A stretch of DNA of 64,000 nt from Wenyingzhuangia fucanilytica (GTDB lineage: Bacteria; Bacteroidota; Bacteroidia; Flavobacteriales; Flavobacteriaceae). Below the pieces are notes generated by a model, which saw nothing but the letters and a program-made list of their open reading frames with translations, was not told the origin of the DNA and did no database searches. Below, in pieces: positions 1 through 64,000 of the stretch (the first letter of the stretch is position 1; the number at the start of each line of letters is the position of its first letter). The DNA is taken from NCBI RefSeq assembly GCF_001697185.1, contig NZ_CP014224.1, forward strand, positions 1,860,001-1,924,000, given 5' to 3'. The translations under genes and the position numbers were made by a program.

Positions 1-290
1 AATAACTCTCTTCTAATTATAGTTAAAGGTTCATAATCCAATTCTAAATCTTCAAAAACTTGCTCTATTTTATAAGAACCAATTTGAAACTCAGCTTCAA
101 TCACACATTTTTTATCCTTATCCTTTAGGTTTGTCAAATCAGCCCTATTTCCAAGAACCAATCCTAAGGCTCCTAAAAGGATAGATTTACCTGCACCAGT
201 TTCTCCTGTAATTACAGAATAACCTTTAGTAAAATCTATTTGTAATCTCTTGATCAAAGCATAGTTTTGAACAGATAATGAAACTAACAT
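1..290 (-). CDS. recN: DNA repair protein RecN, N-terminal part (cut by window edge)
   Basis: Only the first 96 codons are in the window; the gene continues beyond position 1. The reading begins MLVSLSVQNYALIKRL and has a Walker A motif GETGAGKS at residues 29-36 followed by LLGALGLVLGNRAD, the characteristic start of RecN, the SMC-like ATPase that acts in double-strand break repair. The ATG at 288-290 is the only sensible start. It lies 16 bp downstream of the stop-side end of the PorD-like gene's upstream neighbour group, so it is probably the last gene of the minus-strand dapA-to-recN run. The call rests on motif recognition in a partial protein, but this N-terminus is distinctive. Confidence 0.9.
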   Translation of the reverse strand, partial: MLVSLSVQNYALIKRLQIDFTKGYSVITGETGAGKSILLGALGLVLGNRADLTNLKDKDKKCVIEAEFQIGSYKIEQVFEDLELDYEPLTIIRREL

Positions 291-306
291 ATATGTGATT
301 TATAAT

Positions 307-1203
307 TTATAAAGAATCTATTTGTCTCCACTTTTTAGAGTTGGTAGAGGAAACTCTTTTTAATACTGATATCAGTTCTGAAGTATCTACAGCCGAATTG
401 TTTTTAAAGATATTTACAATTTCATCAGATTTAGCATCCATAAAAATTCTAATCATAAAACTATTAGGATTTTCATCATACATTTTTTCTAAAGGTAGTA
501 ATAACTGAATCATTCTTGATGCTGCTGATTTTTGATTGCGCTCAAAAACATCCATAATATCAAAATGATATTGATACACCAACTTTCTATAAGGTTCGTT
601 AACCGTAGCCAACATTTGGTCTATTAAAGTAAAACGAGTAATATTTCCTTTGCTATTTTCCCAACCCAAATAACCAGATTGTTGTGACTGATTTGCAATA
701 GTTAAGGCATTGTTTAAATAAGGGCTTCCTCCTTCTAAACTAAAAGTATCTACATACATCCCTAAAATAAGATATGCATAATAAGACATTACAGAAACCA
801 AATTAGATTCAAATCCGTTTGGATTATAGTTTATAGGTTGAAATTCTGTATACTGAAAAGAAAAACTATTGTCCTTATAATTTAAAAGAGGACTGTAATA
901 GGCTGAATTAAAAACAGGTCTAGAAGCTTGTACCTGAAGGGTTCCTGTAAAAGTATTTGTAGACTTTTGTTCTGTTAACAAAATAGTTACAGCACATTTA
1001 ATTTTTTCGTGATCTTTAAACGCAACACTTGTCCATTGCGTTTGATTCATAAACTCCGTTAATGAATTTTCTAAAGTTTTAAATATCTGATTATTAGAAA
1101 CCTGAATTTGATCTGCATTAACGGTTACATTGCAATTTAATTCTTGGGCTTTTACATTTGTAAAAACGAATAGAAAAAAACAGACAAATAATTGTTTATA
1201 CAT
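307..1203 (-). CDS. porD: DUF4835 family protein, PorD-like (type IX secretion/gliding)
   Basis: A 298-residue exported protein with a signal peptide (MYKQLFVCFFLFVFTNVKA, then Q-E). It matches the DUF4835 family of Bacteroidota, which sits between coaBC and recN in flavobacteria and is annotated in some genomes as the type IX secretion protein PorD. The body has the expected ELNCNVTVNADQIQ start and a C-terminal helical half. Its start overlaps the end of coaBC by 8 bp, so the two are translationally coupled. The family assignment is firm; the link to type IX secretion is established knowledge of the family that I recall rather than something visible in the sequence. Confidence 0.8.
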   Translation of the reverse strand: MYKQLFVCFFLFVFTNVKAQELNCNVTVNADQIQVSNNQIFKTLENSLTEFMNQTQWTSVAFKDHEKIKCAVTILLTEQKSTNTFTGTLQVQASRPVFNSAYYSPLLNYKDNSFSFQYTEFQPINYNPNGFESNLVSVMSYYAYLILGMYVDTFSLEGGSPYLNNALTIANQSQQSGYLGWENSKGNITRFTLIDQMLATVNEPYRKLVYQYHFDIMDVFERNQKSAASRMIQLLLPLEKMYDENPNSFMIRIFMDAKSDEIVNIFKNNSAVDTSELISVLKRVSSTNSKKWRQIDSL

Positions 1204-2407
1204 GTAACTTTTTAATAATAACTGTTAAAATATCTTGAGCAACTTCTGCTTTTGATTTCATCTCAAATTTTTGAAACTTAAAATCTTTATCAATAATAGT
1301 AATTTTATTGGTATCTGTTGCAAAACCTGCACCTTTATCTTTTAACGAATTTAATACAATTAAGTCTAAATTTTTACGTTCAATCTTACCTTTTGCATTT
1401 TCTTCTTCATTGTTGGTTTCTAAGGCAAAACCTACTAATAACTGCTTTTCTTTAAGCTGTCCTAAAGATGCTAAAATATCTTTTGTGGGACTCAACTCTA
1501 TATTTAAAGCAGCATCTTTCTTTTTAATTTTTTGATTGGCCACATTAGCAGGCTTATAATCTGCAACTGCTGCTGAACAAATGGCCACATCCATTTCTTT
1601 ATAATATTGATGACAAGCAGAGTACATATCTTCTGCACTAACTACATCAATTCTTTTTACAAAGGAATGTGATATTTTTTGATTTGATGGACCACTAACT
1701 AAAATAACTTCTGCTCCTAAATTTGCTGCACATTTTGCAATTTCAAACCCCATTTTACCAGAAGAATGATTTCCAATAAAACGTACAGGATCAATAGCTT
1801 CGTATGTAGGACCTGCAGTAATTAATATTTTTTTACCCTTAAGAGGTAATTTAGACTGAATGTCTTTTTCTATAAAAGCAACAATATCTTCTGGTTCTGC
1901 TAATCTTCCTTCCCCCACCAATCCACTTGCTAACTCTCCGCTAGTAGCAGGAATGCAAATATTACCAAAAGAAGTTAATTTTTCTATACTTGTTTTGGTA
2001 GAAAGATGTTGATACATATCCAAATCCATAGCCGGTGCAAAATACACAGGACATTTGGCTGATAAATAAGTTGCTAAAAGTAAGTTGTCACAAACACCAT
2101 TGGTCATTTTAGCCAATGTATTTGCTGTAGCTGGAGCTATAAGCATTATATCTGCCCAAAGTCCTAAATCTACATGATTATTCCAAATAGCATTCTCATC
2201 TTCTTCATTGTAAAAAGTAGAATGTACTGGATTTTTAGATAAAGTAGAAAGTGTTAACGGTGTAACAAATTCTTTAGAAGCAGGTGTTTGTACAACTTGT
2301 ACTTCTGCACCTGCTTTTATAAATTGTCTTACTAAATGAGCCGTTTTATATGCTGCAATACCTGCACTAACACCCAATAAAACTTTTTTCCCACTTAATA
2401 TACTCAT
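1196..2407 (-). CDS. coaBC: Bifunctional phosphopantothenoylcysteine decarboxylase / phosphopantothenate-cysteine ligase
   Basis: This 403-residue protein makes 4'-phosphopantetheine for coenzyme A. The N-terminal flavoprotein (CoaC) half has GVSAGIAAYK (about 12-21), the active-site His78 in NNHVD, and the substrate clamp ELASGLVGEGRL (158-169). The C-terminal ligase (CoaB) half starts near KKILITAGPTYEAID and contains FIGNHSSGKMG and DYKPANVANQKIKKK. Two CoaC positions differ from E. coli: the Asn of PxMNxxMW is Asp128 (PAMDLDMY) and the Cys of the ACGD clamp is Ser161. I believe these are usual in Bacteroidota, but I cannot check here. It lies 6 bp downstream of the rpoZ-like gene. Confidence 0.95.
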   Translation of the reverse strand: MSILSGKKVLLGVSAGIAAYKTAHLVRQFIKAGAEVQVVQTPASKEFVTPLTLSTLSKNPVHSTFYNEEDENAIWNNHVDLGLWADIMLIAPATANTLAKMTNGVCDNLLLATYLSAKCPVYFAPAMDLDMYQHLSTKTSIEKLTSFGNICIPATSGELASGLVGEGRLAEPEDIVAFIEKDIQSKLPLKGKKILITAGPTYEAIDPVRFIGNHSSGKMGFEIAKCAANLGAEVILVSGPSNQKISHSFVKRIDVVSAEDMYSACHQYYKEMDVAICSAAVADYKPANVANQKIKKKDAALNIELSPTKDILASLGQLKEKQLLVGFALETNNEEENAKGKIERKNLDLIVLNSLKDKGAGFATDTNKITIIDKDFKFQKFEMKSKAEVAQDILTVIIKKLHV

Positions 2408-2413
2408 AGAAAA

Positions 2414-2734
2414 TTAGTCTTGTTCTGGTCTTCTGTGGTAAATTTTTCCTTCTAACCACTCCTCTACTGCAATAGCATGAGCTTTAGGTAATTTTTCGTA
2501 GAATTTAGAAACTTCAATTTGTTCTTTGTTTTCAAAAACCTCTTCTAAACTATCGTTGTAAGTAGCAAACTCTTCTAATTTATCTACCAACTCCTTTTTT
2601 AAATCACTACCAATCTGAGTAGCCCTTTGAGATATAATTGAAATCGCCTCGTAAATATTTTGTGTTGGCGCTTCTACTTTTGATTTGTCATAAGTAATTG
2701 TAGACAAAGGAGCTTCTGTTTTTTTGTAATCCAT
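2414..2734 (-). CDS. rpoZ: RNA polymerase omega/Rpb6-like subunit
   Basis: A 106-residue protein of the Bacteroidota omega (Rpb6-type) subunit family, which helps assemble the RNA polymerase core. The helical signature NIYEAISIISQRATQIG followed by LKKELVDKLEEFA (about 27-55) is the conserved omega fold, and the C-terminus AVEEWLEGKIYHRRPE is typical of the flavobacterial form. It sits between bamD and coaBC, its usual position in this class. There are 18 bp between its start and the bamD stop, and 6 bp between its stop and the coaBC start, which fits one transcript. Confidence 0.85.
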   Translation of the reverse strand: MDYKKTEAPLSTITYDKSKVEAPTQNIYEAISIISQRATQIGSDLKKELVDKLEEFATYNDSLEEVFENKEQIEVSKFYEKLPKAHAIAVEEWLEGKIYHRRPEQD

Positions 2735-2752
2735 GATTTTTATATAATTATC

Positions 2753-3562
2753 TTAACTATTTTGTTCTTGTTTTGGCTGACTTTCTTTTAACAATTTATT
2801 GTATAAATCATCAGCTTCTTCTAAATATTCTGAATTTGGAAATGCTTTTTTATATCTAGTATAAACTTTTATTGCATCTTTAATTCTATCCTCTTTTTTA
2901 TAATATATACTATTAATTCCTAATTCGTAAGCAGATTTAAACTTATAAAACATTGCTTGCTCTTTATAAGTAGTTCCTAAATAATCTAAAATTACATTAT
3001 CAAAAGCTACAATAGCAGACATGTAATTTCCAATTTTATAGTATTGTTTAGCTATTTCAAATGCTTTGGTTTCTAGCTTATAACTTAATTCTTTAATTCT
3101 ATTATTGGCATCAGTAATTTTTTCTGAGTCAGGGTTTTTATCTATAAAACTCTGAAAAGCTTCCATCGCCTTTTTAGTATCAGTTTGATCAATACTGTAT
3201 TTTGGTGATAAGTTAAAATAGCTTTCTGCAATTTGAAACTGAGCTGTTTCTAACTCTGTACTTTTAGGAAAGTTTCTGATAAACTTTTCGTAATAATAGA
3301 TTGCAGTTGTATAATCTTTAACGTTAAAATTACCATCTGCCAAACGATATACTACAACCTCTTTTTGTGGTTTACTTTCATAAGCCGGTAAAATAAGTTC
3401 AAATAAACGATTAGATTTCTCATATGATCCTTGTTTATACAGATCATTTGCCATAACATATCGTTCTTCAGAAGTTCCCTTGTTTAGCACTTTGTTATAT
3501 TTACCACACGATGCTAACAGAACTACTGTTAAAACTAAACTTAATTTTACACTTCTTAACAT
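2753..3562 (-). CDS. bamD: Outer membrane protein assembly factor BamD
   Basis: A 269-residue lipoprotein with a lipobox ending at Cys19 (VVLLASC), followed by tetratricopeptide repeats. Visible repeat segments include YVMANDLYKQGSYEKSNRLF, AIYYYEKFIRNFPKSTELE and AMEAFQSFIDKNPDSEKI, the pattern of the YfiO/BamD family that docks on BamA during outer membrane beta-barrel insertion. The length fits the family. It lies 10 bp downstream of dapA and 18 bp upstream of the rpoZ-like gene, so it is probably co-transcribed with both. Confidence 0.9.
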   Translation of the reverse strand: MLRSVKLSLVLTVVLLASCGKYNKVLNKGTSEERYVMANDLYKQGSYEKSNRLFELILPAYESKPQKEVVVYRLADGNFNVKDYTTAIYYYEKFIRNFPKSTELETAQFQIAESYFNLSPKYSIDQTDTKKAMEAFQSFIDKNPDSEKITDANNRIKELSYKLETKAFEIAKQYYKIGNYMSAIVAFDNVILDYLGTTYKEQAMFYKFKSAYELGINSIYYKKEDRIKDAIKVYTRYKKAFPNSEYLEEADDLYNKLLKESQPKQEQNS

Positions 3563-3572
3563 AAATTATATT

Positions 3573-4457
3573 TTACGATGCAACGTAGAAAGATTCTATA
3601 AATTGCCTTAATTCTCCTTGTAATTTATCTGTAGCTTTTACCAACGGCAACCTTACACTACTATTACAAAGTCCTAATATTTCTAATAATGATTTAACTC
3701 CAACTGGATTTCCTTCAGAAAAAATTAAACCTATACTCTCTTGTATTCTATATTGAGTTGCGAATGATTTTCTTGCTTTATCTAACAATCCTAATCTAAT
3801 CATATGGCTAAACTCACTTGGAAACGCTTGCCCAATTACCGATATCACTCCTGCTCCTCCCGCCAAAACAATTGGCAATGCTATCATATCATCTCCTGAT
3901 ATTACTAAAAAATCTTTAGGAACTAACTTTATTAACTTTAAAGCTTGATCCATATCTCCTTTAGCTTCTTTAATTCCAATAATGTTTGGAATTTCAGCCA
4001 ACCTAACTACCGTTTTTGGTGATATATTAGAGGCTGTTCTTCCTGGTACATTATACAAAATAATACCCACAGGACAAACTTCTGCAATAGCTTTATAATG
4101 TTGATAAATACCTTCTTGTGTTGGTTTATTATAATATGGTGACACTGATAAAATAGCACTTATTCCATCAAAATTAGTGTTTTTAATATCTTCTACTACA
4201 GCACTTGTGTTATTTCCTCCTATTCCCAAAACAATTGGTAACCTCCCTGCATTTGTATTGATGATGGTAGTCTTAACTAATTCTTTTTCTGCATTGGTTA
4301 AAGTAGCTACTTCTGCAGTAGTTCCAAGAACTACCAAATATTCAACAGCATTATCTATCTGAAATTCCACCAACTTTTCTAAAGCCTGAACATCTACATT
4401 CCCATCTTGATCAAAAGGAGTTACCAACGCAACACCTGTACCCAAAAAAATACTCAT
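3573..4457 (-). CDS. dapA: 4-hydroxy-tetrahydrodipicolinate synthase
   Basis: A 294-residue class I aldolase that condenses pyruvate with aspartate semialdehyde in the lysine/diaminopimelate pathway. The Schiff-base lysine is Lys163 in GIKEAKGD, Tyr135 lies in ILYNVPGRT, and the GTTAEVATL loop near residue 45 is the pyruvate-binding region. There is no extension or gap relative to the family length. It leads the minus-strand run dapA-bamD-rpoZ-coaBC-porD-recN. dapF, which acts later in the same pathway, lies about 2 kb away on the other strand. Confidence 0.96.
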
Positions 4458-4603
4458 CTTTTACTTTTAATTATGCTAGCCTGCAAATTTACTATTTTAT
4501 TTACATAAAATCCACACAAATAAACAGAGTTACACAATTGAATGTAATAATTTAACATAAATAAAAAATGAGTAGTTTTTTTTAGCAGTACAAATACTTA
4601 GTT

Positions 4604-5989
4604 TTACCAACCTCTAGAAAAAGTTTCCTTTGTTCCATTTAGGTTAACAACTACTAATTTATTAATCTTTTCTGAAGATTTCACCATACTTTTAACCTTA
4701 TCAACATCAGATAATGCATCTACATTAATATTGTTAATTGATAAAATTACGTATCCTGGTCTTATTCCTAATTTTTGTAAATCATTATTATTAATTTTCT
4801 TAACCAACAATCCACCGTTTACCTCTAGTTTTTTCTTATGTGCATCGGACAATGTTCCAAACTGAATTCCAAAAGCTTCTGTAATTAAATCATTAATCTC
4901 TGATAATTTTACTTTAAGTGTTTTTTCTGACCCATCTCTATCTACCGTAACAATTACTTCTTCTCCAGGTCTTTTTGCTGTTAATTGTCCCACCAAATCA
5001 GCAAATTTATGAATGGCAACATTATTTACTTTTGTAATAACATCTCCTTTTTCTATTCCTGCTTTATCTGCTCCAGTATCTTTAGAAACATCAGATACAT
5101 AAACTCCGTTTACATCCTTTTCCGCATCAATAGAAACTCCTAAAACAGCTCTTTTTACCATTCCGTTTTCCATTAAATCTTCTACCACTCTCTTTGCGAT
5201 GTTTGAAGGAACTGCAAAAGAATACCCCACAAAAGATCCTGTTTGAGATGAAATGGCTGTATTAATTCCAATCAATTCTCCTCTTGTATTCACCAATGCT
5301 CCACCACTATTCCCTGGGTTTACAGCAGCATCTGTTTGAATGTATGATTCTATTCTATTATTCCCTCCTAAATCTCTTCCTTTAGCACTAATAATACCAG
5401 CTGTTACAGTAGAGGTTAAGTTATATGGATTTCCAACTGCCAAAGCCCATTCTCCAATTTTAGTGGCATCAGAATCACCAAAAGTTATATAGTGTAAATC
5501 TTGTGCGTCAATTTTTAACAAAGCAATATCTGTAGCCTTATCAGTACCTATTAATTCGGCTTTATACCTTTCCTTATTATTTAATACAATTTCTAAATCT
5601 GTAGCATTATCAATTACATGGTTATTTGTAATAATATATCCATCAGGAGAAATTAACACACCACTACCGGTTCCTACTTTTTTATACTCTCTTCCTCCAT
5701 ATCCTTGTCCAAAAAACAATTGTGCAAGCGGATCTTGCTGTACCCCAACAGAAGTATTGGTTACATGGACAACAGCATTTACAGTAGCTTCTGCAGCAGT
5801 AGTAAAATCAACAGCACTTTCTGCAGCTACAAGTTTTGAATTATTTGTATACACCGGAAAGTGATTTACCGCCTGTGTTTCTGTTTGATTAACTTGTTCT
5901 TTTTCGGGGCTAATTAAAGTATTATATAGGGTTAATGAAATAAAACCTCCTAAAAGAGCAACAATAAATAATTTAATATTTTGTTTCAT
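4604..5989 (-). CDS. degP: Periplasmic serine protease, DegP/HtrA family
   Basis: A 461-residue periplasmic protease/chaperone. An N-terminal hydrophobic segment (about 6-24) acts as signal or anchor. The trypsin-like domain carries the triad His124 (TNNHVID), Asp154 (ATDIALLKI) and Ser228 (NPGNSGGAL). Two PDZ domains follow, the first around 255-345 (GVSIDAEKDVNGVYVSD) and the second around 375-461. It degrades or refolds misfolded envelope proteins. A 146-bp gap separates it from dapA downstream, so it is likely its own transcript. Whether it is DegP- or DegQ-like cannot be decided by eye. Confidence 0.93.
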   Translation of the reverse strand: MKQNIKLFIVALLGGFISLTLYNTLISPEKEQVNQTETQAVNHFPVYTNNSKLVAAESAVDFTTAAEATVNAVVHVTNTSVGVQQDPLAQLFFGQGYGGREYKKVGTGSGVLISPDGYIITNNHVIDNATDLEIVLNNKERYKAELIGTDKATDIALLKIDAQDLHYITFGDSDATKIGEWALAVGNPYNLTSTVTAGIISAKGRDLGGNNRIESYIQTDAAVNPGNSGGALVNTRGELIGINTAISSQTGSFVGYSFAVPSNIAKRVVEDLMENGMVKRAVLGVSIDAEKDVNGVYVSDVSKDTGADKAGIEKGDVITKVNNVAIHKFADLVGQLTAKRPGEEVIVTVDRDGSEKTLKVKLSEINDLITEAFGIQFGTLSDAHKKKLEVNGGLLVKKINNNDLQKLGIRPGYVILSINNINVDALSDVDKVKSMVKSSEKINKLVVVNLNGTKETFSRGW

Positions 5990-6066
5990 GATTACTATAT
6001 TTTTTATGATACAAAATCAAATTTTCAAAAACTATGCCAATGGAATTAGGGGCTTTATCAAACCTG

Positions 6067-6411
6067 TCAATCTTTCAGTCCAAACAAAGCGTATAAAACT
6101 GATTCTAAAACAGATAGCAACAAACTAAATAAAATAGCAATACCAATTCCGTTTACAGTAAACCCAGGAATTAAAGCATCGGCTATATTAATAATTATCG
6201 CATTAATAATCAGCAAAAACAACCCTAAGGTTAATACTGTTATAGGCAGTGTTAAAATAATTAAGATAGGTTTTACCAATTAGTTTAAAATACTCAAAAT
6301 TAAAGCAACCCAAACAGCCGTTCCTAAACTAGCTACTGCTACCCCAGGTAACAAATTAGCAATTAACACTACAGCCAAAGCATTTACTAATAATTGAATG
6401 ATTTGTTTCAT
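6067..6411 (-). pseudogene. PF04020-type 'phage holin family' membrane protein, interrupted by an in-frame TAA
   Basis: Reading from the ATG at 6409-6411 gives MKQIIQLLVNALAVVLIANL and onward for 43 residues, then a TAA at 6280-6282, then, still in frame, 70 residues beginning LVKPILIILTLPITVLTLG. Together they form one protein of about 114 residues with four membrane helices, the usual size and order of the PF04020 family, in which the break would fall inside a conserved LN-x-LVKPI segment. The gene is therefore interrupted by a single nonsense codon. The downstream part could still be translated from the TTG at 6277-6279. A sequencing error is the other explanation. Confidence 0.75.
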
Positions 6412-6504
6412 CTTTTTTTTATTTAAAATTACAACCTATTTAAACGAAACACAAAAATCTGTTCAATCTATTCTGAGTTTTACTAGAGCTCCTATTTTTC
6501 TTTG

Positions 6505-6512
6505 TATTTTTG
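6505..6512 (+). promoter_or_regulatory. Candidate -7 element upstream of dapF
   Basis: TATTTTTG matches the Bacteroidota -7 consensus TANNTTTG and ends 19 bp before the dapF ATG. No clear -33 TTG at the usual spacing was found, so this is a moderate call. Confidence 0.4.
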
Positions 6513-6531
6513 TGTCATTAAAAATTTAGAA

Positions 6532-7329
6532 ATGGATATCACTTTTTATAAATACCAAGGAACCGGAAATGATTTTGTTGTAATAGATAATAGAGATCTT
6601 AGTTTTCCTAGAGAAAATACAGATTTAGTGCATTTTTTATGTGACAGACGTTTTGGTGTTGGTGCTGATGGATTGATGTTGTTAAACCCTTCTGACAAAT
6701 ACGATTTCACTATGGTTTATTTCAATTCTGACGGAACTGAAAGCACCATGTGTGGTAATGGTGGACGCTGTTTGGTTGCTTTTGCTCACAAACTTGGGGT
6801 TTTTGAAAAAGAAACCACATTTGATGCTATTGATGGTTTACATTATGCTACTTATAACGATGGAATTACCAACTTACAAATGATTGATGTAAACAATGTA
6901 GAAGTTTATGAAAACCACTGTTTTTTAAACACAGGTTCTCCACATCATGTACAAATGGTAAACAACATTGGAGCTTATGATGTTAAAACAAATGGAGAAA
7001 AAATTAGATATGGCGCTCCTTATTTTCAAGAAGGAACCAATGTAAATTTTGTAGAGTCATTAAATAATGATAAATTTAGAGTAAGAACCTACGAGCGAGG
7101 TGTTGAAAATGAGACACTTGCCTGTGGTACTGGAGTAACAGCCGTAGCTATAGCTATGTACGAACAAAAGCAAACTACTAACACCAAAATTCCTTTAAAA
7201 GTTGAAGGTGGTGAATTAGAAGTTTCTTTTGAACCTACTGAAAATGGCTACAAAAATGTGTTCCTAAAAGGACCAGCAACATTTGTATTCAACGGAAATA
7301 TCAAATATCATGGGAAAGCTAACAGGTAA
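6532..7329 (+). CDS. dapF: Diaminopimelate epimerase
   Basis: This 265-residue enzyme converts LL- to meso-diaminopimelate for lysine and peptidoglycan synthesis. The two catalytic cysteines are visible: Cys74 in STMCGNGGRC and Cys198 in LACGTGVTAVA. The start was placed at the ATG giving MDITFYKYQGTGNDF, since this is the conserved N-terminus; an in-frame ATG 30 bp upstream would add ten residues unrelated to the family. Its 3' end overlaps the next gene by 20 bp. Confidence 0.95.
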   Translation: MDITFYKYQGTGNDFVVIDNRDLSFPRENTDLVHFLCDRRFGVGADGLMLLNPSDKYDFTMVYFNSDGTESTMCGNGGRCLVAFAHKLGVFEKETTFDAIDGLHYATYNDGITNLQMIDVNNVEVYENHCFLNTGSPHHVQMVNNIGAYDVKTNGEKIRYGAPYFQEGTNVNFVESLNNDKFRVRTYERGVENETLACGTGVTAVAIAMYEQKQTTNTKIPLKVEGGELEVSFEPTENGYKNVFLKGPATFVFNGNIKYHGKANR

Positions 7330-7858
7330 AAACATCAGATTACGTGCTCTTGAGCCAACAGATTTAGAATTTCTATACAATATAGAAAATAATGAAGCTT
7401 ACTGGGAAGTAAGCAATACTCAAACGCCGTATTCTCGTTATATCCTGAAGCAATATTTAGAAAATGCACATTTAGATATTTATGAAGCCAAACAATTACG
7501 TTTTGCTATAGAAACCAAAAAACATGAAATTGTTGGTATGATTGATTTATTCGATTTTAGTCCTCAACACCTAAGAGCTGGTGTAGGTATTTTAATCGAT
7601 CAAAATCATCAACAAAAAGGCTACGCTACAGAAGCAATAAAACTTCTTAATAAATATGCATTTTCTTTTTTAAACCTTAGACAGTTGTACGCTAACATTA
7701 CAACAGACAACAAAAAAAGTATTCAATTATTTGAAAAATTAGGATACCAATTAGTTGGTATTCGTAAAGACTGGATTTTTAGCAATGGAAAATTTAAAGA
7801 CGTTGCTTTTTATCAGTTAATTCACCCTTCTATTTTACATGAAAAAAACATATTATAG
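7310..7858 (+). CDS. GNAT family N-acetyltransferase (RimJ/SpeG type)
   Basis: A 182-residue acetyltransferase of the RimJ/RimL-like GNAT_3 group. It begins MGKLTGKNIRLRALEPTDLE and has the acetyl-CoA loop region around DQNHQQKGYATEAIKLLNKY and the C-terminal NKKSIQLFEKLGYQLVGIRKD motif. The substrate is unknown; polyamines or protein N-termini are possible for this branch. The ATG chosen overlaps dapF by 20 bp, and the gene in turn overlaps mltG by 20 bp, so the three are probably expressed together. Confidence 0.85.
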   Translation: MGKLTGKNIRLRALEPTDLEFLYNIENNEAYWEVSNTQTPYSRYILKQYLENAHLDIYEAKQLRFAIETKKHEIVGMIDLFDFSPQHLRAGVGILIDQNHQQKGYATEAIKLLNKYAFSFLNLRQLYANITTDNKKSIQLFEKLGYQLVGIRKDWIFSNGKFKDVAFYQLIHPSILHEKNIL

Positions 7859-8861
7859 TCTAGGAGTTTTTAGCCTAGCAATTACCATTATAGCAATTTA
7901 TTTCTATAGTATTATCTATGGTTCACAAATAAAGCACAATACTAAAATCTATATAAAATCAACTGATTCACTCCCACAAGTCATCAATGTTTTAGACACC
8001 ATTTGCCAAGACATAAGTGATGTTAAAATTGTAGCCTCTTTAAAAAAATACAACCATATAAAACCTGGAATGTATCTTTTAAAGGAAGATATGAATGCTA
8101 GTGACATCATCAACTTATTACGTAGTGGTAAACAAACTCCTGTTAAAGTTACGTTTAACAATCAGAACTATGTTGAAGATTTAGCAGGACGATTATCTCA
8201 TCAAATTGAAGCAGATTCTATTAGTATTTTAAATAGTCTAACAAACCCTGACTTTTTAAAACAACAAGGTTTTACACATAAAACAGTATTAAATATGTGT
8301 ATGCCTTATACTTATGAATGTTACTGGACCATTTCACCAAATCAATTAAGAAGTAAATTGCTTAATGCTTACAATAGATTTTGGGACACCAATAGAACCG
8401 AAAAAGCTAATAAATTAAACCTGACTAAAAACGAAGTAATTTCTTTAGCCTCTATCATTCACAAAGAAACCCAACACAAACCCGAAAGAAAAAAAGTAGC
8501 AGGAGTTTATTTAAACAGAGTAAGAGTTGGTATGCCACTGCAAGCTGACCCTACAATAGTGTATGCCATTAAGGAAAAATACGGTAGAGATACTGTTATC
8601 AAACGAGTATTGAGAAAAGATTTAGAAATCAACTCACCATATAATACTTATAGAAACAGAAACATTCCACCATCTGCTATTGCCATGCCAGATATAGATG
8701 CTATTGATGCTGTACTAGATGCTGAAAGACACTCGTATTATTATTTTTGTGCTAGTCCCGACAAATTAGGAACACATAATTTTGCTAAAAACTTAAGTCA
8801 GCACAATAGGAATGCAGCCGCTTATCAACGTTGGTTGAATAATCACAGAATACACAGATAG
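7839..8861 (+). CDS. mltG: Endolytic murein transglycosylase MltG
   Basis: This 340-residue inner-membrane protein cleaves nascent glycan strands to end peptidoglycan polymerisation. One N-terminal membrane helix spans about residues 7-28. The YceG domain follows, with the catalytic glutamate Glu210 in SLASIIHKET, then YLNRVRVGMPLQADPT and the C-terminal SPYNTYRNRNIPPSAIAMP motif. The length is normal. It is the last gene of the dapF-GNAT-mltG set, fitting a cell-wall theme shared with dapF. Confidence 0.94.
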   Translation: MKKTYYSLGVFSLAITIIAIYFYSIIYGSQIKHNTKIYIKSTDSLPQVINVLDTICQDISDVKIVASLKKYNHIKPGMYLLKEDMNASDIINLLRSGKQTPVKVTFNNQNYVEDLAGRLSHQIEADSISILNSLTNPDFLKQQGFTHKTVLNMCMPYTYECYWTISPNQLRSKLLNAYNRFWDTNRTEKANKLNLTKNEVISLASIIHKETQHKPERKKVAGVYLNRVRVGMPLQADPTIVYAIKEKYGRDTVIKRVLRKDLEINSPYNTYRNRNIPPSAIAMPDIDAIDAVLDAERHSYYYFCASPDKLGTHNFAKNLSQHNRNAAAYQRWLNNHRIHR

Positions 8862-8887
8862 AAAATTTATTGTAAAAACAGTTCTCG

Positions 8888-8929
8888 ACTTCGCTTGAAC
8901 ACCTCTTAAACTAGATCATCAAGCGGAGT
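8888..8929. repeat. REP-like imperfect palindrome
   Basis: ACTTCGCTTGA (8888-8898) pairs with TCAAGCGGAGT (8919-8929) with one G-T wobble and a 20-bp loop. It lies between the convergent mltG and methyltransferase genes. There is no T-tract on the correct side for a classical terminator, so it is called a dispersed palindrome. Confidence 0.45.
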
Positions 8930-8975
8930 TAAAAAAAGTTCAAGTATAAACGGACTACTTCTAGTGAACACTAAA

Positions 8976-9680
8976 TTAAGCGTGAATAATAAAAATGGCT
9001 GGAATTTTATGAATTTCAGGTTTCTGATTTTTCCATTCAGCCACAGTGAAAGTTCTAATATACTCTGATGGCATAGTAATATCTGCAGCAATACAAAGTT
9101 TAGTAGATGGAGATAAAGTTGCTTTTAAATCATCTAACATTTTGTGATTTCTATAAGGTGTTTCTATAAAAATCTGTGATTGTTTATGATCTTTAGACAA
9201 ACGCTCTAAACGTTTGATTTCTCTTTTTCTATCTCCTTTATCAATTGGTAAATAACCATTAAAAGCAAAACTCTGTCCATTCATTCCAGAAGCCATCATG
9301 GCCATTAAAATAGAAGATGGACCTACCAATGGAATAACACGAATTCCTTTCTTATGCGCTAAAGAAACTACATCTGAACCAGGATCAGCTACAGCAGGAA
9401 CTCCCGCTTCTGACAACAAACCTATAGATGTTCCTTCCATACAAACATCTAAGTATGAATTTACCTCTACTGGGTCTACATACTTATCAATTAATTTTAA
9501 TTGTAAACTAGGTTGAGATTTGGTTGGAGTAATTTTTTTTATGAATCGTCTAGCAGACTTTTCATTTTCAACAATAAAATGAGTTAAATTTTCTACCACA
9601 GACTTTACAGAAATAGGCATCACCTCTAATGGTTCGTTATCTCCTAAAGTAGTTGGTATTAAGTATAAATTTCCTTTCAT
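8976..9680 (-). CDS. SAM-dependent methyltransferase, RsmI-like (tetrapyrrole methylase fold)
   Basis: A 234-residue protein related to RsmI, the 16S rRNA cytidine-1402 2'-O-methyltransferase. It contains GLLSEAGVPAVADPGSDVV and GPSSILMAMMASGMNGQSF, the SAM-binding region of the tetrapyrrole methylase fold, and lacks the longer C-terminal part of classical RsmI. Bacteroidota usually carry a second full RsmI, so this shorter paralogue may have another target. The start was set at MKGNLYLIPTTLGD; an upstream ATG would add 14 unrelated residues and overlap the phosphatase gene. It lies 1 bp downstream of that gene. Confidence 0.85.
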   Translation of the reverse strand: MKGNLYLIPTTLGDNEPLEVMPISVKSVVENLTHFIVENEKSARRFIKKITPTKSQPSLQLKLIDKYVDPVEVNSYLDVCMEGTSIGLLSEAGVPAVADPGSDVVSLAHKKGIRVIPLVGPSSILMAMMASGMNGQSFAFNGYLPIDKGDRKREIKRLERLSKDHKQSQIFIETPYRNHKMLDDLKATLSPSTKLCIAADITMPSEYIRTFTVAEWKNQKPEIHKIPAIFIIHA

Positions 9681-9681
9681 T

Positions 9682-10143
9682 TTATGATTTAATTTTATTG
9701 ATGATGACCTCGCAAGCCTCATCTAACATTTGATATACGTGCTCAAAACCATTGTCACCACCATAATAAGGATCTGGAACAGAAACGTTCTCGCCAGGTA
9801 ACAGTTCGTTCATAATCATAAAAACCTTAGCTTTTTGAACATCATTTTGGGCTAAAGCTAAAATATTTCTATAATTAGATTCATCCATCGCGTATATCAA
9901 ATCAAAAGTATCTAAATCAGAAACTTCTATTTTTCTAGCTCTTTGATCAGTAATATCTAATCCGTGATTTTTTGCTACAGCTATAGATCTTGAATCTGGC
10001 AAATTCCCAACATGATATGCTCCAGTACCAGCAGAATCAACAATAATATCCTGACTTTGAACTTTAGATTTAAGAATACCTTCGGCCAAAGGAGACCTAC
10101 AAATATTACCCAAACACACCATTAAAACCTTTGTCGGGTTCAT
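9682..10143 (-). CDS. Low-molecular-weight protein-tyrosine phosphatase
   Basis: A 153-residue enzyme with the P-loop C-x5-R signature at Cys10-Arg16 (MVCLGNICRSP) and the general-acid Asp in VPDPYYGG. The fold and length match the LMW-PTP family, which removes phosphate from protein tyrosines and, in bacteria, often regulates polysaccharide export. No tyrosine kinase or export gene is nearby, so its target is unknown. It sits 3 bp downstream of dnaA, an arrangement typical of flavobacteria. Confidence 0.92.
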   Translation of the reverse strand: MNPTKVLMVCLGNICRSPLAEGILKSKVQSQDIIVDSAGTGAYHVGNLPDSRSIAVAKNHGLDITDQRARKIEVSDLDTFDLIYAMDESNYRNILALAQNDVQKAKVFMIMNELLPGENVSVPDPYYGGDNGFEHVYQMLDEACEVIINKIKS

Positions 10144-10146
10144 AAT

Positions 10147-11577
10147 TTAAAATGATAATTTTTTAGAAATATCTTCTACATATTTCTTAAACTGTTTATC
10201 AGTCGCTGTTAAATTATCAACTGTTTTACAAGCGTGTAACACGGTAGCATGATCTCTTTTTCCTATTTGAGAACCAATACTTGCCAATGATGACTTGGTT
10301 AACTTTTTAGAAAAATACATAGCCAACTGTCTTGCTTGTACAATATGACGTTTTCTAGTTTTAGATTGTAATGTAGCCAAATCAATTTCAAAATATTTAG
10401 AAACTACTTTCTGAATATAATCTACCGAAACTTCTTTTTTGGTATTCTTTACAAACTTATCTACAATGGTTTTAGCCAAAGTAAGGCTAAACTCTTTTTT
10501 GTTAAATGCCGATTGAGCAATTAAAGAAGTAACCACTCCTTCTAATTCTCTAACATTTGTTTTGATGTGCTTTGCTATAAACTCAATTACTTCTTCTGGC
10601 ACTTCAACACCATCTCTGTACAATCTATTTTTTAAGATATTAATACGAGTTTCGTAATCTGGTGCTTGTAACTCAGCCGATAATCCCCATTTAAAACGAG
10701 ACAACAAACGTTGTTCTATATCTTGCATATCCACAGGAGCTTTATCAGAAGTTAAAATCACCTGTTTTCCATTTTGATGCAATTCATTAAATATTTGGAA
10801 AAACGCATCTTGAGTTTTTGTTTTCCCTGATAAAAACTGAATATCATCAACAATTAACACATCTATCATTTGATAGAAATGTAAAAAATCATTTCTATTA
10901 TTATTCTTTAATACAGCATCACCATATTGTTGAATAAACTTTTCCGTAGAAACATATAAAACTGTTTTGTCCGGATATTTATCTTTTACTTGTACACCAA
11001 TAGCATGTGCTAAATGTGTTTTACCTAAACCAACTCCTCCATAAATCATTAATGGATTAAAAGAAGTACCTCCTGGTTTATTGGCCACAGCCATTCCTGC
11101 AGACCTACCTAAACGGTTAGACTCCCCTTCCATAAAGTTTTCAAAACAATAATTAGGATTTAAGTTAGACTCTACCTTAACTTTTTGTAAACCCGGAATG
11201 ATAAAAGGATTCTTTACCTCTCTACTTATATTTTTAGACGGAAAGTTTACATTTTGAGGTTGCATTGGGGCACGATTAGAACTCGGAATCTTTACTGTTT
11301 GGGGTACTTTACTACTATAAGAATTTTCTAATCTTACATCATAAAGCAAACGAGCTTCTTTACCTAACTCTCTAACAAGTGCACTTCTTAAAATTTTCAC
11401 ATAATTTTCTTCTAAAAACTCGAAGAAAAACTTACTAGGTACTTGAATTGTTAACGCTCCTCCTTCTAATTTAACCGGGACAATTGGCTCAAACCAGGTC
11501 TTAAATCCAACTGGCGTAATATTATCCTTTATAAATTCTAAGCAAGCAGCCCAAACAGTCTCAGCAGTTTTAATCAT
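10147..11577 (-). CDS. dnaA: Chromosomal replication initiator protein DnaA
   Basis: A 476-residue replication initiator. Domain I begins MIKTAETVWAACLEFIKDN; the AAA+ domain III contains Walker A GGVGLGKTH and Walker B VDDIQFL; domain IV has the DNA-binding signature IGKRDHATVLHACKTV near the C-terminus. The ATG at 11575-11577 is preferred because domain I aligns from there; a GTG 15 bp upstream is in frame and would add MHNNT. The upstream region carries one consensus DnaA box and a pair of 14-bp repeats, which suggests autoregulation. Confidence 0.97.
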   Translation of the reverse strand: MIKTAETVWAACLEFIKDNITPVGFKTWFEPIVPVKLEGGALTIQVPSKFFFEFLEENYVKILRSALVRELGKEARLLYDVRLENSYSSKVPQTVKIPSSNRAPMQPQNVNFPSKNISREVKNPFIIPGLQKVKVESNLNPNYCFENFMEGESNRLGRSAGMAVANKPGGTSFNPLMIYGGVGLGKTHLAHAIGVQVKDKYPDKTVLYVSTEKFIQQYGDAVLKNNNRNDFLHFYQMIDVLIVDDIQFLSGKTKTQDAFFQIFNELHQNGKQVILTSDKAPVDMQDIEQRLLSRFKWGLSAELQAPDYETRINILKNRLYRDGVEVPEEVIEFIAKHIKTNVRELEGVVTSLIAQSAFNKKEFSLTLAKTIVDKFVKNTKKEVSVDYIQKVVSKYFEIDLATLQSKTRKRHIVQARQLAMYFSKKLTKSSLASIGSQIGKRDHATVLHACKTVDNLTATDKQFKKYVEDISKKLSF

Positions 11578-11649
11578 TGTATTGTTATGCACTTTAGTTT
11601 TGGTTAGTTTTCAGTTTAAGTTTAATTTCGCTAAAAATCCCTTTAATAA

Positions 11650-11688
11650 TTGACCTATATCAAACTTTAAAAAGTTGACCTACATCAA
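11650..11688. promoter_or_regulatory. Paired 14-bp repeats upstream of dnaA (possible operator)
   Basis: TTGACCTATATCAA at 11650-11663 is repeated as TTGACCTACATCAA at 11675-11688, 25 bp apart start to start. Each has TTGA/TCAA inverted half-sites around a six-base core. They lie about 75-110 bp upstream of the dnaA start, so binding by a regulator of dnaA is possible; the protein is unknown. Confidence 0.45.
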
Positions 11689-11720
11689 TGTAAATTTGGT
11701 CTTCTAGGGGATTACAAAAG

Positions 11721-11729
11721 TGTGAATAA
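11721..11729 (-). promoter_or_regulatory. DnaA box in the dnaA upstream region
   Basis: TGTGAATAA is the complement of TTATTCACA, an exact match to TTATNCACA. It is a single box about 145 bp upstream of the dnaA start. It is compatible with dnaA autoregulation and is not enough to call an origin. Confidence 0.5.
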
Positions 11730-11808
11730 AATTCATTAAAAAAAAATGGAAAGGGTATTGTATTTCATGTTTTTTTTACCTACCATAATATATATTTTTA
11801 AATAACAA

Positions 11809-12216
11809 ATGATTACTAAAAAAACCGAACTAAGAGTACGATATTCTGAAACAGATCAGATGCAATATGTACATCACAGCAATTATGCCAAATACTTTGA
11901 AATCGCTCGTATTGAATGGCTTAGAGAGGCTGGAATCTCCTATAAAGAGATGGAAGAACAAGGAGTTATGCTACCTGTAGTAAACCTTATTACTGAGTTT
12001 AAAAAACCTGCTAAATATGACGATGTTCTTACTATAAAAACTGCGATAAAACAGATTCCCACTGCTAAGATAATTTTTACTTATAAAATATATAATCAGA
12101 ATGAGGAATTGTTAACAACTGGAGAGTCAACTTTAGTGTTTGTTGACATGAAAAAAAATAGACCAATTAAATGTCCTGAGAATATTTTAGAAATCATTTT
12201 AAATCAAAAAGATTAA
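11809..12216 (+). CDS. Acyl-CoA thioesterase, YbgC/4HBT hot-dog family
   Basis: A 135-residue single hot-dog domain protein that hydrolyses acyl-CoA thioesters. The N-terminal motif RYSETDQMQYVHHSNYAKYF includes Asp16, equivalent to the catalytic Asp of YbgC and 4-hydroxybenzoyl-CoA thioesterase, followed by the long helix EIARIEWLREAG. It is divergent from dnaA, with 231 bp between them. Its stop overlaps the stop of the convergent yigZ by 4 bp. Confidence 0.9.
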   Translation: MITKKTELRVRYSETDQMQYVHHSNYAKYFEIARIEWLREAGISYKEMEEQGVMLPVVNLITEFKKPAKYDDVLTIKTAIKQIPTAKIIFTYKIYNQNEELLTTGESTLVFVDMKKNRPIKCPENILEIILNQKD

Positions 12217-12836
12217 TCTTCTTTTTCATTTATAACTTCAACACATCTTAAATCTTCAAAAGATTGAATTACGGTGTCAAAAATAGAGATTGGAGAAAGT
12301 AAAATAAATTGGCAATCTAAATACATTTCTTGATGTTGAATTTCTAAGTCATAAGTTTTAATTAACCTCATAACTTTATCAACATGTTCATAGGTACTTT
12401 TAATAGTAAAGGTCTTTTTAATTATTTTCTCCTCTATAGTTGCAACTGCCAAAGTTTCTTCGGCACAAGTTCTATATGCTTTAATCAAACCACCTACTCC
12501 TAATTTAACACCTCCAAAATAACGAACCACAATTAACAATACATTGGTTACTTCATAAGATAATAATTGCCCATATATAGGCTGACCAGCAGTATTACTT
12601 GGCTCACCATCATCATTTACCCTATAAGTCAATCCATCAAAACCTAAACGATAAGCATAACACCAATGTCTAGCATCGTGATATTGTTTTTTAATATCTT
12701 CTAATTTTTCTTTTACCTCTTCTTCACTAGTCACAGAAAACAAATACCCAATAAACTTACTCCCTTTTTCTTTGTAAAGCGTCGCTTCTACAGGTTTATC
12801 TATTGTTTTATATGTTTCTATTTGTGATTTACTCAT
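12213..12836 (-). CDS. yigZ: YigZ/IMPACT family protein
   Basis: A 207-residue protein of the UPF0029/IMPACT family. The N-terminal domain has KGSKFIGYLFSV, HWCYAYRLG and DDGEPSNTAGQPI, then VVRYFGGVKLGVGGLIKAY, all hallmarks of YigZ. A C-terminal ferredoxin-like domain follows. The eukaryotic relative inhibits Gcn2; the bacterial role is unsettled. Its ATG overlaps the stop of the EamA gene by 4 bp, indicating translational coupling. Confidence 0.9.
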   Translation of the reverse strand: MSKSQIETYKTIDKPVEATLYKEKGSKFIGYLFSVTSEEEVKEKLEDIKKQYHDARHWCYAYRLGFDGLTYRVNDDGEPSNTAGQPIYGQLLSYEVTNVLLIVVRYFGGVKLGVGGLIKAYRTCAEETLAVATIEEKIIKKTFTIKSTYEHVDKVMRLIKTYDLEIQHQEMYLDCQFILLSPISIFDTVIQSFEDLRCVEVINEKED

Positions 12837-13699
12837 ACTGCAAAATAAAGTACTATAATGGCTAAAAAAGACATTCCTAACCCTATATAATTTTGTTTAC
12901 TCAATTTCTCTTGATAAAGAAATAGCCCCAAAAGTACTGAGACCAAAACAACTAATAAATTATTTACTGAAAAAATTAACGAAGTTTCATAATTGGGTTG
13001 AGACAATGCTTTTAGGAAAAAATAAATAGAAAAATAATTTGGCAAGCCTAAAACCAAACCACCGATACAACTCTTTATAGATATTTTAAGATTCCCCGTT
13101 ATTTTTTTTAACAAAAGTACCGTTACCCCTATCAATCCACAAAACAAAAAAAGTGAAGTAGAAAACAAATCTAAATCACCATGAGAAACATAGTATGCTT
13201 GCATATGATTAATGATTGCATCAGCCAAACCACTTCCTATAAAAATTAAAAAAGGAAAGTACCATAAACGCTTATCAAACTTTTCTATTCCTTTCTTTTT
13301 AGAGGTAAACCAAACCCCTAACAAAGCCAAACCAATCCCAAATAACTTAAGAAACCCCGCATTTTCACTATACAATACTATTCCAATGGCAATTGGAATA
13401 ACCACACTCATTTTATTAGCAACAGTCATTACAGACAGCCCTCCTTTTTGGGCTGTTATGGCCATTAAATTAAATATGATGATAAATAATGTAGAAATTG
13501 ACAACGCCCCCCAAACCCAAGATTGAGTGATTAGATTTGAAACCGAAAAAACCGATTTACTATGCAAACATCCTATTGAAAAAGCTATAAAATAACTCAC
13601 CACAATAGCTTGTAAATTATCTAGCTGATATCTTTGAAATTCTTTAATCGTTAAAAAAACAGCGGTAGTAAAAAGAATACTTAACAGTAAATAAATCAT
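12833..13699 (-). CDS. EamA/DMT family exporter
   Basis: A 288-residue inner-membrane protein with about ten hydrophobic helices and an internal two-fold repeat, the layout of drug/metabolite transporters (EamA). The second repeat ends with IFSVNNLLVVLVSVLLGLFLYQEKLSKQNYIG, the typical EamA close. The substrate cannot be told. It overlaps ribD upstream and yigZ downstream by 4 bp each, so export of a riboflavin-pathway compound is conceivable but unproven. Confidence 0.85.
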   Translation of the reverse strand: MIYLLLSILFTTAVFLTIKEFQRYQLDNLQAIVVSYFIAFSIGCLHSKSVFSVSNLITQSWVWGALSISTLFIIIFNLMAITAQKGGLSVMTVANKMSVVIPIAIGIVLYSENAGFLKLFGIGLALLGVWFTSKKKGIEKFDKRLWYFPFLIFIGSGLADAIINHMQAYYVSHGDLDLFSTSLFLFCGLIGVTVLLLKKITGNLKISIKSCIGGLVLGLPNYFSIYFFLKALSQPNYETSLIFSVNNLLVVLVSVLLGLFLYQEKLSKQNYIGLGMSFLAIIVLYFAV

Positions 13700-14748
13700 T
13701 GCTTGTTTTTGTAGTGTTTTACAGTATTAAACCCTAATGTAAAGTTTTTTTCAACGTTTATTTTTAGTACTGGAGCACTGACTCCTGTTTTAAACTCTTT
13801 ATCTCCTACAAAAACAAAAGCTTCATCCCACAAATTCTCATCAATAAAAGTTTCTAACAATTGCTTACCGCCCTCTACCAAAACAGATTGTATTTTTTCT
13901 TTGTATAAAACCTCCATGATTTGAGGTAACATATTTTTAGAAAAATCTATTTTTTCATATTGAACCTTATCACTATCAGCCTCTTTTTCTGTAAATATGA
14001 TTGTTTTTACTTCTCCATTGTAAAGTTCATAATTACTAGGAACTCGTAAATTTCTGTCTATTAAAATTCTTATTGGCGAAACACCTCCGTAAGACCTGGT
14101 ATTTAAATTTGGATTGTCTTTTAAAGCAGTATTGGTTCCCACCATAATAGCATGTTCTTCTGCCCTGATTTGATGTACTTTTTGTTTAGACAAATCATTA
14201 GAGATCCATGTAGGTTTGGCATCATTTATATGATTAACATCTCTAACTTTATCAATAAAACCATCTTGGGTTTCTGCCCATTTTAAGATGATATAAGGTC
14301 TTTTTTTATTGTGATAAGTAAAGAATCTTTTGTGTAATTCTAAACACTCCTCTTCTAACACTCCAACATGTACTTCTCTACCCGCTTTTAATAAGATCTC
14401 AATTCCCTTACCTGCCACCGCAGCAAAAGTATCTACGCATCCTATGTAGATTTTGGGAATATTTTTAGCCTCTATTAAGTTTGCACAAGGAGGAGTTTTT
14501 CCATAATGCGCACAAGGCTCTAAAGTAACATATAGGGTAGATTTACTCAACAAATTTTCATCAGTCACACTATTAATAGCATTGACTTCTGCATGAGGGC
14601 CACCGTAAGCACTTGTATAACCTTCTCCTATAATTTTCCCATCACAAACAATAACTGCTCCTACACATGGATTTGGATAAGCCAGTCTTGTTCCTTTTTT
14701 TGCCAAGGAAACAGCACGTTGCATGTATGTTTCGTGAGTAGAAAGCAT
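13696..14748 (-). CDS. ribD: Bifunctional riboflavin deaminase/reductase RibD
   Basis: A 350-residue enzyme doing two steps of riboflavin synthesis. The N-terminal deaminase has the zinc motifs HAEVNAI (about residue 49) and PCAHYGKTPPC (about 74-84). The C-terminal reductase begins near KKRPYIILKWAETQDGFI and includes HAIMVGTNTALKDNPNLNTR and SVLVEGGKQLLETFI. The length is normal for the fusion. It overlaps the lipoprotein gene upstream by 1 bp and the exporter gene downstream by 4 bp. Confidence 0.95.
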   Translation of the reverse strand: MLSTHETYMQRAVSLAKKGTRLAYPNPCVGAVIVCDGKIIGEGYTSAYGGPHAEVNAINSVTDENLLSKSTLYVTLEPCAHYGKTPPCANLIEAKNIPKIYIGCVDTFAAVAGKGIEILLKAGREVHVGVLEEECLELHKRFFTYHNKKRPYIILKWAETQDGFIDKVRDVNHINDAKPTWISNDLSKQKVHQIRAEEHAIMVGTNTALKDNPNLNTRSYGGVSPIRILIDRNLRVPSNYELYNGEVKTIIFTEKEADSDKVQYEKIDFSKNMLPQIMEVLYKEKIQSVLVEGGKQLLETFIDENLWDEAFVFVGDKEFKTGVSAPVLKINVEKNFTLGFNTVKHYKNKQ

Positions 14749-15215
14749 TATTTTAAAATTTTAATTTTATCGTTGAATTGAATTGGATATTCTTTTTTTA
14801 CCAAAAACTTTTTAAAAGTTGCTTTTCCATCAAACTTCACCGCTACTTCGTTAGTCAAAATACTACTTAAAATAGAATTTAATAACCCTTTTTTAGAATC
14901 AAAAATTTGACCGTAAGACAATTTAATCTCTAATGGCACTTCAAAATCTTTTCTTGATGGCACCTTTACTTCTTGATTTTTTAAATCTCCTAAATCAATA
15001 TCATTTACCACTGCATGTAAATCACTCAAAGCAATTTTACCTCCTACTCTATTAGGGTTGTTAAACCTTAAACCAGCTTTTATAGTAATGGAATCATTAA
15101 TAATTTTAGAAACATTTACTTTTCCTACCCCAATATATTCTGGAGCTTTTAAATTAGAACAAGAAACAGCAAAGGCTACACTAATAAAAACGAATAATAA
15201 TTTTACGAACTTCAT
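14748..15215 (-). CDS. LEA type 2-like lipoprotein
   Basis: A 155-residue lipoprotein with lipobox Cys19 (AFAVSC). The mature part resembles LEA14/WHy domains: INDSITIKAGLRFNNPNRVGGKIALSDLHA, with the NPN motif, then alternating beta-strands ending VKFDGKATFKKFLVKKEYPI. Function is unknown; related proteins are thought to be stress-linked or to bind other envelope proteins. It leads the coupled set lipoprotein-ribD-exporter-yigZ. Confidence 0.7.
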   Translation of the reverse strand: MKFVKLLFVFISVAFAVSCSNLKAPEYIGVGKVNVSKIINDSITIKAGLRFNNPNRVGGKIALSDLHAVVNDIDLGDLKNQEVKVPSRKDFEVPLEIKLSYGQIFDSKKGLLNSILSSILTNEVAVKFDGKATFKKFLVKKEYPIQFNDKIKILK

Positions 15216-15220
15216 ATTTG

Positions 15221-15242
15221 TATATTTGTACTCGCAAAAATA
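15221..15242. promoter_or_regulatory. Back-to-back candidate -7 elements between the lipoprotein gene and prmC
   Basis: The plus strand has TATATTTG at 15221-15228 and the minus strand has TATTTTTG at 15235-15242, both fitting TANNTTTG. They would serve prmC and the lipoprotein-ribD set. The divergent gap is only 46 bp, so the promoters must overlap. Confidence 0.45.
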
Positions 15243-15261
15243 TCAATAAATAAGCCAATTA

Positions 15262-16107
15262 ATGACTTTACTCTCATTTAAACAAAAATTATATACTCAT
15301 TTAAAAAGTCATTATCCTAATACAGAGTTAGATTCTTTTTTTAAAATTATTTTAGAAGACGTCCTTCATCTCTCTAAAATTGATTTTGCTTTAGATCCCA
15401 ACAAATTCATTTCTGATGATAAAAGTATTTTAATTGATGATATTATTATTGGTTTAGAACAACAAAAACCCATTCAGCACCTAATTGGTTTTACGGAGTT
15501 TATGGATTTAAAATTCATAGTAAATGAACATGTTTTAATTCCAAGACCAGAAACAGAGGAATTGATTTATTGGATGTTAAATGATTTTTCTAACATCCAA
15601 AACATAGATATTTTAGATATAGGAACAGGATCTGGATGTATTCCTATTACTTTGGCAAAAAATTTAAACAATGCCAATGTAAATACAATTGACATCTCTA
15701 CTAAAGCCATACAAACAGCTAAAGAGAATGCTAAGGAAAATAAAGTCAGCATCAATTTTATCCATCAAGATATTTTACAAGCTACACAACTCCCTCAGCA
15801 ATATGATGTAATTGTAAGCAACCCTCCTTATGTTAGAAATCTTGAAAAACAAGAAATGCAAAAAAATGTATTAGATTTTGAACCACATTTGGCTTTGTTT
15901 GTAGCTGATGATGCCCCTTTAATCTTTTACAAAAAAATAGCCGAGTTGGCCAAAGTATCATTAAAACCTAATGGAGCTTTGTATTACGAAATCAATCAAT
16001 ACTTAGGACAAGAAACGGTTGAATTATTAAAAAACATCGGCTTTAAAAACATCGAACTAAAAAAAGATATGTTTGGGAATGACAGAATGATTAAAGCTTC
16101 TTTTTAA
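15262..16107 (+). CDS. prmC: Peptide chain release factor N5-glutamine methyltransferase
   Basis: A 281-residue class I methyltransferase that methylates the GGQ glutamine of RF1/RF2. The SAM-binding motif DIGTGSGCIPI lies at 119-129 and the catalytic NPPY at 187-190, followed by VRNLEKQEM. The N-terminal helical domain includes QKPIQHLIGFTEFMDLKF and LIPRPETEEL, which are diagnostic. It is divergent from the lipoprotein-ribD set. Confidence 0.95.
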   Translation: MTLLSFKQKLYTHLKSHYPNTELDSFFKIILEDVLHLSKIDFALDPNKFISDDKSILIDDIIIGLEQQKPIQHLIGFTEFMDLKFIVNEHVLIPRPETEELIYWMLNDFSNIQNIDILDIGTGSGCIPITLAKNLNNANVNTIDISTKAIQTAKENAKENKVSINFIHQDILQATQLPQQYDVIVSNPPYVRNLEKQEMQKNVLDFEPHLALFVADDAPLIFYKKIAELAKVSLKPNGALYYEINQYLGQETVELLKNIGFKNIELKKDMFGNDRMIKASF

Positions 16108-16120
16108 TAAATAAGTAGTC

Positions 16121-16173
16121 AGTACAAAGTATTAAGTAAACACATACAAACTGAGTACTCAATACTTTGTACT
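16121..16173. repeat. 13-bp inverted repeat between prmC and trmD
   Basis: AGTACAAAGTATT (16121-16133) is the exact complement of AATACTTTGTACT (16161-16173). The surrounding sequence has further variants of the same words and a direct repeat ACTTTTCACTTTA near 16180-16205. It may act as a weak terminator for prmC or be a dispersed intergenic element. Confidence 0.5.
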
Positions 16174-16217
16174 TAACACTTTTCACTTTAAACTTTTCAC
16201 TTTATCACTCTTTAGTT

Positions 16218-16225
16218 TACTTTTG
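16218..16225 (+). promoter_or_regulatory. Candidate -7 element of trmD
   Basis: TACTTTTG fits TANNTTTG and ends 14 bp before the trmD ATG at 16240. Confidence 0.4.
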
Positions 16226-16239
16226 CAAAAAACTTTCAC

Positions 16240-16917
16240 ATGCGTATAGACATTATTACCGTATCGCCAGAATTAATCAAAAGTCCTTTTGAACACTCTA
16301 TTATGAAAAGAGCACAGGAAAAAGGATTGGCAGAAGTTCACTTTCATAATTTAAGAGATTATGCTATTAATGATTACGGTAAAATTGACGACATGCAATT
16401 TGGTGGAGGTGCCGGAATGGTGTTGATGATAGAACCTATTGATGCATGCATCAGTAAACTAAAAGCGGAAAGAGAATATGATGAAATTATTTACATGACT
16501 CCAGACGCTCCGACTCTGAATCAACGCACTGCCAACACCCTTTCTTTAAAAGAAAACATGATTATTTTGTGTGGGCATTACAAAGGTGTAGATCAACGAG
16601 TAAGAGATCTATTTATCACCAAAGAAATATCTATAGGAGATTATGTATTGAGTGGTGGTGAATTAGGTGCAGCTGTTTTATGCGATACTATTCTTAGGTT
16701 AATTCCAGGAGTTTTAGGAGATGAAACCTCTGCCTTAACAGATTCTTTTCAAGATGATTTATTATCACCTCCTGTATATACTAGACCTGCAGATTACAAA
16801 GGACATAAAGTTCCAGAAGTACTTACTAGCGGAAACTTTCCTAAAATTGAAGAATGGAGAGCAGATAAAGCTTATGAGCTTACGGAGAGAGTAAGACCAG
16901 ATTTATTAGAAGAATAA
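16240..16917 (+). CDS. trmD: tRNA (guanine-37-N1)-methyltransferase
   Basis: A 225-residue SPOUT methyltransferase modifying G37 next to the anticodon. Signature segments are [48 protein letters not shown], and the trefoil-knot SAM loop [15 protein letters not shown]. The end [19 protein letters not shown] is typical. In many bacteria rplS follows directly; here a sulfatase on the opposite strand separates them. Confidence 0.97.
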
Positions 16918-16951
16918 AAAAAGCGGTTTGAAATTTCAAACCGCTTTTTTA
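16917..16951. terminator. Bidirectional intrinsic terminator between trmD and the sulfatase
   Basis: AAGCGGTTTGAAA pairs perfectly with TTTCAAACCGCTT (16921-16946), flanked by A and T runs on both sides, so it can end both the plus-strand trmD and the minus-strand sulfatase transcripts. Confidence 0.9.
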
Positions 16952-16969
16952 TTCTAATTTAGTATATTT

Positions 16970-18385
16970 TTATTTTAATCTTTTCAATCCTTCTTTATTA
17001 GCTCTTAGTAAAACTGCTAATTTAATATCCAACTCTGGGTCATTCCCTAAAATATTAACAGTTTCGTTTGGATCATTATCTAAATCATACAAATCCTTAT
17101 ATCTTACTGTTCCATCAGCAGTTACCCACTCTGTATATCTATATTTTTCGGTACGCATAGAATACCCATAAGCACCAGCTCTTTTGTATTGAGTAATCGC
17201 TGTTTCTCTCACTGATTTTTTCTCACATTTTAACACTGGCACCAAACTTTTTCCTTGTAAATGTTTAGGTGTTTCTAATCCAGCTAAATCACATAAAGTT
17301 GGAAAAATATCTAAAAACTCTGCCAATGATGATGTTTTAGCAGATTTAATTCCAGGCGCCTTAAAAATTAATGGCACTCTGGCAGCCTGTTCCATAGTAG
17401 TGTGTTTCCCCCACATTCCATGGTCTCCTAAATGAAATCCATGATCTCCCCATAATACAATAATAGTATTATCTGCTTGACCTGTATTTTCTAATGCATC
17501 TAAAATATTCCCTAACAAATTATCTATATAAGAAACACAAGCAAAGTAACCATGAATCAATTCTCTTTGTTGAACCTCTGTTAAAGATTTCCCTAATTTA
17601 TATGGCGCATAAGGAAGTATTTTTCCTCCATCCAAAGGAGTAGGATTATAACTTAATAGCTCGTTGTTTTTATTTAAAATATATTTTGCATCTGCTCCTT
17701 TAGGAACCGTTTGAAAAGACTCTAATTTAAACTTACTTTTATCATACATATCAAAATATTTGGTAGGTGCAATAAATGGCAAGTGCGGTTTTTTAAATCC
17801 TATAGCCACAAAAAATGGTTTTTCTTTATTCGATAGTTTATTGATAAATTCAATTCCTTCTTTAGCAGTTTGACCATCCGTATGTTCTTCATCATTATCT
17901 CCAATAGCCATTGTTGCTAAATGTCCATCAGGATGTAAATGCTTTCCATGTGGTGTACTATAAGGAATAGACCAAGATTCTTTATCATCTTCCGTTTTAC
18001 TTTCTACACATCTTGGATCGAATATCTTACCTCTAGCAACAGTTTCGTATCCATTGTTTTTAAAATGCTGAGCCAATGTTAATGCATTTGGATTGACATC
18101 ACGCATTTTTGTTTTTAAATTCATTACTCCATTTACCTCTGGCCTTAAACCCGTCATCAAACTAGCCCTTGTAGGTCCACAAACTGGGTATTGACAGTAT
18201 GCTTTTTCAAAAGAAACTCCCTCATCCATCAATCTATCAAAATTTGGAGTGATTGCCTGATCATAACCATAATCATGTATTAATGGTTTCATATCATCAA
18301 TAGCAATAAACAATACATTTGGCTTCTTTTGTCCAAAAGAAACGCTAGTAATTACTAGCAAACATCCTAATAAAAATCTATTCAT
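16970..18385 (-). CDS. Secreted sulfatase, iduronate-2-sulfatase-like
   Basis: A 471-residue exported sulfatase with a signal peptide (about 1-18). The type I formylglycine motif C-x-P-x-R is Cys69-Gly-Pro-Thr-Arg73 and the metal-binding Asp30-Asp31 pair lies in IAIDDMKP. ARGKIFDP, DGQTAKEGI, KPHLPF and LWGDHGFHLGDHGMWGKH match the iduronate-2-sulfatase-like branch. The substrate is probably a sulfated polysaccharide, as is common in marine flavobacteria. It requires a formylglycine-generating enzyme, not seen in the window. It stands alone, inserted on the opposite strand between trmD and rplS, with no SusCD pair. Confidence 0.92.
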   Translation of the reverse strand: MNRFLLGCLLVITSVSFGQKKPNVLFIAIDDMKPLIHDYGYDQAITPNFDRLMDEGVSFEKAYCQYPVCGPTRASLMTGLRPEVNGVMNLKTKMRDVNPNALTLAQHFKNNGYETVARGKIFDPRCVESKTEDDKESWSIPYSTPHGKHLHPDGHLATMAIGDNDEEHTDGQTAKEGIEFINKLSNKEKPFFVAIGFKKPHLPFIAPTKYFDMYDKSKFKLESFQTVPKGADAKYILNKNNELLSYNPTPLDGGKILPYAPYKLGKSLTEVQQRELIHGYFACVSYIDNLLGNILDALENTGQADNTIIVLWGDHGFHLGDHGMWGKHTTMEQAARVPLIFKAPGIKSAKTSSLAEFLDIFPTLCDLAGLETPKHLQGKSLVPVLKCEKKSVRETAITQYKRAGAYGYSMRTEKYRYTEWVTADGTVRYKDLYDLDNDPNETVNILGNDPELDIKLAVLLRANKEGLKRLK

Positions 18386-18562
18386 TTTATTTATATATTT
18401 ATAAAATTTGTGTGATTAATTCAACAAACTAAAAGTAGATAAACTACCTTTTATATAGGTTCACTAACACACCAATTAGGTTTCATTTTTAACTAATCAC
18501 TAATAAAACGAGTTCTTCTTGTTTTTTTTCAGAAAAACCACTCATATTTATTTTTTTGTTAT

Positions 18563-18570
18563 TATTTTTG
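18563..18570 (+). promoter_or_regulatory. Candidate -7 element of rplS
   Basis: TATTTTTG fits TANNTTTG and would start a transcript near 18577, giving a leader of about 65 nt before rplS. Confidence 0.4.
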
Positions 18571-18584
18571 CAGTCCTGAATTAA

Positions 18585-18627
18585 CCTCTGACGAAACTCG
18601 TGAATGTTGTTTCAGATAACAACCATT
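18585..18627 (+). promoter_or_regulatory. Structured rplS leader (possible L19 autoregulatory RNA)
   Basis: A small hairpin ACGA/TCGT (18591-18601) is followed by a stem AATG-TTGTT / AACAA-C-CATT (18603-18627) with one bulged C and loop TCAGAT. The loop bases TCAGA (18612-18616) are complementary to TCTGA upstream (18587-18591), so a pseudoknot is possible. An L19 ribosomal-protein leader has been described from flavobacteria; identity with that class is my inference. Confidence 0.5.
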
Positions 18628-18642
18628 ATAAAATTATATAAA

Positions 18643-18996
18643 ATGGAATCTTTAGTAAAATTTGTACAAGACGAATTTGTAGCAAAAAAAGAATTACCAA
18701 ACTTTAAAGCAGGAGACACTATTACTGTGTACTACGAAATTAAAGAAGGGGCTAAAACAAGAACTCAGTTCTTTAAGGGTGTAGTTATCCAAAGAAGAGG
18801 TAGTGGAGCATCAGAAACATTTACAATTCGTAAAATGTCTGGAACTGTTGGTGTAGAGCGTATCTTCCCAATCAACTTACCAGCTATTCAAAAAATCGAA
18901 TTGAACAAACAAGGTAAAGTTCGTAGAGCTAGAATTTACTACTTTAAAGAACTTACTGGTAAAAAAGCAAGAATTAAAGAAGTTAGACGTAAATAA
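18643..18996 (+). CDS. rplS: Large ribosomal subunit protein bL19
   Basis: A 117-residue ribosomal protein at the 30S-50S interface. It begins MESLVKFVQDEFVAKKELP and contains FKAGDTITVYYEIKEGAKTR, FKGVVIQRRGSGASETFTIR and GVGVERIFP-type segments of the family. The start at 18643 gives the conserved N-terminus; an ATG at 18604 lies inside the leader hairpin and would add 13 unrelated residues. Confidence 0.97.
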   Translation: MESLVKFVQDEFVAKKELPNFKAGDTITVYYEIKEGAKTRTQFFKGVVIQRRGSGASETFTIRKMSGTVGVERIFPINLPAIQKIELNKQGKVRRARIYYFKELTGKKARIKEVRRK

Positions 18997-19020
18997 TCTC
19001 TTTTTATTCTTAACACCTAA

Positions 19021-19050
19021 AAGCTCAATACGTTTGTATTGGGCTTTTTT
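19021..19050 (+). terminator. Intrinsic terminator after rplS
   Basis: AAGCTCAATAC pairs with GTATTGGGCTT (one G-T wobble), with a GTTT loop and a run of six T. Confidence 0.88.
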
Positions 19051-19078
19051 CATAAAAAATAGCACAGCTTTTATAAAA

Positions 19079-19098
19079 GGTGTTATGTTTTTAACACC
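19079..19098 (+). promoter_or_regulatory. Small inverted repeat upstream of the icd promoter
   Basis: GGTGTTA (19079-19085) and TAACACC (19092-19098) are exact complements around TGTTTT. The repeat lies 25 bp upstream of the -7 element of icd, a position suited to a dimeric regulator. Confidence 0.35.
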
Positions 19099-19123
19099 CT
19101 GTTAAAAAAGATAATATTATTAG

Positions 19124-19131
19124 TACATTTG
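19124..19131 (+). promoter_or_regulatory. Candidate -7 element of icd
   Basis: TACATTTG fits TANNTTTG, followed by a leader of about 58 nt to the icd ATG at 19197. Confidence 0.45.
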
Positions 19132-19187
19132 CAAAACTTTATAAACTTACTAGTTTATAATTTTAGAAACTCATTAACAATTTTTAA

Positions 19188-21407
<2,220 letters not shown>

Positions 21408-21428
21408 TCGTTAATAAATTAAAATATT

Positions 21429-21462
21429 AAAAACCTCACTAATTAAATTTAGTGAGGTTTTT
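21429..21462 (+). terminator. Intrinsic terminator after icd
   Basis: AAACCTCACTAA and TTAGTGAGGTTT form a perfect stem followed by T residues. Confidence 0.88.
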
Positions 21463-21534
21463 AGTTTAAGAATATTATTTAATATTTAAATGCTATTACT
21501 ATATTTAGTATCAAAATACCAAATTTAAACTATT

Positions 21535-21900
21535 ATGAAAACCGGGGCTTTATTAACCATTCTTGTATGTGAATTACTAATTTTAATGATGATGTCTGTA
21601 GACATACAATCTAGCTCACTTAGCTTTGTAAGCACATTGGTTGTTGTAGTAATTGTAGCTTTTTCTTTTTCTGCATTGTTACAAAATGTAAAAAGTCTTG
21701 CGAGTAGTAAAAAATACGGAATCAGTGGCCTTATAGGTGTGATTGCTGGATTATTTTATTTTTGGTGGGCAAGCAAACACTTTGAAACTATAGTAGGATG
21801 GTTAAAAACCTACGGATTGTATTTTCTATTTATCATGATTTTCATCTGTGCCTTGTTTTTATATTCTTATAAAGGAGATAAAAAAGAACCGAAAATTTAA
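21535..21900 (+). CDS. Small integral membrane protein of unknown function
   Basis: I do not recognise the family. The 121-residue protein has four hydrophobic stretches, near residues 5-22, 30-50, 63-80 and 92-112, and a charged C-terminus (YKGDKKEPKI). There is no signal peptidase site or enzyme motif. It is flanked by terminators on both sides (after icd and after itself), so it is transcribed alone. Its reality rests on length, hydrophobic pattern and the dedicated terminator. Confidence 0.7.
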   Translation: MKTGALLTILVCELLILMMMSVDIQSSSLSFVSTLVVVVIVAFSFSALLQNVKSLASSKKYGISGLIGVIAGLFYFWWASKHFETIVGWLKTYGLYFLFIMIFICALFLYSYKGDKKEPKI

Positions 21901-21918
21901 AACTAAAAAACGCTTAAA

Positions 21919-21953
21919 AAAACTCTCAATAAAAATTATTGAGAGTTTTTTTT
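21919..21953 (+). terminator. Intrinsic terminator after the small membrane protein gene
   Basis: AAAACTCTCAATAA pairs with TTATTGAGAGTTTT and is followed by a long T run. Confidence 0.9.
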
Positions 21954-22150
21954 ATACCCTTTGATAGATTACAACCTTTTACCATACTGAGTATTAACAC
22001 AGCCTAAAACAAACCATTTATAACAATAAATTAGAGATATTGCTTTTTCCAAATTCTAATAAAATAATACTCAAATCTTTCCATACATAACCGCTTACTA
22101 ATTTATAAAGCTATAAAAAGAACAGATATACTATTTTTAAAAAAAAAAAT

Positions 22151-24694
22151 ATGAAAAAGAAATTATTTACCTATTTACTTACATTATTAACATTAACAGC
22201 GTTTTCACAAAAAATTGTAGAAAACCCTGATTATGGACTAAGCACACTACCAGGTACTATTAGCAAAATTGAAATATTAGACAATGAAACTATTCTACAT
22301 TTCCATTTAAAAACAACGCCTAACTCAAAATATAGTATCCCTAAAAAAACATATATACAAGACCTAAATAGCTCTGATAAATTATTTATTACCAAAGCAG
22401 AAGGGGCTAGAATATCTAAATGGGAAACCGTGTCAGAATCAGGAGAAGCAGATTACACATTATACTTTCCTAAAATAGATAAAAATGTAAAAACCATTGA
22501 GTTTGGAGAAGCAAACAATGGTGGTAGTTGGTTTGTTTATGATATTGTTATTGAGGCCGATGAAAATGCCATCACCCCAAAAGATCTTTTAGGTAATTGG
22601 TTTAAAACAGATGGTAGTAACTCGTATACATATAGTTTTAACTCTAAAAACGTTATAGCAGATAAGGAATTATGGAACTATAAATCTGTGAAATCTAAAA
22701 AAAATAAATACACACTAGTCTTAGAAAAAAATGGAGCAGAAAAAACTATTAACGCTAAGTTAAATAAAGATGGTACCCTAACTGTTAAGGAAGATAAAAA
22801 CAAAAAAGAAACCTACAGTAAAACCATTGTTTATAATATTAACTACCATCCCGAAAATAATGAAGGATTAAAAACGCCAGATTTTAAATTAGGAACTGCT
22901 ACCTATTCAGGAATCATCAAAAATTACACTCCTAAAATTGGTATTAAAACAGGGATGGTCTATGTAAATAATTCTTTTACAGGAGAACAAGAATCACATC
23001 TAGTTAAAATTGCCGAAAACGGAACATTTTCAATTGATTTTCCTATTACACATCCTCAATTTGTGTTATCTCGCGTCTTTAACAACAATCAATACATTTT
23101 TGTAGCACCAGGAAAAGAAACTTTACACATCATAGATAGTCGTAAGAGTTTTTTTATGGGTGATTTGGCACAAATCAATACAGATATAGAAAAAATGAAA
23201 AACATAAGAGTCTTAGGAATTACTCAAGAGATTCGTAAAAATATTTTACAAACCAACCCTTTAGATTTTAAAGTTATCATACAAAAACAACAAACAGAAG
23301 CTTTACAACAATTAGAAGAACTAAGTAAAACTACTTTTATCAGCAATAAAGGATTAGAGTTAAAAAAATTATCATTAAAATATCAGGCATTAACAGGTAT
23401 TCTATCTTATGGCATGTATTCTAGCTATGCAAAAAGAAACCTAAAACCCGAAGAGTTAAAAGACCTTCCTGAATATAAAATTGATAAAAATTATTTATCA
23501 GAAATCACTCCTGATGTTTTAAATAACCAAAAAGCCATCATGACTGAAGGTTATGGACATTTTACTAACTACTTTACTCACTTAGAACTCTTTTCTAACG
23601 ATGGCAAAGATCATATTGATACAGACGAAATTTTAGCATATTTAAAAAATCAAAATTTAGAGGTCTCTCAAATTTATATTGATGCCTTAAAGAACAAAAA
23701 TCTTTTAAATACTCCCGAAAAACAAGAAAGAGAAAATGAGTTTAACAAAAAATACAGAATAAGACTTAATGGTTTTCTAAGAGCAAACAGTAAGGCGTAC
23801 AATAAAATTATAGAAGAAAACCCGAATAAAGATCCTTTACAAGTTTTAAAAGAACAACTTAAAAAGGAAGGAAAATTAAGTTCTTTAGATGAAGAACTAC
23901 TCATTGCTGCAAACAACAAAACTACTCCTGAAGAAAAAGCTGCCGAGAAAAAATTCCAAGAAAAATACGGAGAAAATCTAAAGGAATTCTATAGCAAATA
24001 TTCTAAAAACTTAACTTTATTTTATAGCCAGAGATATATTAAACGCAGAGTAAATAAGATGAGAAATGTACTAAACATAGATCAATCTTTTGTGTTTAAC
24101 ATCGTTACACTTAGTGGCTACGCTCAGTCATTACAAAGAAATATGGTTCCTTATACAGATAAAGAGATTAGTACTATTAAAAAAGAAATCACAGACCCTA
24201 TTATTGCTCAACAAATAGAAATTGTCAACAATAATATAAAATCTACCATAGAAGCCAATAAAACCAAAACAGGTTATCACGTAAATAAAATAGATAAAAA
24301 CGAAGGAGATGAACTATTTGAATCGATGATTGCTAAATTTAAAGGAAAAGTAATTTATGTAGATTTTTGGGCTACATGGTGTGGACCTTGTATTTCTAGC
24401 ATCAAAAAAATTGTTCCTCTTAAAGAAGAAATGGCAGATAAGGATGTAGTGTTTTTATACATCTCTGCTCCTAGTTCACCAGAAAACACTTGGAAAAACA
24501 TGATTCCAAATATTAAAGGTGAACATTATAGAGTAAGTAATGATGAATGGAATTATTTAACTGATAAATTTAACATCCGTGGAATTCCTCACTATGCTTT
24601 GGTAAACAAAAAGGGGGAATTGGTAAACCCAAAACTTGGACACAATAATAATACAGGGATTAAAAAAATATTAGAAACCGAGTTAAATAAATAA
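22151..24694 (+). CDS. TlpA-like thioredoxin-domain protein with large N-terminal region
   Basis: An 847-residue exported protein (signal peptide about 1-18, ending AFSQ). The last 160 residues are a TlpA/AhpC-TSA-type thioredoxin domain with the active site WATWCGPC (CxxC) preceded by GKVIYVDF and a later cis-Pro in RGIPHYALV. The N-terminal 650 residues lack a domain I can name, apart from a beta-rich start and a middle section rich in Lys and Glu. Such proteins are common in Bacteroidota and are thought to reduce periplasmic disulfides. The precise substrate is unknown. Its own terminator follows. Confidence 0.85.
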   Translation: MKKKLFTYLLTLLTLTAFSQKIVENPDYGLSTLPGTISKIEILDNETILHFHLKTTPNSKYSIPKKTYIQDLNSSDKLFITKAEGARISKWETVSESGEADYTLYFPKIDKNVKTIEFGEANNGGSWFVYDIVIEADENAITPKDLLGNWFKTDGSNSYTYSFNSKNVIADKELWNYKSVKSKKNKYTLVLEKNGAEKTINAKLNKDGTLTVKEDKNKKETYSKTIVYNINYHPENNEGLKTPDFKLGTATYSGIIKNYTPKIGIKTGMVYVNNSFTGEQESHLVKIAENGTFSIDFPITHPQFVLSRVFNNNQYIFVAPGKETLHIIDSRKSFFMGDLAQINTDIEKMKNIRVLGITQEIRKNILQTNPLDFKVIIQKQQTEALQQLEELSKTTFISNKGLELKKLSLKYQALTGILSYGMYSSYAKRNLKPEELKDLPEYKIDKNYLSEITPDVLNNQKAIMTEGYGHFTNYFTHLELFSNDGKDHIDTDEILAYLKNQNLEVSQIYIDALKNKNLLNTPEKQERENEFNKKYRIRLNGFLRANSKAYNKIIEENPNKDPLQVLKEQLKKEGKLSSLDEELLIAANNKTTPEEKAAEKKFQEKYGENLKEFYSKYSKNLTLFYSQRYIKRRVNKMRNVLNIDQSFVFNIVTLSGYAQSLQRNMVPYTDKEISTIKKEITDPIIAQQIEIVNNNIKSTIEANKTKTGYHVNKIDKNEGDELFESMIAKFKGKVIYVDFWATWCGPCISSIKKIVPLKEEMADKDVVFLYISAPSSPENTWKNMIPNIKGEHYRVSNDEWNYLTDKFNIRGIPHYALVNKKGELVNPKLGHNNNTGIKKILETELNK

Positions 24695-24722
24695 AATATC
24701 TATAAAGATGTATTCATAAACT

Positions 24723-24758
24723 AAATAAGGATGTGTAAACAAACACATCCTTATTTTT
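24723..24758 (+). terminator. Intrinsic terminator after the TlpA-like gene
   Basis: AAATAAGGATGTGT pairs perfectly over 14 bp with ACACATCCTTATTT, followed by T residues. Confidence 0.9.
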
Positions 24759-24865
24759 GTTTAAAACTTATTGCTTTTGCCGTATTCATTTACAGAATAA
24801 AAAAGGAATTGATAAAAATATTTATTATGTTAGATTTTAGTTTTTTAAAATCTACCTAAAAGTTT

Positions 24866-26146
24866 ATGCAAGACTTAAAAAGAAAAGTTGGTGTTTTAGG
24901 ATTAAGTGCCAATATTATTAACACCATTGTAGGAGCAGGAATATTTTCTTTACCTGCAATTGTTGCTGCAAGTCTTGGATCGGCTAGTATTTTTGCCTAC
25001 TTGTTTTGCGGAGTATTGGTAGTTTTAGTAATGCTTTGTTTTGCAGAAGTTGGAAGCAAAGTTACTTCTTCAGGAGGAGTATATGCCTATTTACAAGCTG
25101 CTTTTGGCCCTTATTTTGGTTTTTTAACTGTCATTCTTTTTGCAATATCTACCATTTCTGCAGATGCAGCGGTTACCAATGCTGTGGCAGATGTTTTGGG
25201 TTCTATTTTTCCTTTTTTTAAAGAACCATTGATCAGAATTTTATTTTGTTTTCTTGTCTTTTTTGGATTAGGCTACATCAACGTAAGAGGTGTTAAAGAA
25301 GGAATCAATCTTGTTAAATTTATTACCATCACCAAGCTCATTCCCCTACTCCTATTGGTTTTATTCTCTTGGGGAAATATTTCAATTTCATCACTAACTA
25401 TTGAGGCTATTCCCAATATTTCAACCATAGGAAAAGTTTCTTTATTATTATTTTTTGCCTTTCAAGGAGCAGAATCTGGATTATCTATTAGCGGAGAAGT
25501 CATCAACCCTAAAAAGAACATCCCCAAAGCCATATTTATAAGTATTACAGGTGTTTTAATACTTTATATCTTAATTCAGACCGTGGCACAAGGAGTCCTT
25601 GGAGATTCACTGCCAAATTTTAAAGAAAACCCATTGAGTGAAGTTGCCAAGAACATTGTAGGTCCTATAGGATTTACTATTCTAACCATTGGAGCCGCAA
25701 TATCTATGTTTGGATATTTAAGTAGCGAAATATTAAGTATTCCTAGAGTTTTATACGGAGCCGCAAAAGACAAAGTTTTGCCTGTTGATATGCTAGCAAA
25801 AATTCACCCTAAATTTAAAACTCCTTATATTTCCATTATAATCTATTCCTTTTTAGGTTTTGTTTTTGCAACCCTTGGAGGATTTGAACAATTGGCAATC
25901 TTTTCTAGTGCAACAATCCTATTGGTTTATCTAGGAGTCTCCTTATCGGTTATCAAACTAAGAAAAGATAAAACTAGTGATGAAAATAATTTTAAACTTC
26001 CGGGAGGTTATCTAATTCCTATTTTATCTTCTTTGGTAATTGCCCTTTTACTTGCTAATTTATCTCTGCATGAAGTGACTAGTATTCTCGTCCTCATCCT
26101 TGTATTATCTATTATATACTTTTTAAAAAAACATCAATTAAAGTAA
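24866..26146 (+). CDS. APC family amino-acid permease
   Basis: A 426-residue inner-membrane transporter with about twelve helices. The first helix has the APC signature NIINTIVGAGIFSLPA (about 16-31), and FAFQGAESGLSISGEVINPKKNIPKA is the conserved helix 6 to loop segment. It probably exchanges or imports amino acids; which one cannot be told. A short inverted repeat TAGATTTT/AAAATCTA (24831-24854) lies directly upstream of the start. The next gene follows after 62 bp and may or may not share the transcript. Confidence 0.9.
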   Translation: MQDLKRKVGVLGLSANIINTIVGAGIFSLPAIVAASLGSASIFAYLFCGVLVVLVMLCFAEVGSKVTSSGGVYAYLQAAFGPYFGFLTVILFAISTISADAAVTNAVADVLGSIFPFFKEPLIRILFCFLVFFGLGYINVRGVKEGINLVKFITITKLIPLLLLVLFSWGNISISSLTIEAIPNISTIGKVSLLLFFAFQGAESGLSISGEVINPKKNIPKAIFISITGVLILYILIQTVAQGVLGDSLPNFKENPLSEVAKNIVGPIGFTILTIGAAISMFGYLSSEILSIPRVLYGAAKDKVLPVDMLAKIHPKFKTPYISIIIYSFLGFVFATLGGFEQLAIFSSATILLVYLGVSLSVIKLRKDKTSDENNFKLPGGYLIPILSSLVIALLLANLSLHEVTSILVLILVLSIIYFLKKHQLK

Positions 26147-26208
26147 ACAATCATTCTATTAATTTTTTAACAACGTATTCTTTTTTGACCTACATTCGGT
26201 AAAAATTT

Positions 26209-26817
26209 ATGTCGATAGAACGCAAAGTAAAATTGGTAGAAAACTTATTTTACCAATTAGAGCAACAAACGGCTCAATTTCAAAAAACATCAGGCATAGA
26301 CTGTGTTGCTGGTTGCGGAAAATGTTGTACACATCCAGCTATTGAAGCTTCTCCTTTGGAATTTTTACCATGGGCTTTTCACTTATTTTTAAACGATGAA
26401 ACTGAAAAAATGCTCGATACAATAAATGAAAAACAATCTCCTACTTGTTTATTATACACACCACTTTCAATTATAGATTCAAACAGTGGTAGCTGTAGCA
26501 ATTACAAATACAGAGGTTTAATCTGTAGATTGTTTGGTTCTGCCGCCAATACAGATAAATATGGAAAACTAAGGTTAACTACTTGTAAAATTATAAAAGA
26601 AGGACAGGTTGATAAATATAATAATACTGCAGAAGCAATCAACCATGGGTTGTCTGTACCTGTTTTTACTGATTATTATATGCAATTAAATCAAATAGAT
26701 TTTCACTTAGGAAATCAAATACTACCTGTAAACAAAGCCTTAAAAATAGCCATAGAAGAAGTATTACAGTATTATGCCTACAGACCTTTTCCTAACAAAT
26801 TAAAAAAAATAGCTTAA
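26209..26817 (+). CDS. YkgJ family cysteine-cluster protein
   Basis: A 202-residue protein with the Cys cluster DCVAGCGKCCTHPAIEASPLE (about residues 38-46 for the cysteines) and further cysteines in CLLY, CSNYKYRGLICRLFG and TTCK. This is the YkgJ/CxxCxxCC (UPF0153-like) family, believed to bind zinc or an iron-sulfur cluster; its function is not settled. It sits between a permease and MscS channels without overlap. Confidence 0.85.
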   Translation: MSIERKVKLVENLFYQLEQQTAQFQKTSGIDCVAGCGKCCTHPAIEASPLEFLPWAFHLFLNDETEKMLDTINEKQSPTCLLYTPLSIIDSNSGSCSNYKYRGLICRLFGSAANTDKYGKLRLTTCKIIKEGQVDKYNNTAEAINHGLSVPVFTDYYMQLNQIDFHLGNQILPVNKALKIAIEEVLQYYAYRPFPNKLKKIA

Positions 26818-26882
26818 CCTTTTTTGACATTCTACTATTGTTGAAAAAAAATGTATCTTGTTATTAACTGAACTAACAAACT

Positions 26883-28802
26883 ATGAAACTTATTTATACG
26901 TACATCGTACTTTTATTTTTATGCTTTTTTAATACTTTTAGCTTTGCTCAAGACAAAACTACAGCTACAGACAGTATTCAAAAATCTAATGATAGTATTG
27001 CACAAAACAACGATTCTATCAACCTTGCTTTATTAGATAGTTTTAATAAAAAACTGTTTGAAATTCAGCAAAAAAGAGAAGCAGATTCTATCAAAAAAGT
27101 AGAATTAGAAAACACTTTAAAATCTCTTAAAACCACTGATAATCTTCAAAAAGAAGAATTATTAAAACAGTTAAAAGAAATTGAACAGAGTGAATTGGAT
27201 AGAATTTCTGAAAAGAAAGCTAGAATTGATGCTTTAAGAAAAACGGCTAAAGGATTTCCTGTTATTGGAGTTTTACAAGATACTTTATTTGCTATTTACA
27301 CAAAAATAGGATCTTCTACACCTAAAGAAAGAGCCAACAGTATTTCTAAAAAAATAGAAAACTTATACAATGATGATTTCTTGAATATTGAGGAAATTCA
27401 AGTAATGAAATATGAAAATAGTTTTGATATAGTCTATAGAGAAATTATCATCATGAGTATTTCTGAAGCCGATGCTATTTGGTACAATCATACTATAGAA
27501 GACACTGCAGAAAGATTTAAAAACACTATTAAAACTGCTATTTCTACCGCCAGAGAAGAAAATAGTTTAAAAAAATTATTAATCCGTATTGCCTTAACCT
27601 TAGGGGCTATTTTAATTACATGGCTAGTTATCAAATTTGTAACTCGTATGTTCTTAAAACTTGATAAAACCATTACAAAAAACCAAGAAAAATGGTTAAA
27701 AGACATTAAGTATAACGATTATGTAATTGTATCTACCGAACAAGCTTTGGTGTTGGTTTCTTATTTGGTAAAAGCTTTTAAAATTATCATTTATGTAATT
27801 CTACTATACATTACACTCCCTATTATTTTTAGTATTTTCCCTTTTACTAGAGACTGGGCTGATAAATTATTCCGTTTAATTTGGGATCCTTTTACAAATG
27901 TTATAAGCAGTATTGTTTCCTTTTTGCCCAATTTATTTAGCATTGCTGTAATTTATTTTGTGATGAGTTATTTCATCAAATTTGTAAAGTACATCTTTAA
28001 TGAAATTAAAAACGGTAAATTAAAAATCAATGGTTTTCACGAAGACTGGGCCATGCCTACTTTTGGAATTGTAAAAGTATTATTATATGCTTTTATGGTG
28101 GTTCTAATTTTTCCTCACTTACCAGGAAACGATTCAAAAGTATTTCAAGGAGTGTCCGTTTTTGTGGGTATATTATTCTCTTTAGGATCCTCAACAGCAA
28201 TTTCTAACATGGTAGCTGGTTTGGTAATTACTTATATGCGTTCTTTTAAATTAGGAGATAGAATTAAGTTTGGAGATATTATGGGTGATGTGGTTGAAAA
28301 AACATTATTGATTACTCGTTTAAAAACCGTTAAGAATGAAATTATTACTGTTCCAAACGCTACTATTTTAGCAAGTAACATTATCAACTACTCTAGTATT
28401 GCAGATGAAAATGGATTGATTTTACACACTACAGTAACTCTTGGTTATGATGTGTCTTGGAAATTGGTTCATGAAACGTTAATTGAAGCTGCTCTTAGAA
28501 CAGAAGCCATTTCTAAAATCCCAAAACCTTTTGTATTACAAACAAGTTTAGATGATTATTATGTTTCTTATGAGTTAAATGCTTATACAAAAATTGTAGC
28601 CAAACAAGCTGTTATTTATTCTGAGCTACACCAAAATATACAAGACGCTTGTAATGAAAAAGGAATCGAAATTTTATCTCCACACTATAGAGCTTCTAGA
28701 GATGGAAATATGACTACCATTCCAAAAGATTATTTAGACAAGGACTACAAAGCTCCTAGCTTTAATGTAAATATTCATAAAGATGGACCAAATAACTCTT
28801 AA
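26883..28802 (+). CDS. MscS-family mechanosensitive channel with long periplasmic N-terminus
   Basis: A 639-residue membrane protein. A signal peptide (about 1-22) is followed by a Ser/Asp/Lys-rich coiled-coil region (about 25-200), four or more membrane helices (about 235-460), then the MscS pore and beta domain (GSSTAISNMVAGLVITYMR, FKLGDRIKFGDIMGDVVEKT, VPNATILASNIINYS). It should release solutes during osmotic downshift. It overlaps the next MscS-like gene by 20 bp, so the two are translationally linked. Confidence 0.9.
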   Translation: MKLIYTYIVLLFLCFFNTFSFAQDKTTATDSIQKSNDSIAQNNDSINLALLDSFNKKLFEIQQKREADSIKKVELENTLKSLKTTDNLQKEELLKQLKEIEQSELDRISEKKARIDALRKTAKGFPVIGVLQDTLFAIYTKIGSSTPKERANSISKKIENLYNDDFLNIEEIQVMKYENSFDIVYREIIIMSISEADAIWYNHTIEDTAERFKNTIKTAISTAREENSLKKLLIRIALTLGAILITWLVIKFVTRMFLKLDKTITKNQEKWLKDIKYNDYVIVSTEQALVLVSYLVKAFKIIIYVILLYITLPIIFSIFPFTRDWADKLFRLIWDPFTNVISSIVSFLPNLFSIAVIYFVMSYFIKFVKYIFNEIKNGKLKINGFHEDWAMPTFGIVKVLLYAFMVVLIFPHLPGNDSKVFQGVSVFVGILFSLGSSTAISNMVAGLVITYMRSFKLGDRIKFGDIMGDVVEKTLLITRLKTVKNEIITVPNATILASNIINYSSIADENGLILHTTVTLGYDVSWKLVHETLIEAALRTEAISKIPKPFVLQTSLDDYYVSYELNAYTKIVAKQAVIYSELHQNIQDACNEKGIEILSPHYRASRDGNMTTIPKDYLDKDYKAPSFNVNIHKDGPNNS

Positions 28803-29664
28803 CGATATATTATTTAATCCTGTTGCTGGAAAAATTGCTTTTTCTATTCTTGGTATTAGTCTTATTTGGATTATTATTAAAACCATCCAAAGAAGGCTTA
28901 TCCTAAAAATCAAAGAAAATGACAATAGGTATAGAGCTAAAAAATTCAGTGGTTTTGTTGGTTATTTTTTATCTATTCTTTTAATAACTCTTGTATACAG
29001 TAACAAACTTGGAGGTTTAACTGTTGCTTTTGGAGTAGCAGGTGCTGGAATTGCTTTTGCTTTACAAGAAGTAATTGCTTCATTTGCTGGATGGCTTGCC
29101 ATTGTTTTTGGAAAATTTTACAAAACCGGAGATCGTGTCGAACTTGGTGGTATTAAAGGAGATGTTATGGATATTGGTGCTTTAAGAACCACTATTATGG
29201 AAACAGGACAATGGATTCACGGAGATCAATACAATGGTAGAATAGTTTTTGTAGCCAATAGTTTTGTTTTTAAAGAGCCCGTATATAACTATTCTGGAGA
29301 ATTTCCTTTTTTATGGGATGAGTTGCTCATTCCTATTCAATTTGGATCTGATTATAAAGGTGTAGAAAAACTATTGTTAGAAATTGCAAAAGAAGTGATT
29401 GGAACTTTGCCTGAAGACTCTAAAAAGAAATGGCAAACCTTACAAAACACTTACAAATTAGAAAATGTACAATACGACCCCATGGTGTCTGTAAACATTA
29501 ATGATAGTTTTGTTGAATACACTTTAAGATATGTAGTTGATTATAAAAAAAGAAGATCTACAAAAACAATTCTAAATTTTAAAATTCTTGAGGCAATTGA
29601 AGCCAATAAAAACACTATTGATTTTCCTACAAACTCATTAAACATTGTAGGTTTTCCTAAATAA
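28783..29664 (+). CDS. Second MscS-family mechanosensitive channel
   Basis: A 293-residue channel of more compact form, with two or three helices (about 18-36, 60-75, 82-105), the pore helix AGAGIAFALQEVIASFAGWLA and the beta domain GDRVELGGIKGDVMDIGALRTT. The C-terminal domain is present. It starts inside the preceding channel gene (20-bp overlap) in another frame. The pair could form separate channels or regulate each other; the sequence does not decide this. Confidence 0.9.
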   Translation: MDQITLNDILFNPVAGKIAFSILGISLIWIIIKTIQRRLILKIKENDNRYRAKKFSGFVGYFLSILLITLVYSNKLGGLTVAFGVAGAGIAFALQEVIASFAGWLAIVFGKFYKTGDRVELGGIKGDVMDIGALRTTIMETGQWIHGDQYNGRIVFVANSFVFKEPVYNYSGEFPFLWDELLIPIQFGSDYKGVEKLLLEIAKEVIGTLPEDSKKKWQTLQNTYKLENVQYDPMVSVNINDSFVEYTLRYVVDYKKRRSTKTILNFKILEAIEANKNTIDFPTNSLNIVGFPK

Positions 29665-29696
29665 AAAAAGCCCTGAATTTCTTCAGGGCTTTTTTT
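29663..29696. terminator. Bidirectional terminator between the MscS pair and the methyltransferase
   Basis: A run of A, GCCCTGAA, loop TTTC, TTCAGGGC and a run of T form a symmetric stem serving both convergent transcripts. Confidence 0.92.
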
Positions 29697-29698
29697 AT

Positions 29699-30850
29699 TT
29701 ACACTTGTTTCTCCAAATAATGAAAATCTATGTGATATTGATTTTTTAAATCTTTTATCTTGTTGTTAATGTCTTTGGTATCTACTTTTTTGTTGTTTTT
29801 AGACCCTACCAACATTACATTTTTTCTAGTGTGTTCATTAGAAATAAACTCAAACACCTTAGTACTATATTGATGTTTTTCTAAGATCAAAGCACGAATG
29901 GTATCGGTAATCATTTCGAACTGGCGCTCTTTAAAAATTCCATATTTTAATAATGGACTCTCCTGCTCCACTCCTTTTAATTGTTGACGAACTTGTTTAT
30001 GACAACACGGAGCACAAATTACCAAACTAGCATTGGCCACAATTCCTTTAGCAATGGCATCATCGGTAGCGGTATCACAAGCGTGTAAAGCAATTAAAAT
30101 ATCAATCTTTTTGTTGTCGTAATCTTGAATCAATTTGTTTTCAAACTGTAAATCTTCAAAACCACATTTTTGGGCTACATCATTGCAGTACTTAACCAAT
30201 CCATCACGCAACTCAATTCCTGTTACAGAAACTTCTTTATGCCTATCATTTTTTAGATAATCGTACAAAGCAAAAGTCAAATACCCTTTTCCTGATCCCA
30301 TATCAACAATCTGAATCTTTTTAGGCAATTTTACTCCGTTGATTAAACTTTCAATGATTTCTAAATACTTATTAATTTGGCGATATTTATCAGCCATTTT
30401 AGGAATAACATTTCCTTCTTTATCCGTTACTCCTAAGTGAAACAAATAATCTCTATTGGCCGCACGTTTCTCTTTAGGTCTATCGTGGGTTTCTGGCAAT
30501 TTATGCGTAAAACTAGGCGCTACTTTTTTAAGAGTGATGACTTTCTTTTTAGATACAAAAACCTGAATATCATCTGGCAATGTAAACACCACTGCAGAAC
30601 GAAAGGTATTCATTAACAAATCTGCCATTTGCTCTAAAGCTTCTTCCATCGAAAAATTCTTTACCACATCGTTTGTTTTATTACGATAGGTAAATTGAAA
30701 TTTTTGTTCGTTTTGAATGGTTACCAATCTAATATAGATGTTCCTCAACCCATCATTTTTTCTGATAGGCTTACTAAATGTCATCTTTACAAACGTATCT
30801 GCTACAATACTGCTTTGAATCTCTTCAAAAAGCGCTTTAAATTCTTCCAT
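29699..30850 (-). CDS. Class I SAM-dependent methyltransferase (PF13679-like)
   Basis: A 383-residue protein. The C-terminal half is a Rossmann methyltransferase with DMGSGKGYLTFALYDYL (about 182-198), GIELRDGLV, and the segment ALHACDTATDDAIAKG followed by APCCHKQVRQQL, which is the METTL25/RRNAD1-like 'methyltransferase domain 32' pattern. The N-terminal 150 residues are a separate domain without a clear name. RNA may be the substrate, by analogy with relatives. It is a single-gene transcript converging on the MscS pair. Confidence 0.8.
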   Translation of the reverse strand: MEEFKALFEEIQSSIVADTFVKMTFSKPIRKNDGLRNIYIRLVTIQNEQKFQFTYRNKTNDVVKNFSMEEALEQMADLLMNTFRSAVVFTLPDDIQVFVSKKKVITLKKVAPSFTHKLPETHDRPKEKRAANRDYLFHLGVTDKEGNVIPKMADKYRQINKYLEIIESLINGVKLPKKIQIVDMGSGKGYLTFALYDYLKNDRHKEVSVTGIELRDGLVKYCNDVAQKCGFEDLQFENKLIQDYDNKKIDILIALHACDTATDDAIAKGIVANASLVICAPCCHKQVRQQLKGVEQESPLLKYGIFKERQFEMITDTIRALILEKHQYSTKVFEFISNEHTRKNVMLVGSKNNKKVDTKDINNKIKDLKNQYHIDFHYLEKQV

Positions 30851-30957
30851 AAGGCAAAACTAAGCTTTAATTAAGTGATACTAAAATAAACTATCCACAG
30901 AAATTATCATTCCAAAATAATTATGTATTTTCGCGAAAAATTTAGAAACCTAATTTA

Positions 30958-32277
30958 TTGAAAACAAAACGATTAGACTTTATAGACATTGTTAGGTCTG
31001 TAGCTATCATTATGATGTTAGAGGGACATTTTATGACCCTGAGTTTACAAACTGTTTTTCGCAATCCCGAAAACCCTATTTACGATTTCTGGAAATTCTC
31101 TAGAGGAATTACAGCTCCTTTATTTTTATCTATTTCTGGATTGATTTTCACCTACTTATTGTTAAAAAACAAAATTCAAGGTTGGAAAAATCTAAGAGTG
31201 CAAAAAGGTATCAAAAGAACTGGTGTTTTAATCCTATTAGGCTACTTGTTACAATTTAACTTATACACCTATTTTTTTGGAGGAAGACCATTGTTTACAA
31301 GCTTAACACAAATCTTTCATGTATTACAATGCATAGGAACCTCTTTGTTTATTTTAATTAGTATTTACCTATTAAACCACTATATTTTAAAAATATCATT
31401 AGGTGTTTTATTAGCTGGATTGGGCTTAATGGTCATTATTATTTCTCCAACTATTGCAGAATTAAACTATAATAATATTCCTCGTTTTATAGAAAATATT
31501 TTAATTGTTAGCAAAGATCATTCTTTAAACACCTCGGTATTTCCTTTATTTCCTTGGTGCGGTTATGTATTTTTAGGTGGAGCTTTAGGGAATTTAATCT
31601 TCAGGTTAAAAGACAAAGCCAATCATTTTGTTTTTCCTTTTGGACTTATTGCTTTAGGTTTTTTCATCAAATACCTTACCTATCCTATTTTAAGTGGAAT
31701 TCAATACTTACCTGGTTTTAACCGTTTAAAACCATTTCAATATGAATACGAACCTATTCGTTTTTCGCAAGTATTAATTTTTATTGGAATCATTATTTTG
31801 GTTCAGAAAATCATTTTAAAATTAAAAGCCTCCAAACAATTACAAATGCCTCCTTTGGTATTTCAGGTATTGCTTGCAGTAAGTTTTGCTTTAGGATGTT
31901 ATTCTTTTACTTTTCCGTTAAAAAATACATCACAAAACATTATTGCTTATACTTTGTTTTTTGTCCCTATTGTAATTACCCTTTGGAAATTAACAGGATG
32001 GAATTACAAAACCTTTTTAAACATCGGACAAAATACTTTGTCTGTTTACGTGTTACATGTTATTCTTTTGTATCAAGGTTTTTTTGGATTTAGATTTGGT
32101 AGTTATATAAAAGACCAATTAAATCCGTTTTTTGCCATAGCTGGAGCCATTACCTTTGTTTTCTTCTTTTTGGCCTATACTCAATACGAACCTATTTTGA
32201 TATACCAGCTCAATCGCATGAAGCTTAGATACAAAATATTTAAAAGAAAAAAACAATACAAAACCAGTACAATATAA
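30958..32277 (+). CDS. Membrane acyltransferase-like protein (DUF1624 / HGSNAT-like)
   Basis: A 439-residue membrane protein with about ten helices. The N-terminus KRLDFIDIVRSVAIIMMLEGHF matches the heparan-alpha-glucosaminide N-acetyltransferase-like (DUF1624) family, with the conserved Asp and His in the first helix. It probably moves acetyl groups across the membrane onto a sugar. The start is a TTG at 30958-30960: no ATG lies upstream in frame, and the conserved N-terminal motif needs this start. The convergent region between it and purL is short. Confidence 0.75.
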   Translation: MKTKRLDFIDIVRSVAIIMMLEGHFMTLSLQTVFRNPENPIYDFWKFSRGITAPLFLSISGLIFTYLLLKNKIQGWKNLRVQKGIKRTGVLILLGYLLQFNLYTYFFGGRPLFTSLTQIFHVLQCIGTSLFILISIYLLNHYILKISLGVLLAGLGLMVIIISPTIAELNYNNIPRFIENILIVSKDHSLNTSVFPLFPWCGYVFLGGALGNLIFRLKDKANHFVFPFGLIALGFFIKYLTYPILSGIQYLPGFNRLKPFQYEYEPIRFSQVLIFIGIIILVQKIILKLKASKQLQMPPLVFQVLLAVSFALGCYSFTFPLKNTSQNIIAYTLFFVPIVITLWKLTGWNYKTFLNIGQNTLSVYVLHVILLYQGFFGFRFGSYIKDQLNPFFAIAGAITFVFFFLAYTQYEPILIYQLNRMKLRYKIFKRKKQYKTSTI

Positions 32278-32336
32278 GGGCTTTGCATTGTTAAAAATCT
32301 TTGAAAAATACCTCCTTTAAAGTCCCCAATTTTATC

Positions 32337-32344
32337 TAAATTTG
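32337..32344 (+). promoter_or_regulatory. Candidate -7 element of purL
   Basis: TAAATTTG fits TANNTTTG and lies 35 bp before the purL ATG. Confidence 0.4.
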
Positions 32345-32379
32345 CGCTTTAAGTAAAATTTGAACAAACTTCATTGATA

Positions 32380-35300
32380 ATGATATTATTCTTTCAAAAA
32401 AATACGACTGTTTTTGCAGTACAAACTTCAGCTCAATCTCCTGAAAACATTCAAAAACTAGAATGGTTATTTGGAAATGCAAAACAAATAAATAGTGACA
32501 ATCTTGAAGGTTTCTTTATAGGACCTCGTAGAGAAATGATTACTCCATGGAGTACCAATGCTGTAGAAATTACTCAAAACATGAGTATTACAGGTATTGA
32601 AAGAATTGAAGAATTCACAGTGGCGGCATCTAAAGATGCTACAATTGATCCGATGTTACAAAAAATGTACGAAGGATTAGACCAAGAAACTTACACTATA
32701 AACGTAGCGCCACAACCTATTTTAGAAATTGATGACATCAAAGCTTTTGATGCTCAAGAAGGATTGTCTTTAAGTGATGATGAAATTGCTTACTTAGAAG
32801 ACATGTCTAAAAGAATTGGACGTAAATTAACAGATTCTGAAGTATTTGGTTTTTCACAAATCAACTCAGAACACTGTAGACACAAAATATTTAACGGAAC
32901 ATTTGTAATTGATGGTGAAGAAAAAGAAACTTCATTATTTAAAATGATTCGTAAAACTTCTAACGAAAACCCTAACGGAATTGTATCTGCTTACAAAGAC
33001 AACGTTGCTTTTGTAAAAGGTCCTAAAGCCGTACAATTTGCTCCTAAAACAGCAGATAAACCTGATTTTTACGAAACCAAAGAGTACCAATCTGTTATTT
33101 CTTTAAAAGCAGAAACACACAACTTCCCTACTACTGTAGAGCCTTTTAACGGTGCTGCAACAGGGGCAGGTGGAGAAATTAGAGACCGTTTGGCTGGTGG
33201 TAAAGGTTCTTTACCTTTAGCTGGAACTGCGGTTTATATGACTTCTTATTCTAGATTAGAAGAAAACAGACCTTGGGAAAACTTAGAAGAAAGAAAATGG
33301 TTATACCAAACACCTATGGATATCTTAATCAAAGCGTCTAACGGTGCTTCTGATTTTGGAAACAAATTTGGTCAGCCTTTAATTTCTGGTTCTTTATTAA
33401 CGTTTGAACACGAAGAATTAAACCAAAACTTATCTGATGCAGATTTAAGAACTTTAGGTTTTGATAAAGTAATTATGCAAGCTGGTGGGGTTGGATATGG
33501 TAAAGCAGAACAAGCTTTAAAAGACGAACCTAAAGGAGGAGATAAAATTGTAATTCTTGGTGGAGATAACTACCGTATTGGTATGGGAGGTGCTGCAGTA
33601 TCTTCAGCTGATACTGGTGCTATGGATTCTGGAATTGAATTAAACGCGGTACAGCGTTCTAACCCAGAAATGCAAAAACGTGCTGCCAATGCCATTCGTG
33701 GTATGGTAGAAAGTGATATCAACCCAATTGTTTCTATTCACGATCATGGTGCAGGTGGACATATGAACTGTTTGTCTGAATTGGTTGAAGAAACTGGAGG
33801 ATTGATTGACACAGATAAATTACCTGTAGGAGACCCTACGCTATCTGCTAAAGAATTAATTGGTAACGAATCTCAAGAAAGAATGGGATTGGTTATCAAC
33901 CAAAAAGATATAGAATATTTAGAGCGTGTGGCTGCTCGTGAAAGATCTCCAATGCATACTGTTGGTGATGTAACCAACGACAACCGTTTTACTTTTAAAT
34001 CTGCCACTACAGGAGCTGCTCCTATGGATTTAGATTTAAATGACATGTTTGGATCGTCTCCAAAAACATTTATGCACGACAAAACAACTCCTCGTAAATA
34101 CGAAGAAGTAGTTTATGACAATAAAGACGTACAACAAAACTTAAAAACAGTTTTACAATTAGAAGCTGTAGCTTGTAAAGACTGGTTAACAAATAAAGTA
34201 GACCGTTGTGTAGGTGGTAAAGTTGCCAAACAACAATGTGCAGGTCCTTTACAATTGCCTTTAAATGATGTGGCTGTAATGGCTTTAGATTACAATGGTA
34301 AAGAAGGAATTGCAACTTCTATTGGTCACGCTCCTGTTGCTGCCTTAATTGATGAAGCTGCGGGTTCTCGTAACGCAATTGCTGAATGTTTAACCAACCT
34401 AGTTTGGGCTCCATTAGAGGAACAAATCACTTCTGTTTCTTTATCTGCTAACTGGATGTGGCCTTGTAAAAACGAAGGAGAAGATGCTCGTTTGTACAAC
34501 GCTGTAAAAGCCGTTTCTGATTTTGCTATCGATTTAGGAATCAACATTCCAACAGGAAAAGATTCTTTATCTATGAAGCAAAAATATCCTAACAAAGATG
34601 TAATTGCTCCAGGTACTGTAATTATTTCTGCAGTAGGTCACTGTAACGATCTTAAAAAAGTAGTAGAACCTGTATTCTCTAAAAAAGAAGGAAACGCTAT
34701 TTTCTATGTAGATTTTTCTTCTGATGCATTTAAATTAGGAGGATCTTCTTTTGCACAAGCCTTAAACAAAATTGGAACTCAAGCTCCAGATATTAAAGAT
34801 GCTGCCAAGTTTAAAACAGCCTTTAACACCATTCAATCTTTAATCGAAAAAGGATTGATTACTGCTGGTCACGATATTTCTGCGGGTGGATTGATTACTG
34901 CTTTGTTAGAAATGTGTTTTGCTGATGTAAACTTAGGGGCTAATATTAACATTTCTGCTTTAAACGAAGCTGATACTTCTAAAGTATTGTTTGCTGAAAA
35001 TGCAGGAGTGGTTATTCAAACCCTAAATCCATCAGAAGTAGAGGCTATTTTAGCTGAAGCTGGATTAAAATTTGCCAACATTGGTACTACTGTAGAAACA
35101 GAAGTAGTAACTTTAGTAAACGGAAATACTACAGAAGTATTTAACGTAGCTGAATTAAGAGATGTTTGGTACAAAACTTCTTACTTATTAGACAAACAAC
35201 AATCTGGAGAAGCTAAGGCTACTGAAAGATTTGACAATTATAAAAACCAAGCTTTAGACTTTACTTTCCCTGCTCATTTTACAGGAAAGTTACCTAAGAT

Positions 35301-36057
35301 TGCTGCAGGTAAAAAACCAGTGGCAGCTGTATTACGTGAAAAAGGATCTAACTCTGAACGTGAAATGGCTAACGCTTTATACTTAGCTGGTTTTGAAGTA
35401 AAAGATGTTCACATGACCGATTTAATCTCTGGTCGTGAAAACTTAGAAGATGTAAACTTTTTAGCTGCCGTTGGTGGATTCTCTAACTCTGATGTGTTAG
35501 GTTCTGCTAAAGGATGGGCTGGAGCATTTTTATACAATCCAAAAGCAAAAGCTGCTTTAGACAACTTCTACGCTCGTAAAGACACTTTATCTTTAGGAAT
35601 TTGTAACGGTTGTCAGTTGTTAATCGAATTAGGATTGATTAACCCAGAGCACGCAGAAAAGCCTGCAATGGAACACAACGATTCTCATAAGCACGAATCT
35701 GGATTTACCTCTGTAACCATTCAAGAAAACAACTCTGTAATGTTAAGCACTTTAACCAATGCTACTTTAGGAGTTTGGATTTCTCATGGAGAAGGAAAAT
35801 TCAACTTACCATATTCAGAAGACCAATACAACTTGGTAGCTAAATATGGTTACGAAGGATATCCTGCCAACCCTAACGGATCTAGCTACAACACTGCTAT
35901 GATGAGTTCTGAAGATGGACGTCACTTGGTAATGATGCCACATATTGAGCGTTCTATTTTCCAATGGAACTGGGCTAACTACCCTGCTGATAGAAACGAT
36001 GAAGTTTCTCCATGGTTAGAAGCTTTTGTAAACGCTAAAGAATGGTTGGCGAAGTAA
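32380..36057 (+). CDS. purL: Phosphoribosylformylglycinamidine synthase
   Basis: A 1225-residue single-chain FGAM synthase, step four of purine synthesis, using ATP and glutamine. The linker and first AIRS-like half contain FSQINSEHCRHKIFNG, KAETHNFPTTVEPFNGAATGAGGEIRD and VSIHDHGAGGHMNCLSELVEE; the glutamine amidotransferase domain at the C-terminus has LGICNGCQLLIELG and SHGEGKFNLPY. The ATG at 32380 was chosen over a TTG 6 bp earlier. The codon use is more regular than in neighbours, in line with high expression. No other pur gene is adjacent. Confidence 0.97.
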   Translation: MILFFQKNTTVFAVQTSAQSPENIQKLEWLFGNAKQINSDNLEGFFIGPRREMITPWSTNAVEITQNMSITGIERIEEFTVAASKDATIDPMLQKMYEGLDQETYTINVAPQPILEIDDIKAFDAQEGLSLSDDEIAYLEDMSKRIGRKLTDSEVFGFSQINSEHCRHKIFNGTFVIDGEEKETSLFKMIRKTSNENPNGIVSAYKDNVAFVKGPKAVQFAPKTADKPDFYETKEYQSVISLKAETHNFPTTVEPFNGAATGAGGEIRDRLAGGKGSLPLAGTAVYMTSYSRLEENRPWENLEERKWLYQTPMDILIKASNGASDFGNKFGQPLISGSLLTFEHEELNQNLSDADLRTLGFDKVIMQAGGVGYGKAEQALKDEPKGGDKIVILGGDNYRIGMGGAAVSSADTGAMDSGIELNAVQRSNPEMQKRAANAIRGMVESDINPIVSIHDHGAGGHMNCLSELVEETGGLIDTDKLPVGDPTLSAKELIGNESQERMGLVINQKDIEYLERVAARERSPMHTVGDVTNDNRFTFKSATTGAAPMDLDLNDMFGSSPKTFMHDKTTPRKYEEVVYDNKDVQQNLKTVLQLEAVACKDWLTNKVDRCVGGKVAKQQCAGPLQLPLNDVAVMALDYNGKEGIATSIGHAPVAALIDEAAGSRNAIAECLTNLVWAPLEEQITSVSLSANWMWPCKNEGEDARLYNAVKAVSDFAIDLGINIPTGKDSLSMKQKYPNKDVIAPGTVIISAVGHCNDLKKVVEPVFSKKEGNAIFYVDFSSDAFKLGGSSFAQALNKIGTQAPDIKDAAKFKTAFNTIQSLIEKGLITAGHDISAGGLITALLEMCFADVNLGANINISALNEADTSKVLFAENAGVVIQTLNPSEVEAILAEAGLKFANIGTTVETEVVTLVNGNTTEVFNVAELRDVWYKTSYLLDKQQSGEAKATERFDNYKNQALDFTFPAHFTGKLPKIAAGKKPVAAVLREKGSNSEREMANALYLAGFEVKDVHMTDLISGRENLEDVNFLAAVGGFSNSDVLGSAKGWAGAFLYNPKAKAALDNFYARKDTLSLGICNGCQLLIELGLINPEHAEKPAMEHNDSHKHESGFTSVTIQENNSVMLSTLTNATLGVWISHGEGKFNLPYSEDQYNLVAKYGYEGYPANPNGSSYNTAMMSSEDGRHLVMMPHIERSIFQWNWANYPADRNDEVSPWLEAFVNAKEWLAK

Positions 36058-36116
36058 TGATAGTACTGAGTAATGAGAAGTGAGTAGTGAGAGGTTAGCA
36101 ACAAAATCCTCTCGTC

Positions 36117-36137
36117 ATTCTAAACTCGTTTCATAAT
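36117..36137. repeat. REP-like hairpin, copy 1 (degenerate)
   Basis: ATTCTAAA-CTCGT-TTCATAAT is a weaker form of the hairpin at 36313-36333 and is preceded by the same CCTCTCGTC flank. Confidence 0.55.
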
Positions 36138-36151
36138 TACATAAAACAAAT

Positions 36152-36186
36152 AAAAACCCCACTAATATTCTAGTGGGATTTTTTTA
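36152..36186 (+). terminator. Intrinsic terminator after purL
   Basis: CCCACTA-ATATTC-TAGTGGG with A and T flanks. It is 95 bp past the stop codon, after the first REP-like copy. Confidence 0.75.
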
Positions 36187-36239
36187 TTCCTAAATATTTA
36201 TAGTGGGTTGTTAGGAGAGAGAATTGAGTAGAGAGTATT

Positions 36240-36295
36240 GAGATGCGAGATGTGAGATGTGAGATGTGAGATGTGAGATGTGAGATGTGAGATAT
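36240..36295. repeat. 7-bp tandem repeat, eight copies
   Basis: GAGATGC, six GAGATGT and GAGATAT in tandem (56 bp). The pure copies make it prone to slippage. It ends at the flank of REP-like copy 2. Confidence 0.9.
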
Positions 36296-36312
36296 TAACA
36301 AAACCTCTCGTC

Positions 36313-36333
36313 ATTCTGAACTCGTTTCAGAAT
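36313..36333. repeat. REP-like hairpin, copy 2
   Basis: ATTCTGAA-CTCGT-TTCAGAAT, a perfect 8-bp stem with a 5-base loop, in the wider context CTCGTCATTCTGAACTCG. Related words recur at 36117, 36608 and 53104. Confidence 0.75.
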
Positions 36334-36391
36334 CTCATAAAACTATTAAGCTGTCTATTCAAGTAATCGGAAAATAACGCCAACAAAAAAG

Positions 36392-36522
36392 CAACGGTAC
36401 TTTTTGTAAACTGAAACGTTTCAGTTCGTAAAGAGCAACGTTCCAGTTTGGAAAGAGAAACGTTCCTCTTAAACAAAAGCACCGTACCATTTTAAAATTG
36501 CAACGTTTCTCTTTTTTAATAC
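36392..36522. repeat. Degenerate array of about six 22-bp units
   Basis: Units begin at 36392, 36414, 36436, 36458, 36480 and 36501, all 22 bp except the fifth (21 bp). The best-conserved form is AACGTTCC near the left end and AAAGAG at the right end; unit 3 reads CAACGTTCCAGTTTGGAAAG plus AG. A 16-bp perfect palindrome ACTGAAACGTTTCAGT spans 36410-36425. No spacer or leader like a CRISPR is present. Confidence 0.75.
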
Positions 36523-36607
36523 CTGTTTTTTTCAAAAAAAGCAACTACAAAACCATTAGTCAAACCTAGTTTGGCAATATTGGTGATAAGCTTTAAACAG
36601 TTCCGTT

Positions 36608-36628
36608 ATTCTAAACTTGTTTCAGAAT
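36608..36628. repeat. REP-like hairpin, copy 3
   Basis: ATTCTAAA-CTTGT-TTCAGAAT, one mismatch in the stem, 86 bp upstream of the DUF2200 gene start region. Confidence 0.6.
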
Positions 36629-36713
36629 CCCATTAATATTCTAGTCGTATATTTTACCTTGAAACCTATAGTGGTTTTTATAACTTTAGGTTTTAGTGAA
36701 AAATAGATATCAT

Positions 36714-37079
36714 ATGAAAGCTACAGCCGAACATCATGAACGTATAGCAAAATTAACCTTTGCCGAAGTTTACCCACACTATATTACCAAAGTGGAAAAA
36801 AAAGGACGAACAAAAGCAGAACTCCACCAAGTGATTCATTGGTTAACAGGTTATAATGAGGCCAAACTTAAAGAATTCATTAACGAAAAAGTAACCTTTG
36901 CTACTTTCTTTAAACACGCTACCCTAAACCCCAATGCAGAACTCATTAAAGGAGTGATTTGTGGATATAGAATTGAAGAACTAGACAACACCTTAACCAA
37001 ACAAGTAAGGTATTTAGACAAATTGGTAGATGAGTTGGCCAAGGGGCGTAAAATGGAAAAAATTTTACGCAGCCAATAA
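36714..37079 (+). CDS. DUF2200 family protein
   Basis: A 121-residue cytoplasmic protein of the DUF2200 family, recognisable from MKATAEHHERIAKLTFAEVYPHYITKVEKK, IHWLTGYNEAKLKEFI and [12 protein letters not shown] with the C-terminal [17 protein letters not shown]. Its function is unknown. The ATG at 36714 gives the family's usual start; a GTG 18 bp upstream adds nothing conserved. Its last 125 coding bases plus 5 bp are repeated at 40909-41038, and its last part again at 44675-44717, marking it as the anchor of the accessory region. Confidence 0.88.
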   Translation: MKATAEHHERIAKLTFAEVYPHYITKVEKKGRTKAELHQVIHWLTGYNEAKLKEFINEKVTFATFFKHATLNPNAELIKGVICGYRIEELDNTLTKQVRYLDKLVDELAKGRKMEKILRSQ

Positions 37080-37084
37080 ACCAA
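36955..37084 (+). repeat. DUF2200 3'-end repeat, copy 1 (inside the intact gene)
   Basis: The 130 bp ending just past the DUF2200 stop. Copy 2 differs from it at about three positions by eye. This copy completes the intact gene. Confidence 0.9.
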
Positions 37085-37100
37085 TTTATTTAACAAATAT

Positions 37101-37236
37101 TAAAAACTACAACGTTTTGTGGATAAATAAACATTCCTTTTATCTATAAATAATCCGTAGTTATATAAATATCAATAAACTTCTGTAAACTCAAATGTAA
37201 AATATGGTTGAGTATAGAGAAGTTGGGTGTAATTAT
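37101..37236 (+). repeat. R repeat, copy 1
   Basis: About 136 bp following DUF2200. It shares with copies 2 and 3 the words TGTGGATAAATAAACATTCC, AATCCGTAGTT, ATAAATATCAATA and ACTTCTGTAAACT. It is the most diverged copy and ends at AGTTGGGTGTAATT. It contains TGTGGATAA (37118-37126), the complement of the DnaA box TTATCCACA. Confidence 0.85.
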
Positions 37237-37338
37237 CACTCAAACCAAAAAGTATCCAACATTTGAAAATCCGTATAAAAAATTAAGACTACACTACCCG
37301 ACCTTTGTCTTATAATTTTAATTTAAAAAATAGACAAA

Positions 37339-38289
37339 ATGAATACAAATCAATTTGGTGAAAAAGGTTGGACACCAGACAGAATTAAAAAATTAAATGG
37401 TAAAACATACGTCATAACAGGAACTACAAGTGGAACAGGTTTTGAAGCAACAAAAATTCTACTTTCAAAGGGAGCGAAAGTTGTAATGCTTAATAGAAAT
37501 CTTAAAAAAGCCAAAGGCACTATTGCAATATTAAAACAAGAATTAGGAGAGGCGATTGATATAGTTAACATTCAAATGGACTTATCTAAGCAGTCCTCCG
37601 TAAAAAAAACGGCTGAAGATGTATTAAAAACAGTTCCTCAAATTGATGCACTTATTTGTAATGCAGCAATTGCCCAAGTGCCTAAACAAACGATAACTGT
37701 AGATGGTTGGGAGAGTCAAATGGGAACGAATTACTACGGTAATTGGACATTACAAGCTTTATTGTTTCCTCTTATTGAAAAGTCCAAAGGACGAATTGTA
37801 ACAGTAGGAAGTTTGGGATATGATATGGGCATTAAAACCATTAAATTTGATGACTTGAATTGGGAGAAAGACTACACGCCAAATAATGCTTACAGCCAAA
37901 GTAAACTGGCACAAATAATGTCTATGTACGAATTACAAGATAGATTGAAAGAAGCTGGAAAAACAGATGTTAAAGCCTATGCGTGTCATCCTGGTTCTTC
38001 AAGAACCAACTTAATAAATTCTAGTGGCAGTTTTATGATGAAATTCATCTTTAATTTAATGAAATTGTCGCCATTAACACAATCGGCTGAAAAAGGTGCT
38101 TACCCCGAGGTAATGTGTGCTATAGAACCAAATTTAGACGAAAGCGGTTTTTACGGACCAACAGGAAGAAATAATTGGACTGGTCCAGTGGGAGCTCACA
38201 AAATAAAATCACACGCTAAAGATAAAACAGTAGCAAAACGACTGTGGGAACTTTCAGAAAAAGAAACAGGTATAAATTGGAACATTTAA
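37339..38289 (+). CDS. Short-chain dehydrogenase/reductase
   Basis: A 316-residue NAD(P)-dependent oxidoreductase of the extended SDR type resembling protochlorophyllide-reductase/retinol-dehydrogenase-like members. The cofactor motif TGTTSGTG is at 27-34, NAA at about 108-110 and the catalytic Ser158, Tyr185 and Lys189 (YSQSK) are in place. The substrate is unknown. It begins the four-gene cargo block; its stop overlaps the next start by 1 bp (TAATG). Confidence 0.9.
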   Translation: MNTNQFGEKGWTPDRIKKLNGKTYVITGTTSGTGFEATKILLSKGAKVVMLNRNLKKAKGTIAILKQELGEAIDIVNIQMDLSKQSSVKKTAEDVLKTVPQIDALICNAAIAQVPKQTITVDGWESQMGTNYYGNWTLQALLFPLIEKSKGRIVTVGSLGYDMGIKTIKFDDLNWEKDYTPNNAYSQSKLAQIMSMYELQDRLKEAGKTDVKAYACHPGSSRTNLINSSGSFMMKFIFNLMKLSPLTQSAEKGAYPEVMCAIEPNLDESGFYGPTGRNNWTGPVGAHKIKSHAKDKTVAKRLWELSEKETGINWNI

Positions 38290-39401
38290 TGGCTTTAATT
38301 AAAAAAATAATGCTTGGACTACTATTTATCATCATAATTATTGGTGTCGGAACACTAATCTTTTTAAATACTGAACGGTTTGGAAAACATCCATCAGGAG
38401 AACGTTTATTAAAAATAGAACAATCATCCAACTATAAGAATGGGAGTTTTCAAAACCTGAATGACACACCTATGCTTACAGAAGATGTTAGCTATAGCAA
38501 AGTGATGTATGAATTCCTTTTTTTGGCAAAAGCCAAAGAGCCTTCTGTTAAAATACCTTCGGTTAAAACTAATTTGAAAGCACTTAAAGCAAATGAAAAT
38601 GTGCTGATATGGATGGGACATTCATCTTACTTTATGCAATTGGATGGTAAAAAGATATTGGTTGACCCTGTTTTAAGTGGTAATGCGTCACCACTTTCTT
38701 TTACCACTAAAGCTTATGATGGAACCGATATTTATACAACCGATGACATCCCAGAAATAGATTATTTATTTTTATCACACGACCATTGGGATCATATGGA
38801 TTATAAAACACTGAAAAAGTTGAAACCAAAAATTAAGAATATCATTACAGGCCTTGGTAATGGTGCGCATTTAGAGGCTTGGGGATTTAATCCAGAAGTG
38901 ATTTTAGAAGGTGATTGGTACGATTCTTTTAAATTTGAAAAAGGATTTGAAATACATATAACGCCTGCAAGACATTTTTCAGGAAGAGGATTTAAAAGAG
39001 CAAAAACATTATGGGCATCTTTTGTCTTAAAATCACCAAGTGCTACAATTTATATTGGTGGCGATAGTGGATATGATACGCATTTTAAAGATATTGGAAA
39101 TAAATTCGGGCCTTTTGACTTGGCAATTCTTGAAAATGGCCAATATGATGAAAAATGGAAGTACATTCATATGTTACCAGGCGAACAAATAATAGCCGCA
39201 ACAGATTTAAATACAAAAGCTATTTTACCTGTGCATTCAGGAAAATTTACCTTGGCCAATCACAATTGGGACGAACCATTTGTGAATATTACAGATGAAG
39301 AAAATAGGAAAGACTTTAAAATAATAACGCCAATGATTGGAGAACAAGTAAACTTAAACGATAGTTTACAGCAATTTAAGGATTGGTGGAACCTAAAATA
39401 A
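38289..39401 (+). CDS. MBL-fold metallo-hydrolase, membrane-anchored
   Basis: A 370-residue protein with an N-terminal membrane helix (about 6-26) and a metallo-beta-lactamase fold. The metal site HxHxDH is His164-Asp-His166-Trp-Asp168-His169. Further ligands are likely in PARHFSGR and GGDSGYDTHF. It belongs to the UlaG/NAPE-PLD-like group, which hydrolyses lipids, phosphodiesters or lactones. The start at 38289 is chosen because it gives the anchor and a TAATG coupling to the SDR gene. Confidence 0.88.
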   Translation: MALIKKIMLGLLFIIIIIGVGTLIFLNTERFGKHPSGERLLKIEQSSNYKNGSFQNLNDTPMLTEDVSYSKVMYEFLFLAKAKEPSVKIPSVKTNLKALKANENVLIWMGHSSYFMQLDGKKILVDPVLSGNASPLSFTTKAYDGTDIYTTDDIPEIDYLFLSHDHWDHMDYKTLKKLKPKIKNIITGLGNGAHLEAWGFNPEVILEGDWYDSFKFEKGFEIHITPARHFSGRGFKRAKTLWASFVLKSPSATIYIGGDSGYDTHFKDIGNKFGPFDLAILENGQYDEKWKYIHMLPGEQIIAATDLNTKAILPVHSGKFTLANHNWDEPFVNITDEENRKDFKIITPMIGEQVNLNDSLQQFKDWWNLK

Positions 39402-39406
39402 TAGAA

Positions 39407-40318
39407 ATGAAACATTTTAAAACATTATCATCATATTTAGAATATATGCAGCTTCCTCGTCCAGAGCATCCAATGTTGAGTGTTTATACAGCAAAGGGAG
39501 ATGAATTTTTGCCTTGTCCGAGAGAAAGTTCACCTCCCATTTCAACCGATAGTTATTCTATTAGCTTTAAGAAAATAATAAAAGGAAATATAAATTATGG
39601 TCGAACAAAATACGATTTCACTAATGGTGCTTTAATTTTTATTGCACCTAGACAAGTGGTACAATGGGATAGTAGTATCATTTTTGAACAAAAGGGGTTT
39701 TCGATAAATTTTCACGAAGATTTTCTGAAAGGAACAGCATTAGCTCAACAGATTAAGAAATATAATTTCTTTTCTTATTCAGCTAATGAAGCATTGCACC
39801 TTTCGCCAAAAGAAGAAAAGCAAATAGAATCGATAGTAAATAATATTGAAATAGAATACCAAAACAACCAAGATGAATTCAGTAAGGAAATCATCATTTC
39901 TCAATTAGACACGCTATTGAAATATGCCAATCGTTTTTACGAAAGACAGTTTTTGAATAGGAAAGAGTTATCAAATGACTTGTTGGAACGTTTTAACTTG
40001 CAATTAACTGAATACTTTGAATTAGGACTTGTACAAAAAAAGGGGATTCCAAATATTGAAGAATTAGCAAATATAATGTCCGTTTCGCAACGTTACTTAA
40101 GTGATACACTTAAAAAAGAAACAGGTAAAACAACTACAGAGCATTTACACTTACGCTTAATAGATGAAGCAAAAAATATTTTATTAAAACCAAATAAAAG
40201 TATTTCAGAAGTAGCCTATGAATTGGGATTTGAATATCCACAATATTTTTCCCGATTATTCAAAAAGAAGGAAGGTATCAGTCCAACGGAATACAGAGAA
40301 AAATATAAATTAAATTAA
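39407..40318 (+). CDS. AraC family transcriptional regulator
   Basis: A 303-residue regulator. The N-terminal half is a cupin-like sensing region; the C-terminal 100 residues form the double helix-turn-helix of AraC/XylS: IEELANIMSVSQRYLSDTLKKETG and then ISEVAYELGFEYPQYFSRLFKKKEG. It starts 5 bp after the metallo-hydrolase stop and is followed after 3 bp by a membrane protein, so it probably controls its own operon. The inducer is unknown. Confidence 0.93.
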   Translation: MKHFKTLSSYLEYMQLPRPEHPMLSVYTAKGDEFLPCPRESSPPISTDSYSISFKKIIKGNINYGRTKYDFTNGALIFIAPRQVVQWDSSIIFEQKGFSINFHEDFLKGTALAQQIKKYNFFSYSANEALHLSPKEEKQIESIVNNIEIEYQNNQDEFSKEIIISQLDTLLKYANRFYERQFLNRKELSNDLLERFNLQLTEYFELGLVQKKGIPNIEELANIMSVSQRYLSDTLKKETGKTTTEHLHLRLIDEAKNILLKPNKSISEVAYELGFEYPQYFSRLFKKKEGISPTEYREKYKLN

Positions 40319-40321
40319 ACA

Positions 40322-40837
40322 ATGGAACTATTAAAACTAGCCACAGAATGGGCAAAAGCCGAAGTATTTTCAACACGTTTCTTTATTTTATTCGCGGTTG
40401 GATTTTTAATTACTAGTGTTGGATTTTGGCAAATGGGAAAAACAGATTTGGCAAAAGCCTATATCATTCCTATGTTAGTCGCAGGCGTATTACTTTTAGT
40501 AATTGGTAGCGGTCTTAATTATACCAACGTTCAAAGAATTAAACAATTTAAAAAGGACTTCAACACAGATTCTTCTGCCTTTTATCAATCAGAAATTAAA
40601 CGTTCTGAAAGTACTTTAAAGGAATATACAATTGTATTTAAAGTAATTCCAATATTAATTATTGTAGCCACATTATTAATCCTGCTAGTTAACACACCAA
40701 CTTGGAGAGCAATTAGCATAACAAGTATTGCGATGTTAATTGTCATTTTATTAGTTGACGGAACTGCACATTCTAGAATTGAAAGCTATTACAAAGAATT
40801 AAAATTGGTGGGTATAAAAAATGACATCAAAAAATAA
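40322..40837 (+). CDS. Four-helix membrane protein of unknown function
   Basis: A 171-residue protein with hydrophobic stretches near residues 17-35, 47-66, 99-118 and 122-142. The loop between the second and third pair is rich in charged residues. I do not recognise the family. It is the last gene of the SDR/metallo-hydrolase/AraC block, spaced by 3 bp. Confidence 0.7.
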   Translation: MELLKLATEWAKAEVFSTRFFILFAVGFLITSVGFWQMGKTDLAKAYIIPMLVAGVLLLVIGSGLNYTNVQRIKQFKKDFNTDSSAFYQSEIKRSESTLKEYTIVFKVIPILIIVATLLILLVNTPTWRAISITSIAMLIVILLVDGTAHSRIESYYKELKLVGIKNDIKK

Positions 40838-40908
40838 TTCCTTAAAACAAACTTTAAATAAGTAGCACCATTCAATACAAATCCGTTGAGAAATATTTTA
40901 ATTTTCAA

Positions 40909-41038
40909 TGATTTGTGGATATAGAATTGAAGAACTAGACAACACCTTAACCAAACAAGTAAGGTATTTAGACAAATTGGTAGACGAATTGGCCAAGGGG
41001 CGTAAAATGGAAAAAATATTACGCAGCCAATAAACCAA
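40909..41038 (+). repeat. DUF2200 3'-end repeat, copy 2 (displaced fragment)
   Basis: 130 bp matching the end of the DUF2200 gene including its stop codon, with about three differences. No start or upstream part of the gene is present, so it is a displaced gene end and not a functional gene. It bounds cargo block 1 on the right. Confidence 0.9.
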
Positions 41039-41104
41039 CGCGACAATAGTTTTATTTGCTTAGTTAAATGTTTGTCAATTAATCAACGGTGTTACCAACT
41101 TCTT

Positions 41105-41617
41105 TTATTTTGAATAAGCCCCCGAAGAATATGTAAGTTCATAACTATGCGTGTAGATTTCAAATACAATTCCAAATGGATCTTCAACATAGCACATTTT
41201 AAAAGGCTTGTCATTAGGATAGTATTCTCTTATTGGCATTCTTTGTTTTCCTCCGTAAGACAAAATTTTATCAATAAGTTCTTCAATATTTGGATCTTGT
41301 ACACAAAAATGAAATAGACCAGTATTGAATGGGTTAAATTCAGGTGCTTCTTTCACTCCATTCGGAAAAGAAAATAATTCAATTCCAATTCCGTCTGAAG
41401 TTGCTAAATGAGCAATTTCGAATTCCGTCCAATCATCTCCAAAAACGTCAATACACATTTGACCAATAGCAGTTTCTTTTTCCTTTTTGACTTTTGAAGG
41501 CTCCATAATTATGTACCAACCCATTACTTCTGAATAGAATTTTACTGCCTCTTTTATATTTGGAACTGTTAATCCTATATGTGAAAATGATTTAGGATAA
41601 TTTTTATTAATTGTCAT
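41105..41617 (-). CDS. VOC family protein (glyoxalase/dioxygenase fold)
   Basis: A 170-residue vicinal-oxygen-chelate protein with two beta-alpha-beta modules: FSHIGLTVPNIKEAVKFYSEVMGW and then GLFHFCVQDPNIEELIDKI, ending FKMCYVEDPFGIVFEIYTHSYE. Metal ligands are probably His13 in the first strand and Glu near the end. It may act on an electrophile or resistance substrate. It is divergent from the HxlR regulator, the usual arrangement for a regulated detoxification gene. Confidence 0.85.
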   Translation of the reverse strand: MTINKNYPKSFSHIGLTVPNIKEAVKFYSEVMGWYIIMEPSKVKKEKETAIGQMCIDVFGDDWTEFEIAHLATSDGIGIELFSFPNGVKEAPEFNPFNTGLFHFCVQDPNIEELIDKILSYGGKQRMPIREYYPNDKPFKMCYVEDPFGIVFEIYTHSYELTYSSGAYSK

Positions 41618-41738
41618 AAGTTATATTTTAGACTTCGAAATTACACTATATTTGCTTTACTGGCAATAACTTACTAAAAAGTAGTATAGTTACCAAAACG
41701 AGTAAAATAATGATAATCAACAATCTAAAGTTATAATT

Positions 41739-42050
41739 TTGAATAAAGAAAATAGTTGTCCTTTAAATTACACTATGAATTTAATAGGAACAAAATGGAA
41801 ACCTTTAATTTTATTTCATCTATTAGAAGGCGATTTGCGTTCAGGAATATTGCAAAAGAAAATTCCAGGGATTTCAAATAAAATGTTTACACAAACAGTA
41901 AGAGATTTAGAAAAAGATGGACTTTTATCCAGAAAGGTTTTTCCTGTAGTGCCTCCAAAAGTGGAATACAGTTTAACCAACAGAGGTAAATCACTTGAAG
42001 ATATTTTAAGAAGTTTGGACAAATGGGGATTGAAAGATTCTCAACATTAA
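41739..42050 (+). CDS. HxlR family transcriptional regulator
   Basis: A 103-residue winged-helix regulator with the HxlR start CPLNYTMNLIGTKWKPLILFHL and the recognition region ISNKMFTQTVRDLEKDGLLSRK followed by the wing PPKVEYSLTNRG. The start is a TTG at 41739-41741; the first ATG downstream would delete the conserved cysteine and first helix. It is divergent from the VOC gene (121 bp), which it probably controls. Cysteine 7 could sense electrophiles, as in some HxlR proteins. Confidence 0.87.
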   Translation: MNKENSCPLNYTMNLIGTKWKPLILFHLLEGDLRSGILQKKIPGISNKMFTQTVRDLEKDGLLSRKVFPVVPPKVEYSLTNRGKSLEDILRSLDKWGLKDSQH

Positions 42051-42070
42051 TTTAATTGTCTCGATTTCAA

Positions 42071-42211
42071 ACTTGTTAAGAACTATGAGCTTTTGTGGAT
42101 AAATAAACATTCCTTTTATTTATAATAATCCGTAGTTTTATAAATATCAATAAACTTCTGTAAACTCAAATGTAAAATAAGGTTGGGTTATTCGGAAGTT
42201 GTAGGCAATTT
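42071..42211 (+). repeat. R repeat, copy 2
   Basis: About 141 bp, nearly identical to copy 3. It has TGTGGATAA at 42094-42102 and ends in GTTGTAGGCAATTT (42198-42211), which is the left inverted end of the TIR unit. Confidence 0.88.
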
Positions 42212-42228
42212 GAAAGAACCAAAACCTT

Positions 42229-43665
42229 ATGAATCAAAAAATCTTCATTTCATACTCTTGGACGACACCCGAACACGAAGAATGGGTTCTTAGTCTTGCG
42301 AAAAGACTTATTTCTGATGGAATTGATGTTGTTCTTGATAAATGGGATTTAAAAGAAGGACACGACTTATATGATTTTATGGAATCAATGGTAAAATCAC
42401 CTGAGATTAATAAAGTCTTGATTATTCTAGACAAGAAATACTCTGAAAGAGCGGACTCCAGAAAAGGTGGTGTCGGAACGGAAACTCAAATAATCAGCCC
42501 CAAAATTTATAAAGATGTATCACAGGAAAAGTTCATTCCAATAGTCCGAGAACGCAGTGAAGAAGGCGAAGCATTTATTCCAACTTATTTAGATGGCCGT
42601 GTGTATATTGATTTGTCAAATGATGAACAATTCGAAGATAATTACGAAAGTCTATTAAGGAATATCTATGGTCGTCCTTCATTTAGTAAACCTAAACTAG
42701 GTAAAGCCCCAAGCTACTTGTTTGAAGAAAGCCCACTCAATTTTAAAACGACTCATATTCTAAGGGGATTCGAAAAACAACTTCTGAATAAGCCCGACAG
42801 AGCAAATTCACTAATTCGTGACTTTCTCGAAGACTTCAAAGAGAATTTAAAGGAATTTAGCATTACCTATAATTCGAGGGATCAGATAAAAGTTGGTAAA
42901 CAGATTTGTGAGAATATAAATCAATATACACCGTTAAGAGACGATTTTATTAAGTTTTTCGATATTCTAACCAACTCGAATGTTGATTTTGACATTGACA
43001 TAATAATCCAATTCTTTGAAGAATTACCGTTGTTCTTTTCACCTCTTGACGACCGAAGTAGTTGGGGAACTTTTGAATTTGATAATTTCAAGTTTATCGT
43101 ACACGAACTTCTCATATACTTAATTGCTGTTGGACTTAAAAACAATAACTATCATTTCATTGAAGAAATCCTTTATTCAAGCTACTTCACGAAAGACAAA
43201 CACAATAGCAACAATGAAGCTAAAAGATTTGATGTATTCTACGGTCATACTGACATAATAAAACCTTATTACAATCAAACGCATTCACAGAATTTCTTCA
43301 GTGCAATGGCGGACTTTATTATCAAACGAATTCCAGATTTTTTGACTAAGCGCATTCTAGTACAAGCGGATTTACTCTGTTATCATGTATCTGAATTAAA
43401 TAATCTACGATGGTTTCCGATGACCTATGTATATGACACTTCAGGTCGCTATGAGCTTTTCTATAGACTAGAATCGAAGAGACATTTCGAAAAAGTTAAG
43501 ATTCTTTTTGGAGTTGATACAGTAGAACAACTAAAAGAAAAATTAAATCAACTTGAAGAAAAAGACAAAGGGAATAGTCATAGAGTTGCTTACTCGGGAG
43601 CTTTTGATTCTGTAGCACCTTTATACAGATTAATTGATAAAGATAAATTAGGAACAAAAAGATAA
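42229..43665 (+). CDS. TIR/SEFIR-domain protein, putative defence effector
   Basis: A 478-residue protein. The N-terminal 160 residues are a TIR-like SEFIR domain: KIFISYSWTTPEHEEWVLSL, GIDVVLDKWDLKEGHDLYDF and the Glu52 following, in the position of the TIR catalytic acid if active. The remaining 300 residues are an alpha-rich region without a name, which may sense or oligomerise. Bacterial TIR proteins often deplete NAD during phage infection; that role here is inference. It is bounded by inverted GTTGTAGGC/GCCTACAAC ends and is next to a PD-(D/E)XK gene. Confidence 0.8.
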   Translation: MNQKIFISYSWTTPEHEEWVLSLAKRLISDGIDVVLDKWDLKEGHDLYDFMESMVKSPEINKVLIILDKKYSERADSRKGGVGTETQIISPKIYKDVSQEKFIPIVRERSEEGEAFIPTYLDGRVYIDLSNDEQFEDNYESLLRNIYGRPSFSKPKLGKAPSYLFEESPLNFKTTHILRGFEKQLLNKPDRANSLIRDFLEDFKENLKEFSITYNSRDQIKVGKQICENINQYTPLRDDFIKFFDILTNSNVDFDIDIIIQFFEELPLFFSPLDDRSSWGTFEFDNFKFIVHELLIYLIAVGLKNNNYHFIEEILYSSYFTKDKHNSNNEAKRFDVFYGHTDIIKPYYNQTHSQNFFSAMADFIIKRIPDFLTKRILVQADLLCYHVSELNNLRWFPMTYVYDTSGRYELFYRLESKRHFEKVKILFGVDTVEQLKEKLNQLEEKDKGNSHRVAYSGAFDSVAPLYRLIDKDKLGTKR

Positions 43666-43720
43666 AAACTGCCTACAACAACGGCTATAGTGCATACCTT
43701 GCGGGACACGCACCATAGCC
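43666..43720. repeat. Inverted end and strong hairpin after the TIR gene
   Basis: AAACTGCCTACAAC (43666-43679) mirrors the end of R copy 2 with one mismatch. It is followed by the stem GGCTATAGTGC / GCACCATAGCC (43683-43720; 10 of 11 pairs, loop of 16). The stretch is richer in G+C than its surroundings. Confidence 0.75.
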
Positions 43721-43750
43721 AAACCGTAGCAACCTATTTGAGAACAAAAT

Positions 43751-44671
43751 ATGGAAGAAACCATTTTACCTGTTGAATCTATTCAAGAAAGGGATGTCGA
43801 TTTAATTTTACTAGAAGAATTATCTACCGACAATTCATTTTGTGAATGGTTTGTTAGAGAACTTAACTTACCACATTTGTCTTCTGTAAACGGTGCTTGG
43901 AGAAGTATTTCTGCTTTTGGACTTGGAGAGACTGATATTTTATTTTCCTACAATTCGAATGATCAAAAAATTTTCTTGCTTATTGAAAATAAATTAGACA
44001 CTAAATTTCAACATGAACAATTTAATCGTTACTTAAAACGTGCTGACGAATATTTAGCACAAAAAGAATGCGACAATGTTTTTGTTATATTAATTGCTCC
44101 AAATCTATACTGCGAAAATCAAAGTGAATTTGAAAATTATTTGACCTACGAAATAATTGCTGAAAGACTTAAGTTTATAGGTACAAAAAGAAATCTATTC
44201 AAAAGTAATTTATTAGAAATTGCAACTGAAAAATTAAGACGTGGCTATCAACCCGTAAACTCTGTTCCAGTTCAAAGTTTTTGGCATTTATATTGGCAAT
44301 TTAAAGAAGAAAATTATTCGAGTCTCATAATGAAGAAACCAGATATTGTTCCTCACAACAGTGATTGGCCAATGCTTTTTGATGACAGATTAAAAAATAT
44401 TGTGTTTTATCACAAACTTGGACAAGGAAATACAGATGCAACTTTTAAAGGTTTTTCCGAAGAAGTTGAATTTAAAATAAAAGAATTACTTCCTAAATGG
44501 GCGAAACTAGAAAAACACAGCAAAAGTTTTTCGATTAGAGTTTTTTCAGGAAAAATAGACCGAACACAAGATTTTAACAAGCAATTGGAAAATGTAGATA
44601 ATGGTCTAAAAAACATCAATCGGTTAAGAAATTGGATAATAGAAAATAAAAACATTATAGAGTATATATAG
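43751..44671 (+). CDS. PD-(D/E)XK nuclease superfamily protein (PF14281-like)
   Basis: A 306-residue protein with a restriction-endonuclease-like core at the N-terminus. Asp62 in GETDILF and the Glu79-x-Lys81 of IENKLDTKFQHEQFNRY form the D...ExK site, preceded by an acidic ERDVDLILLEEL helix. The C-terminal half resembles the PF14281 family. Such proteins are frequently seen beside defence genes. The gene starts 85 bp after the TIR stop, with the hairpin between them. Confidence 0.82.
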   Translation: MEETILPVESIQERDVDLILLEELSTDNSFCEWFVRELNLPHLSSVNGAWRSISAFGLGETDILFSYNSNDQKIFLLIENKLDTKFQHEQFNRYLKRADEYLAQKECDNVFVILIAPNLYCENQSEFENYLTYEIIAERLKFIGTKRNLFKSNLLEIATEKLRRGYQPVNSVPVQSFWHLYWQFKEENYSSLIMKKPDIVPHNSDWPMLFDDRLKNIVFYHKLGQGNTDATFKGFSEEVEFKIKELLPKWAKLEKHSKSFSIRVFSGKIDRTQDFNKQLENVDNGLKNINRLRNWIIENKNIIEYI

Positions 44672-44674
44672 AGT

Positions 44675-44717
44675 CAAAGGGCGTAAAATGAAAAAAATAT
44701 TACGCAGCTAACAAACC
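44675..44717 (+). repeat. DUF2200 3'-end repeat, copy 3 (short fragment)
   Basis: 43 bp matching the last bases of DUF2200 around GGGCGTAAAATG and ATTACGCAGC, with several differences. It follows the PD-(D/E)XK gene directly and marks the right end of cargo block 2. Confidence 0.8.
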
Positions 44718-44728
44718 GATGCTATAAC

Positions 44729-44869
44729 ACTTGTTAAGAACTATAAGCTTTTGTGGATAAATAAACATTCCTTTTATTTATAATAATCCGTAGTTTTATA
44801 AATATCAATAGACTTCTGTAAACTAAAATGTAAAATAAGGTTGGGTTGTTTGGAAGTTGTGTATAATTA
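44729..44869 (+). repeat. R repeat, copy 3
   Basis: About 141 bp, nearly identical to copy 2 up to AAGGTTGGGTT. It has TGTGGATAA at 44752-44760 and ends AGTTGTGTATAATT. It lies about 12 bp after the third DUF2200 fragment, like copy 1 after the intact gene. Confidence 0.88.
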
Positions 44870-44906
44870 TAAACAACAAATTACATAGAAAAATAAGTGG
44901 TAAATC

Positions 44907-45332
44907 ATGGAAAGAAAACTTAATATTTTAATTATTTCAATATTAATTATTACCTTTTATAGTTGTGGAAGCGCAAGTCATTATGTTACAAAAAATAGCA
45001 ACCGATGGGCTGAATTCGAATTACGTCCTTCACAAATAAAATACGATGGAAAAATCTTTTACTATAGTAAATTGAATGATGATACTCTGTTCGGTATTTC
45101 ATATGATAACAAAGTAAATGATGATTCTTATTTCTATTATAATAAAATGATGCTTGACTTTAATTGGTATAAAAACTCAGAAGGTAATTGGTCTGGCAAA
45201 AGTGGGGATTATTTTGGTAATGCTAGAAGACTTAAAAATGGACACCTGTACGTAAATCCAGTTAGAAAAGTTGCACTTTATTTTGAACCAAAAGACGGGA
45301 AATTTACAGCCTTTAAAGTAACTTTTAAATAA
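44907..45332 (+). CDS. Small lipoprotein of unknown function
   Basis: A 141-residue protein with an N-terminal hydrophobic segment and lipobox ending at Cys21 (IITFYSC). The mature part is rich in Tyr, Asn, Asp and Lys. I do not recognise it. It is the first gene after R copy 3 and is followed by a small membrane protein, so it is part of the accessory region rather than the core. Confidence 0.65.
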   Translation: MERKLNILIISILIITFYSCGSASHYVTKNSNRWAEFELRPSQIKYDGKIFYYSKLNDDTLFGISYDNKVNDDSYFYYNKMMLDFNWYKNSEGNWSGKSGDYFGNARRLKNGHLYVNPVRKVALYFEPKDGKFTAFKVTFK

Positions 45333-45474
45333 TTTAACAAAATTATTATTAGGTCGGCAAATTAAAAACACTAAATAATTATAAGCTTAGCGTAGCTTCA
45401 AAAATCTTGTCGATTTCAAAACCCGCTACTATTCTTATACTAATCGTTTATCCCCCACCAAAAAAACATCAAAC

Positions 45475-45879
45475 ATGAGTAAAAAAATTGCTTTAATTAT
45501 TATGTTTTTTATACTCGGAATAATTTTAATTTTTCATTTCTTAATTTTTACAGAACAGATTCATTACGATAAAGTTTGGGCAGGAAAACTTAAGTCAGTT
45601 GAGGAAATGAAATCTTTTGAAACTTTCTCTATATTAATAAATCTATTTATGTTGGTGATATTATTTATGAAGTATAAGCTACTAGAGAAAGGAACCAGTA
45701 ATAAAATTATCGATTTATTCATATGGGTTTTTGTAGTACTTTTTGCATTGAATACAGTAGGGAATCTTTTTTCACAAAACACAATAGAGTTAATTCTTGG
45801 AACTTTTTTAACATTGACTTCATCAATCCTGTGTTTTATTATTGTTAAAAAGAAACAGAGAGAAAATATAAATAACTAG
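45475..45879 (+). CDS. Small membrane protein of unknown function
   Basis: A 134-residue protein with four hydrophobic segments near residues 5-23, 47-62, 77-95 and 100-124, a short charged loop after the first, and a basic tail. No family was recognised. The 142-bp gap upstream has a short inverted repeat AAGCT/AGCTT but no strong terminator. Confidence 0.6.
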   Translation: MSKKIALIIMFFILGIILIFHFLIFTEQIHYDKVWAGKLKSVEEMKSFETFSILINLFMLVILFMKYKLLEKGTSNKIIDLFIWVFVVLFALNTVGNLFSQNTIELILGTFLTLTSSILCFIIVKKKQRENINN

Positions 45880-45979
45880 TTGTAATCTTTTCCAAATAAT
45901 AAAATAAGATAATTCTAACATTATCCTACTTAATAAAGTAATTAGGTATAAAATTTGCTACCATAAACCGAAAAAAACA

Positions 45980-46981
45980 ATGGCAAAAAAATTACTGATC
46001 CTATTTATCTTTATAGGGAGTTTTCAACATGCAAAAGCCCAAGAAAACAACTTACAATGGTTAGATGTTGAATTAGCAAACTACCAATATCCTTATAAAG
46101 TTTCTACTTTACCTTTACACATACAAGAACAAGATTTAACCATGGCTTATATGGATATTAAGCCTAAAAACTATCGTGGAAAAAACATTGTATTAATTCA
46201 CGGAAAAAACTTTAATGGTGCTTATTGGAAAACTACAATTGAAGCTTTAACCAAAGAAGGTTATAGAGTAATTGTACCAGATCAAATAGGTTTTGGAAAA
46301 TCCTCTAAACCACTTCATTTTCATTATACCTTCCAACAATTGGCTCAAAACACCAAGTTGTTACTAGATACTTTAAAAATTGAGAAAACTGCTATTTTAG
46401 GTCACTCCATGGGTGGAATGTTGGCTACAAGATTCACTTTGATGTATCCTGATACTATAGAAAAATTAATTTTAGAAAATCCTATTGGTCTTGAGGATTG
46501 GAAATTAAAAGTACCCTACAAACCTGTAGAATGGTGGTATCATAATGAACTTAAAAAGAGTTATACTGGTATCAAAAAATATCAATTAGAAAACTACTAC
46601 GACAATAAATGGAAAGCAGAATATGACGAATGGGTAAACTTACTTGCTGGTTGGACATTAAATTCTGACTATAAAACCATAGCTTGGAATGCCGCACTAA
46701 CCTATGATATGATTTTTACACAACCTGTAGTTTACGAGTTTAAAAATATTACAGCGCCAACTTTACTGATTATTGGAACCAGAGATAGAACTGCCTTAGG
46801 AAAACCTTTGGTTACAGAAGAAGTACGAAAAACAATGGGCTTATACAGCAAATTAGGAAAAAAAACACAGATGGAAATTCCTAATTCGGAACTAGTAGAA
46901 ATAGAAAATGTGGGGCACTTACCACATATTGAAAAGTTTAAGAGTTTCATAGATCCTCTTATTAATTTTCTAAAAAGATAA
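45980..46981 (+). CDS. Exported alpha/beta hydrolase
   Basis: A 333-residue protein with a signal peptide (about 1-20, ending HAKAQ). The nucleophile Ser143 lies in LGHSMGGML, with the oxyanion region VLIHGKNFNGAYW (about 71-83) and a C-terminal VGHLPHIE for the catalytic His. The acid lies near TRDRTALG. Its substrate is unknown; export to the periplasm or surface is indicated. It ends in a terminator shared with the next, convergent gene. Confidence 0.9.
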   Translation: MAKKLLILFIFIGSFQHAKAQENNLQWLDVELANYQYPYKVSTLPLHIQEQDLTMAYMDIKPKNYRGKNIVLIHGKNFNGAYWKTTIEALTKEGYRVIVPDQIGFGKSSKPLHFHYTFQQLAQNTKLLLDTLKIEKTAILGHSMGGMLATRFTLMYPDTIEKLILENPIGLEDWKLKVPYKPVEWWYHNELKKSYTGIKKYQLENYYDNKWKAEYDEWVNLLAGWTLNSDYKTIAWNAALTYDMIFTQPVVYEFKNITAPTLLIIGTRDRTALGKPLVTEEVRKTMGLYSKLGKKTQMEIPNSELVEIENVGHLPHIEKFKSFIDPLINFLKR

Positions 46982-47004
46982 AAGGTTTCATGTCCCTAAT
47001 AACT

Positions 47005-47045
47005 TAAAAGCCATTGATGAATAAATACTTCGTCAATGGCTTTTA
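47005..47045. terminator. Bidirectional terminator after the hydrolase gene
   Basis: AAAAGCCATTGA pairs with TCAATGGCTTTT around a 15-base loop, between convergent genes. Confidence 0.85.
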
Positions 47046-47052
47046 GTTTAAA

Positions 47053-48015
47053 CTATAATTTGATAGCAATATGTGCAATAGCATCTCCTTGGTTAACAAT
47101 AGGAGAATGATTCAAACAAATCACATGTCCTGATACTGGAGATTTAATTTTTCTTTCAAAAAAACCATAAGGATCGGTAATTAAACCTATCACCTCTCCT
47201 TTTTTGATAGGCAATCCGTTTTCTACTAAAGACCTGTACATTCCAGAAGCATTGGCTCTAATCCACTTGGATTCGTTAAAAACAACTTGCTTTACCCCAT
47301 CATGCAAAGGAATATGATCTGATGGCATTTTTTTTACCCCTAAAGATTCAAGAACATTTAAAATTCCTGTCACTCCCACATTTGTAATTTTTGGATTGAT
47401 ATTTAAAGCTTTACCTCCCTCATACAACAATACTTTTTTACCACTGGCTACTGCAGAGGCTCTAAAAGATTTTTCTCTTTCTGAGGAGTATTTTACAAAC
47501 TTTGCTCCAAACGTTTTTGCCAAATTAAAAGTTTCCTCATCGTCATCAGAAATTCTTATTTGAGGATAGTTAAATCGCGTATCTCCTCCTGTATGAAAAT
47601 CGATACAATAATCTACATGAACCACAATTTCATTCATAAAAAAATGAGCAAACTTACTTGCTAATGATCCATTCTTAGCTCCCGGAAAACTTCTGTTTAA
47701 ATCCTTTCCATCAGGAAATTCTCTGGTCTTGATTAAAAAACCAAACACATTTACTACAGGAACACAAATAATCATTCCAGCATCTGGAATATTGTATTTA
47801 TTGGCTACAACTTGCCTAACAATTTCTACTCCATTTACCTCATCTCCATGAATTCCGGCACTAATCAAAACACAAGGTCCATCAACCTTAGCCCTGCTAA
47901 TAATAATTGGTACTTCTATTTTGGTTCTGGTGTGCAAACGAGCAATATCAGATTTGATCTGATATGTTTTTCCTGGCTTAATTTTTTCGCCAAGTATGGT
48001 AATATCTTTACGCAT
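47053..48015 (-). CDS. M14-type deacylase (succinylglutamate desuccinylase/aspartoacylase family)
   Basis: A 320-residue zinc hydrolase. The zinc site begins with His56-x-x-Glu59 in SAGIHGDEVNG and continues with His in CIDFHTGGDTRF. The N-terminal 30 residues and the C-terminal beta domain (SPVSGHVICLNHSPIVNQGDAIAHI) fit the AstE/AspA family. It removes acyl groups from amino acids or related compounds. It lies 16 bp after the helicase stop on the same strand. Confidence 0.9.
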   Translation of the reverse strand: MRKDITILGEKIKPGKTYQIKSDIARLHTRTKIEVPIIISRAKVDGPCVLISAGIHGDEVNGVEIVRQVVANKYNIPDAGMIICVPVVNVFGFLIKTREFPDGKDLNRSFPGAKNGSLASKFAHFFMNEIVVHVDYCIDFHTGGDTRFNYPQIRISDDDEETFNLAKTFGAKFVKYSSEREKSFRASAVASGKKVLLYEGGKALNINPKITNVGVTGILNVLESLGVKKMPSDHIPLHDGVKQVVFNESKWIRANASGMYRSLVENGLPIKKGEVIGLITDPYGFFERKIKSPVSGHVICLNHSPIVNQGDAIAHIAIKL

Positions 48016-48031
48016 TTAAATGATACGATAA

Positions 48032-49384
48032 CTATTGTTGTTTCTTCTTTTTCTTTTTTACAGGTTTATCTGTAGAAAGTAAGTCGGCTGTTTTGTTCTC
48101 TAATAAATAATTGGCTAAAATTTTATCTACCAATTCCTCTTTGGTTAAATGATGAAAGACCTCTTTAACCGAAGCTTTTACCTGTTCTGACACAGCTCTA
48201 TTGGGTTTGGTTTTAAATATTTTTTTAGCCCAAAGAATGGTGTTATTTTCCTCTATGCTTATGGCATTAGGTTTGGCATAGGTATGTAAATCAATTTCAT
48301 ACTCCTCTCCTAAAAACTTCATTTTTTCAACCTCATCAGCTTGTAATACTGCTAAAGACATTCCTTTGGCTCCTGCCCTAGCCGTTCTACCACTACGGTG
48401 AATATAAGTTTCCATCGCATCTGGCAAATGATAATGCACTACATAAGAAACATTTTTGATGTCAATTCCTCTTGCAGCAACATCTGTAGCAACCAAAGTA
48501 TTGATATATCCTTCACGAAATTGCTCCATAATACGATCACGGATTCCTTGTGTTAAACTACCGTGAATAGCTCCAGAAGAAATTTTATTAATGGCTAAAT
48601 TTTTGGCCAACTTATTAACCGCGGCTTTGGTTTTACAAAATATAATTCCCTGCTCCCCTTCTTTGCTAGACAAAAAGTGTAATAACACATTTAGTTTTTC
48701 TATAGGTTCTACCACTACATAATGATGGGCAACATCTTTATGCGCTGTATTTACCGTTTCTGACCCAACTTGGGTAACGTGTTTAGACAAATAATTTTGC
48801 ACCAATTGCTTTACAGAACCAGGCAAGGTTGCAGAAAACAAAAGAGTACGTTTTTGTTTAGGCATTGCCTCTACAATTTTATCTAAACCTTCTTTTAAAG
48901 ACAAAACCATTTCATCCGCTTCATCTAACACAAAATACTTTACTTGTTTTAAATCAATTTTACCTCTTTGAATCAAATCTATCAAACGACCTGGAGTAGC
49001 TACCACTACATGAGTAGTTTGTTGTAAAAGTTCTATTTGAGGTTTTACAGAAGTACCTCCACAAACCTCAGCAATAGACAAACCAGAAATATCTGCTCCA
49101 AAATCTGTTAGGTTGGTGTAAATTTGTTTCCCTAATTCTCTAGTAGGTGCTAAAACAACTACTTGAATACTTGGGTTAGATACCTCAACCATTTGTAATA
49201 ATGGCAATCCAAAAGCTGCTGTTTTACCAGTACCTGTATTGGCTAATCCTACAAAATCATCCTTTTGATTTAAAATTACAGGAATGGATTGTTTTTGAAT
49301 TTCAGTGGGTTCTGTTATTCCTAAACCATTTAAGGTATTGGTGATAATAGATGAAATTCCTAAATCTGAAAACAGCTTTGACAT
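48032..49384 (-). CDS. DEAD-box RNA helicase
   Basis: A 450-residue ATP-dependent RNA helicase. Motifs in order: Q motif EPTEIQKQSIP (about 25-35), motif I ANTGTGKT (48-55), PTRELGKQ (70-77), DEAD at 154-157, SAT at 184-186, and HRSGRTARAG in the second RecA-like domain. The basic tail ends in KKKKKKQQ. It probably remodels rRNA or mRNA. It resembles RhlE/CsdA-type proteins, but the exact class was not settled. Confidence 0.95.
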   Translation of the reverse strand: MSKLFSDLGISSIITNTLNGLGITEPTEIQKQSIPVILNQKDDFVGLANTGTGKTAAFGLPLLQMVEVSNPSIQVVVLAPTRELGKQIYTNLTDFGADISGLSIAEVCGGTSVKPQIELLQQTTHVVVATPGRLIDLIQRGKIDLKQVKYFVLDEADEMVLSLKEGLDKIVEAMPKQKRTLLFSATLPGSVKQLVQNYLSKHVTQVGSETVNTAHKDVAHHYVVVEPIEKLNVLLHFLSSKEGEQGIIFCKTKAAVNKLAKNLAINKISSGAIHGSLTQGIRDRIMEQFREGYINTLVATDVAARGIDIKNVSYVVHYHLPDAMETYIHRSGRTARAGAKGMSLAVLQADEVEKMKFLGEEYEIDLHTYAKPNAISIEENNTILWAKKIFKTKPNRAVSEQVKASVKEVFHHLTKEELVDKILANYLLENKTADLLSTDKPVKKKKKKQQ

Positions 49385-49500
49385 AAATAAAATAATTTGT
49401 GCAAAGATAGGAAAGTATCAGCCTTAAAACATCGTTGTTTTTAATTCATATTAAGGAGTTTTATCCCTTAATTATCAACTAAAATTTAAAGGCAAATAAA

Positions 49501-51273
49501 TTATATTTTCCCTTGATAAGTATACAAATCATAATAACGACCTTGAGTAGCGATTAACTCATCATGAGTACCTCGTTCTGCAATTTGACCGCCCTCTATC
49601 ACTAAAATTTGATCTGCTTTGCGAATGGTACTCAAACGATGGGCAATTACAATAGTCGTTCTGTTTTTGGTTAATTGTGCCAAACTTTTCTGAATCAACA
49701 CTTCACTTTCCGTATCTAAATTAGAGGTAGCCTCGTCTAAAATAATAATCTTTGGATCTGCTAAAATAGCTCTTGCAATGGCAATACGCTGTCTTTGTCC
49801 TCCAGACAATTTCACCCCTCTTTCCCCTATTAAAGTATTAAGTCCATCATCAAACCTATCTGTAAATTCATTTACATAAGCAGCATTCACCGCATTTTGT
49901 AATTGTTCTTCGGTAGCATTAGGTCTTGGAAACATGATGTTTTCTCTAATAGTTCCTTCAAACAAAAATTCATCTTGTAAAACCACCCCTAAGTGCTTTC
50001 TAAAGCTTTTTAATTTTACTTTAGACAAATCATGTCCATCAATAGTAATAGTCCCTGATTTTGGATTTAAAAAAGTAGCCGACAATCCTGCAATGGTAGA
50101 TTTCCCAGATCCAGAACTTCCTACCAGAGCAATCACAGAACCCGAGGCTGCATTAAAACTGATATTGTTCAGTACATTTTTATTTTCTTCGTAAGCAAAA
50201 GACACCTCTTTAAATTCAATATCTCCTTTAAAATGATGTATTTCTTCGGTTCTATTTTCATCCTCATCTTCAGCTTGCATATTCATCAGTTCTTCGGTTC
50301 TATCTAAACCTGCCAAAGCTTCGGTTAACTGACTCCCAATATTACTCATCTGTACAATGGGAGCAATCATAAATCCTAATAAAAGTGTAAATGATAAAAA
50401 ATCTCCAATAGTTAACTCTCCTTGAATAATTTTATACCCACCAATTCCCATAATTCCTGTAGAAGCAATTCCTAATAAAAACGTAGAAGTACTAGTCATT
50501 AAAGCCGTAGCTGTTAAACTCTTTTTTACGTTTTGAAACATTAAATCAACTCCTTTTTCAAACACTTTATTCTCTTGCTCTTCGGCATTAAAAGCTTTAA
50601 TTACACGAACTCCTGCCAAAGTTTCTGTTAAACGACCATTGACCTCTGCATTAATTTTACCTCTTACCTTAAAAATAGGTCGGATATAAGCAAAAGCCTT
50701 TAAAGCTATAAAACCAAAAATCCCTACAGGAACCAACACAAAAAGCGTCATAGACCAACTGATTTTAATCAATAGAATTAAAGAAATAACAGCGGTAATG
50801 GTTCCCCCTACCAATTGTACCAAACCAGTACCTATTAAATTACGAACTCCTTCTACATCGTTCATAATTCTAGACACCAAGGCTCCAGATTTGGTATTAT
50901 CAAAAAATCCAATGGGTAAAGACAATACTTTTTTCTGTACTTGTGCTCTTAATTCCGAAATTAAAAACTGTGCCTGTACACTTAAAATTTTAGTCAACAA
51001 AAATGAAGTGACTGCTTGTACCAAAATAGCTCCTGCTACGATTAACAATAAATTTCTGAGTTCTTCAAAATTCTTATTCGGAATTACTTCATCTAACAAA
51101 ACTTTTGTTTTCCATGGCAATACCAAACTAGACAAACGGCTAAGTACAATTAAAATCAACCCTATAAAAACCAGTTTACGTCTTGGCCAAATAATACTTT
51201 TAAAAGCGGCAGCCATAGTAACTTTAGATTTTTTATTCTTGTGATCCGTAGTTTTATTTTGGTATGATTTCAT
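49501..51273 (-). CDS. ABC transporter, fused permease and ATPase (MsbA-like)
   Basis: A 590-residue half-transporter. Six membrane helices span about residues 32-320. The ATPase domain has Walker A GSSGSGKS (385-392), signature LSGGQ (489-493) and Walker B IIILDE (509-514). It resembles MsbA/lipid or drug exporters and probably works as a homodimer, exporting from the cytoplasmic side. It lies alone on the minus strand between the helicase and the small-protein pair. Confidence 0.93.
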   Translation of the reverse strand: MKSYQNKTTDHKNKKSKVTMAAAFKSIIWPRRKLVFIGLILIVLSRLSSLVLPWKTKVLLDEVIPNKNFEELRNLLLIVAGAILVQAVTSFLLTKILSVQAQFLISELRAQVQKKVLSLPIGFFDNTKSGALVSRIMNDVEGVRNLIGTGLVQLVGGTITAVISLILLIKISWSMTLFVLVPVGIFGFIALKAFAYIRPIFKVRGKINAEVNGRLTETLAGVRVIKAFNAEEQENKVFEKGVDLMFQNVKKSLTATALMTSTSTFLLGIASTGIMGIGGYKIIQGELTIGDFLSFTLLLGFMIAPIVQMSNIGSQLTEALAGLDRTEELMNMQAEDEDENRTEEIHHFKGDIEFKEVSFAYEENKNVLNNISFNAASGSVIALVGSSGSGKSTIAGLSATFLNPKSGTITIDGHDLSKVKLKSFRKHLGVVLQDEFLFEGTIRENIMFPRPNATEEQLQNAVNAAYVNEFTDRFDDGLNTLIGERGVKLSGGQRQRIAIARAILADPKIIILDEATSNLDTESEVLIQKSLAQLTKNRTTIVIAHRLSTIRKADQILVIEGGQIAERGTHDELIATQGRYYDLYTYQGKI

Positions 51274-51394
51274 GTTTAGTTGTTTTGAGTAAGTAAAGAT
51301 ACGTTTCTAAAGTATTTTAAAAATTTTAAAATGAATCATTTATTCTTAAATCAGATTTTTTCTGTAAATTAATAGGTGTTTAAAAGTATGTATT

Positions 51395-51637
51395 ATGGAT
51401 ACCATTAATAATATTGTAGTTTTTGACGGTAGTTTAGAACTACACAATCCTGATTTAAAAAAGTACGATAGATCTAAAGCTATTGTAGAAAGAGTTTTAC
51501 GTTTTTTAAAAAATAGAGATAAAAAAATTATTCGATTAATTAATAAAGAAAATGCCATCCTTTATATTAACCGATATAGCGGCACATGGAAAATACAAAA
51601 CGCTAGTACAAAACTTATTAACCGTATTTTTGGTTAA
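51395..51637 (+). CDS. Small basic protein, copy A of a tandem pair
   Basis: An 80-residue cytoplasmic protein, no signal or membrane segment, rich in Lys, Arg, Ile and Asn. It resembles the next gene product in the C-terminal part: RFLKNRDKKIIRLINKEN here against LLNRKDKKLIHDMNEGN there, and both end NRIFG with a Trp about 15-16 residues before the end. I do not recognise the family. Shared pattern and adjacency support both genes as real. Confidence 0.65.
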   Translation: MDTINNIVVFDGSLELHNPDLKKYDRSKAIVERVLRFLKNRDKKIIRLINKENAILYINRYSGTWKIQNASTKLINRIFG

Positions 51638-51703
51638 AATCAGTACTTGACTCATCCATTGATTTTTTGTACCTTATTGAGGAACCAGTAAAACAAAACC
51701 GTT

Positions 51704-51952
51704 ATGAAATTTATTAAGAATGTAATTATTAAATCTAGCGACAGAAGTGTAATGATACACCGTATGTTAAAAAACAAACGCTCTAAGCTAACTCAAAAAC
51801 TGTTAATGATTAATGGTTTATTGAATAGAAAAGATAAAAAATTAATTCATGATATGAATGAAGGGAATGTTTGTATAGAAATTAACTACCCTGATTGTAG
51901 TTGGAGCGTTAAAAATGCCAACAAACAAATGTTGAATAGAATATTTGGTTAA
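51704..51952 (+). CDS. Small basic protein, copy B of a tandem pair
   Basis: An 82-residue relative of the preceding protein. Both have a charged helical N-terminal part, an R/NRxDKK motif, a beta-like segment ending SWSVKNANKQ or TWKIQNASTK, and the terminal NRIFG. It is followed by an intrinsic terminator that would end both genes. The two are 66 bp apart and arose by duplication of an ancestor, judged by length and pattern; identity is low. Confidence 0.65.
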   Translation: MKFIKNVIIKSSDRSVMIHRMLKNKRSKLTQKLLMINGLLNRKDKKLIHDMNEGNVCIEINYPDCSWSVKNANKQMLNRIFG

Positions 51953-51977
51953 TAATTTTATAAGTTTATCAATCAAA

Positions 51978-52012
51978 AAAAAAATCCGCTTATTTAGATA
52001 AGCGGATTTTTT
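51978..52012. terminator. Terminator after the small-protein pair
   Basis: AAAATCCGCTTAT-TTAG-ATAAGCGGATTTT, 13-bp stem, T run; A run on the other side also serves the convergent phytase gene. Confidence 0.92.
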
Positions 52013-52032
52013 AATATAAAATGTTTTGACTC

Positions 52033-53061
52033 TTAAAGACCTTTTAATACATCTCTAAAATCAACTATTTTAAAGTTTTGATTTTTCTTAACTCCTACAT
52101 CCATATTGGTTCCATCTTGTACTATAAAAAATCCTTTAGGAAAGTTTTTAAAACTAACGGATGTTACATCAATTCCGTCTGTATCATTGGTTCCATCAAT
52201 AACTTCATCATCAATAGTAAAACTTTTTAGGTATTGGTTTGATTGTCTATCAAACATTGCATAAGAATTATTTCCTTGAGAAGATAGGATGATATATCCG
52301 CTATTGTTTTCTTTTTTGTAGATAGTCACTCCTTCAAAATCATCTTTCATGTTTACATCAGAAACTTTGGCTACAAGTGTTTTTTCGTCTGAAAAAGAAT
52401 CTGCATTAAACCTCCATAACGCCACATCTTCTTCAGCTATGTAAATAAACCCTAATTCGTCATCGGCAACCATTCCTTCTGTTTGAGAATCTAACTTAAC
52501 AGTGGTTACTAACTCACCTACTACTCCATTTTCTTGAGCGATTAATTTCCATTTTTCTACTCCTCCGCTTTTACCAGAAACAAATACAAAAGTATCTATA
52601 TCATTTTGATACATACACAATCCGTAAACCTCTCTTAAATTAGATTTTAATGGTTGTATGGCAACATTGCTCAACGTTCCGTTTGAATTTACTTTGTGAA
52701 TTGTAATGGTATTGTTGGTTCTGTTAGAAGCCGTAACAATAGACACCGACTCATTGTTCAACATAAATCCATCTCTAATGTCTACATTGTTTACTTTTCC
52801 TACTGAGTAATTGTGCAATAACTTTCCTTCTAAATTATACACACACAAACCTTGCTTTTTATTGGTTCCAATAATTAACGAAGTCTCAACATTATTTGGA
52901 TTGATCCATATACAAGCGTCATCGGCTGCATCATCGTTGGTATAAACAGGTTCTGTTTCTCTTACAGCATTTACAGAAAACAGTAAACTTTTGTCTTTTT
53001 TATCTGATTGACATGATATTACTTGTAATCCTATAAATACTATTGCTAAAATTTTATTCAT
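52033..53061 (-). CDS. Beta-propeller phytase (3-phytase-like)
   Basis: A 342-residue lipoprotein (lipobox Cys17, LQVISC) with the phytase beta-propeller pattern: DDAADDACIWINPNNVETSLIIGTNKKQGL, GFIYIAEEDVALWRF and DGIDVTSVSFKNFPKGFFIVQDG. Asp and Glu residues around the calcium-binding loops are present. It releases phosphate from phytate at the cell surface. It lies downstream of a TonB-dependent receptor, separated by 141 bp that includes a REP-related word near 53104. Confidence 0.92.
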   Translation of the reverse strand: MNKILAIVFIGLQVISCQSDKKDKSLLFSVNAVRETEPVYTNDDAADDACIWINPNNVETSLIIGTNKKQGLCVYNLEGKLLHNYSVGKVNNVDIRDGFMLNNESVSIVTASNRTNNTITIHKVNSNGTLSNVAIQPLKSNLREVYGLCMYQNDIDTFVFVSGKSGGVEKWKLIAQENGVVGELVTTVKLDSQTEGMVADDELGFIYIAEEDVALWRFNADSFSDEKTLVAKVSDVNMKDDFEGVTIYKKENNSGYIILSSQGNNSYAMFDRQSNQYLKSFTIDDEVIDGTNDTDGIDVTSVSFKNFPKGFFIVQDGTNMDVGVKKNQNFKIVDFRDVLKGL

Positions 53062-53202
53062 ATATGTAAATATAAAAAAGATTCAATCTCAAAAATACAG
53101 TTTTCGTCAACCTAAACTTGTTTCAAATTCTCATTATAATTAAGAATGACGAACAATAATGTACTTTTGAGACGATCTTTTTATAGTGTTATTTTAAGTT
53201 AA

Positions 53203-55950
53203 TTAAAAATTATACTTTACTCCTGCGTTCCAATTAAAATTGTAATATTCTGCTTGAGCGGTTAAATCTTTTTGACCTTGGTAATATCTTAACTCTTGAT
53301 TGGTTAAGTTTTTAAATTCTGTAAACAATCTTAATCCTTTTACAATTTCGTAAGTAGCGTTTACATCTAAAAACATTTGAGCATCATAGTAAATATCTTC
53401 AAAATCTTCATCTCCATACTCATCAATATAAGCACCTGCATAATTTAAAGAAGCTCTAACAGTTAACTTTTTAGTTTCGTATGCCAACGATCCGTTAAAC
53501 ATGTTTTTTACAGCACCTGCCAATGCTAATTTAGACCTACCTTCAATTCCATCTGCTTCAGAATCTGTGTAAGTATAGTTAAGATATACATTTAAGTTTT
53601 TTAAGAATTTTGGTAAGAAATCTAACCTTCTTTGTACAGATACTTCCAACCCATATACTTTTGCTACCTCTCCATTTCTTTGCTGAGAATATTCAAAAGT
53701 TTCTCCAGGATAAGCGGCATCAACAAAATCATCTTCTGTATAAGTGTAAACAAAATTATCAATATTTTTAAAGAACACCCCTCCTGAAATAATTCCTACT
53801 GATGAGAAATAATGCTCAAACATAAAATCAAAGTTATTTGAGTAACTAGCCTCTAAATTTGAGTTTCCTTCTTCAAACTCCCAATCATCAGAGTTGATGT
53901 TTTGATAAGGAACTAAATCGTAATAATTAGGACGTGCAATAGAAGTTGAATATGCCAACCTAAAAATAGTATTAGGCTGTAAGCTATACTTAAACTGTAA
54001 GTTTGGTAAGAAATTAGTATAGTTTTTAGAGGCTTCAATTTTTGTAGCATCACTTAAATCTTGTGCTGTTTCTACATCAATTCTATATCCTGTATAATCT
54101 AAATCTGTTCTTTCAACTCTAAGTCCTGCCATTGCTGATAATTTTGGACTTAACTTTTGTATAACCATACCATAAGCTGCATTAACTTGCTCTTTAGCAT
54201 TGTAATTTACAGGTATAAATTCTTTTAAAATAGATTTACTATCAAACAAGTTACTGTTCTTTAAATCTAAACCACCCAAATAATCTTCGTTTACAAAATT
54301 TCCTGATTTGTATTTGTCTCCTGCTAAAAATCCATCAATAGTTTTATCGCTATAAGGAACATCACTCATAAATTCCATTCCAGAAACAGGCTCATATTCA
54401 TTATAGCTATTATCTCTACTTTTTTCTTTGTTTTTGTATCTATACCCTATTTTTAAGGTGTTTTCATATGCTCCTTTTAACATAGGAATTTCTAAATCAA
54501 ACTTAGCTCCGTAATTTTTCTCCTCGGTATATTGATTTTCTTCAGAAATTTCATCTAATTCTAAAACTGAAGGATTGTTAAAATCTGTTCCTGTAGGATT
54601 TGCATTTGGAAATCTTAAGTCTGATAAGTCTTGTGTTACATCTACAGATTCAGTTTTATAAGCAATATATCTTTCTTCTGGTCTAGTTTCAGAAGCTTTA
54701 GAATAGTTAGTTTTCCAATTTAATTTTACCGAATTAAATAAAATATGCTCTCCATTTAGTGCAAATTTCTGAATTTCTTGCTCTTCTAATCTTGCATTAT
54801 CATTAGTTCCTCCTTTGGTTTCTCTAACCACCTCATCGGCAGTATACACACCAGGTGCAGTTTCTTCAATATCTTTAATTTCTAAACGATATCTATTTTC
54901 CCAATCTTTTCTATTGTTTAAAACGGTATTAAAAAAGATAGTGTTGTTGTTATTTATTTTATAATCTAAGTTTAAAGCAACACTTTGTCTAACTCTTTTA
55001 ACATCATATCTTCTGATGTCTTGACCAGAAACTACAGCATTATTAGCATCACCAGCCCACTCGAACTCTACATTATCCGATCCAAAATCATTAGACTGTA
55101 AAGAAGTACTTAATACTGCTCCTAATTTATTGTTAAACATTCTACCTGCAACTACTGCAGAAGTATTGTACAACGGAGTATTTCTTACTGGATTTTGTCC
55201 GTAAGCACCTGTAATTGTTAATCTGGTTTTTTCTCCAGCTCTTCTAGTTACTAAGTTTACAGAACCTCCAATAGCATCTGCCTCCATATCAGAAGTCAAT
55301 ACCTTATTTACTTCTACTGCTTGTATCATGTCAGATGGAATTAAATCCATTTGCACATTTCTATTATCACCCTCTGCTGATGGAATTCTCTCTCCGTTTA
55401 AAGTCACAGAGTTTAATTGAGGAGCCATTCCTCTAATAATAATATTTCTAGCTTCTCCTTGATCGTTTTGAACTGCAATACCAGGAATTCTTTTTACAGC
55501 ATCTCCAATATTAGCATCTGGAAACTTTCCAACTTGATCAGCCGCCACAATATTGGTAATATTAAAGTTAGATTTTTGTTTGTTTAAAGCTTTGGCTTGC
55601 CCCTTAGAGTTACTTCCTTTAAGTACTACCTCATCTAATTCATTTAAAGCAGAATCTAAAACAAAGTTTACCGCAACCGTTGCTCCGTTTACTTTTATTG
55701 TTTTTATTAAATCTTTACATCCTAAACAGCTTGATTTTAAAGTATATTCTCCATTAGCTATTCCTACAAAAGCATAATCTCCATTAAAATCTGTAACTAC
55801 AGATAAGTTTAAAGATTCTATTATAATTACTGCTCCTGGAATTGGTAAGTTACTTGCATCTGTAACATGTCCTACAATACTTCCTTTGCTTTGTGCAAAG
55901 CTGACCATTGTTATAAATAGTGATAAAATAAAAAGTTTTAATGTTTTCAT
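53203..55950 (-). CDS. TonB-dependent receptor, phytate/phosphate locus
   Basis: A 915-residue outer membrane receptor. Signal peptide ends near SFAQ; then a carboxypeptidase-like beta-sandwich (about 20-110), a plug domain with VGKFPDANIGDAVKRIPGIA and a beta-barrel ending in an aromatic residue (GVKYNF). There is no SusD partner beside it. The start was moved to the ATG at 55948-55950, giving MKTLKLFILSLFITM; an upstream ATG would add 15 residues before the signal peptide. It may import organic phosphate or phytate products, judged from its neighbours. Confidence 0.92.
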   Translation of the reverse strand: MKTLKLFILSLFITMVSFAQSKGSIVGHVTDASNLPIPGAVIIIESLNLSVVTDFNGDYAFVGIANGEYTLKSSCLGCKDLIKTIKVNGATVAVNFVLDSALNELDEVVLKGSNSKGQAKALNKQKSNFNITNIVAADQVGKFPDANIGDAVKRIPGIAVQNDQGEARNIIIRGMAPQLNSVTLNGERIPSAEGDNRNVQMDLIPSDMIQAVEVNKVLTSDMEADAIGGSVNLVTRRAGEKTRLTITGAYGQNPVRNTPLYNTSAVVAGRMFNNKLGAVLSTSLQSNDFGSDNVEFEWAGDANNAVVSGQDIRRYDVKRVRQSVALNLDYKINNNNTIFFNTVLNNRKDWENRYRLEIKDIEETAPGVYTADEVVRETKGGTNDNARLEEQEIQKFALNGEHILFNSVKLNWKTNYSKASETRPEERYIAYKTESVDVTQDLSDLRFPNANPTGTDFNNPSVLELDEISEENQYTEEKNYGAKFDLEIPMLKGAYENTLKIGYRYKNKEKSRDNSYNEYEPVSGMEFMSDVPYSDKTIDGFLAGDKYKSGNFVNEDYLGGLDLKNSNLFDSKSILKEFIPVNYNAKEQVNAAYGMVIQKLSPKLSAMAGLRVERTDLDYTGYRIDVETAQDLSDATKIEASKNYTNFLPNLQFKYSLQPNTIFRLAYSTSIARPNYYDLVPYQNINSDDWEFEEGNSNLEASYSNNFDFMFEHYFSSVGIISGGVFFKNIDNFVYTYTEDDFVDAAYPGETFEYSQQRNGEVAKVYGLEVSVQRRLDFLPKFLKNLNVYLNYTYTDSEADGIEGRSKLALAGAVKNMFNGSLAYETKKLTVRASLNYAGAYIDEYGDEDFEDIYYDAQMFLDVNATYEIVKGLRLFTEFKNLTNQELRYYQGQKDLTAQAEYYNFNWNAGVKYNF

Positions 55951-56040
55951 TGGTTTGTTTGTTGTTTTTAAGTGCCACAAAACTAGACAGACCAAATAGT
56001 CTGATGGTTAAGAGAAAATCAACATAGTACAAACAAACCA
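55951..56040 (-). promoter_or_regulatory. Inverted-repeat leader upstream of the TonB-dependent receptor
   Basis: TGGTTTGTTTGT (55951-55962) and ACAAACAAACCA (56029-56040) are exact complements, 66 bp apart. An inner hairpin CAGAC-CAAATA-GTCTG lies at 55988-56003. If transcribed, the leader could fold into one long structure ending just before the start codon. Confidence 0.5.
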
Positions 56041-56226
56041 TTACCCAAATGTTAACAAAACAATTCTTAAACCTTTAGGTTATTTTTACTTAACATAGGT
56101 TGAGTTTAAAAATTAAAAGAAATAAATCATTCCTATAAAAACCTTAATCTAAGTTGTTATATTTTAAAAATCATTGATTAACTTAAACACCTGTATTCAA
56201 ACATCTTAATCATCAACAAAAACTAT

Positions 56227-57915
56227 ATGTCAACTCAAAAAAACAGTAGACGACAATTTATTCAAAATACTTTGTGGGCTTCTGGTGCCATTATTTTAGC
56301 ACCAAACTTTATTAGTTGTCGTAAAGACAGTATTGAAGAGGAAATTGTTGATGATGATTATTCAATCAAAAATTTTAATCAAGGTGTAGCAAGTTTTGAC
56401 CCTACAAGTAATAGCGTTATTATATGGACTCGTTACAAAAACCCTAACAAAAAAATACTTTGGGAAGTTTCTAAAAACATTGATTTTAGCACCATACTAA
56501 GAAGTGGAACTATTACTACCGAAGCCACTAGGGATAATACTATTGCTATTGAATTAACAGAACTTACTGCTGATCAAAAATTGTATTATCGTTTTAGCAA
56601 TAAAGAAGATAAAGCCATTTCTGTAATTGGAGAAACTCTTACCTTTTCAGATAATGTCTCTACAGTAAAACTTGCTGTTTGCTCTTGTTCTAATTACCAA
56701 GCGGGACTGTTTAATGTTTACAATGCCATGGCAAAATCTGAAGCTGATGTCATTATACATTTAGGTGATTATTTATATGAAGTAGAAGCCAGAGGATATG
56801 GTACAACAAATGAAAATGCCTTTTTAAATCGTTTTCACGAACCTACAAATGAAATCATATCTCTTGAAGATTACAGAACCAGATACAAACAATACAGAGC
56901 TGATGCAGATTTACAATTGGCACATCAAAAAAAACCTTTTATTTGTGTATGGGATGACCATGAAATAGCCAACAATGCCTACAAAGATGGAGCAGAAAAT
57001 CACTCCGAAAACGAAGGAAGTTATAACACTAGAAAACAAGTTGCCCTACAAGCATATAGTGAGTTTTCACCATTTTCTAGGTTAGAAGCTAACAACCAAA
57101 GTCTTGTCTACAGAAACTTTAATATTGGAAATTTGGTAAACCTTAATATGTTAGATACTAGGATTATTGGACGAGACAAACAATTATCCATAGAGAACTA
57201 TATTACAGCTAATGGTTTTAACATATCCCAATATCAAACAGATATTTCTGATACTTCAAGAGCCTTGTTAGGATCAAGCCAACAAAATTGGTTAACACAA
57301 CAAATCAATAACAGTTCTGCAAAATGGCAAGTATTAGGACAACAAGTACTAATGGCTAAAATGCATGTTCCTGCAGAAATTTTAACAGCATTTGAATCTC
57401 CCAACTTAGAGAGTATTTTAACAGAATTGGTAAATATTAAATTAAGATTTTTACAAAATGACCCTAGCCTAACGGAACAAGAAATAGCTAGAATATCAAC
57501 CGTTTTACCTTATAATCTTGATGCTTGGGATGGCTATCCTTTAGACCGAGAAACATTGTATAATACTTTGGGTGATAAAAAAATTATTACGTTAGCTGGC
57601 GACAGTCATAATGCATGGACTAGCAAACTAACCAAAGAAGACAAAACAGAAGTTGGAATAGAATTGGCTACTGCCGGAATTACTTCTCCTGGTTTTAAAG
57701 AATATTTAGGAAACCCTAGCAACGAAATTTTAACTGCTTTTGAAAGTGCTATAACGACTTTAATAGATGATTTAAATTATTTTAATGCTACACAAAAAGG
57801 CTTTATTCTAACTACTTTTACTCAAAGCCAAGCAAAAGCAGAATGGATTTTTGTAGACACTATTTTATCTGCAAATTACTCAACCTCTGTAGGACATACT
57901 ATTACTTATTCATAA
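56227..57915 (+). CDS. phoD: PhoD-type alkaline phosphatase
   Basis: A 562-residue phosphatase with a twin-arginine start SRRQFIQNTLWASGA and a possible lipobox at Cys31 (NFISC). The catalytic segments are CSCSNYQAGLFNVY, HLGDYLYE, CVWDDHEIANN and LAGDSHNAW, typical of PhoD. It hydrolyses phosphodiesters and monoesters outside the cytoplasm. It is divergent from the receptor-phytase pair, so the three form a likely phosphate-scavenging locus. Confidence 0.92.
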   Translation: MSTQKNSRRQFIQNTLWASGAIILAPNFISCRKDSIEEEIVDDDYSIKNFNQGVASFDPTSNSVIIWTRYKNPNKKILWEVSKNIDFSTILRSGTITTEATRDNTIAIELTELTADQKLYYRFSNKEDKAISVIGETLTFSDNVSTVKLAVCSCSNYQAGLFNVYNAMAKSEADVIIHLGDYLYEVEARGYGTTNENAFLNRFHEPTNEIISLEDYRTRYKQYRADADLQLAHQKKPFICVWDDHEIANNAYKDGAENHSENEGSYNTRKQVALQAYSEFSPFSRLEANNQSLVYRNFNIGNLVNLNMLDTRIIGRDKQLSIENYITANGFNISQYQTDISDTSRALLGSSQQNWLTQQINNSSAKWQVLGQQVLMAKMHVPAEILTAFESPNLESILTELVNIKLRFLQNDPSLTEQEIARISTVLPYNLDAWDGYPLDRETLYNTLGDKKIITLAGDSHNAWTSKLTKEDKTEVGIELATAGITSPGFKEYLGNPSNEILTAFESAITTLIDDLNYFNATQKGFILTTFTQSQAKAEWIFVDTILSANYSTSVGHTITYS

Positions 57916-57924
57916 CAATCACCC

Positions 57925-58332
57925 TTAATTTGCACAGCATTTATCTACCTTGCATTTACAATACTTTCTATTAATTAAATGTAAGCCTATTAATAAAACT
58001 GTGGGGATATAAATAATAAGCTCATTCACAATTAACCATTCCATTTTTTCATTTAAAACAATCAGCGATAATAAAGCCCAACTTATCCATAGAGCATATT
58101 TAATCCAAATACTGGTGCTTGTTTCCGTTGATCTATAAATAGCCAAAAAAGAAATGATTAAAAACAAATAATCCATAAACTTCCACCAATACAGTGGATT
58201 GTTACTTGTTATAAAACTTGCAGTAATCATAAAAACAAAAGGCGTTGCAACACAATGTATAAGACACAAAGTACTCGCCAATGCCCCTAGAATATCAGAT
58301 TTTTGTTTTGTAAATATTGCCAAACCTTTCAT
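57925..58332 (-). CDS. MerC-like membrane protein
   Basis: A 135-residue protein with four hydrophobic helices and the MerC pattern SDILGALASTLCLIHCVATPF, with cysteines in the first helix pair, and a cysteine-rich C-terminus CKCKVDKCC. MerC proteins move mercuric ions; members in Bacteroidota often occur without a mer operon and may handle other metals. No MerR or MerA is in the window. It converges on phoD with 9 bp between stops. Confidence 0.8.
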   Translation of the reverse strand: MKGLAIFTKQKSDILGALASTLCLIHCVATPFVFMITASFITSNNPLYWWKFMDYLFLIISFLAIYRSTETSTSIWIKYALWISWALLSLIVLNEKMEWLIVNELIIYIPTVLLIGLHLINRKYCKCKVDKCCAN

Positions 58333-58444
58333 AAAACTAATTTTGCTACAAATATATTATAAAGAACCATAAACGCAACGATGATGCATTTAATTAATAT
58401 AAATATTTTACTATGCTGTAAAATACATTCCATAATTTTGCTTT

Positions 58445-60436
58445 ATGGATTTTAAAGTCGTTTCTAAATATCAACCTACAGGTGACCAACCCAATGCTAT
58501 TAAAGAATTAGTAGCTGGAGTAAACAATGGAGATCAATATCAAACACTCTTAGGGGTTACTGGTTCTGGTAAAACCTTTACGGTAGCCAATGTAATTCAA
58601 GAAGTAAAAAAACCAACCTTGGTTTTGGCACATAACAAAACCTTGGCAGCGCAATTGTATTCCGAGTTTAAAAACTTTTTTCCCAACAATGCTGTAGAGT
58701 ATTTTGTTTCTTACTACGACTATTACCAACCTGAAGCTTATATTCCATCCTCTGGGGTTTATATAGAAAAAGATTTATCTATTAACGAAGAAATAGAACG
58801 TTTGCGTTTAAGCACTTCTTCTTCGCTTTTATGTGGTAGAAAAGATGTTTTGGTAGTTGCCTCTGTGTCTTGTTTATACGGTATGGGAAATCCTGTTGAA
58901 TTTAAAAACAACGTAGTTACTATTGAGGTAGATCAACAAATAAGTAGAACCAAGTTTTTACACCAATTGGTGCAAAGTTTATATGCGCGTACAGAAGCAG
59001 ATATGAAAAGTGGAAACTTTAAAGTAAAAGGAGATACTGTTACTATTTTTCCTTCTTATGGAGAATACGCTTATAGAGTTCACTTTTTTGGAGATGAAAT
59101 TGAAGAAATTGAATCTTATGATTTAGAGAACAAACAAGTGATAGAACGCTTTGAAACCTTAGATATTTATCCTGCCAATTTATTCGTGACTTCTCCTGAT
59201 ATTTTACAGGGAGCCATTCATCAAATTCAAGAAGATTTGATGAAACAATATGATTATTTTAATGAAATTGGAAAAACCTTAGAGGCCAAACGTTTAAAAG
59301 AACGTACAGAGTTTGATTTAGAAATGATTCGTGAATTAGGATACTGTAGCGGAATTGAAAACTATTCTAGGTATTTAGATGGTCGTCAACCCGGAACAAG
59401 ACCTTTCTGTTTGTTAGATTATTTTCCTGATGATTTCTTAATGGTGATTGATGAAAGTCATGTAACCATTCCGCAAACCCATGCCATGTATGGTGGTGAC
59501 CGATCTAGAAAAGAAAATTTGGTGGAATTTGGTTTTAGATTACCTGCCGCCATGGATAACCGTCCCTTAAAATTTGAAGAGTTTGAAGCCATTCAAAATC
59601 AAGTGATTTATGTAACTGCAACTCCAGCCGACTACGAGCTAGAAAAATCTGGTGGTGTGGTGGTAGAACAAGTTATTCGCCCTACCGGTTTATTAGATCC
59701 TATTATTGAAGTTCGTCCTAGTCAAAATCAAATAGATGATTTGATTGAAGAAATTCAAAAACGTATAGAAGTAGATGAACGTGTTTTGGTAACAACTTTA
59801 ACCAAACGTATGGCAGAAGAATTGGCTAAATATTTAACTAGAATTCAAGTACGTTGCCGATATATACACTCTGATGTAGATACTTTAGAGCGAGTAGAAA
59901 TTATGCAAGACTTACGTAAAGGTTTGTTTGATGTATTAATTGGGGTGAACCTGTTACGTGAAGGTTTAGATTTACCCGAAGTTTCTTTGGTAGCTATTAT
60001 TGATGCAGATAAAGAAGGTTTTTTACGTTCTCATAGATCCTTAACACAAACTGTAGGTAGGGCTGCAAGAAATGTAAATGGGATGGCAATTTTGTATGCA
60101 GATAAAATTACCAAAAGCATGCAATTAACCATTGATGAAACAGCTCGTAGGCGTGAAAAACAAATTGCCTATAACGAGGCCAATGGCATTACTCCTACAC
60201 AAATCAAAAAAGATTTTGGAAATAATTTAACTGATAACTCTGGAACAAATTACGAGGAAATACAACATAATTTAGCTGCAGAAGAAGATTTAGATTATTT
60301 ATCTAAACCTGCTATTGAGGAACGCATTAAGGAAAAACAACGCGCTATGGAAAAAGCAGCAAAAGCATTAGATTTTATGACAGCTGCTAAATTTAGAGAT
60401 GAAATAAAAGCTTTAAAAGGTAAATTAACCTCTTAA
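58445..60436 (+). CDS. uvrB: UvrABC system subunit B
   Basis: A 663-residue excision-repair helicase. It starts MDFKVVSKYQPTGDQPNAI with Walker A GVTGSGKT (about 38-45), the beta-hairpin region YYDYYQPEAYIPSSGVYIEKD, DESHVT in motif II and the C-terminal UVR domain around 625-660 that binds UvrC. Length is normal. It is transcribed alone, divergent from the MerC-like gene. Confidence 0.97.
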   Translation: MDFKVVSKYQPTGDQPNAIKELVAGVNNGDQYQTLLGVTGSGKTFTVANVIQEVKKPTLVLAHNKTLAAQLYSEFKNFFPNNAVEYFVSYYDYYQPEAYIPSSGVYIEKDLSINEEIERLRLSTSSSLLCGRKDVLVVASVSCLYGMGNPVEFKNNVVTIEVDQQISRTKFLHQLVQSLYARTEADMKSGNFKVKGDTVTIFPSYGEYAYRVHFFGDEIEEIESYDLENKQVIERFETLDIYPANLFVTSPDILQGAIHQIQEDLMKQYDYFNEIGKTLEAKRLKERTEFDLEMIRELGYCSGIENYSRYLDGRQPGTRPFCLLDYFPDDFLMVIDESHVTIPQTHAMYGGDRSRKENLVEFGFRLPAAMDNRPLKFEEFEAIQNQVIYVTATPADYELEKSGGVVVEQVIRPTGLLDPIIEVRPSQNQIDDLIEEIQKRIEVDERVLVTTLTKRMAEELAKYLTRIQVRCRYIHSDVDTLERVEIMQDLRKGLFDVLIGVNLLREGLDLPEVSLVAIIDADKEGFLRSHRSLTQTVGRAARNVNGMAILYADKITKSMQLTIDETARRREKQIAYNEANGITPTQIKKDFGNNLTDNSGTNYEEIQHNLAAEEDLDYLSKPAIEERIKEKQRAMEKAAKALDFMTAAKFRDEIKALKGKLTS

Positions 60437-60438
60437 AA

Positions 60439-60492
60439 ATTGATTTGTTTATTTGTGAGAACAAACTATTTTCCATCCATAAACAAATCAAT
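60439..60492. repeat. Long inverted repeat between uvrB and the alpha-E gene
   Basis: ATTGATTTGTTTAT (60439-60452) and ATAAACAAATCAAT (60479-60492) are exact complements with a 26-bp loop holding TTTGT-GAGA-ACAAA. It lies between convergent genes and probably ends transcription, though it has no T tract. Confidence 0.65.
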
Positions 60493-60495
60493 CCT

Positions 60496-61437
60496 CTAAT
60501 AACTAAAAAATTCTTTTTCTATACTAGCTGTTATAATATTTAGCTTATCCATAATATCTTCTATACAATCTGCAAAACGCCCTTCTACTTCATCAATGGT
60601 TTTATAATTGTATTCACATCTTGTTTTATTAATCAAGTATGAAGTTCCTCCTTTGGCCTCATTTCTTGTTAAAATTTTTATATTCTTAGCAGCATTATTC
60701 AAACATCTAACTACAGACTTGGTACATAAAGGATTTAGAATTAAAAAATCTAAGGTATCTGCACTTTTAGGTGTTTTTTTGTAATAACGCCTCATCATGT
60801 CAAAAGACTGTATACACTTTAACAAAGTAATCCACTCGTAACTTGTATTAAAATCACCATGTAACTCAGATTTTGATGATTTTGCATCTATATACTTTGT
60901 ATTGATAATTCTAATAACCTGAGAAGCTCTTTCTAAATTAATACCCAATGAGATAATTGCATAAGCCTCATCATGCATTAACGTTTCTATTATTTTTCCT
61001 CTTAACGCTGCAACTTCTTTAGTTACATAAGACGTAAATTCATCTAAACCAGCATTGGTAAAATGCTCTGCACTGTAATTAGTGATGTAATGATGTAAAC
61101 TATTGATAGATTCAAATAATTCTATAGATAATAAATCCCTTGAACCGCTAGCATTGACCCTAGCATATTTAAAACAACTTAGTACCGAAAAAGGGTTTTC
61201 TGGATTTAACCCCACATCATATAATACTTCCTTTTCATCTATCACATCGTCATTATTGTGGACAACATCATTAACCATGTACAAAATTGACTTTAACACA
61301 AATTGCCTAGATTGAGAAACATCATTAGATGCATCTAAGGAAGAAAAATAATTAACATTGATAAACCTTGCAATATGCTCGGTTCTCTCTAAATACCTTC
61401 CCATCCAGAATAAATTATTGGCTACTCTTGCTAACAT
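60496..61437 (-). CDS. Alpha-E domain-containing protein
   Basis: A 313-residue all-helical protein of the alpha-E (DUF403) family, recognised from MLARVANNLFWMGRYLERTEHIAR and the spaced Glu/Arg pairs. The biochemical role is unknown; it occurs with circularly permuted ATP-grasp and transglutaminase-like proteins in a set proposed to make or modify peptides. It starts 6 bp after the ATP-grasp stop on the same strand. Confidence 0.9.
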   Translation of the reverse strand: MLARVANNLFWMGRYLERTEHIARFINVNYFSSLDASNDVSQSRQFVLKSILYMVNDVVHNNDDVIDEKEVLYDVGLNPENPFSVLSCFKYARVNASGSRDLLSIELFESINSLHHYITNYSAEHFTNAGLDEFTSYVTKEVAALRGKIIETLMHDEAYAIISLGINLERASQVIRIINTKYIDAKSSKSELHGDFNTSYEWITLLKCIQSFDMMRRYYKKTPKSADTLDFLILNPLCTKSVVRCLNNAAKNIKILTRNEAKGGTSYLINKTRCEYNYKTIDEVEGRFADCIEDIMDKLNIITASIEKEFFSY

Positions 61438-61443
61438 ATTTTT

Positions 61444-62919
61444 TTATTTTTTTAATACCCAAGTATCTTTAGAACCACCTCCTTGAGAAGAGTTTACAAT
61501 TAAATTTCCTCTTTTAAGCGCTACCCTAGTCAATCCACCTTTTAACACAAATGCTTTGTCTTTACCTAGCAATGTAAATGTTCTTAAATCTACATGTCTA
61601 GGTTCAAAAACTTCTTCTTCATCAATATATGTAGCATGTGTAGACAAAGACATAATGGGTTGTGCTATATATTTTCTTGGATCTGCTTTAATAACATCTT
61701 TTACTTTTTCTATTTCTTCTTTGGTCAACTTATTACCAATAGATATTCCATACCCTCCAGACTCATCTACAGGCTTAATCACTAAATTGGGGATGTTATC
61801 TAGTATAAACGATAACTCTTTAGGATCGCTACAATGATAGGTATGTACATTGTTTAAAATAGGGTCTTCTCCTAAATAATATTTGATGATTTTAGGCATG
61901 TAAGTATAAATAGCTTTATCATCTGCAACTCCAGTTCCAGGAGCATTTACCAAACAAACGTTTCCTTTTTTATACACGCTAAATAAGCCTTTAACTCCCA
62001 AAACACTATCAGGATTAAACTCCAAAGGATCTAAAAAATCATCATCAATTCGTCTATAAATAACATCTATCTTTTTAGGTCCATAAATGGTTTTCATATA
62101 AACAAAGTTGTTCTCTACAAACAAATCCCTTCCTTCAACCAACTGAATCCCCATCGCTTTAGCTAAGTAAGAATGCTCATAATAAGCCGAATTATAAACT
62201 CCTGGCGTTATTACTACACAAGTGGGATTGTCTACACCTTGAGGCTTTACAGAGTTCATAATCGAAAGTAAATTCTCTGCGTAATTATCAACCGTATAGA
62301 TAGGATAGTGATTAAATGCACCATATAAAGTACGCTTTAACGCCGCTCTGTTACTAATAACATAACTCACTCCCGAAGGACATCTAATATTATCTTCTAA
62401 CACGTAATACTCCCCATCCGAATGCTTGATTAAATCTGTTCCTGAAATGTGATTATAAATTCCTCCTGGAGGTTCAATTCCTTTCATTTGAGATAGAAAA
62501 TTTTTAGAAGAAGCTATCAATTCAATAGGTACCACACCATCTTTTATGATTTGTTGATTGTGGTACAAATCTTTTAAAAACAAGTTTAAAGCAACACTCC
62601 TTTGCAAAGCTCCAGACTCAATATGCTCCCACTCCTTAGCAGATATAATTCTAGGGAAAAGATCAAAAGGAAATACTTTTTCTTTTGTTTGCTTTTCGCC
62701 ATATACCTGAAAGGTAATTCCTTGGTTTAAAAAAGAGGCCTTGGCTTTTTCATTCAACAACTTAAAATCATCTATTTTATATTCATTAAATAAATTAAAA
62801 AGTGTTTCATAAATTTTTCTTACTTCTTTCTTTTCCGTAAAAATCTCATCATAAAATCTAGCATCTAAATTGTATGAGGTAAAAATTGGTAATTTTTTGT
62901 AATTAGTCATTTTTAGCAT
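61444..62919 (-). CDS. Circularly permuted ATP-grasp protein
   Basis: A 491-residue protein of the CP-ATP-grasp type 2 family. Diagnostic segments are PPGGIYNHISGTDLI, DNIRCPSGVSYVISNR, VIYRRIDDDFLDPLEF, DESGGYGISIG and SSQGGGSKDTWVL at the end. It may form amide bonds on a peptide substrate. The ATG at 62917-62919 and another 9 bp later are both possible starts. It is followed by the alpha-E gene and is divergent from the transglutaminase gene, the full module. Confidence 0.92.
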   Translation of the reverse strand: MLKMTNYKKLPIFTSYNLDARFYDEIFTEKKEVRKIYETLFNLFNEYKIDDFKLLNEKAKASFLNQGITFQVYGEKQTKEKVFPFDLFPRIISAKEWEHIESGALQRSVALNLFLKDLYHNQQIIKDGVVPIELIASSKNFLSQMKGIEPPGGIYNHISGTDLIKHSDGEYYVLEDNIRCPSGVSYVISNRAALKRTLYGAFNHYPIYTVDNYAENLLSIMNSVKPQGVDNPTCVVITPGVYNSAYYEHSYLAKAMGIQLVEGRDLFVENNFVYMKTIYGPKKIDVIYRRIDDDFLDPLEFNPDSVLGVKGLFSVYKKGNVCLVNAPGTGVADDKAIYTYMPKIIKYYLGEDPILNNVHTYHCSDPKELSFILDNIPNLVIKPVDESGGYGISIGNKLTKEEIEKVKDVIKADPRKYIAQPIMSLSTHATYIDEEEVFEPRHVDLRTFTLLGKDKAFVLKGGLTRVALKRGNLIVNSSQGGGSKDTWVLKK

Positions 62920-63250
62920 TTAATTCTCTGCAAATTATAAAATTGATCGCCTAAAGGAGTTTGCTCCTACACAGTAAGTCAACTGTTTATTGGCAGTTTT
63001 AAACATGTTTATAATCTTTTTTTTAAAGCAAAAAAAATAGTCATTTAGTCTTTTATAATTAATGGGGTAATCTTAATTTAATGAAAGGATAACATAGAAA
63101 ACACAACCTAAAAAGGGGGTCTAAATTGAATAAAATTTAAATTTACTTGATTTACTTTTCATTAATTATTGAATACTATATAGCTCATTACACATACCAA
63201 ATTTGGCTTTTTAAAAAATTATTTAAAGCTTTTTAATCATCATAAAACCT
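62920..63250. other. 331-bp divergent intergenic region
   Basis: It holds the promoters of the ATP-grasp and transglutaminase genes. I see a small hairpin AGGAG-TTTG-CTCCT (62955-62968) and a 10-bp palindrome CCAAATTTGG (63197-63206), which lies about 45 bp before the transglutaminase start and could be an operator. No small gene is supported. Confidence 0.6.
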
Positions 63251-64000
63251 ATGGCTCTAAAAGTAGTTATCTCACACAAAACAAAATATAAATACGATCG
63301 ATCTGTAAATTTATCTCCTCATATTTTTAGACTAAGACCGGCTCCACACAGTAGGACGCCTATAGAATCTTATTCCTTAAAAATAGAACCCGAAAACCAC
63401 TTTTTTAACTGGCAACAAGACCCTTTTGGAAACTACCAAGCAAGAGTTGTTTTTCCTGATAAAACAAAAGAATTATCTATTCAAGTTGAAATTGTTGCTG
63501 ATTTAAAAACCATCAACCCTTTTGATTTTTTTGTTGAAGATAGCGCTGAAGAATATCCTTTTAAATATTCAGAAGCTCTTAAAAAAGAGTTACATCCTTA
63601 TTTAGAGATTAACGATAAAGGAGAACTTATTGATGCTTTTATTAAAACCATAGATTTTACCCCTAGAAAAACTATCTATTTTTTAATAGACTTAAATCAA
63701 AAAATATATCATTACTTAAACTATAATATCCGATTAGAGCCTGGTGTTCAAACTTCTGAAAAAACGTTGAGTTGCAAAACGGGATCTTGTAGAGATTACG
63801 CATGGTTATTAGTACAAGTAGCACGTCATTTAGGTTTTGGAGCAAGATTTGTTTCTGGTTATATTGTGCAATTAAAAGCAGATGAGGAATCGCTTGACGG
63901 ACCTTCGGGACCTGTAGAAGATTTTACCGATTTACATGCATGGGCAGAAATCTATATTCCGGGAGCAGGTTGGATTGGTTTTGATGCTACCTCTGGACTT
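63251..64000 (+). CDS. Transglutaminase-like protein, N-terminal part (runs off window)
   Basis: 250 residues are visible with no stop before the window end. The N-terminal beta domain (MALKVVISHKTKYKYDRSVN) is of the Bact_transglu_N type. The papain-like triad is Cys180 (TGSCRDYAW), His229 (DLHAWAEIY) and Asp245 (GFDATSG). It completes the ATP-grasp/alpha-E/transglutaminase set; in other genomes a longer member of this protein carries an extra DUF2126 domain, which cannot be checked here. Confidence 0.92.
   Translation, partial: MALKVVISHKTKYKYDRSVNLSPHIFRLRPAPHSRTPIESYSLKIEPENHFFNWQQDPFGNYQARVVFPDKTKELSIQVEIVADLKTINPFDFFVEDSAEEYPFKYSEALKKELHPYLEINDKGELIDAFIKTIDFTPRKTIYFLIDLNQKIYHYLNYNIRLEPGVQTSEKTLSCKTGSCRDYAWLLVQVARHLGFGARFVSGYIVQLKADEESLDGPSGPVEDFTDLHAWAEIYIPGAGWIGFDATSGL

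Follow-up and report, generated by a model that had tools for sequence, protein, structure and literature searches.

Integron-cassette-like ends on a bSEFIR defence gene beside a promoter-like repeat in Wenyingzhuangia fucanilytica, a genome with an atypical integron

The window analyzed here is a stretch of 64,000 nucleotides of Wenyingzhuangia fucanilytica DNA (contig NZ_CP014224.1, positions 1,860,001 to 1,924,000), and window coordinates are used unless stated otherwise. Its own genome (G000) was compared with six other genomes of the genus (G001 to G006). The features of interest lie between two conserved borders, purL on the left and a desuccinylase gene with a DEAD-box helicase gene on the right (Table 1). 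In G006, purL was recognized by eye at the start of contig stretch L239. The purL-desuccinylase interval has a length of approximately 11 kb in both G000 and G003, against 15 kb in G002 and 24 kb in G001; in G006 it exceeds 33 kb and spans two contigs. These are the five genomes in which the locus was found; G004 and G005 gave no desuccinylase gene. Gene content of the interval is largely different between the genomes, and a 2.1-kb module that is 92% identical in G001 and G003 is nevertheless placed differently in the two. The interval is thus an exchange hot spot of the genus, and the serial insertion of unrelated cargo that a preliminary description had read from the window is borne out by this variation in size and content.

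Pfam matches support the assignments of DUF2200, SDR, Lactamase_B_2, AraC HTH, glyoxalase/VOC, HxlR, SEFIR/TIR_2, and PDDEXK_4 within the cargo. A 171-aa membrane protein gave sub-cut-off Pfam matches only, and a 141-aa protein at 44907 gave none. No recombinase match was found with Pfam among the 10 proteins checked, in agreement with the earlier remark that these blocks contain neither integrase nor transposase.

Table 1. Positions of genes, repeats and cassette features in the window.
Feature	Position	Strand	Remarks
purL, conserved left border	32374..36057	+	protein 92-94% identical at the locus in G001, G002, G003
Intact DUF2200 gene	36696..37079	+	PF09966, covering positions 1-111 of 111
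A1, DUF2200 3' end	36955..37084	+	
B1 element	37096..37247	+	no complementary partner downstream
SDR, metallo-hydrolase, AraC, membrane-protein genes	37339..40837	+	cassette ends not found
A2, second copy of the DUF2200 end	40909..41038	+	97.7% to A1; no B behind it
VOC/glyoxalase gene	41105..41617	-	
HxlR regulator gene	41739..42050	+	
B2 element	42071..42222	+	motif 42074-42102; -7-like box TAGTTTTA 42133-42140 (by eye); G|TT border 42198
Predicted bSEFIR cassette, B2 border to G of its attC	42199..43726	+	10/10 complementary ends
bSEFIR phage-defence gene	42229..43665	+	PADLOC bSEFIR, E 5.7e-110; PF08357
Short attC, ~60 nt	43670..43730	+	TGCCTACAAC; arms GGCTAT 43683-43688 and ATAGCC 43715-43720; GTAGC replaces GTTAGC
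PD-(D/E)XK nuclease gene	43751..44671	+	PF14281, E 1e-7
A3, last part of DUF2200 joined to B3	44675..44717	+	43 bp, 90.7% to A2
B3 element	44729..44880	+	best partner 8 nt, inside hydrolase gene
Desuccinylase and DEAD-box helicase, conserved right border	47053..49384	-	desuccinylase 85-90% in 4 genus genomes; names by eye

Both repeats of the DUF2200 gene end that had been noticed earlier are real: the last 130 bp recur as A2 (E 7e-58) and the 43-bp piece as A3. A genome-wide search with the gene found DUF2200 sequence at these three places only. A3 and B3 align as a single 198-bp block, at 84%, to 37040-37236 (the end of A1 together with B1), so that A3 is no independent target copy; it is the left end of a copy of approximately 200 bp of "DUF2200 end plus B". 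The left breakpoints of the copies are unequal, lying 130 and 43 bp from the DUF2200 end (36955 and 37040), and the single crossover point expected of an island entering at a gene's 3' end is therefore not seen. Two smaller observations were made in this region. An intergenic repeat of approximately 50 bp occurs in three diverged copies at 36104-36655, between purL and DUF2200. At 44703-44717 the two changes of A3 relative to A1 create GCTAAC, which is complementary over 6 nt to the start of the PD-(D/E)XK cassette (GT-AGC); this could be chance or an R''.

DUF2200 was found in 24 of 60 relatives searched, the own genome counted, and in none of the six other genus genomes; because of this absence we regard the gene as cargo. 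The same layout exists in G001 with another gene: a NUDIX 3' end (127 bp at 79% to the G003 gene; 71 bp at 86% to its own gene) stands directly before B, 6.7 kb after the intact NUDIX gene. G006 has B after an intact NUDIX gene. "Gene end plus B" is therefore not tied to DUF2200. Among 80 named DUF2200 loci a genuine 3' remnant was present in one (L163), while the other cases were a dispersed repeat (L153), an internal fragment of 24 residues (L178:2889-2960, 2.5 kb past the gene, at a contig end), and a full second copy (L190). As a control, a tail copy was found for 4 of 1149 ORF tails from loci of at least 12 kb, and two of these four were the DUF2200 tails of L153 and L163. At L163:10001-12808, from a Saprospiraceae MAG, an intact DUF2200 gene is followed by a 757-aa gene and then by a DUF2200 3' remnant from another allele. 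A motif scan found a tyrosine recombinase near DUF2200 in one of the 80 loci, L119, from a Chitinophagaceae MAG, where a related 389-aa integrase (12210-13379) lies 1.8 kb after the DUF2200 gene. No paper tying DUF2200 to integration was found.

The preliminary description had taken the DUF2200 gene as an anchor at whose 3' end islands enter by a recombinase acting in trans, restoring the gene. Copies of the 3' end behind an intact gene are what such islands would leave, and L163 offers one similar remnant; but the copies share no left breakpoint, another gene takes the same place in G001, DUF2200 is missing from the rest of the genus, and a search of related genomes for what follows the gene gave that single genuine remnant. 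We consider this explanation very improbable, and a role of DUF2200 as a general integration site was rejected on the same absence and the same count. The repeated ends are real, yet they are not the key to the locus. They are not attachment sites and look like passengers in a variable gene-exchange spot.

A second repeat family, missed in the preliminary description, is present in three copies, here called B1, B2, and B3. Relative to the middle copy B2, B1 is 89% identical over 126 nt and B3 96% over 132 nt. A two-part motif within B gave 21 matches in six of the seven genus genomes and no match when reversed; all 21 were 29 nt long, though the free part was allowed to vary. A search of 60 relatives added only two matches, 29 nt long in G008 and 30 nt in G031. 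A longer form of the motif was found in 3 of 397 family genomes, each a member of the genus. The motif contains TTWTNCACA, a DnaA-box-like sequence. Six of the 21 matches stand before nrdB (gene named by eye), and a common regulator of nrdB and the B elements is possible. The nrdB promoters with the motif at fixed spacing are in L204, L205, L209, L213, L214, and L220. In B2 a TAnnTTTR box, resembling the -7 element of Bacteroidota, lies 59 nt downstream of where the motif starts; by eye, most copies have it at the matching place, with a mismatch in B1. B may be a promoter-bearing element.

Among the 15 matches not before nrdB, genes with defence-profile matches stand behind B in the window (bSEFIR) and in G006 (DUF4297-HerA). 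Other genes behind B were NACHT-, KAP- or PLD-like (by eye), an acetyltransferase, regulators, and unknown genes; with PADLOC the NACHT-like protein gave a weak match only and a 585-aa protein of G001 none. L212 has the motif with no B body behind it, and the B profile excludes this match and the six nrdB matches. On contig C177 of G004, four B elements in the same direction are spaced 2.1 to 2.6 kb apart, and their conserved part ends at GTT, with ATT in one copy. A different repeat, with 15-bp inverted ends (CGTTGTGCATTTGGG), occurs upstream of these elements (L235, B at 7746, 9896, 12450, and 14573), and the B elements of G002 are preceded by tandem TCGAG-type repeats.

Over its length B resembles neither attI nor attC. 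No B match (E≤0.01) was found in genome positions 1755000-1860000, home of the integrase and attI described below, and B and this attI differ by eye. B as the attC of an upstream cassette was rejected, as no consistent left R'' partner was found in 15 B elements; a 20-bp attC-like stretch precedes B only at the two elements of G004 contig C182. B as a hairpin was rejected by folding against shuffles (z = -2.6 for B1, -1.2 for B2, and 0.8 for B3). Insertion at dif by XerCD, a site at which Flavobacterium phages are described in the text excerpted from PMC9719478, is unlikely for this locus: the skew, as sampled, switches between 1.71 and 1.80 Mb and not at 1.897 Mb, and visual inspection pointed the same way.

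At position 42198 the border of B2 reads GTTGTAGGCA, and here the predicted bSEFIR cassette starts. Four bases past the bSEFIR stop, at 43670-43679, TGCCTACAAC is the exact complement of this border (10/10). The bSEFIR gene therefore has complementary ends and an attC, as integron cassettes do, with an R' short of one T. The fold of this attC is mildly better than shuffles (z = -1.85, 11/200). The defence profile matches over the whole protein, in agreement with a bSEFIR anti-phage system, and the cassette was re-found by a scan that ignored B. The PD-(D/E)XK nuclease gene is probably the next cassette. These data support a bSEFIR gene with integron-cassette ends beside a promoter-like repeat.

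Border partners were counted for 18 B elements (set aside were the G001 hot-spot B, with a diverged 3' half, G002 C6, and L212; among the 18, G004 C177a has ATT at its border and was treated as GTT). A perfect 10/10 partner within 2.5 kb downstream was present for 7 of 18 borders, compared to 5 of 304 swapped pairs. Partners of at least 8 nt were present for 8 of 18 borders and 22 of 304 swapped pairs; the eighth case, B3, looks like chance, its partner lying inside a hydrolase gene. Upstream partners reached 8 in one case and at most 7 in the rest. With the scan ignoring B, 7 of 24 integron ORFs and 5 of 113 hot-spot ORFs (one of low complexity) had cassette ends. Among 213 ORFs taken from 20 sample stretches there was a single case, a base run, and the remaining part of the window that was scanned gave 0 of 45. 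In a strict search, six-base L arms before GTT were found beside 3 of 7 perfect partners and 121 of 840 random AAC sites; this search misses the window attC, with its R' lacking a T, and the canonical attC of G006. Canonical attC sites are present in the hot spots of G001 and G006 and a partial one in that of G003.

These counts bear on an explanation that sees in B no more than a regulated promoter accompanying defence and stress genes, with modules swapped by homologous recombination, both between copies of B and between DUF2200 ends, and with no integron reaction at B. The fixed-spacing motif shared with the nrdB promoters (6/21), the -7-like box seen by eye, and the resemblance of B copies within one genome would all be accounted for, whereas the perfectly complementary ends of 7 of 18 elements, which start precisely at the border of B, and the stop of the conserved part of B at GTT, would not. 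We judge this explanation unlikely. Duplication, deletion and strain exchange alone, with the bSEFIR cassette and its border arriving ready-made from another genome and no docking here, appear improbable. The 97.7% identity of A1 and A2 and the 96% of B2 and B3, with A1-B1 and A3-B3 more different from each other, fit duplications of different age, and the differently placed 2.1-kb module of G001 and G003 agrees; but the recurrence of cassettes at B in G000, G002, G003, G004, and G006 is left unexplained.

An integron array occupies 1.763-1.785 Mb of the genome. A 399-aa integrase (G000 1763372-1764571) lies approximately 95 kb before the window; behind it come an attI and then 12 attC sites reaching to 1784738, approximately 75 kb before the window. 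In each of the seven genus genomes the best match to TIGR02249 is a frame of 390-415 aa that scores above the genome's other matches and below the cut-off (190.7 bits in G000, cut-off 265). None of the 12 NCBIfam models listed reaches its cut-off with the G000 integrase, XerA coming closest (212.9 of 220 bits). The integrase lacks the IntI-specific insertion, with 24 residues compared to 66 in IntI4, and with this absence and the low score it does not qualify as an IntI-family integrase. The I2 helix is given as IntI-specific in a passage of PMC4792948, and the title of Messier and Roy 2001, cited there, describes the segment as necessary for activity. A conserved tail ending in GTT, as in an attI, follows the integrase gene in all four genomes looked at, and the first cassette is complementary over 9/10. 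The attC sites have the R''/R' complementarity of such sites to the extent counted below, and the one that was folded forms a hairpin far more stable than its shuffles (z = -4.4, 0 of 200). Five of the 6 steps in G001, and 2 of 4 in G000, had a cassette start complementary to its R'' over at least 8 nt. In the longer G000 array at least 7 nt were complementary in 4 of 10 strict steps, attI included, the misses being mostly across large gaps. The cargo of the G000 array (L228:8373-19901 onward) includes a Fic-like gene and two IS3-like elements, identified by eye. In G001 the same integron locus (L230:9163-19901) contains TA-like genes, two copies of a 266-aa gene, and at least 7 attC sites.

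Mobilization in trans, suggested in the preliminary description, is plausible with this integrase, and the DUF2200 end as the entry site is the part that falls. We hypothesize that B is a promoter-bearing docking site for cassettes within a recombination hot spot, and that the DUF2200 ends either came along when B was copied or remained after a deletion (probability approximately 0.6). Integron-type recombination would be one loader of the purL-desuccinylase hot spot. The integrase of the genome's own unusual integron would act in trans, and the G|TT border on the 3' side of B elements would receive the cassettes; B2 would hold the bSEFIR defence cassette. The promoter-like block lies upstream of the border, and B would therefore probably drive the docked gene, comparable to Pc and attI in ordinary integrons. 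A3 would have been copied together with B, and A2 would be a truncated copy left by exchange or duplication and then deletion. We favor docking at B because of the perfect ends and attC arms at B2, the partners at 7 of 18 borders, the scan ignoring B, the attC sites in the hot spots, the integrase, attI and attC array in the same genome, and the alignment of A3 and B3 with A1 and B1 as one block. Against it count the 11 of 18 borders, B1 and B3 included, with no 10/10 partner, the failure to find cassette ends in the SDR operon or the VOC/HxlR block, the variable left edge of B and its dissimilarity to the attI, the lack of a match to the 190-nt attC model in the window, the mild fold advantage and short R' of the window attC, the frequency of 8-nt partners among swapped pairs, and the sub-cut-off score of the integrase. 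A wider proposal, which we offer as tentative and rather doubtful, is that the genus has an integron branch whose integrase lacks the IntI-specific segment, and that dispersed, promoter-bearing B docks, which differ from its own attI, draw single defence cassettes out of the array and switch them on under control shared with nrdB.

According to PMC9024848, only In0 had been reported in Bacteroidetes before IntegronFinder 2.0, which then detected a single complete integron there, that of Salinibacter ruber. The same program detected no integron in a Tenacibaculum genome (PMC10013915), and a review lists Bacteroidota among the integron-bearing phyla (excerpt of PMC8618304). No Flavobacteriaceae integron was noticed among the top-ranked open-licence papers. 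If the docking reading is true, Flavobacteriaceae would have integrons that could escape profile-based searches, given an integrase that scores under the integron cut-off applied here. The system also offers a test of integron function with an integrase lacking the segment that the title of Messier and Roy 2001 describes as necessary for activity. Stored defence cassettes would further gain a second route of expression, by docking beside a dispersed promoter and not by moving to the first place of the array.

Islands at sites of the tRNA or icd type restore the 3' end of the gene they enter. The window resembles them in its intact gene and displaced 3' end copies, and differs in that the crossover point is not fixed and the blocks contain no integrase. 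The bSEFIR system is like known ones in its whole-protein profile match and differs in its integron-cassette ends. Integrons are described as defence stores in a passage of PMC12409362. With the sedentary chromosomal integron of the Vibrio cholerae type, the genome shares an integrase gene, an attI, an attC-delimited cassette array, complementary ends, and defence genes among the cassettes, here elsewhere in the genus hot spots. In contrast to that type, the integrase has the short segment and sub-cut-off score given above and reads towards the cassettes, and the attC are long, with a core of approximately 190 nt. In V. cholerae the cassette mRNA starts 65 bp upstream of attI, according to an excerpt of PMC3948777. 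Insertion of cassettes into the genome outside the integron occurs at attG sites (Loot et al. 2024, via PMC12901181). As at attG, single cassettes are present outside the array beside a putative acceptor unlike attI and attC, and B, with a perfect partner at 7 of 18 borders, may receive cassettes in this way. B may differ from attG sites in that it is a conserved, repeated element of approximately 150 nt with a promoter-like part.
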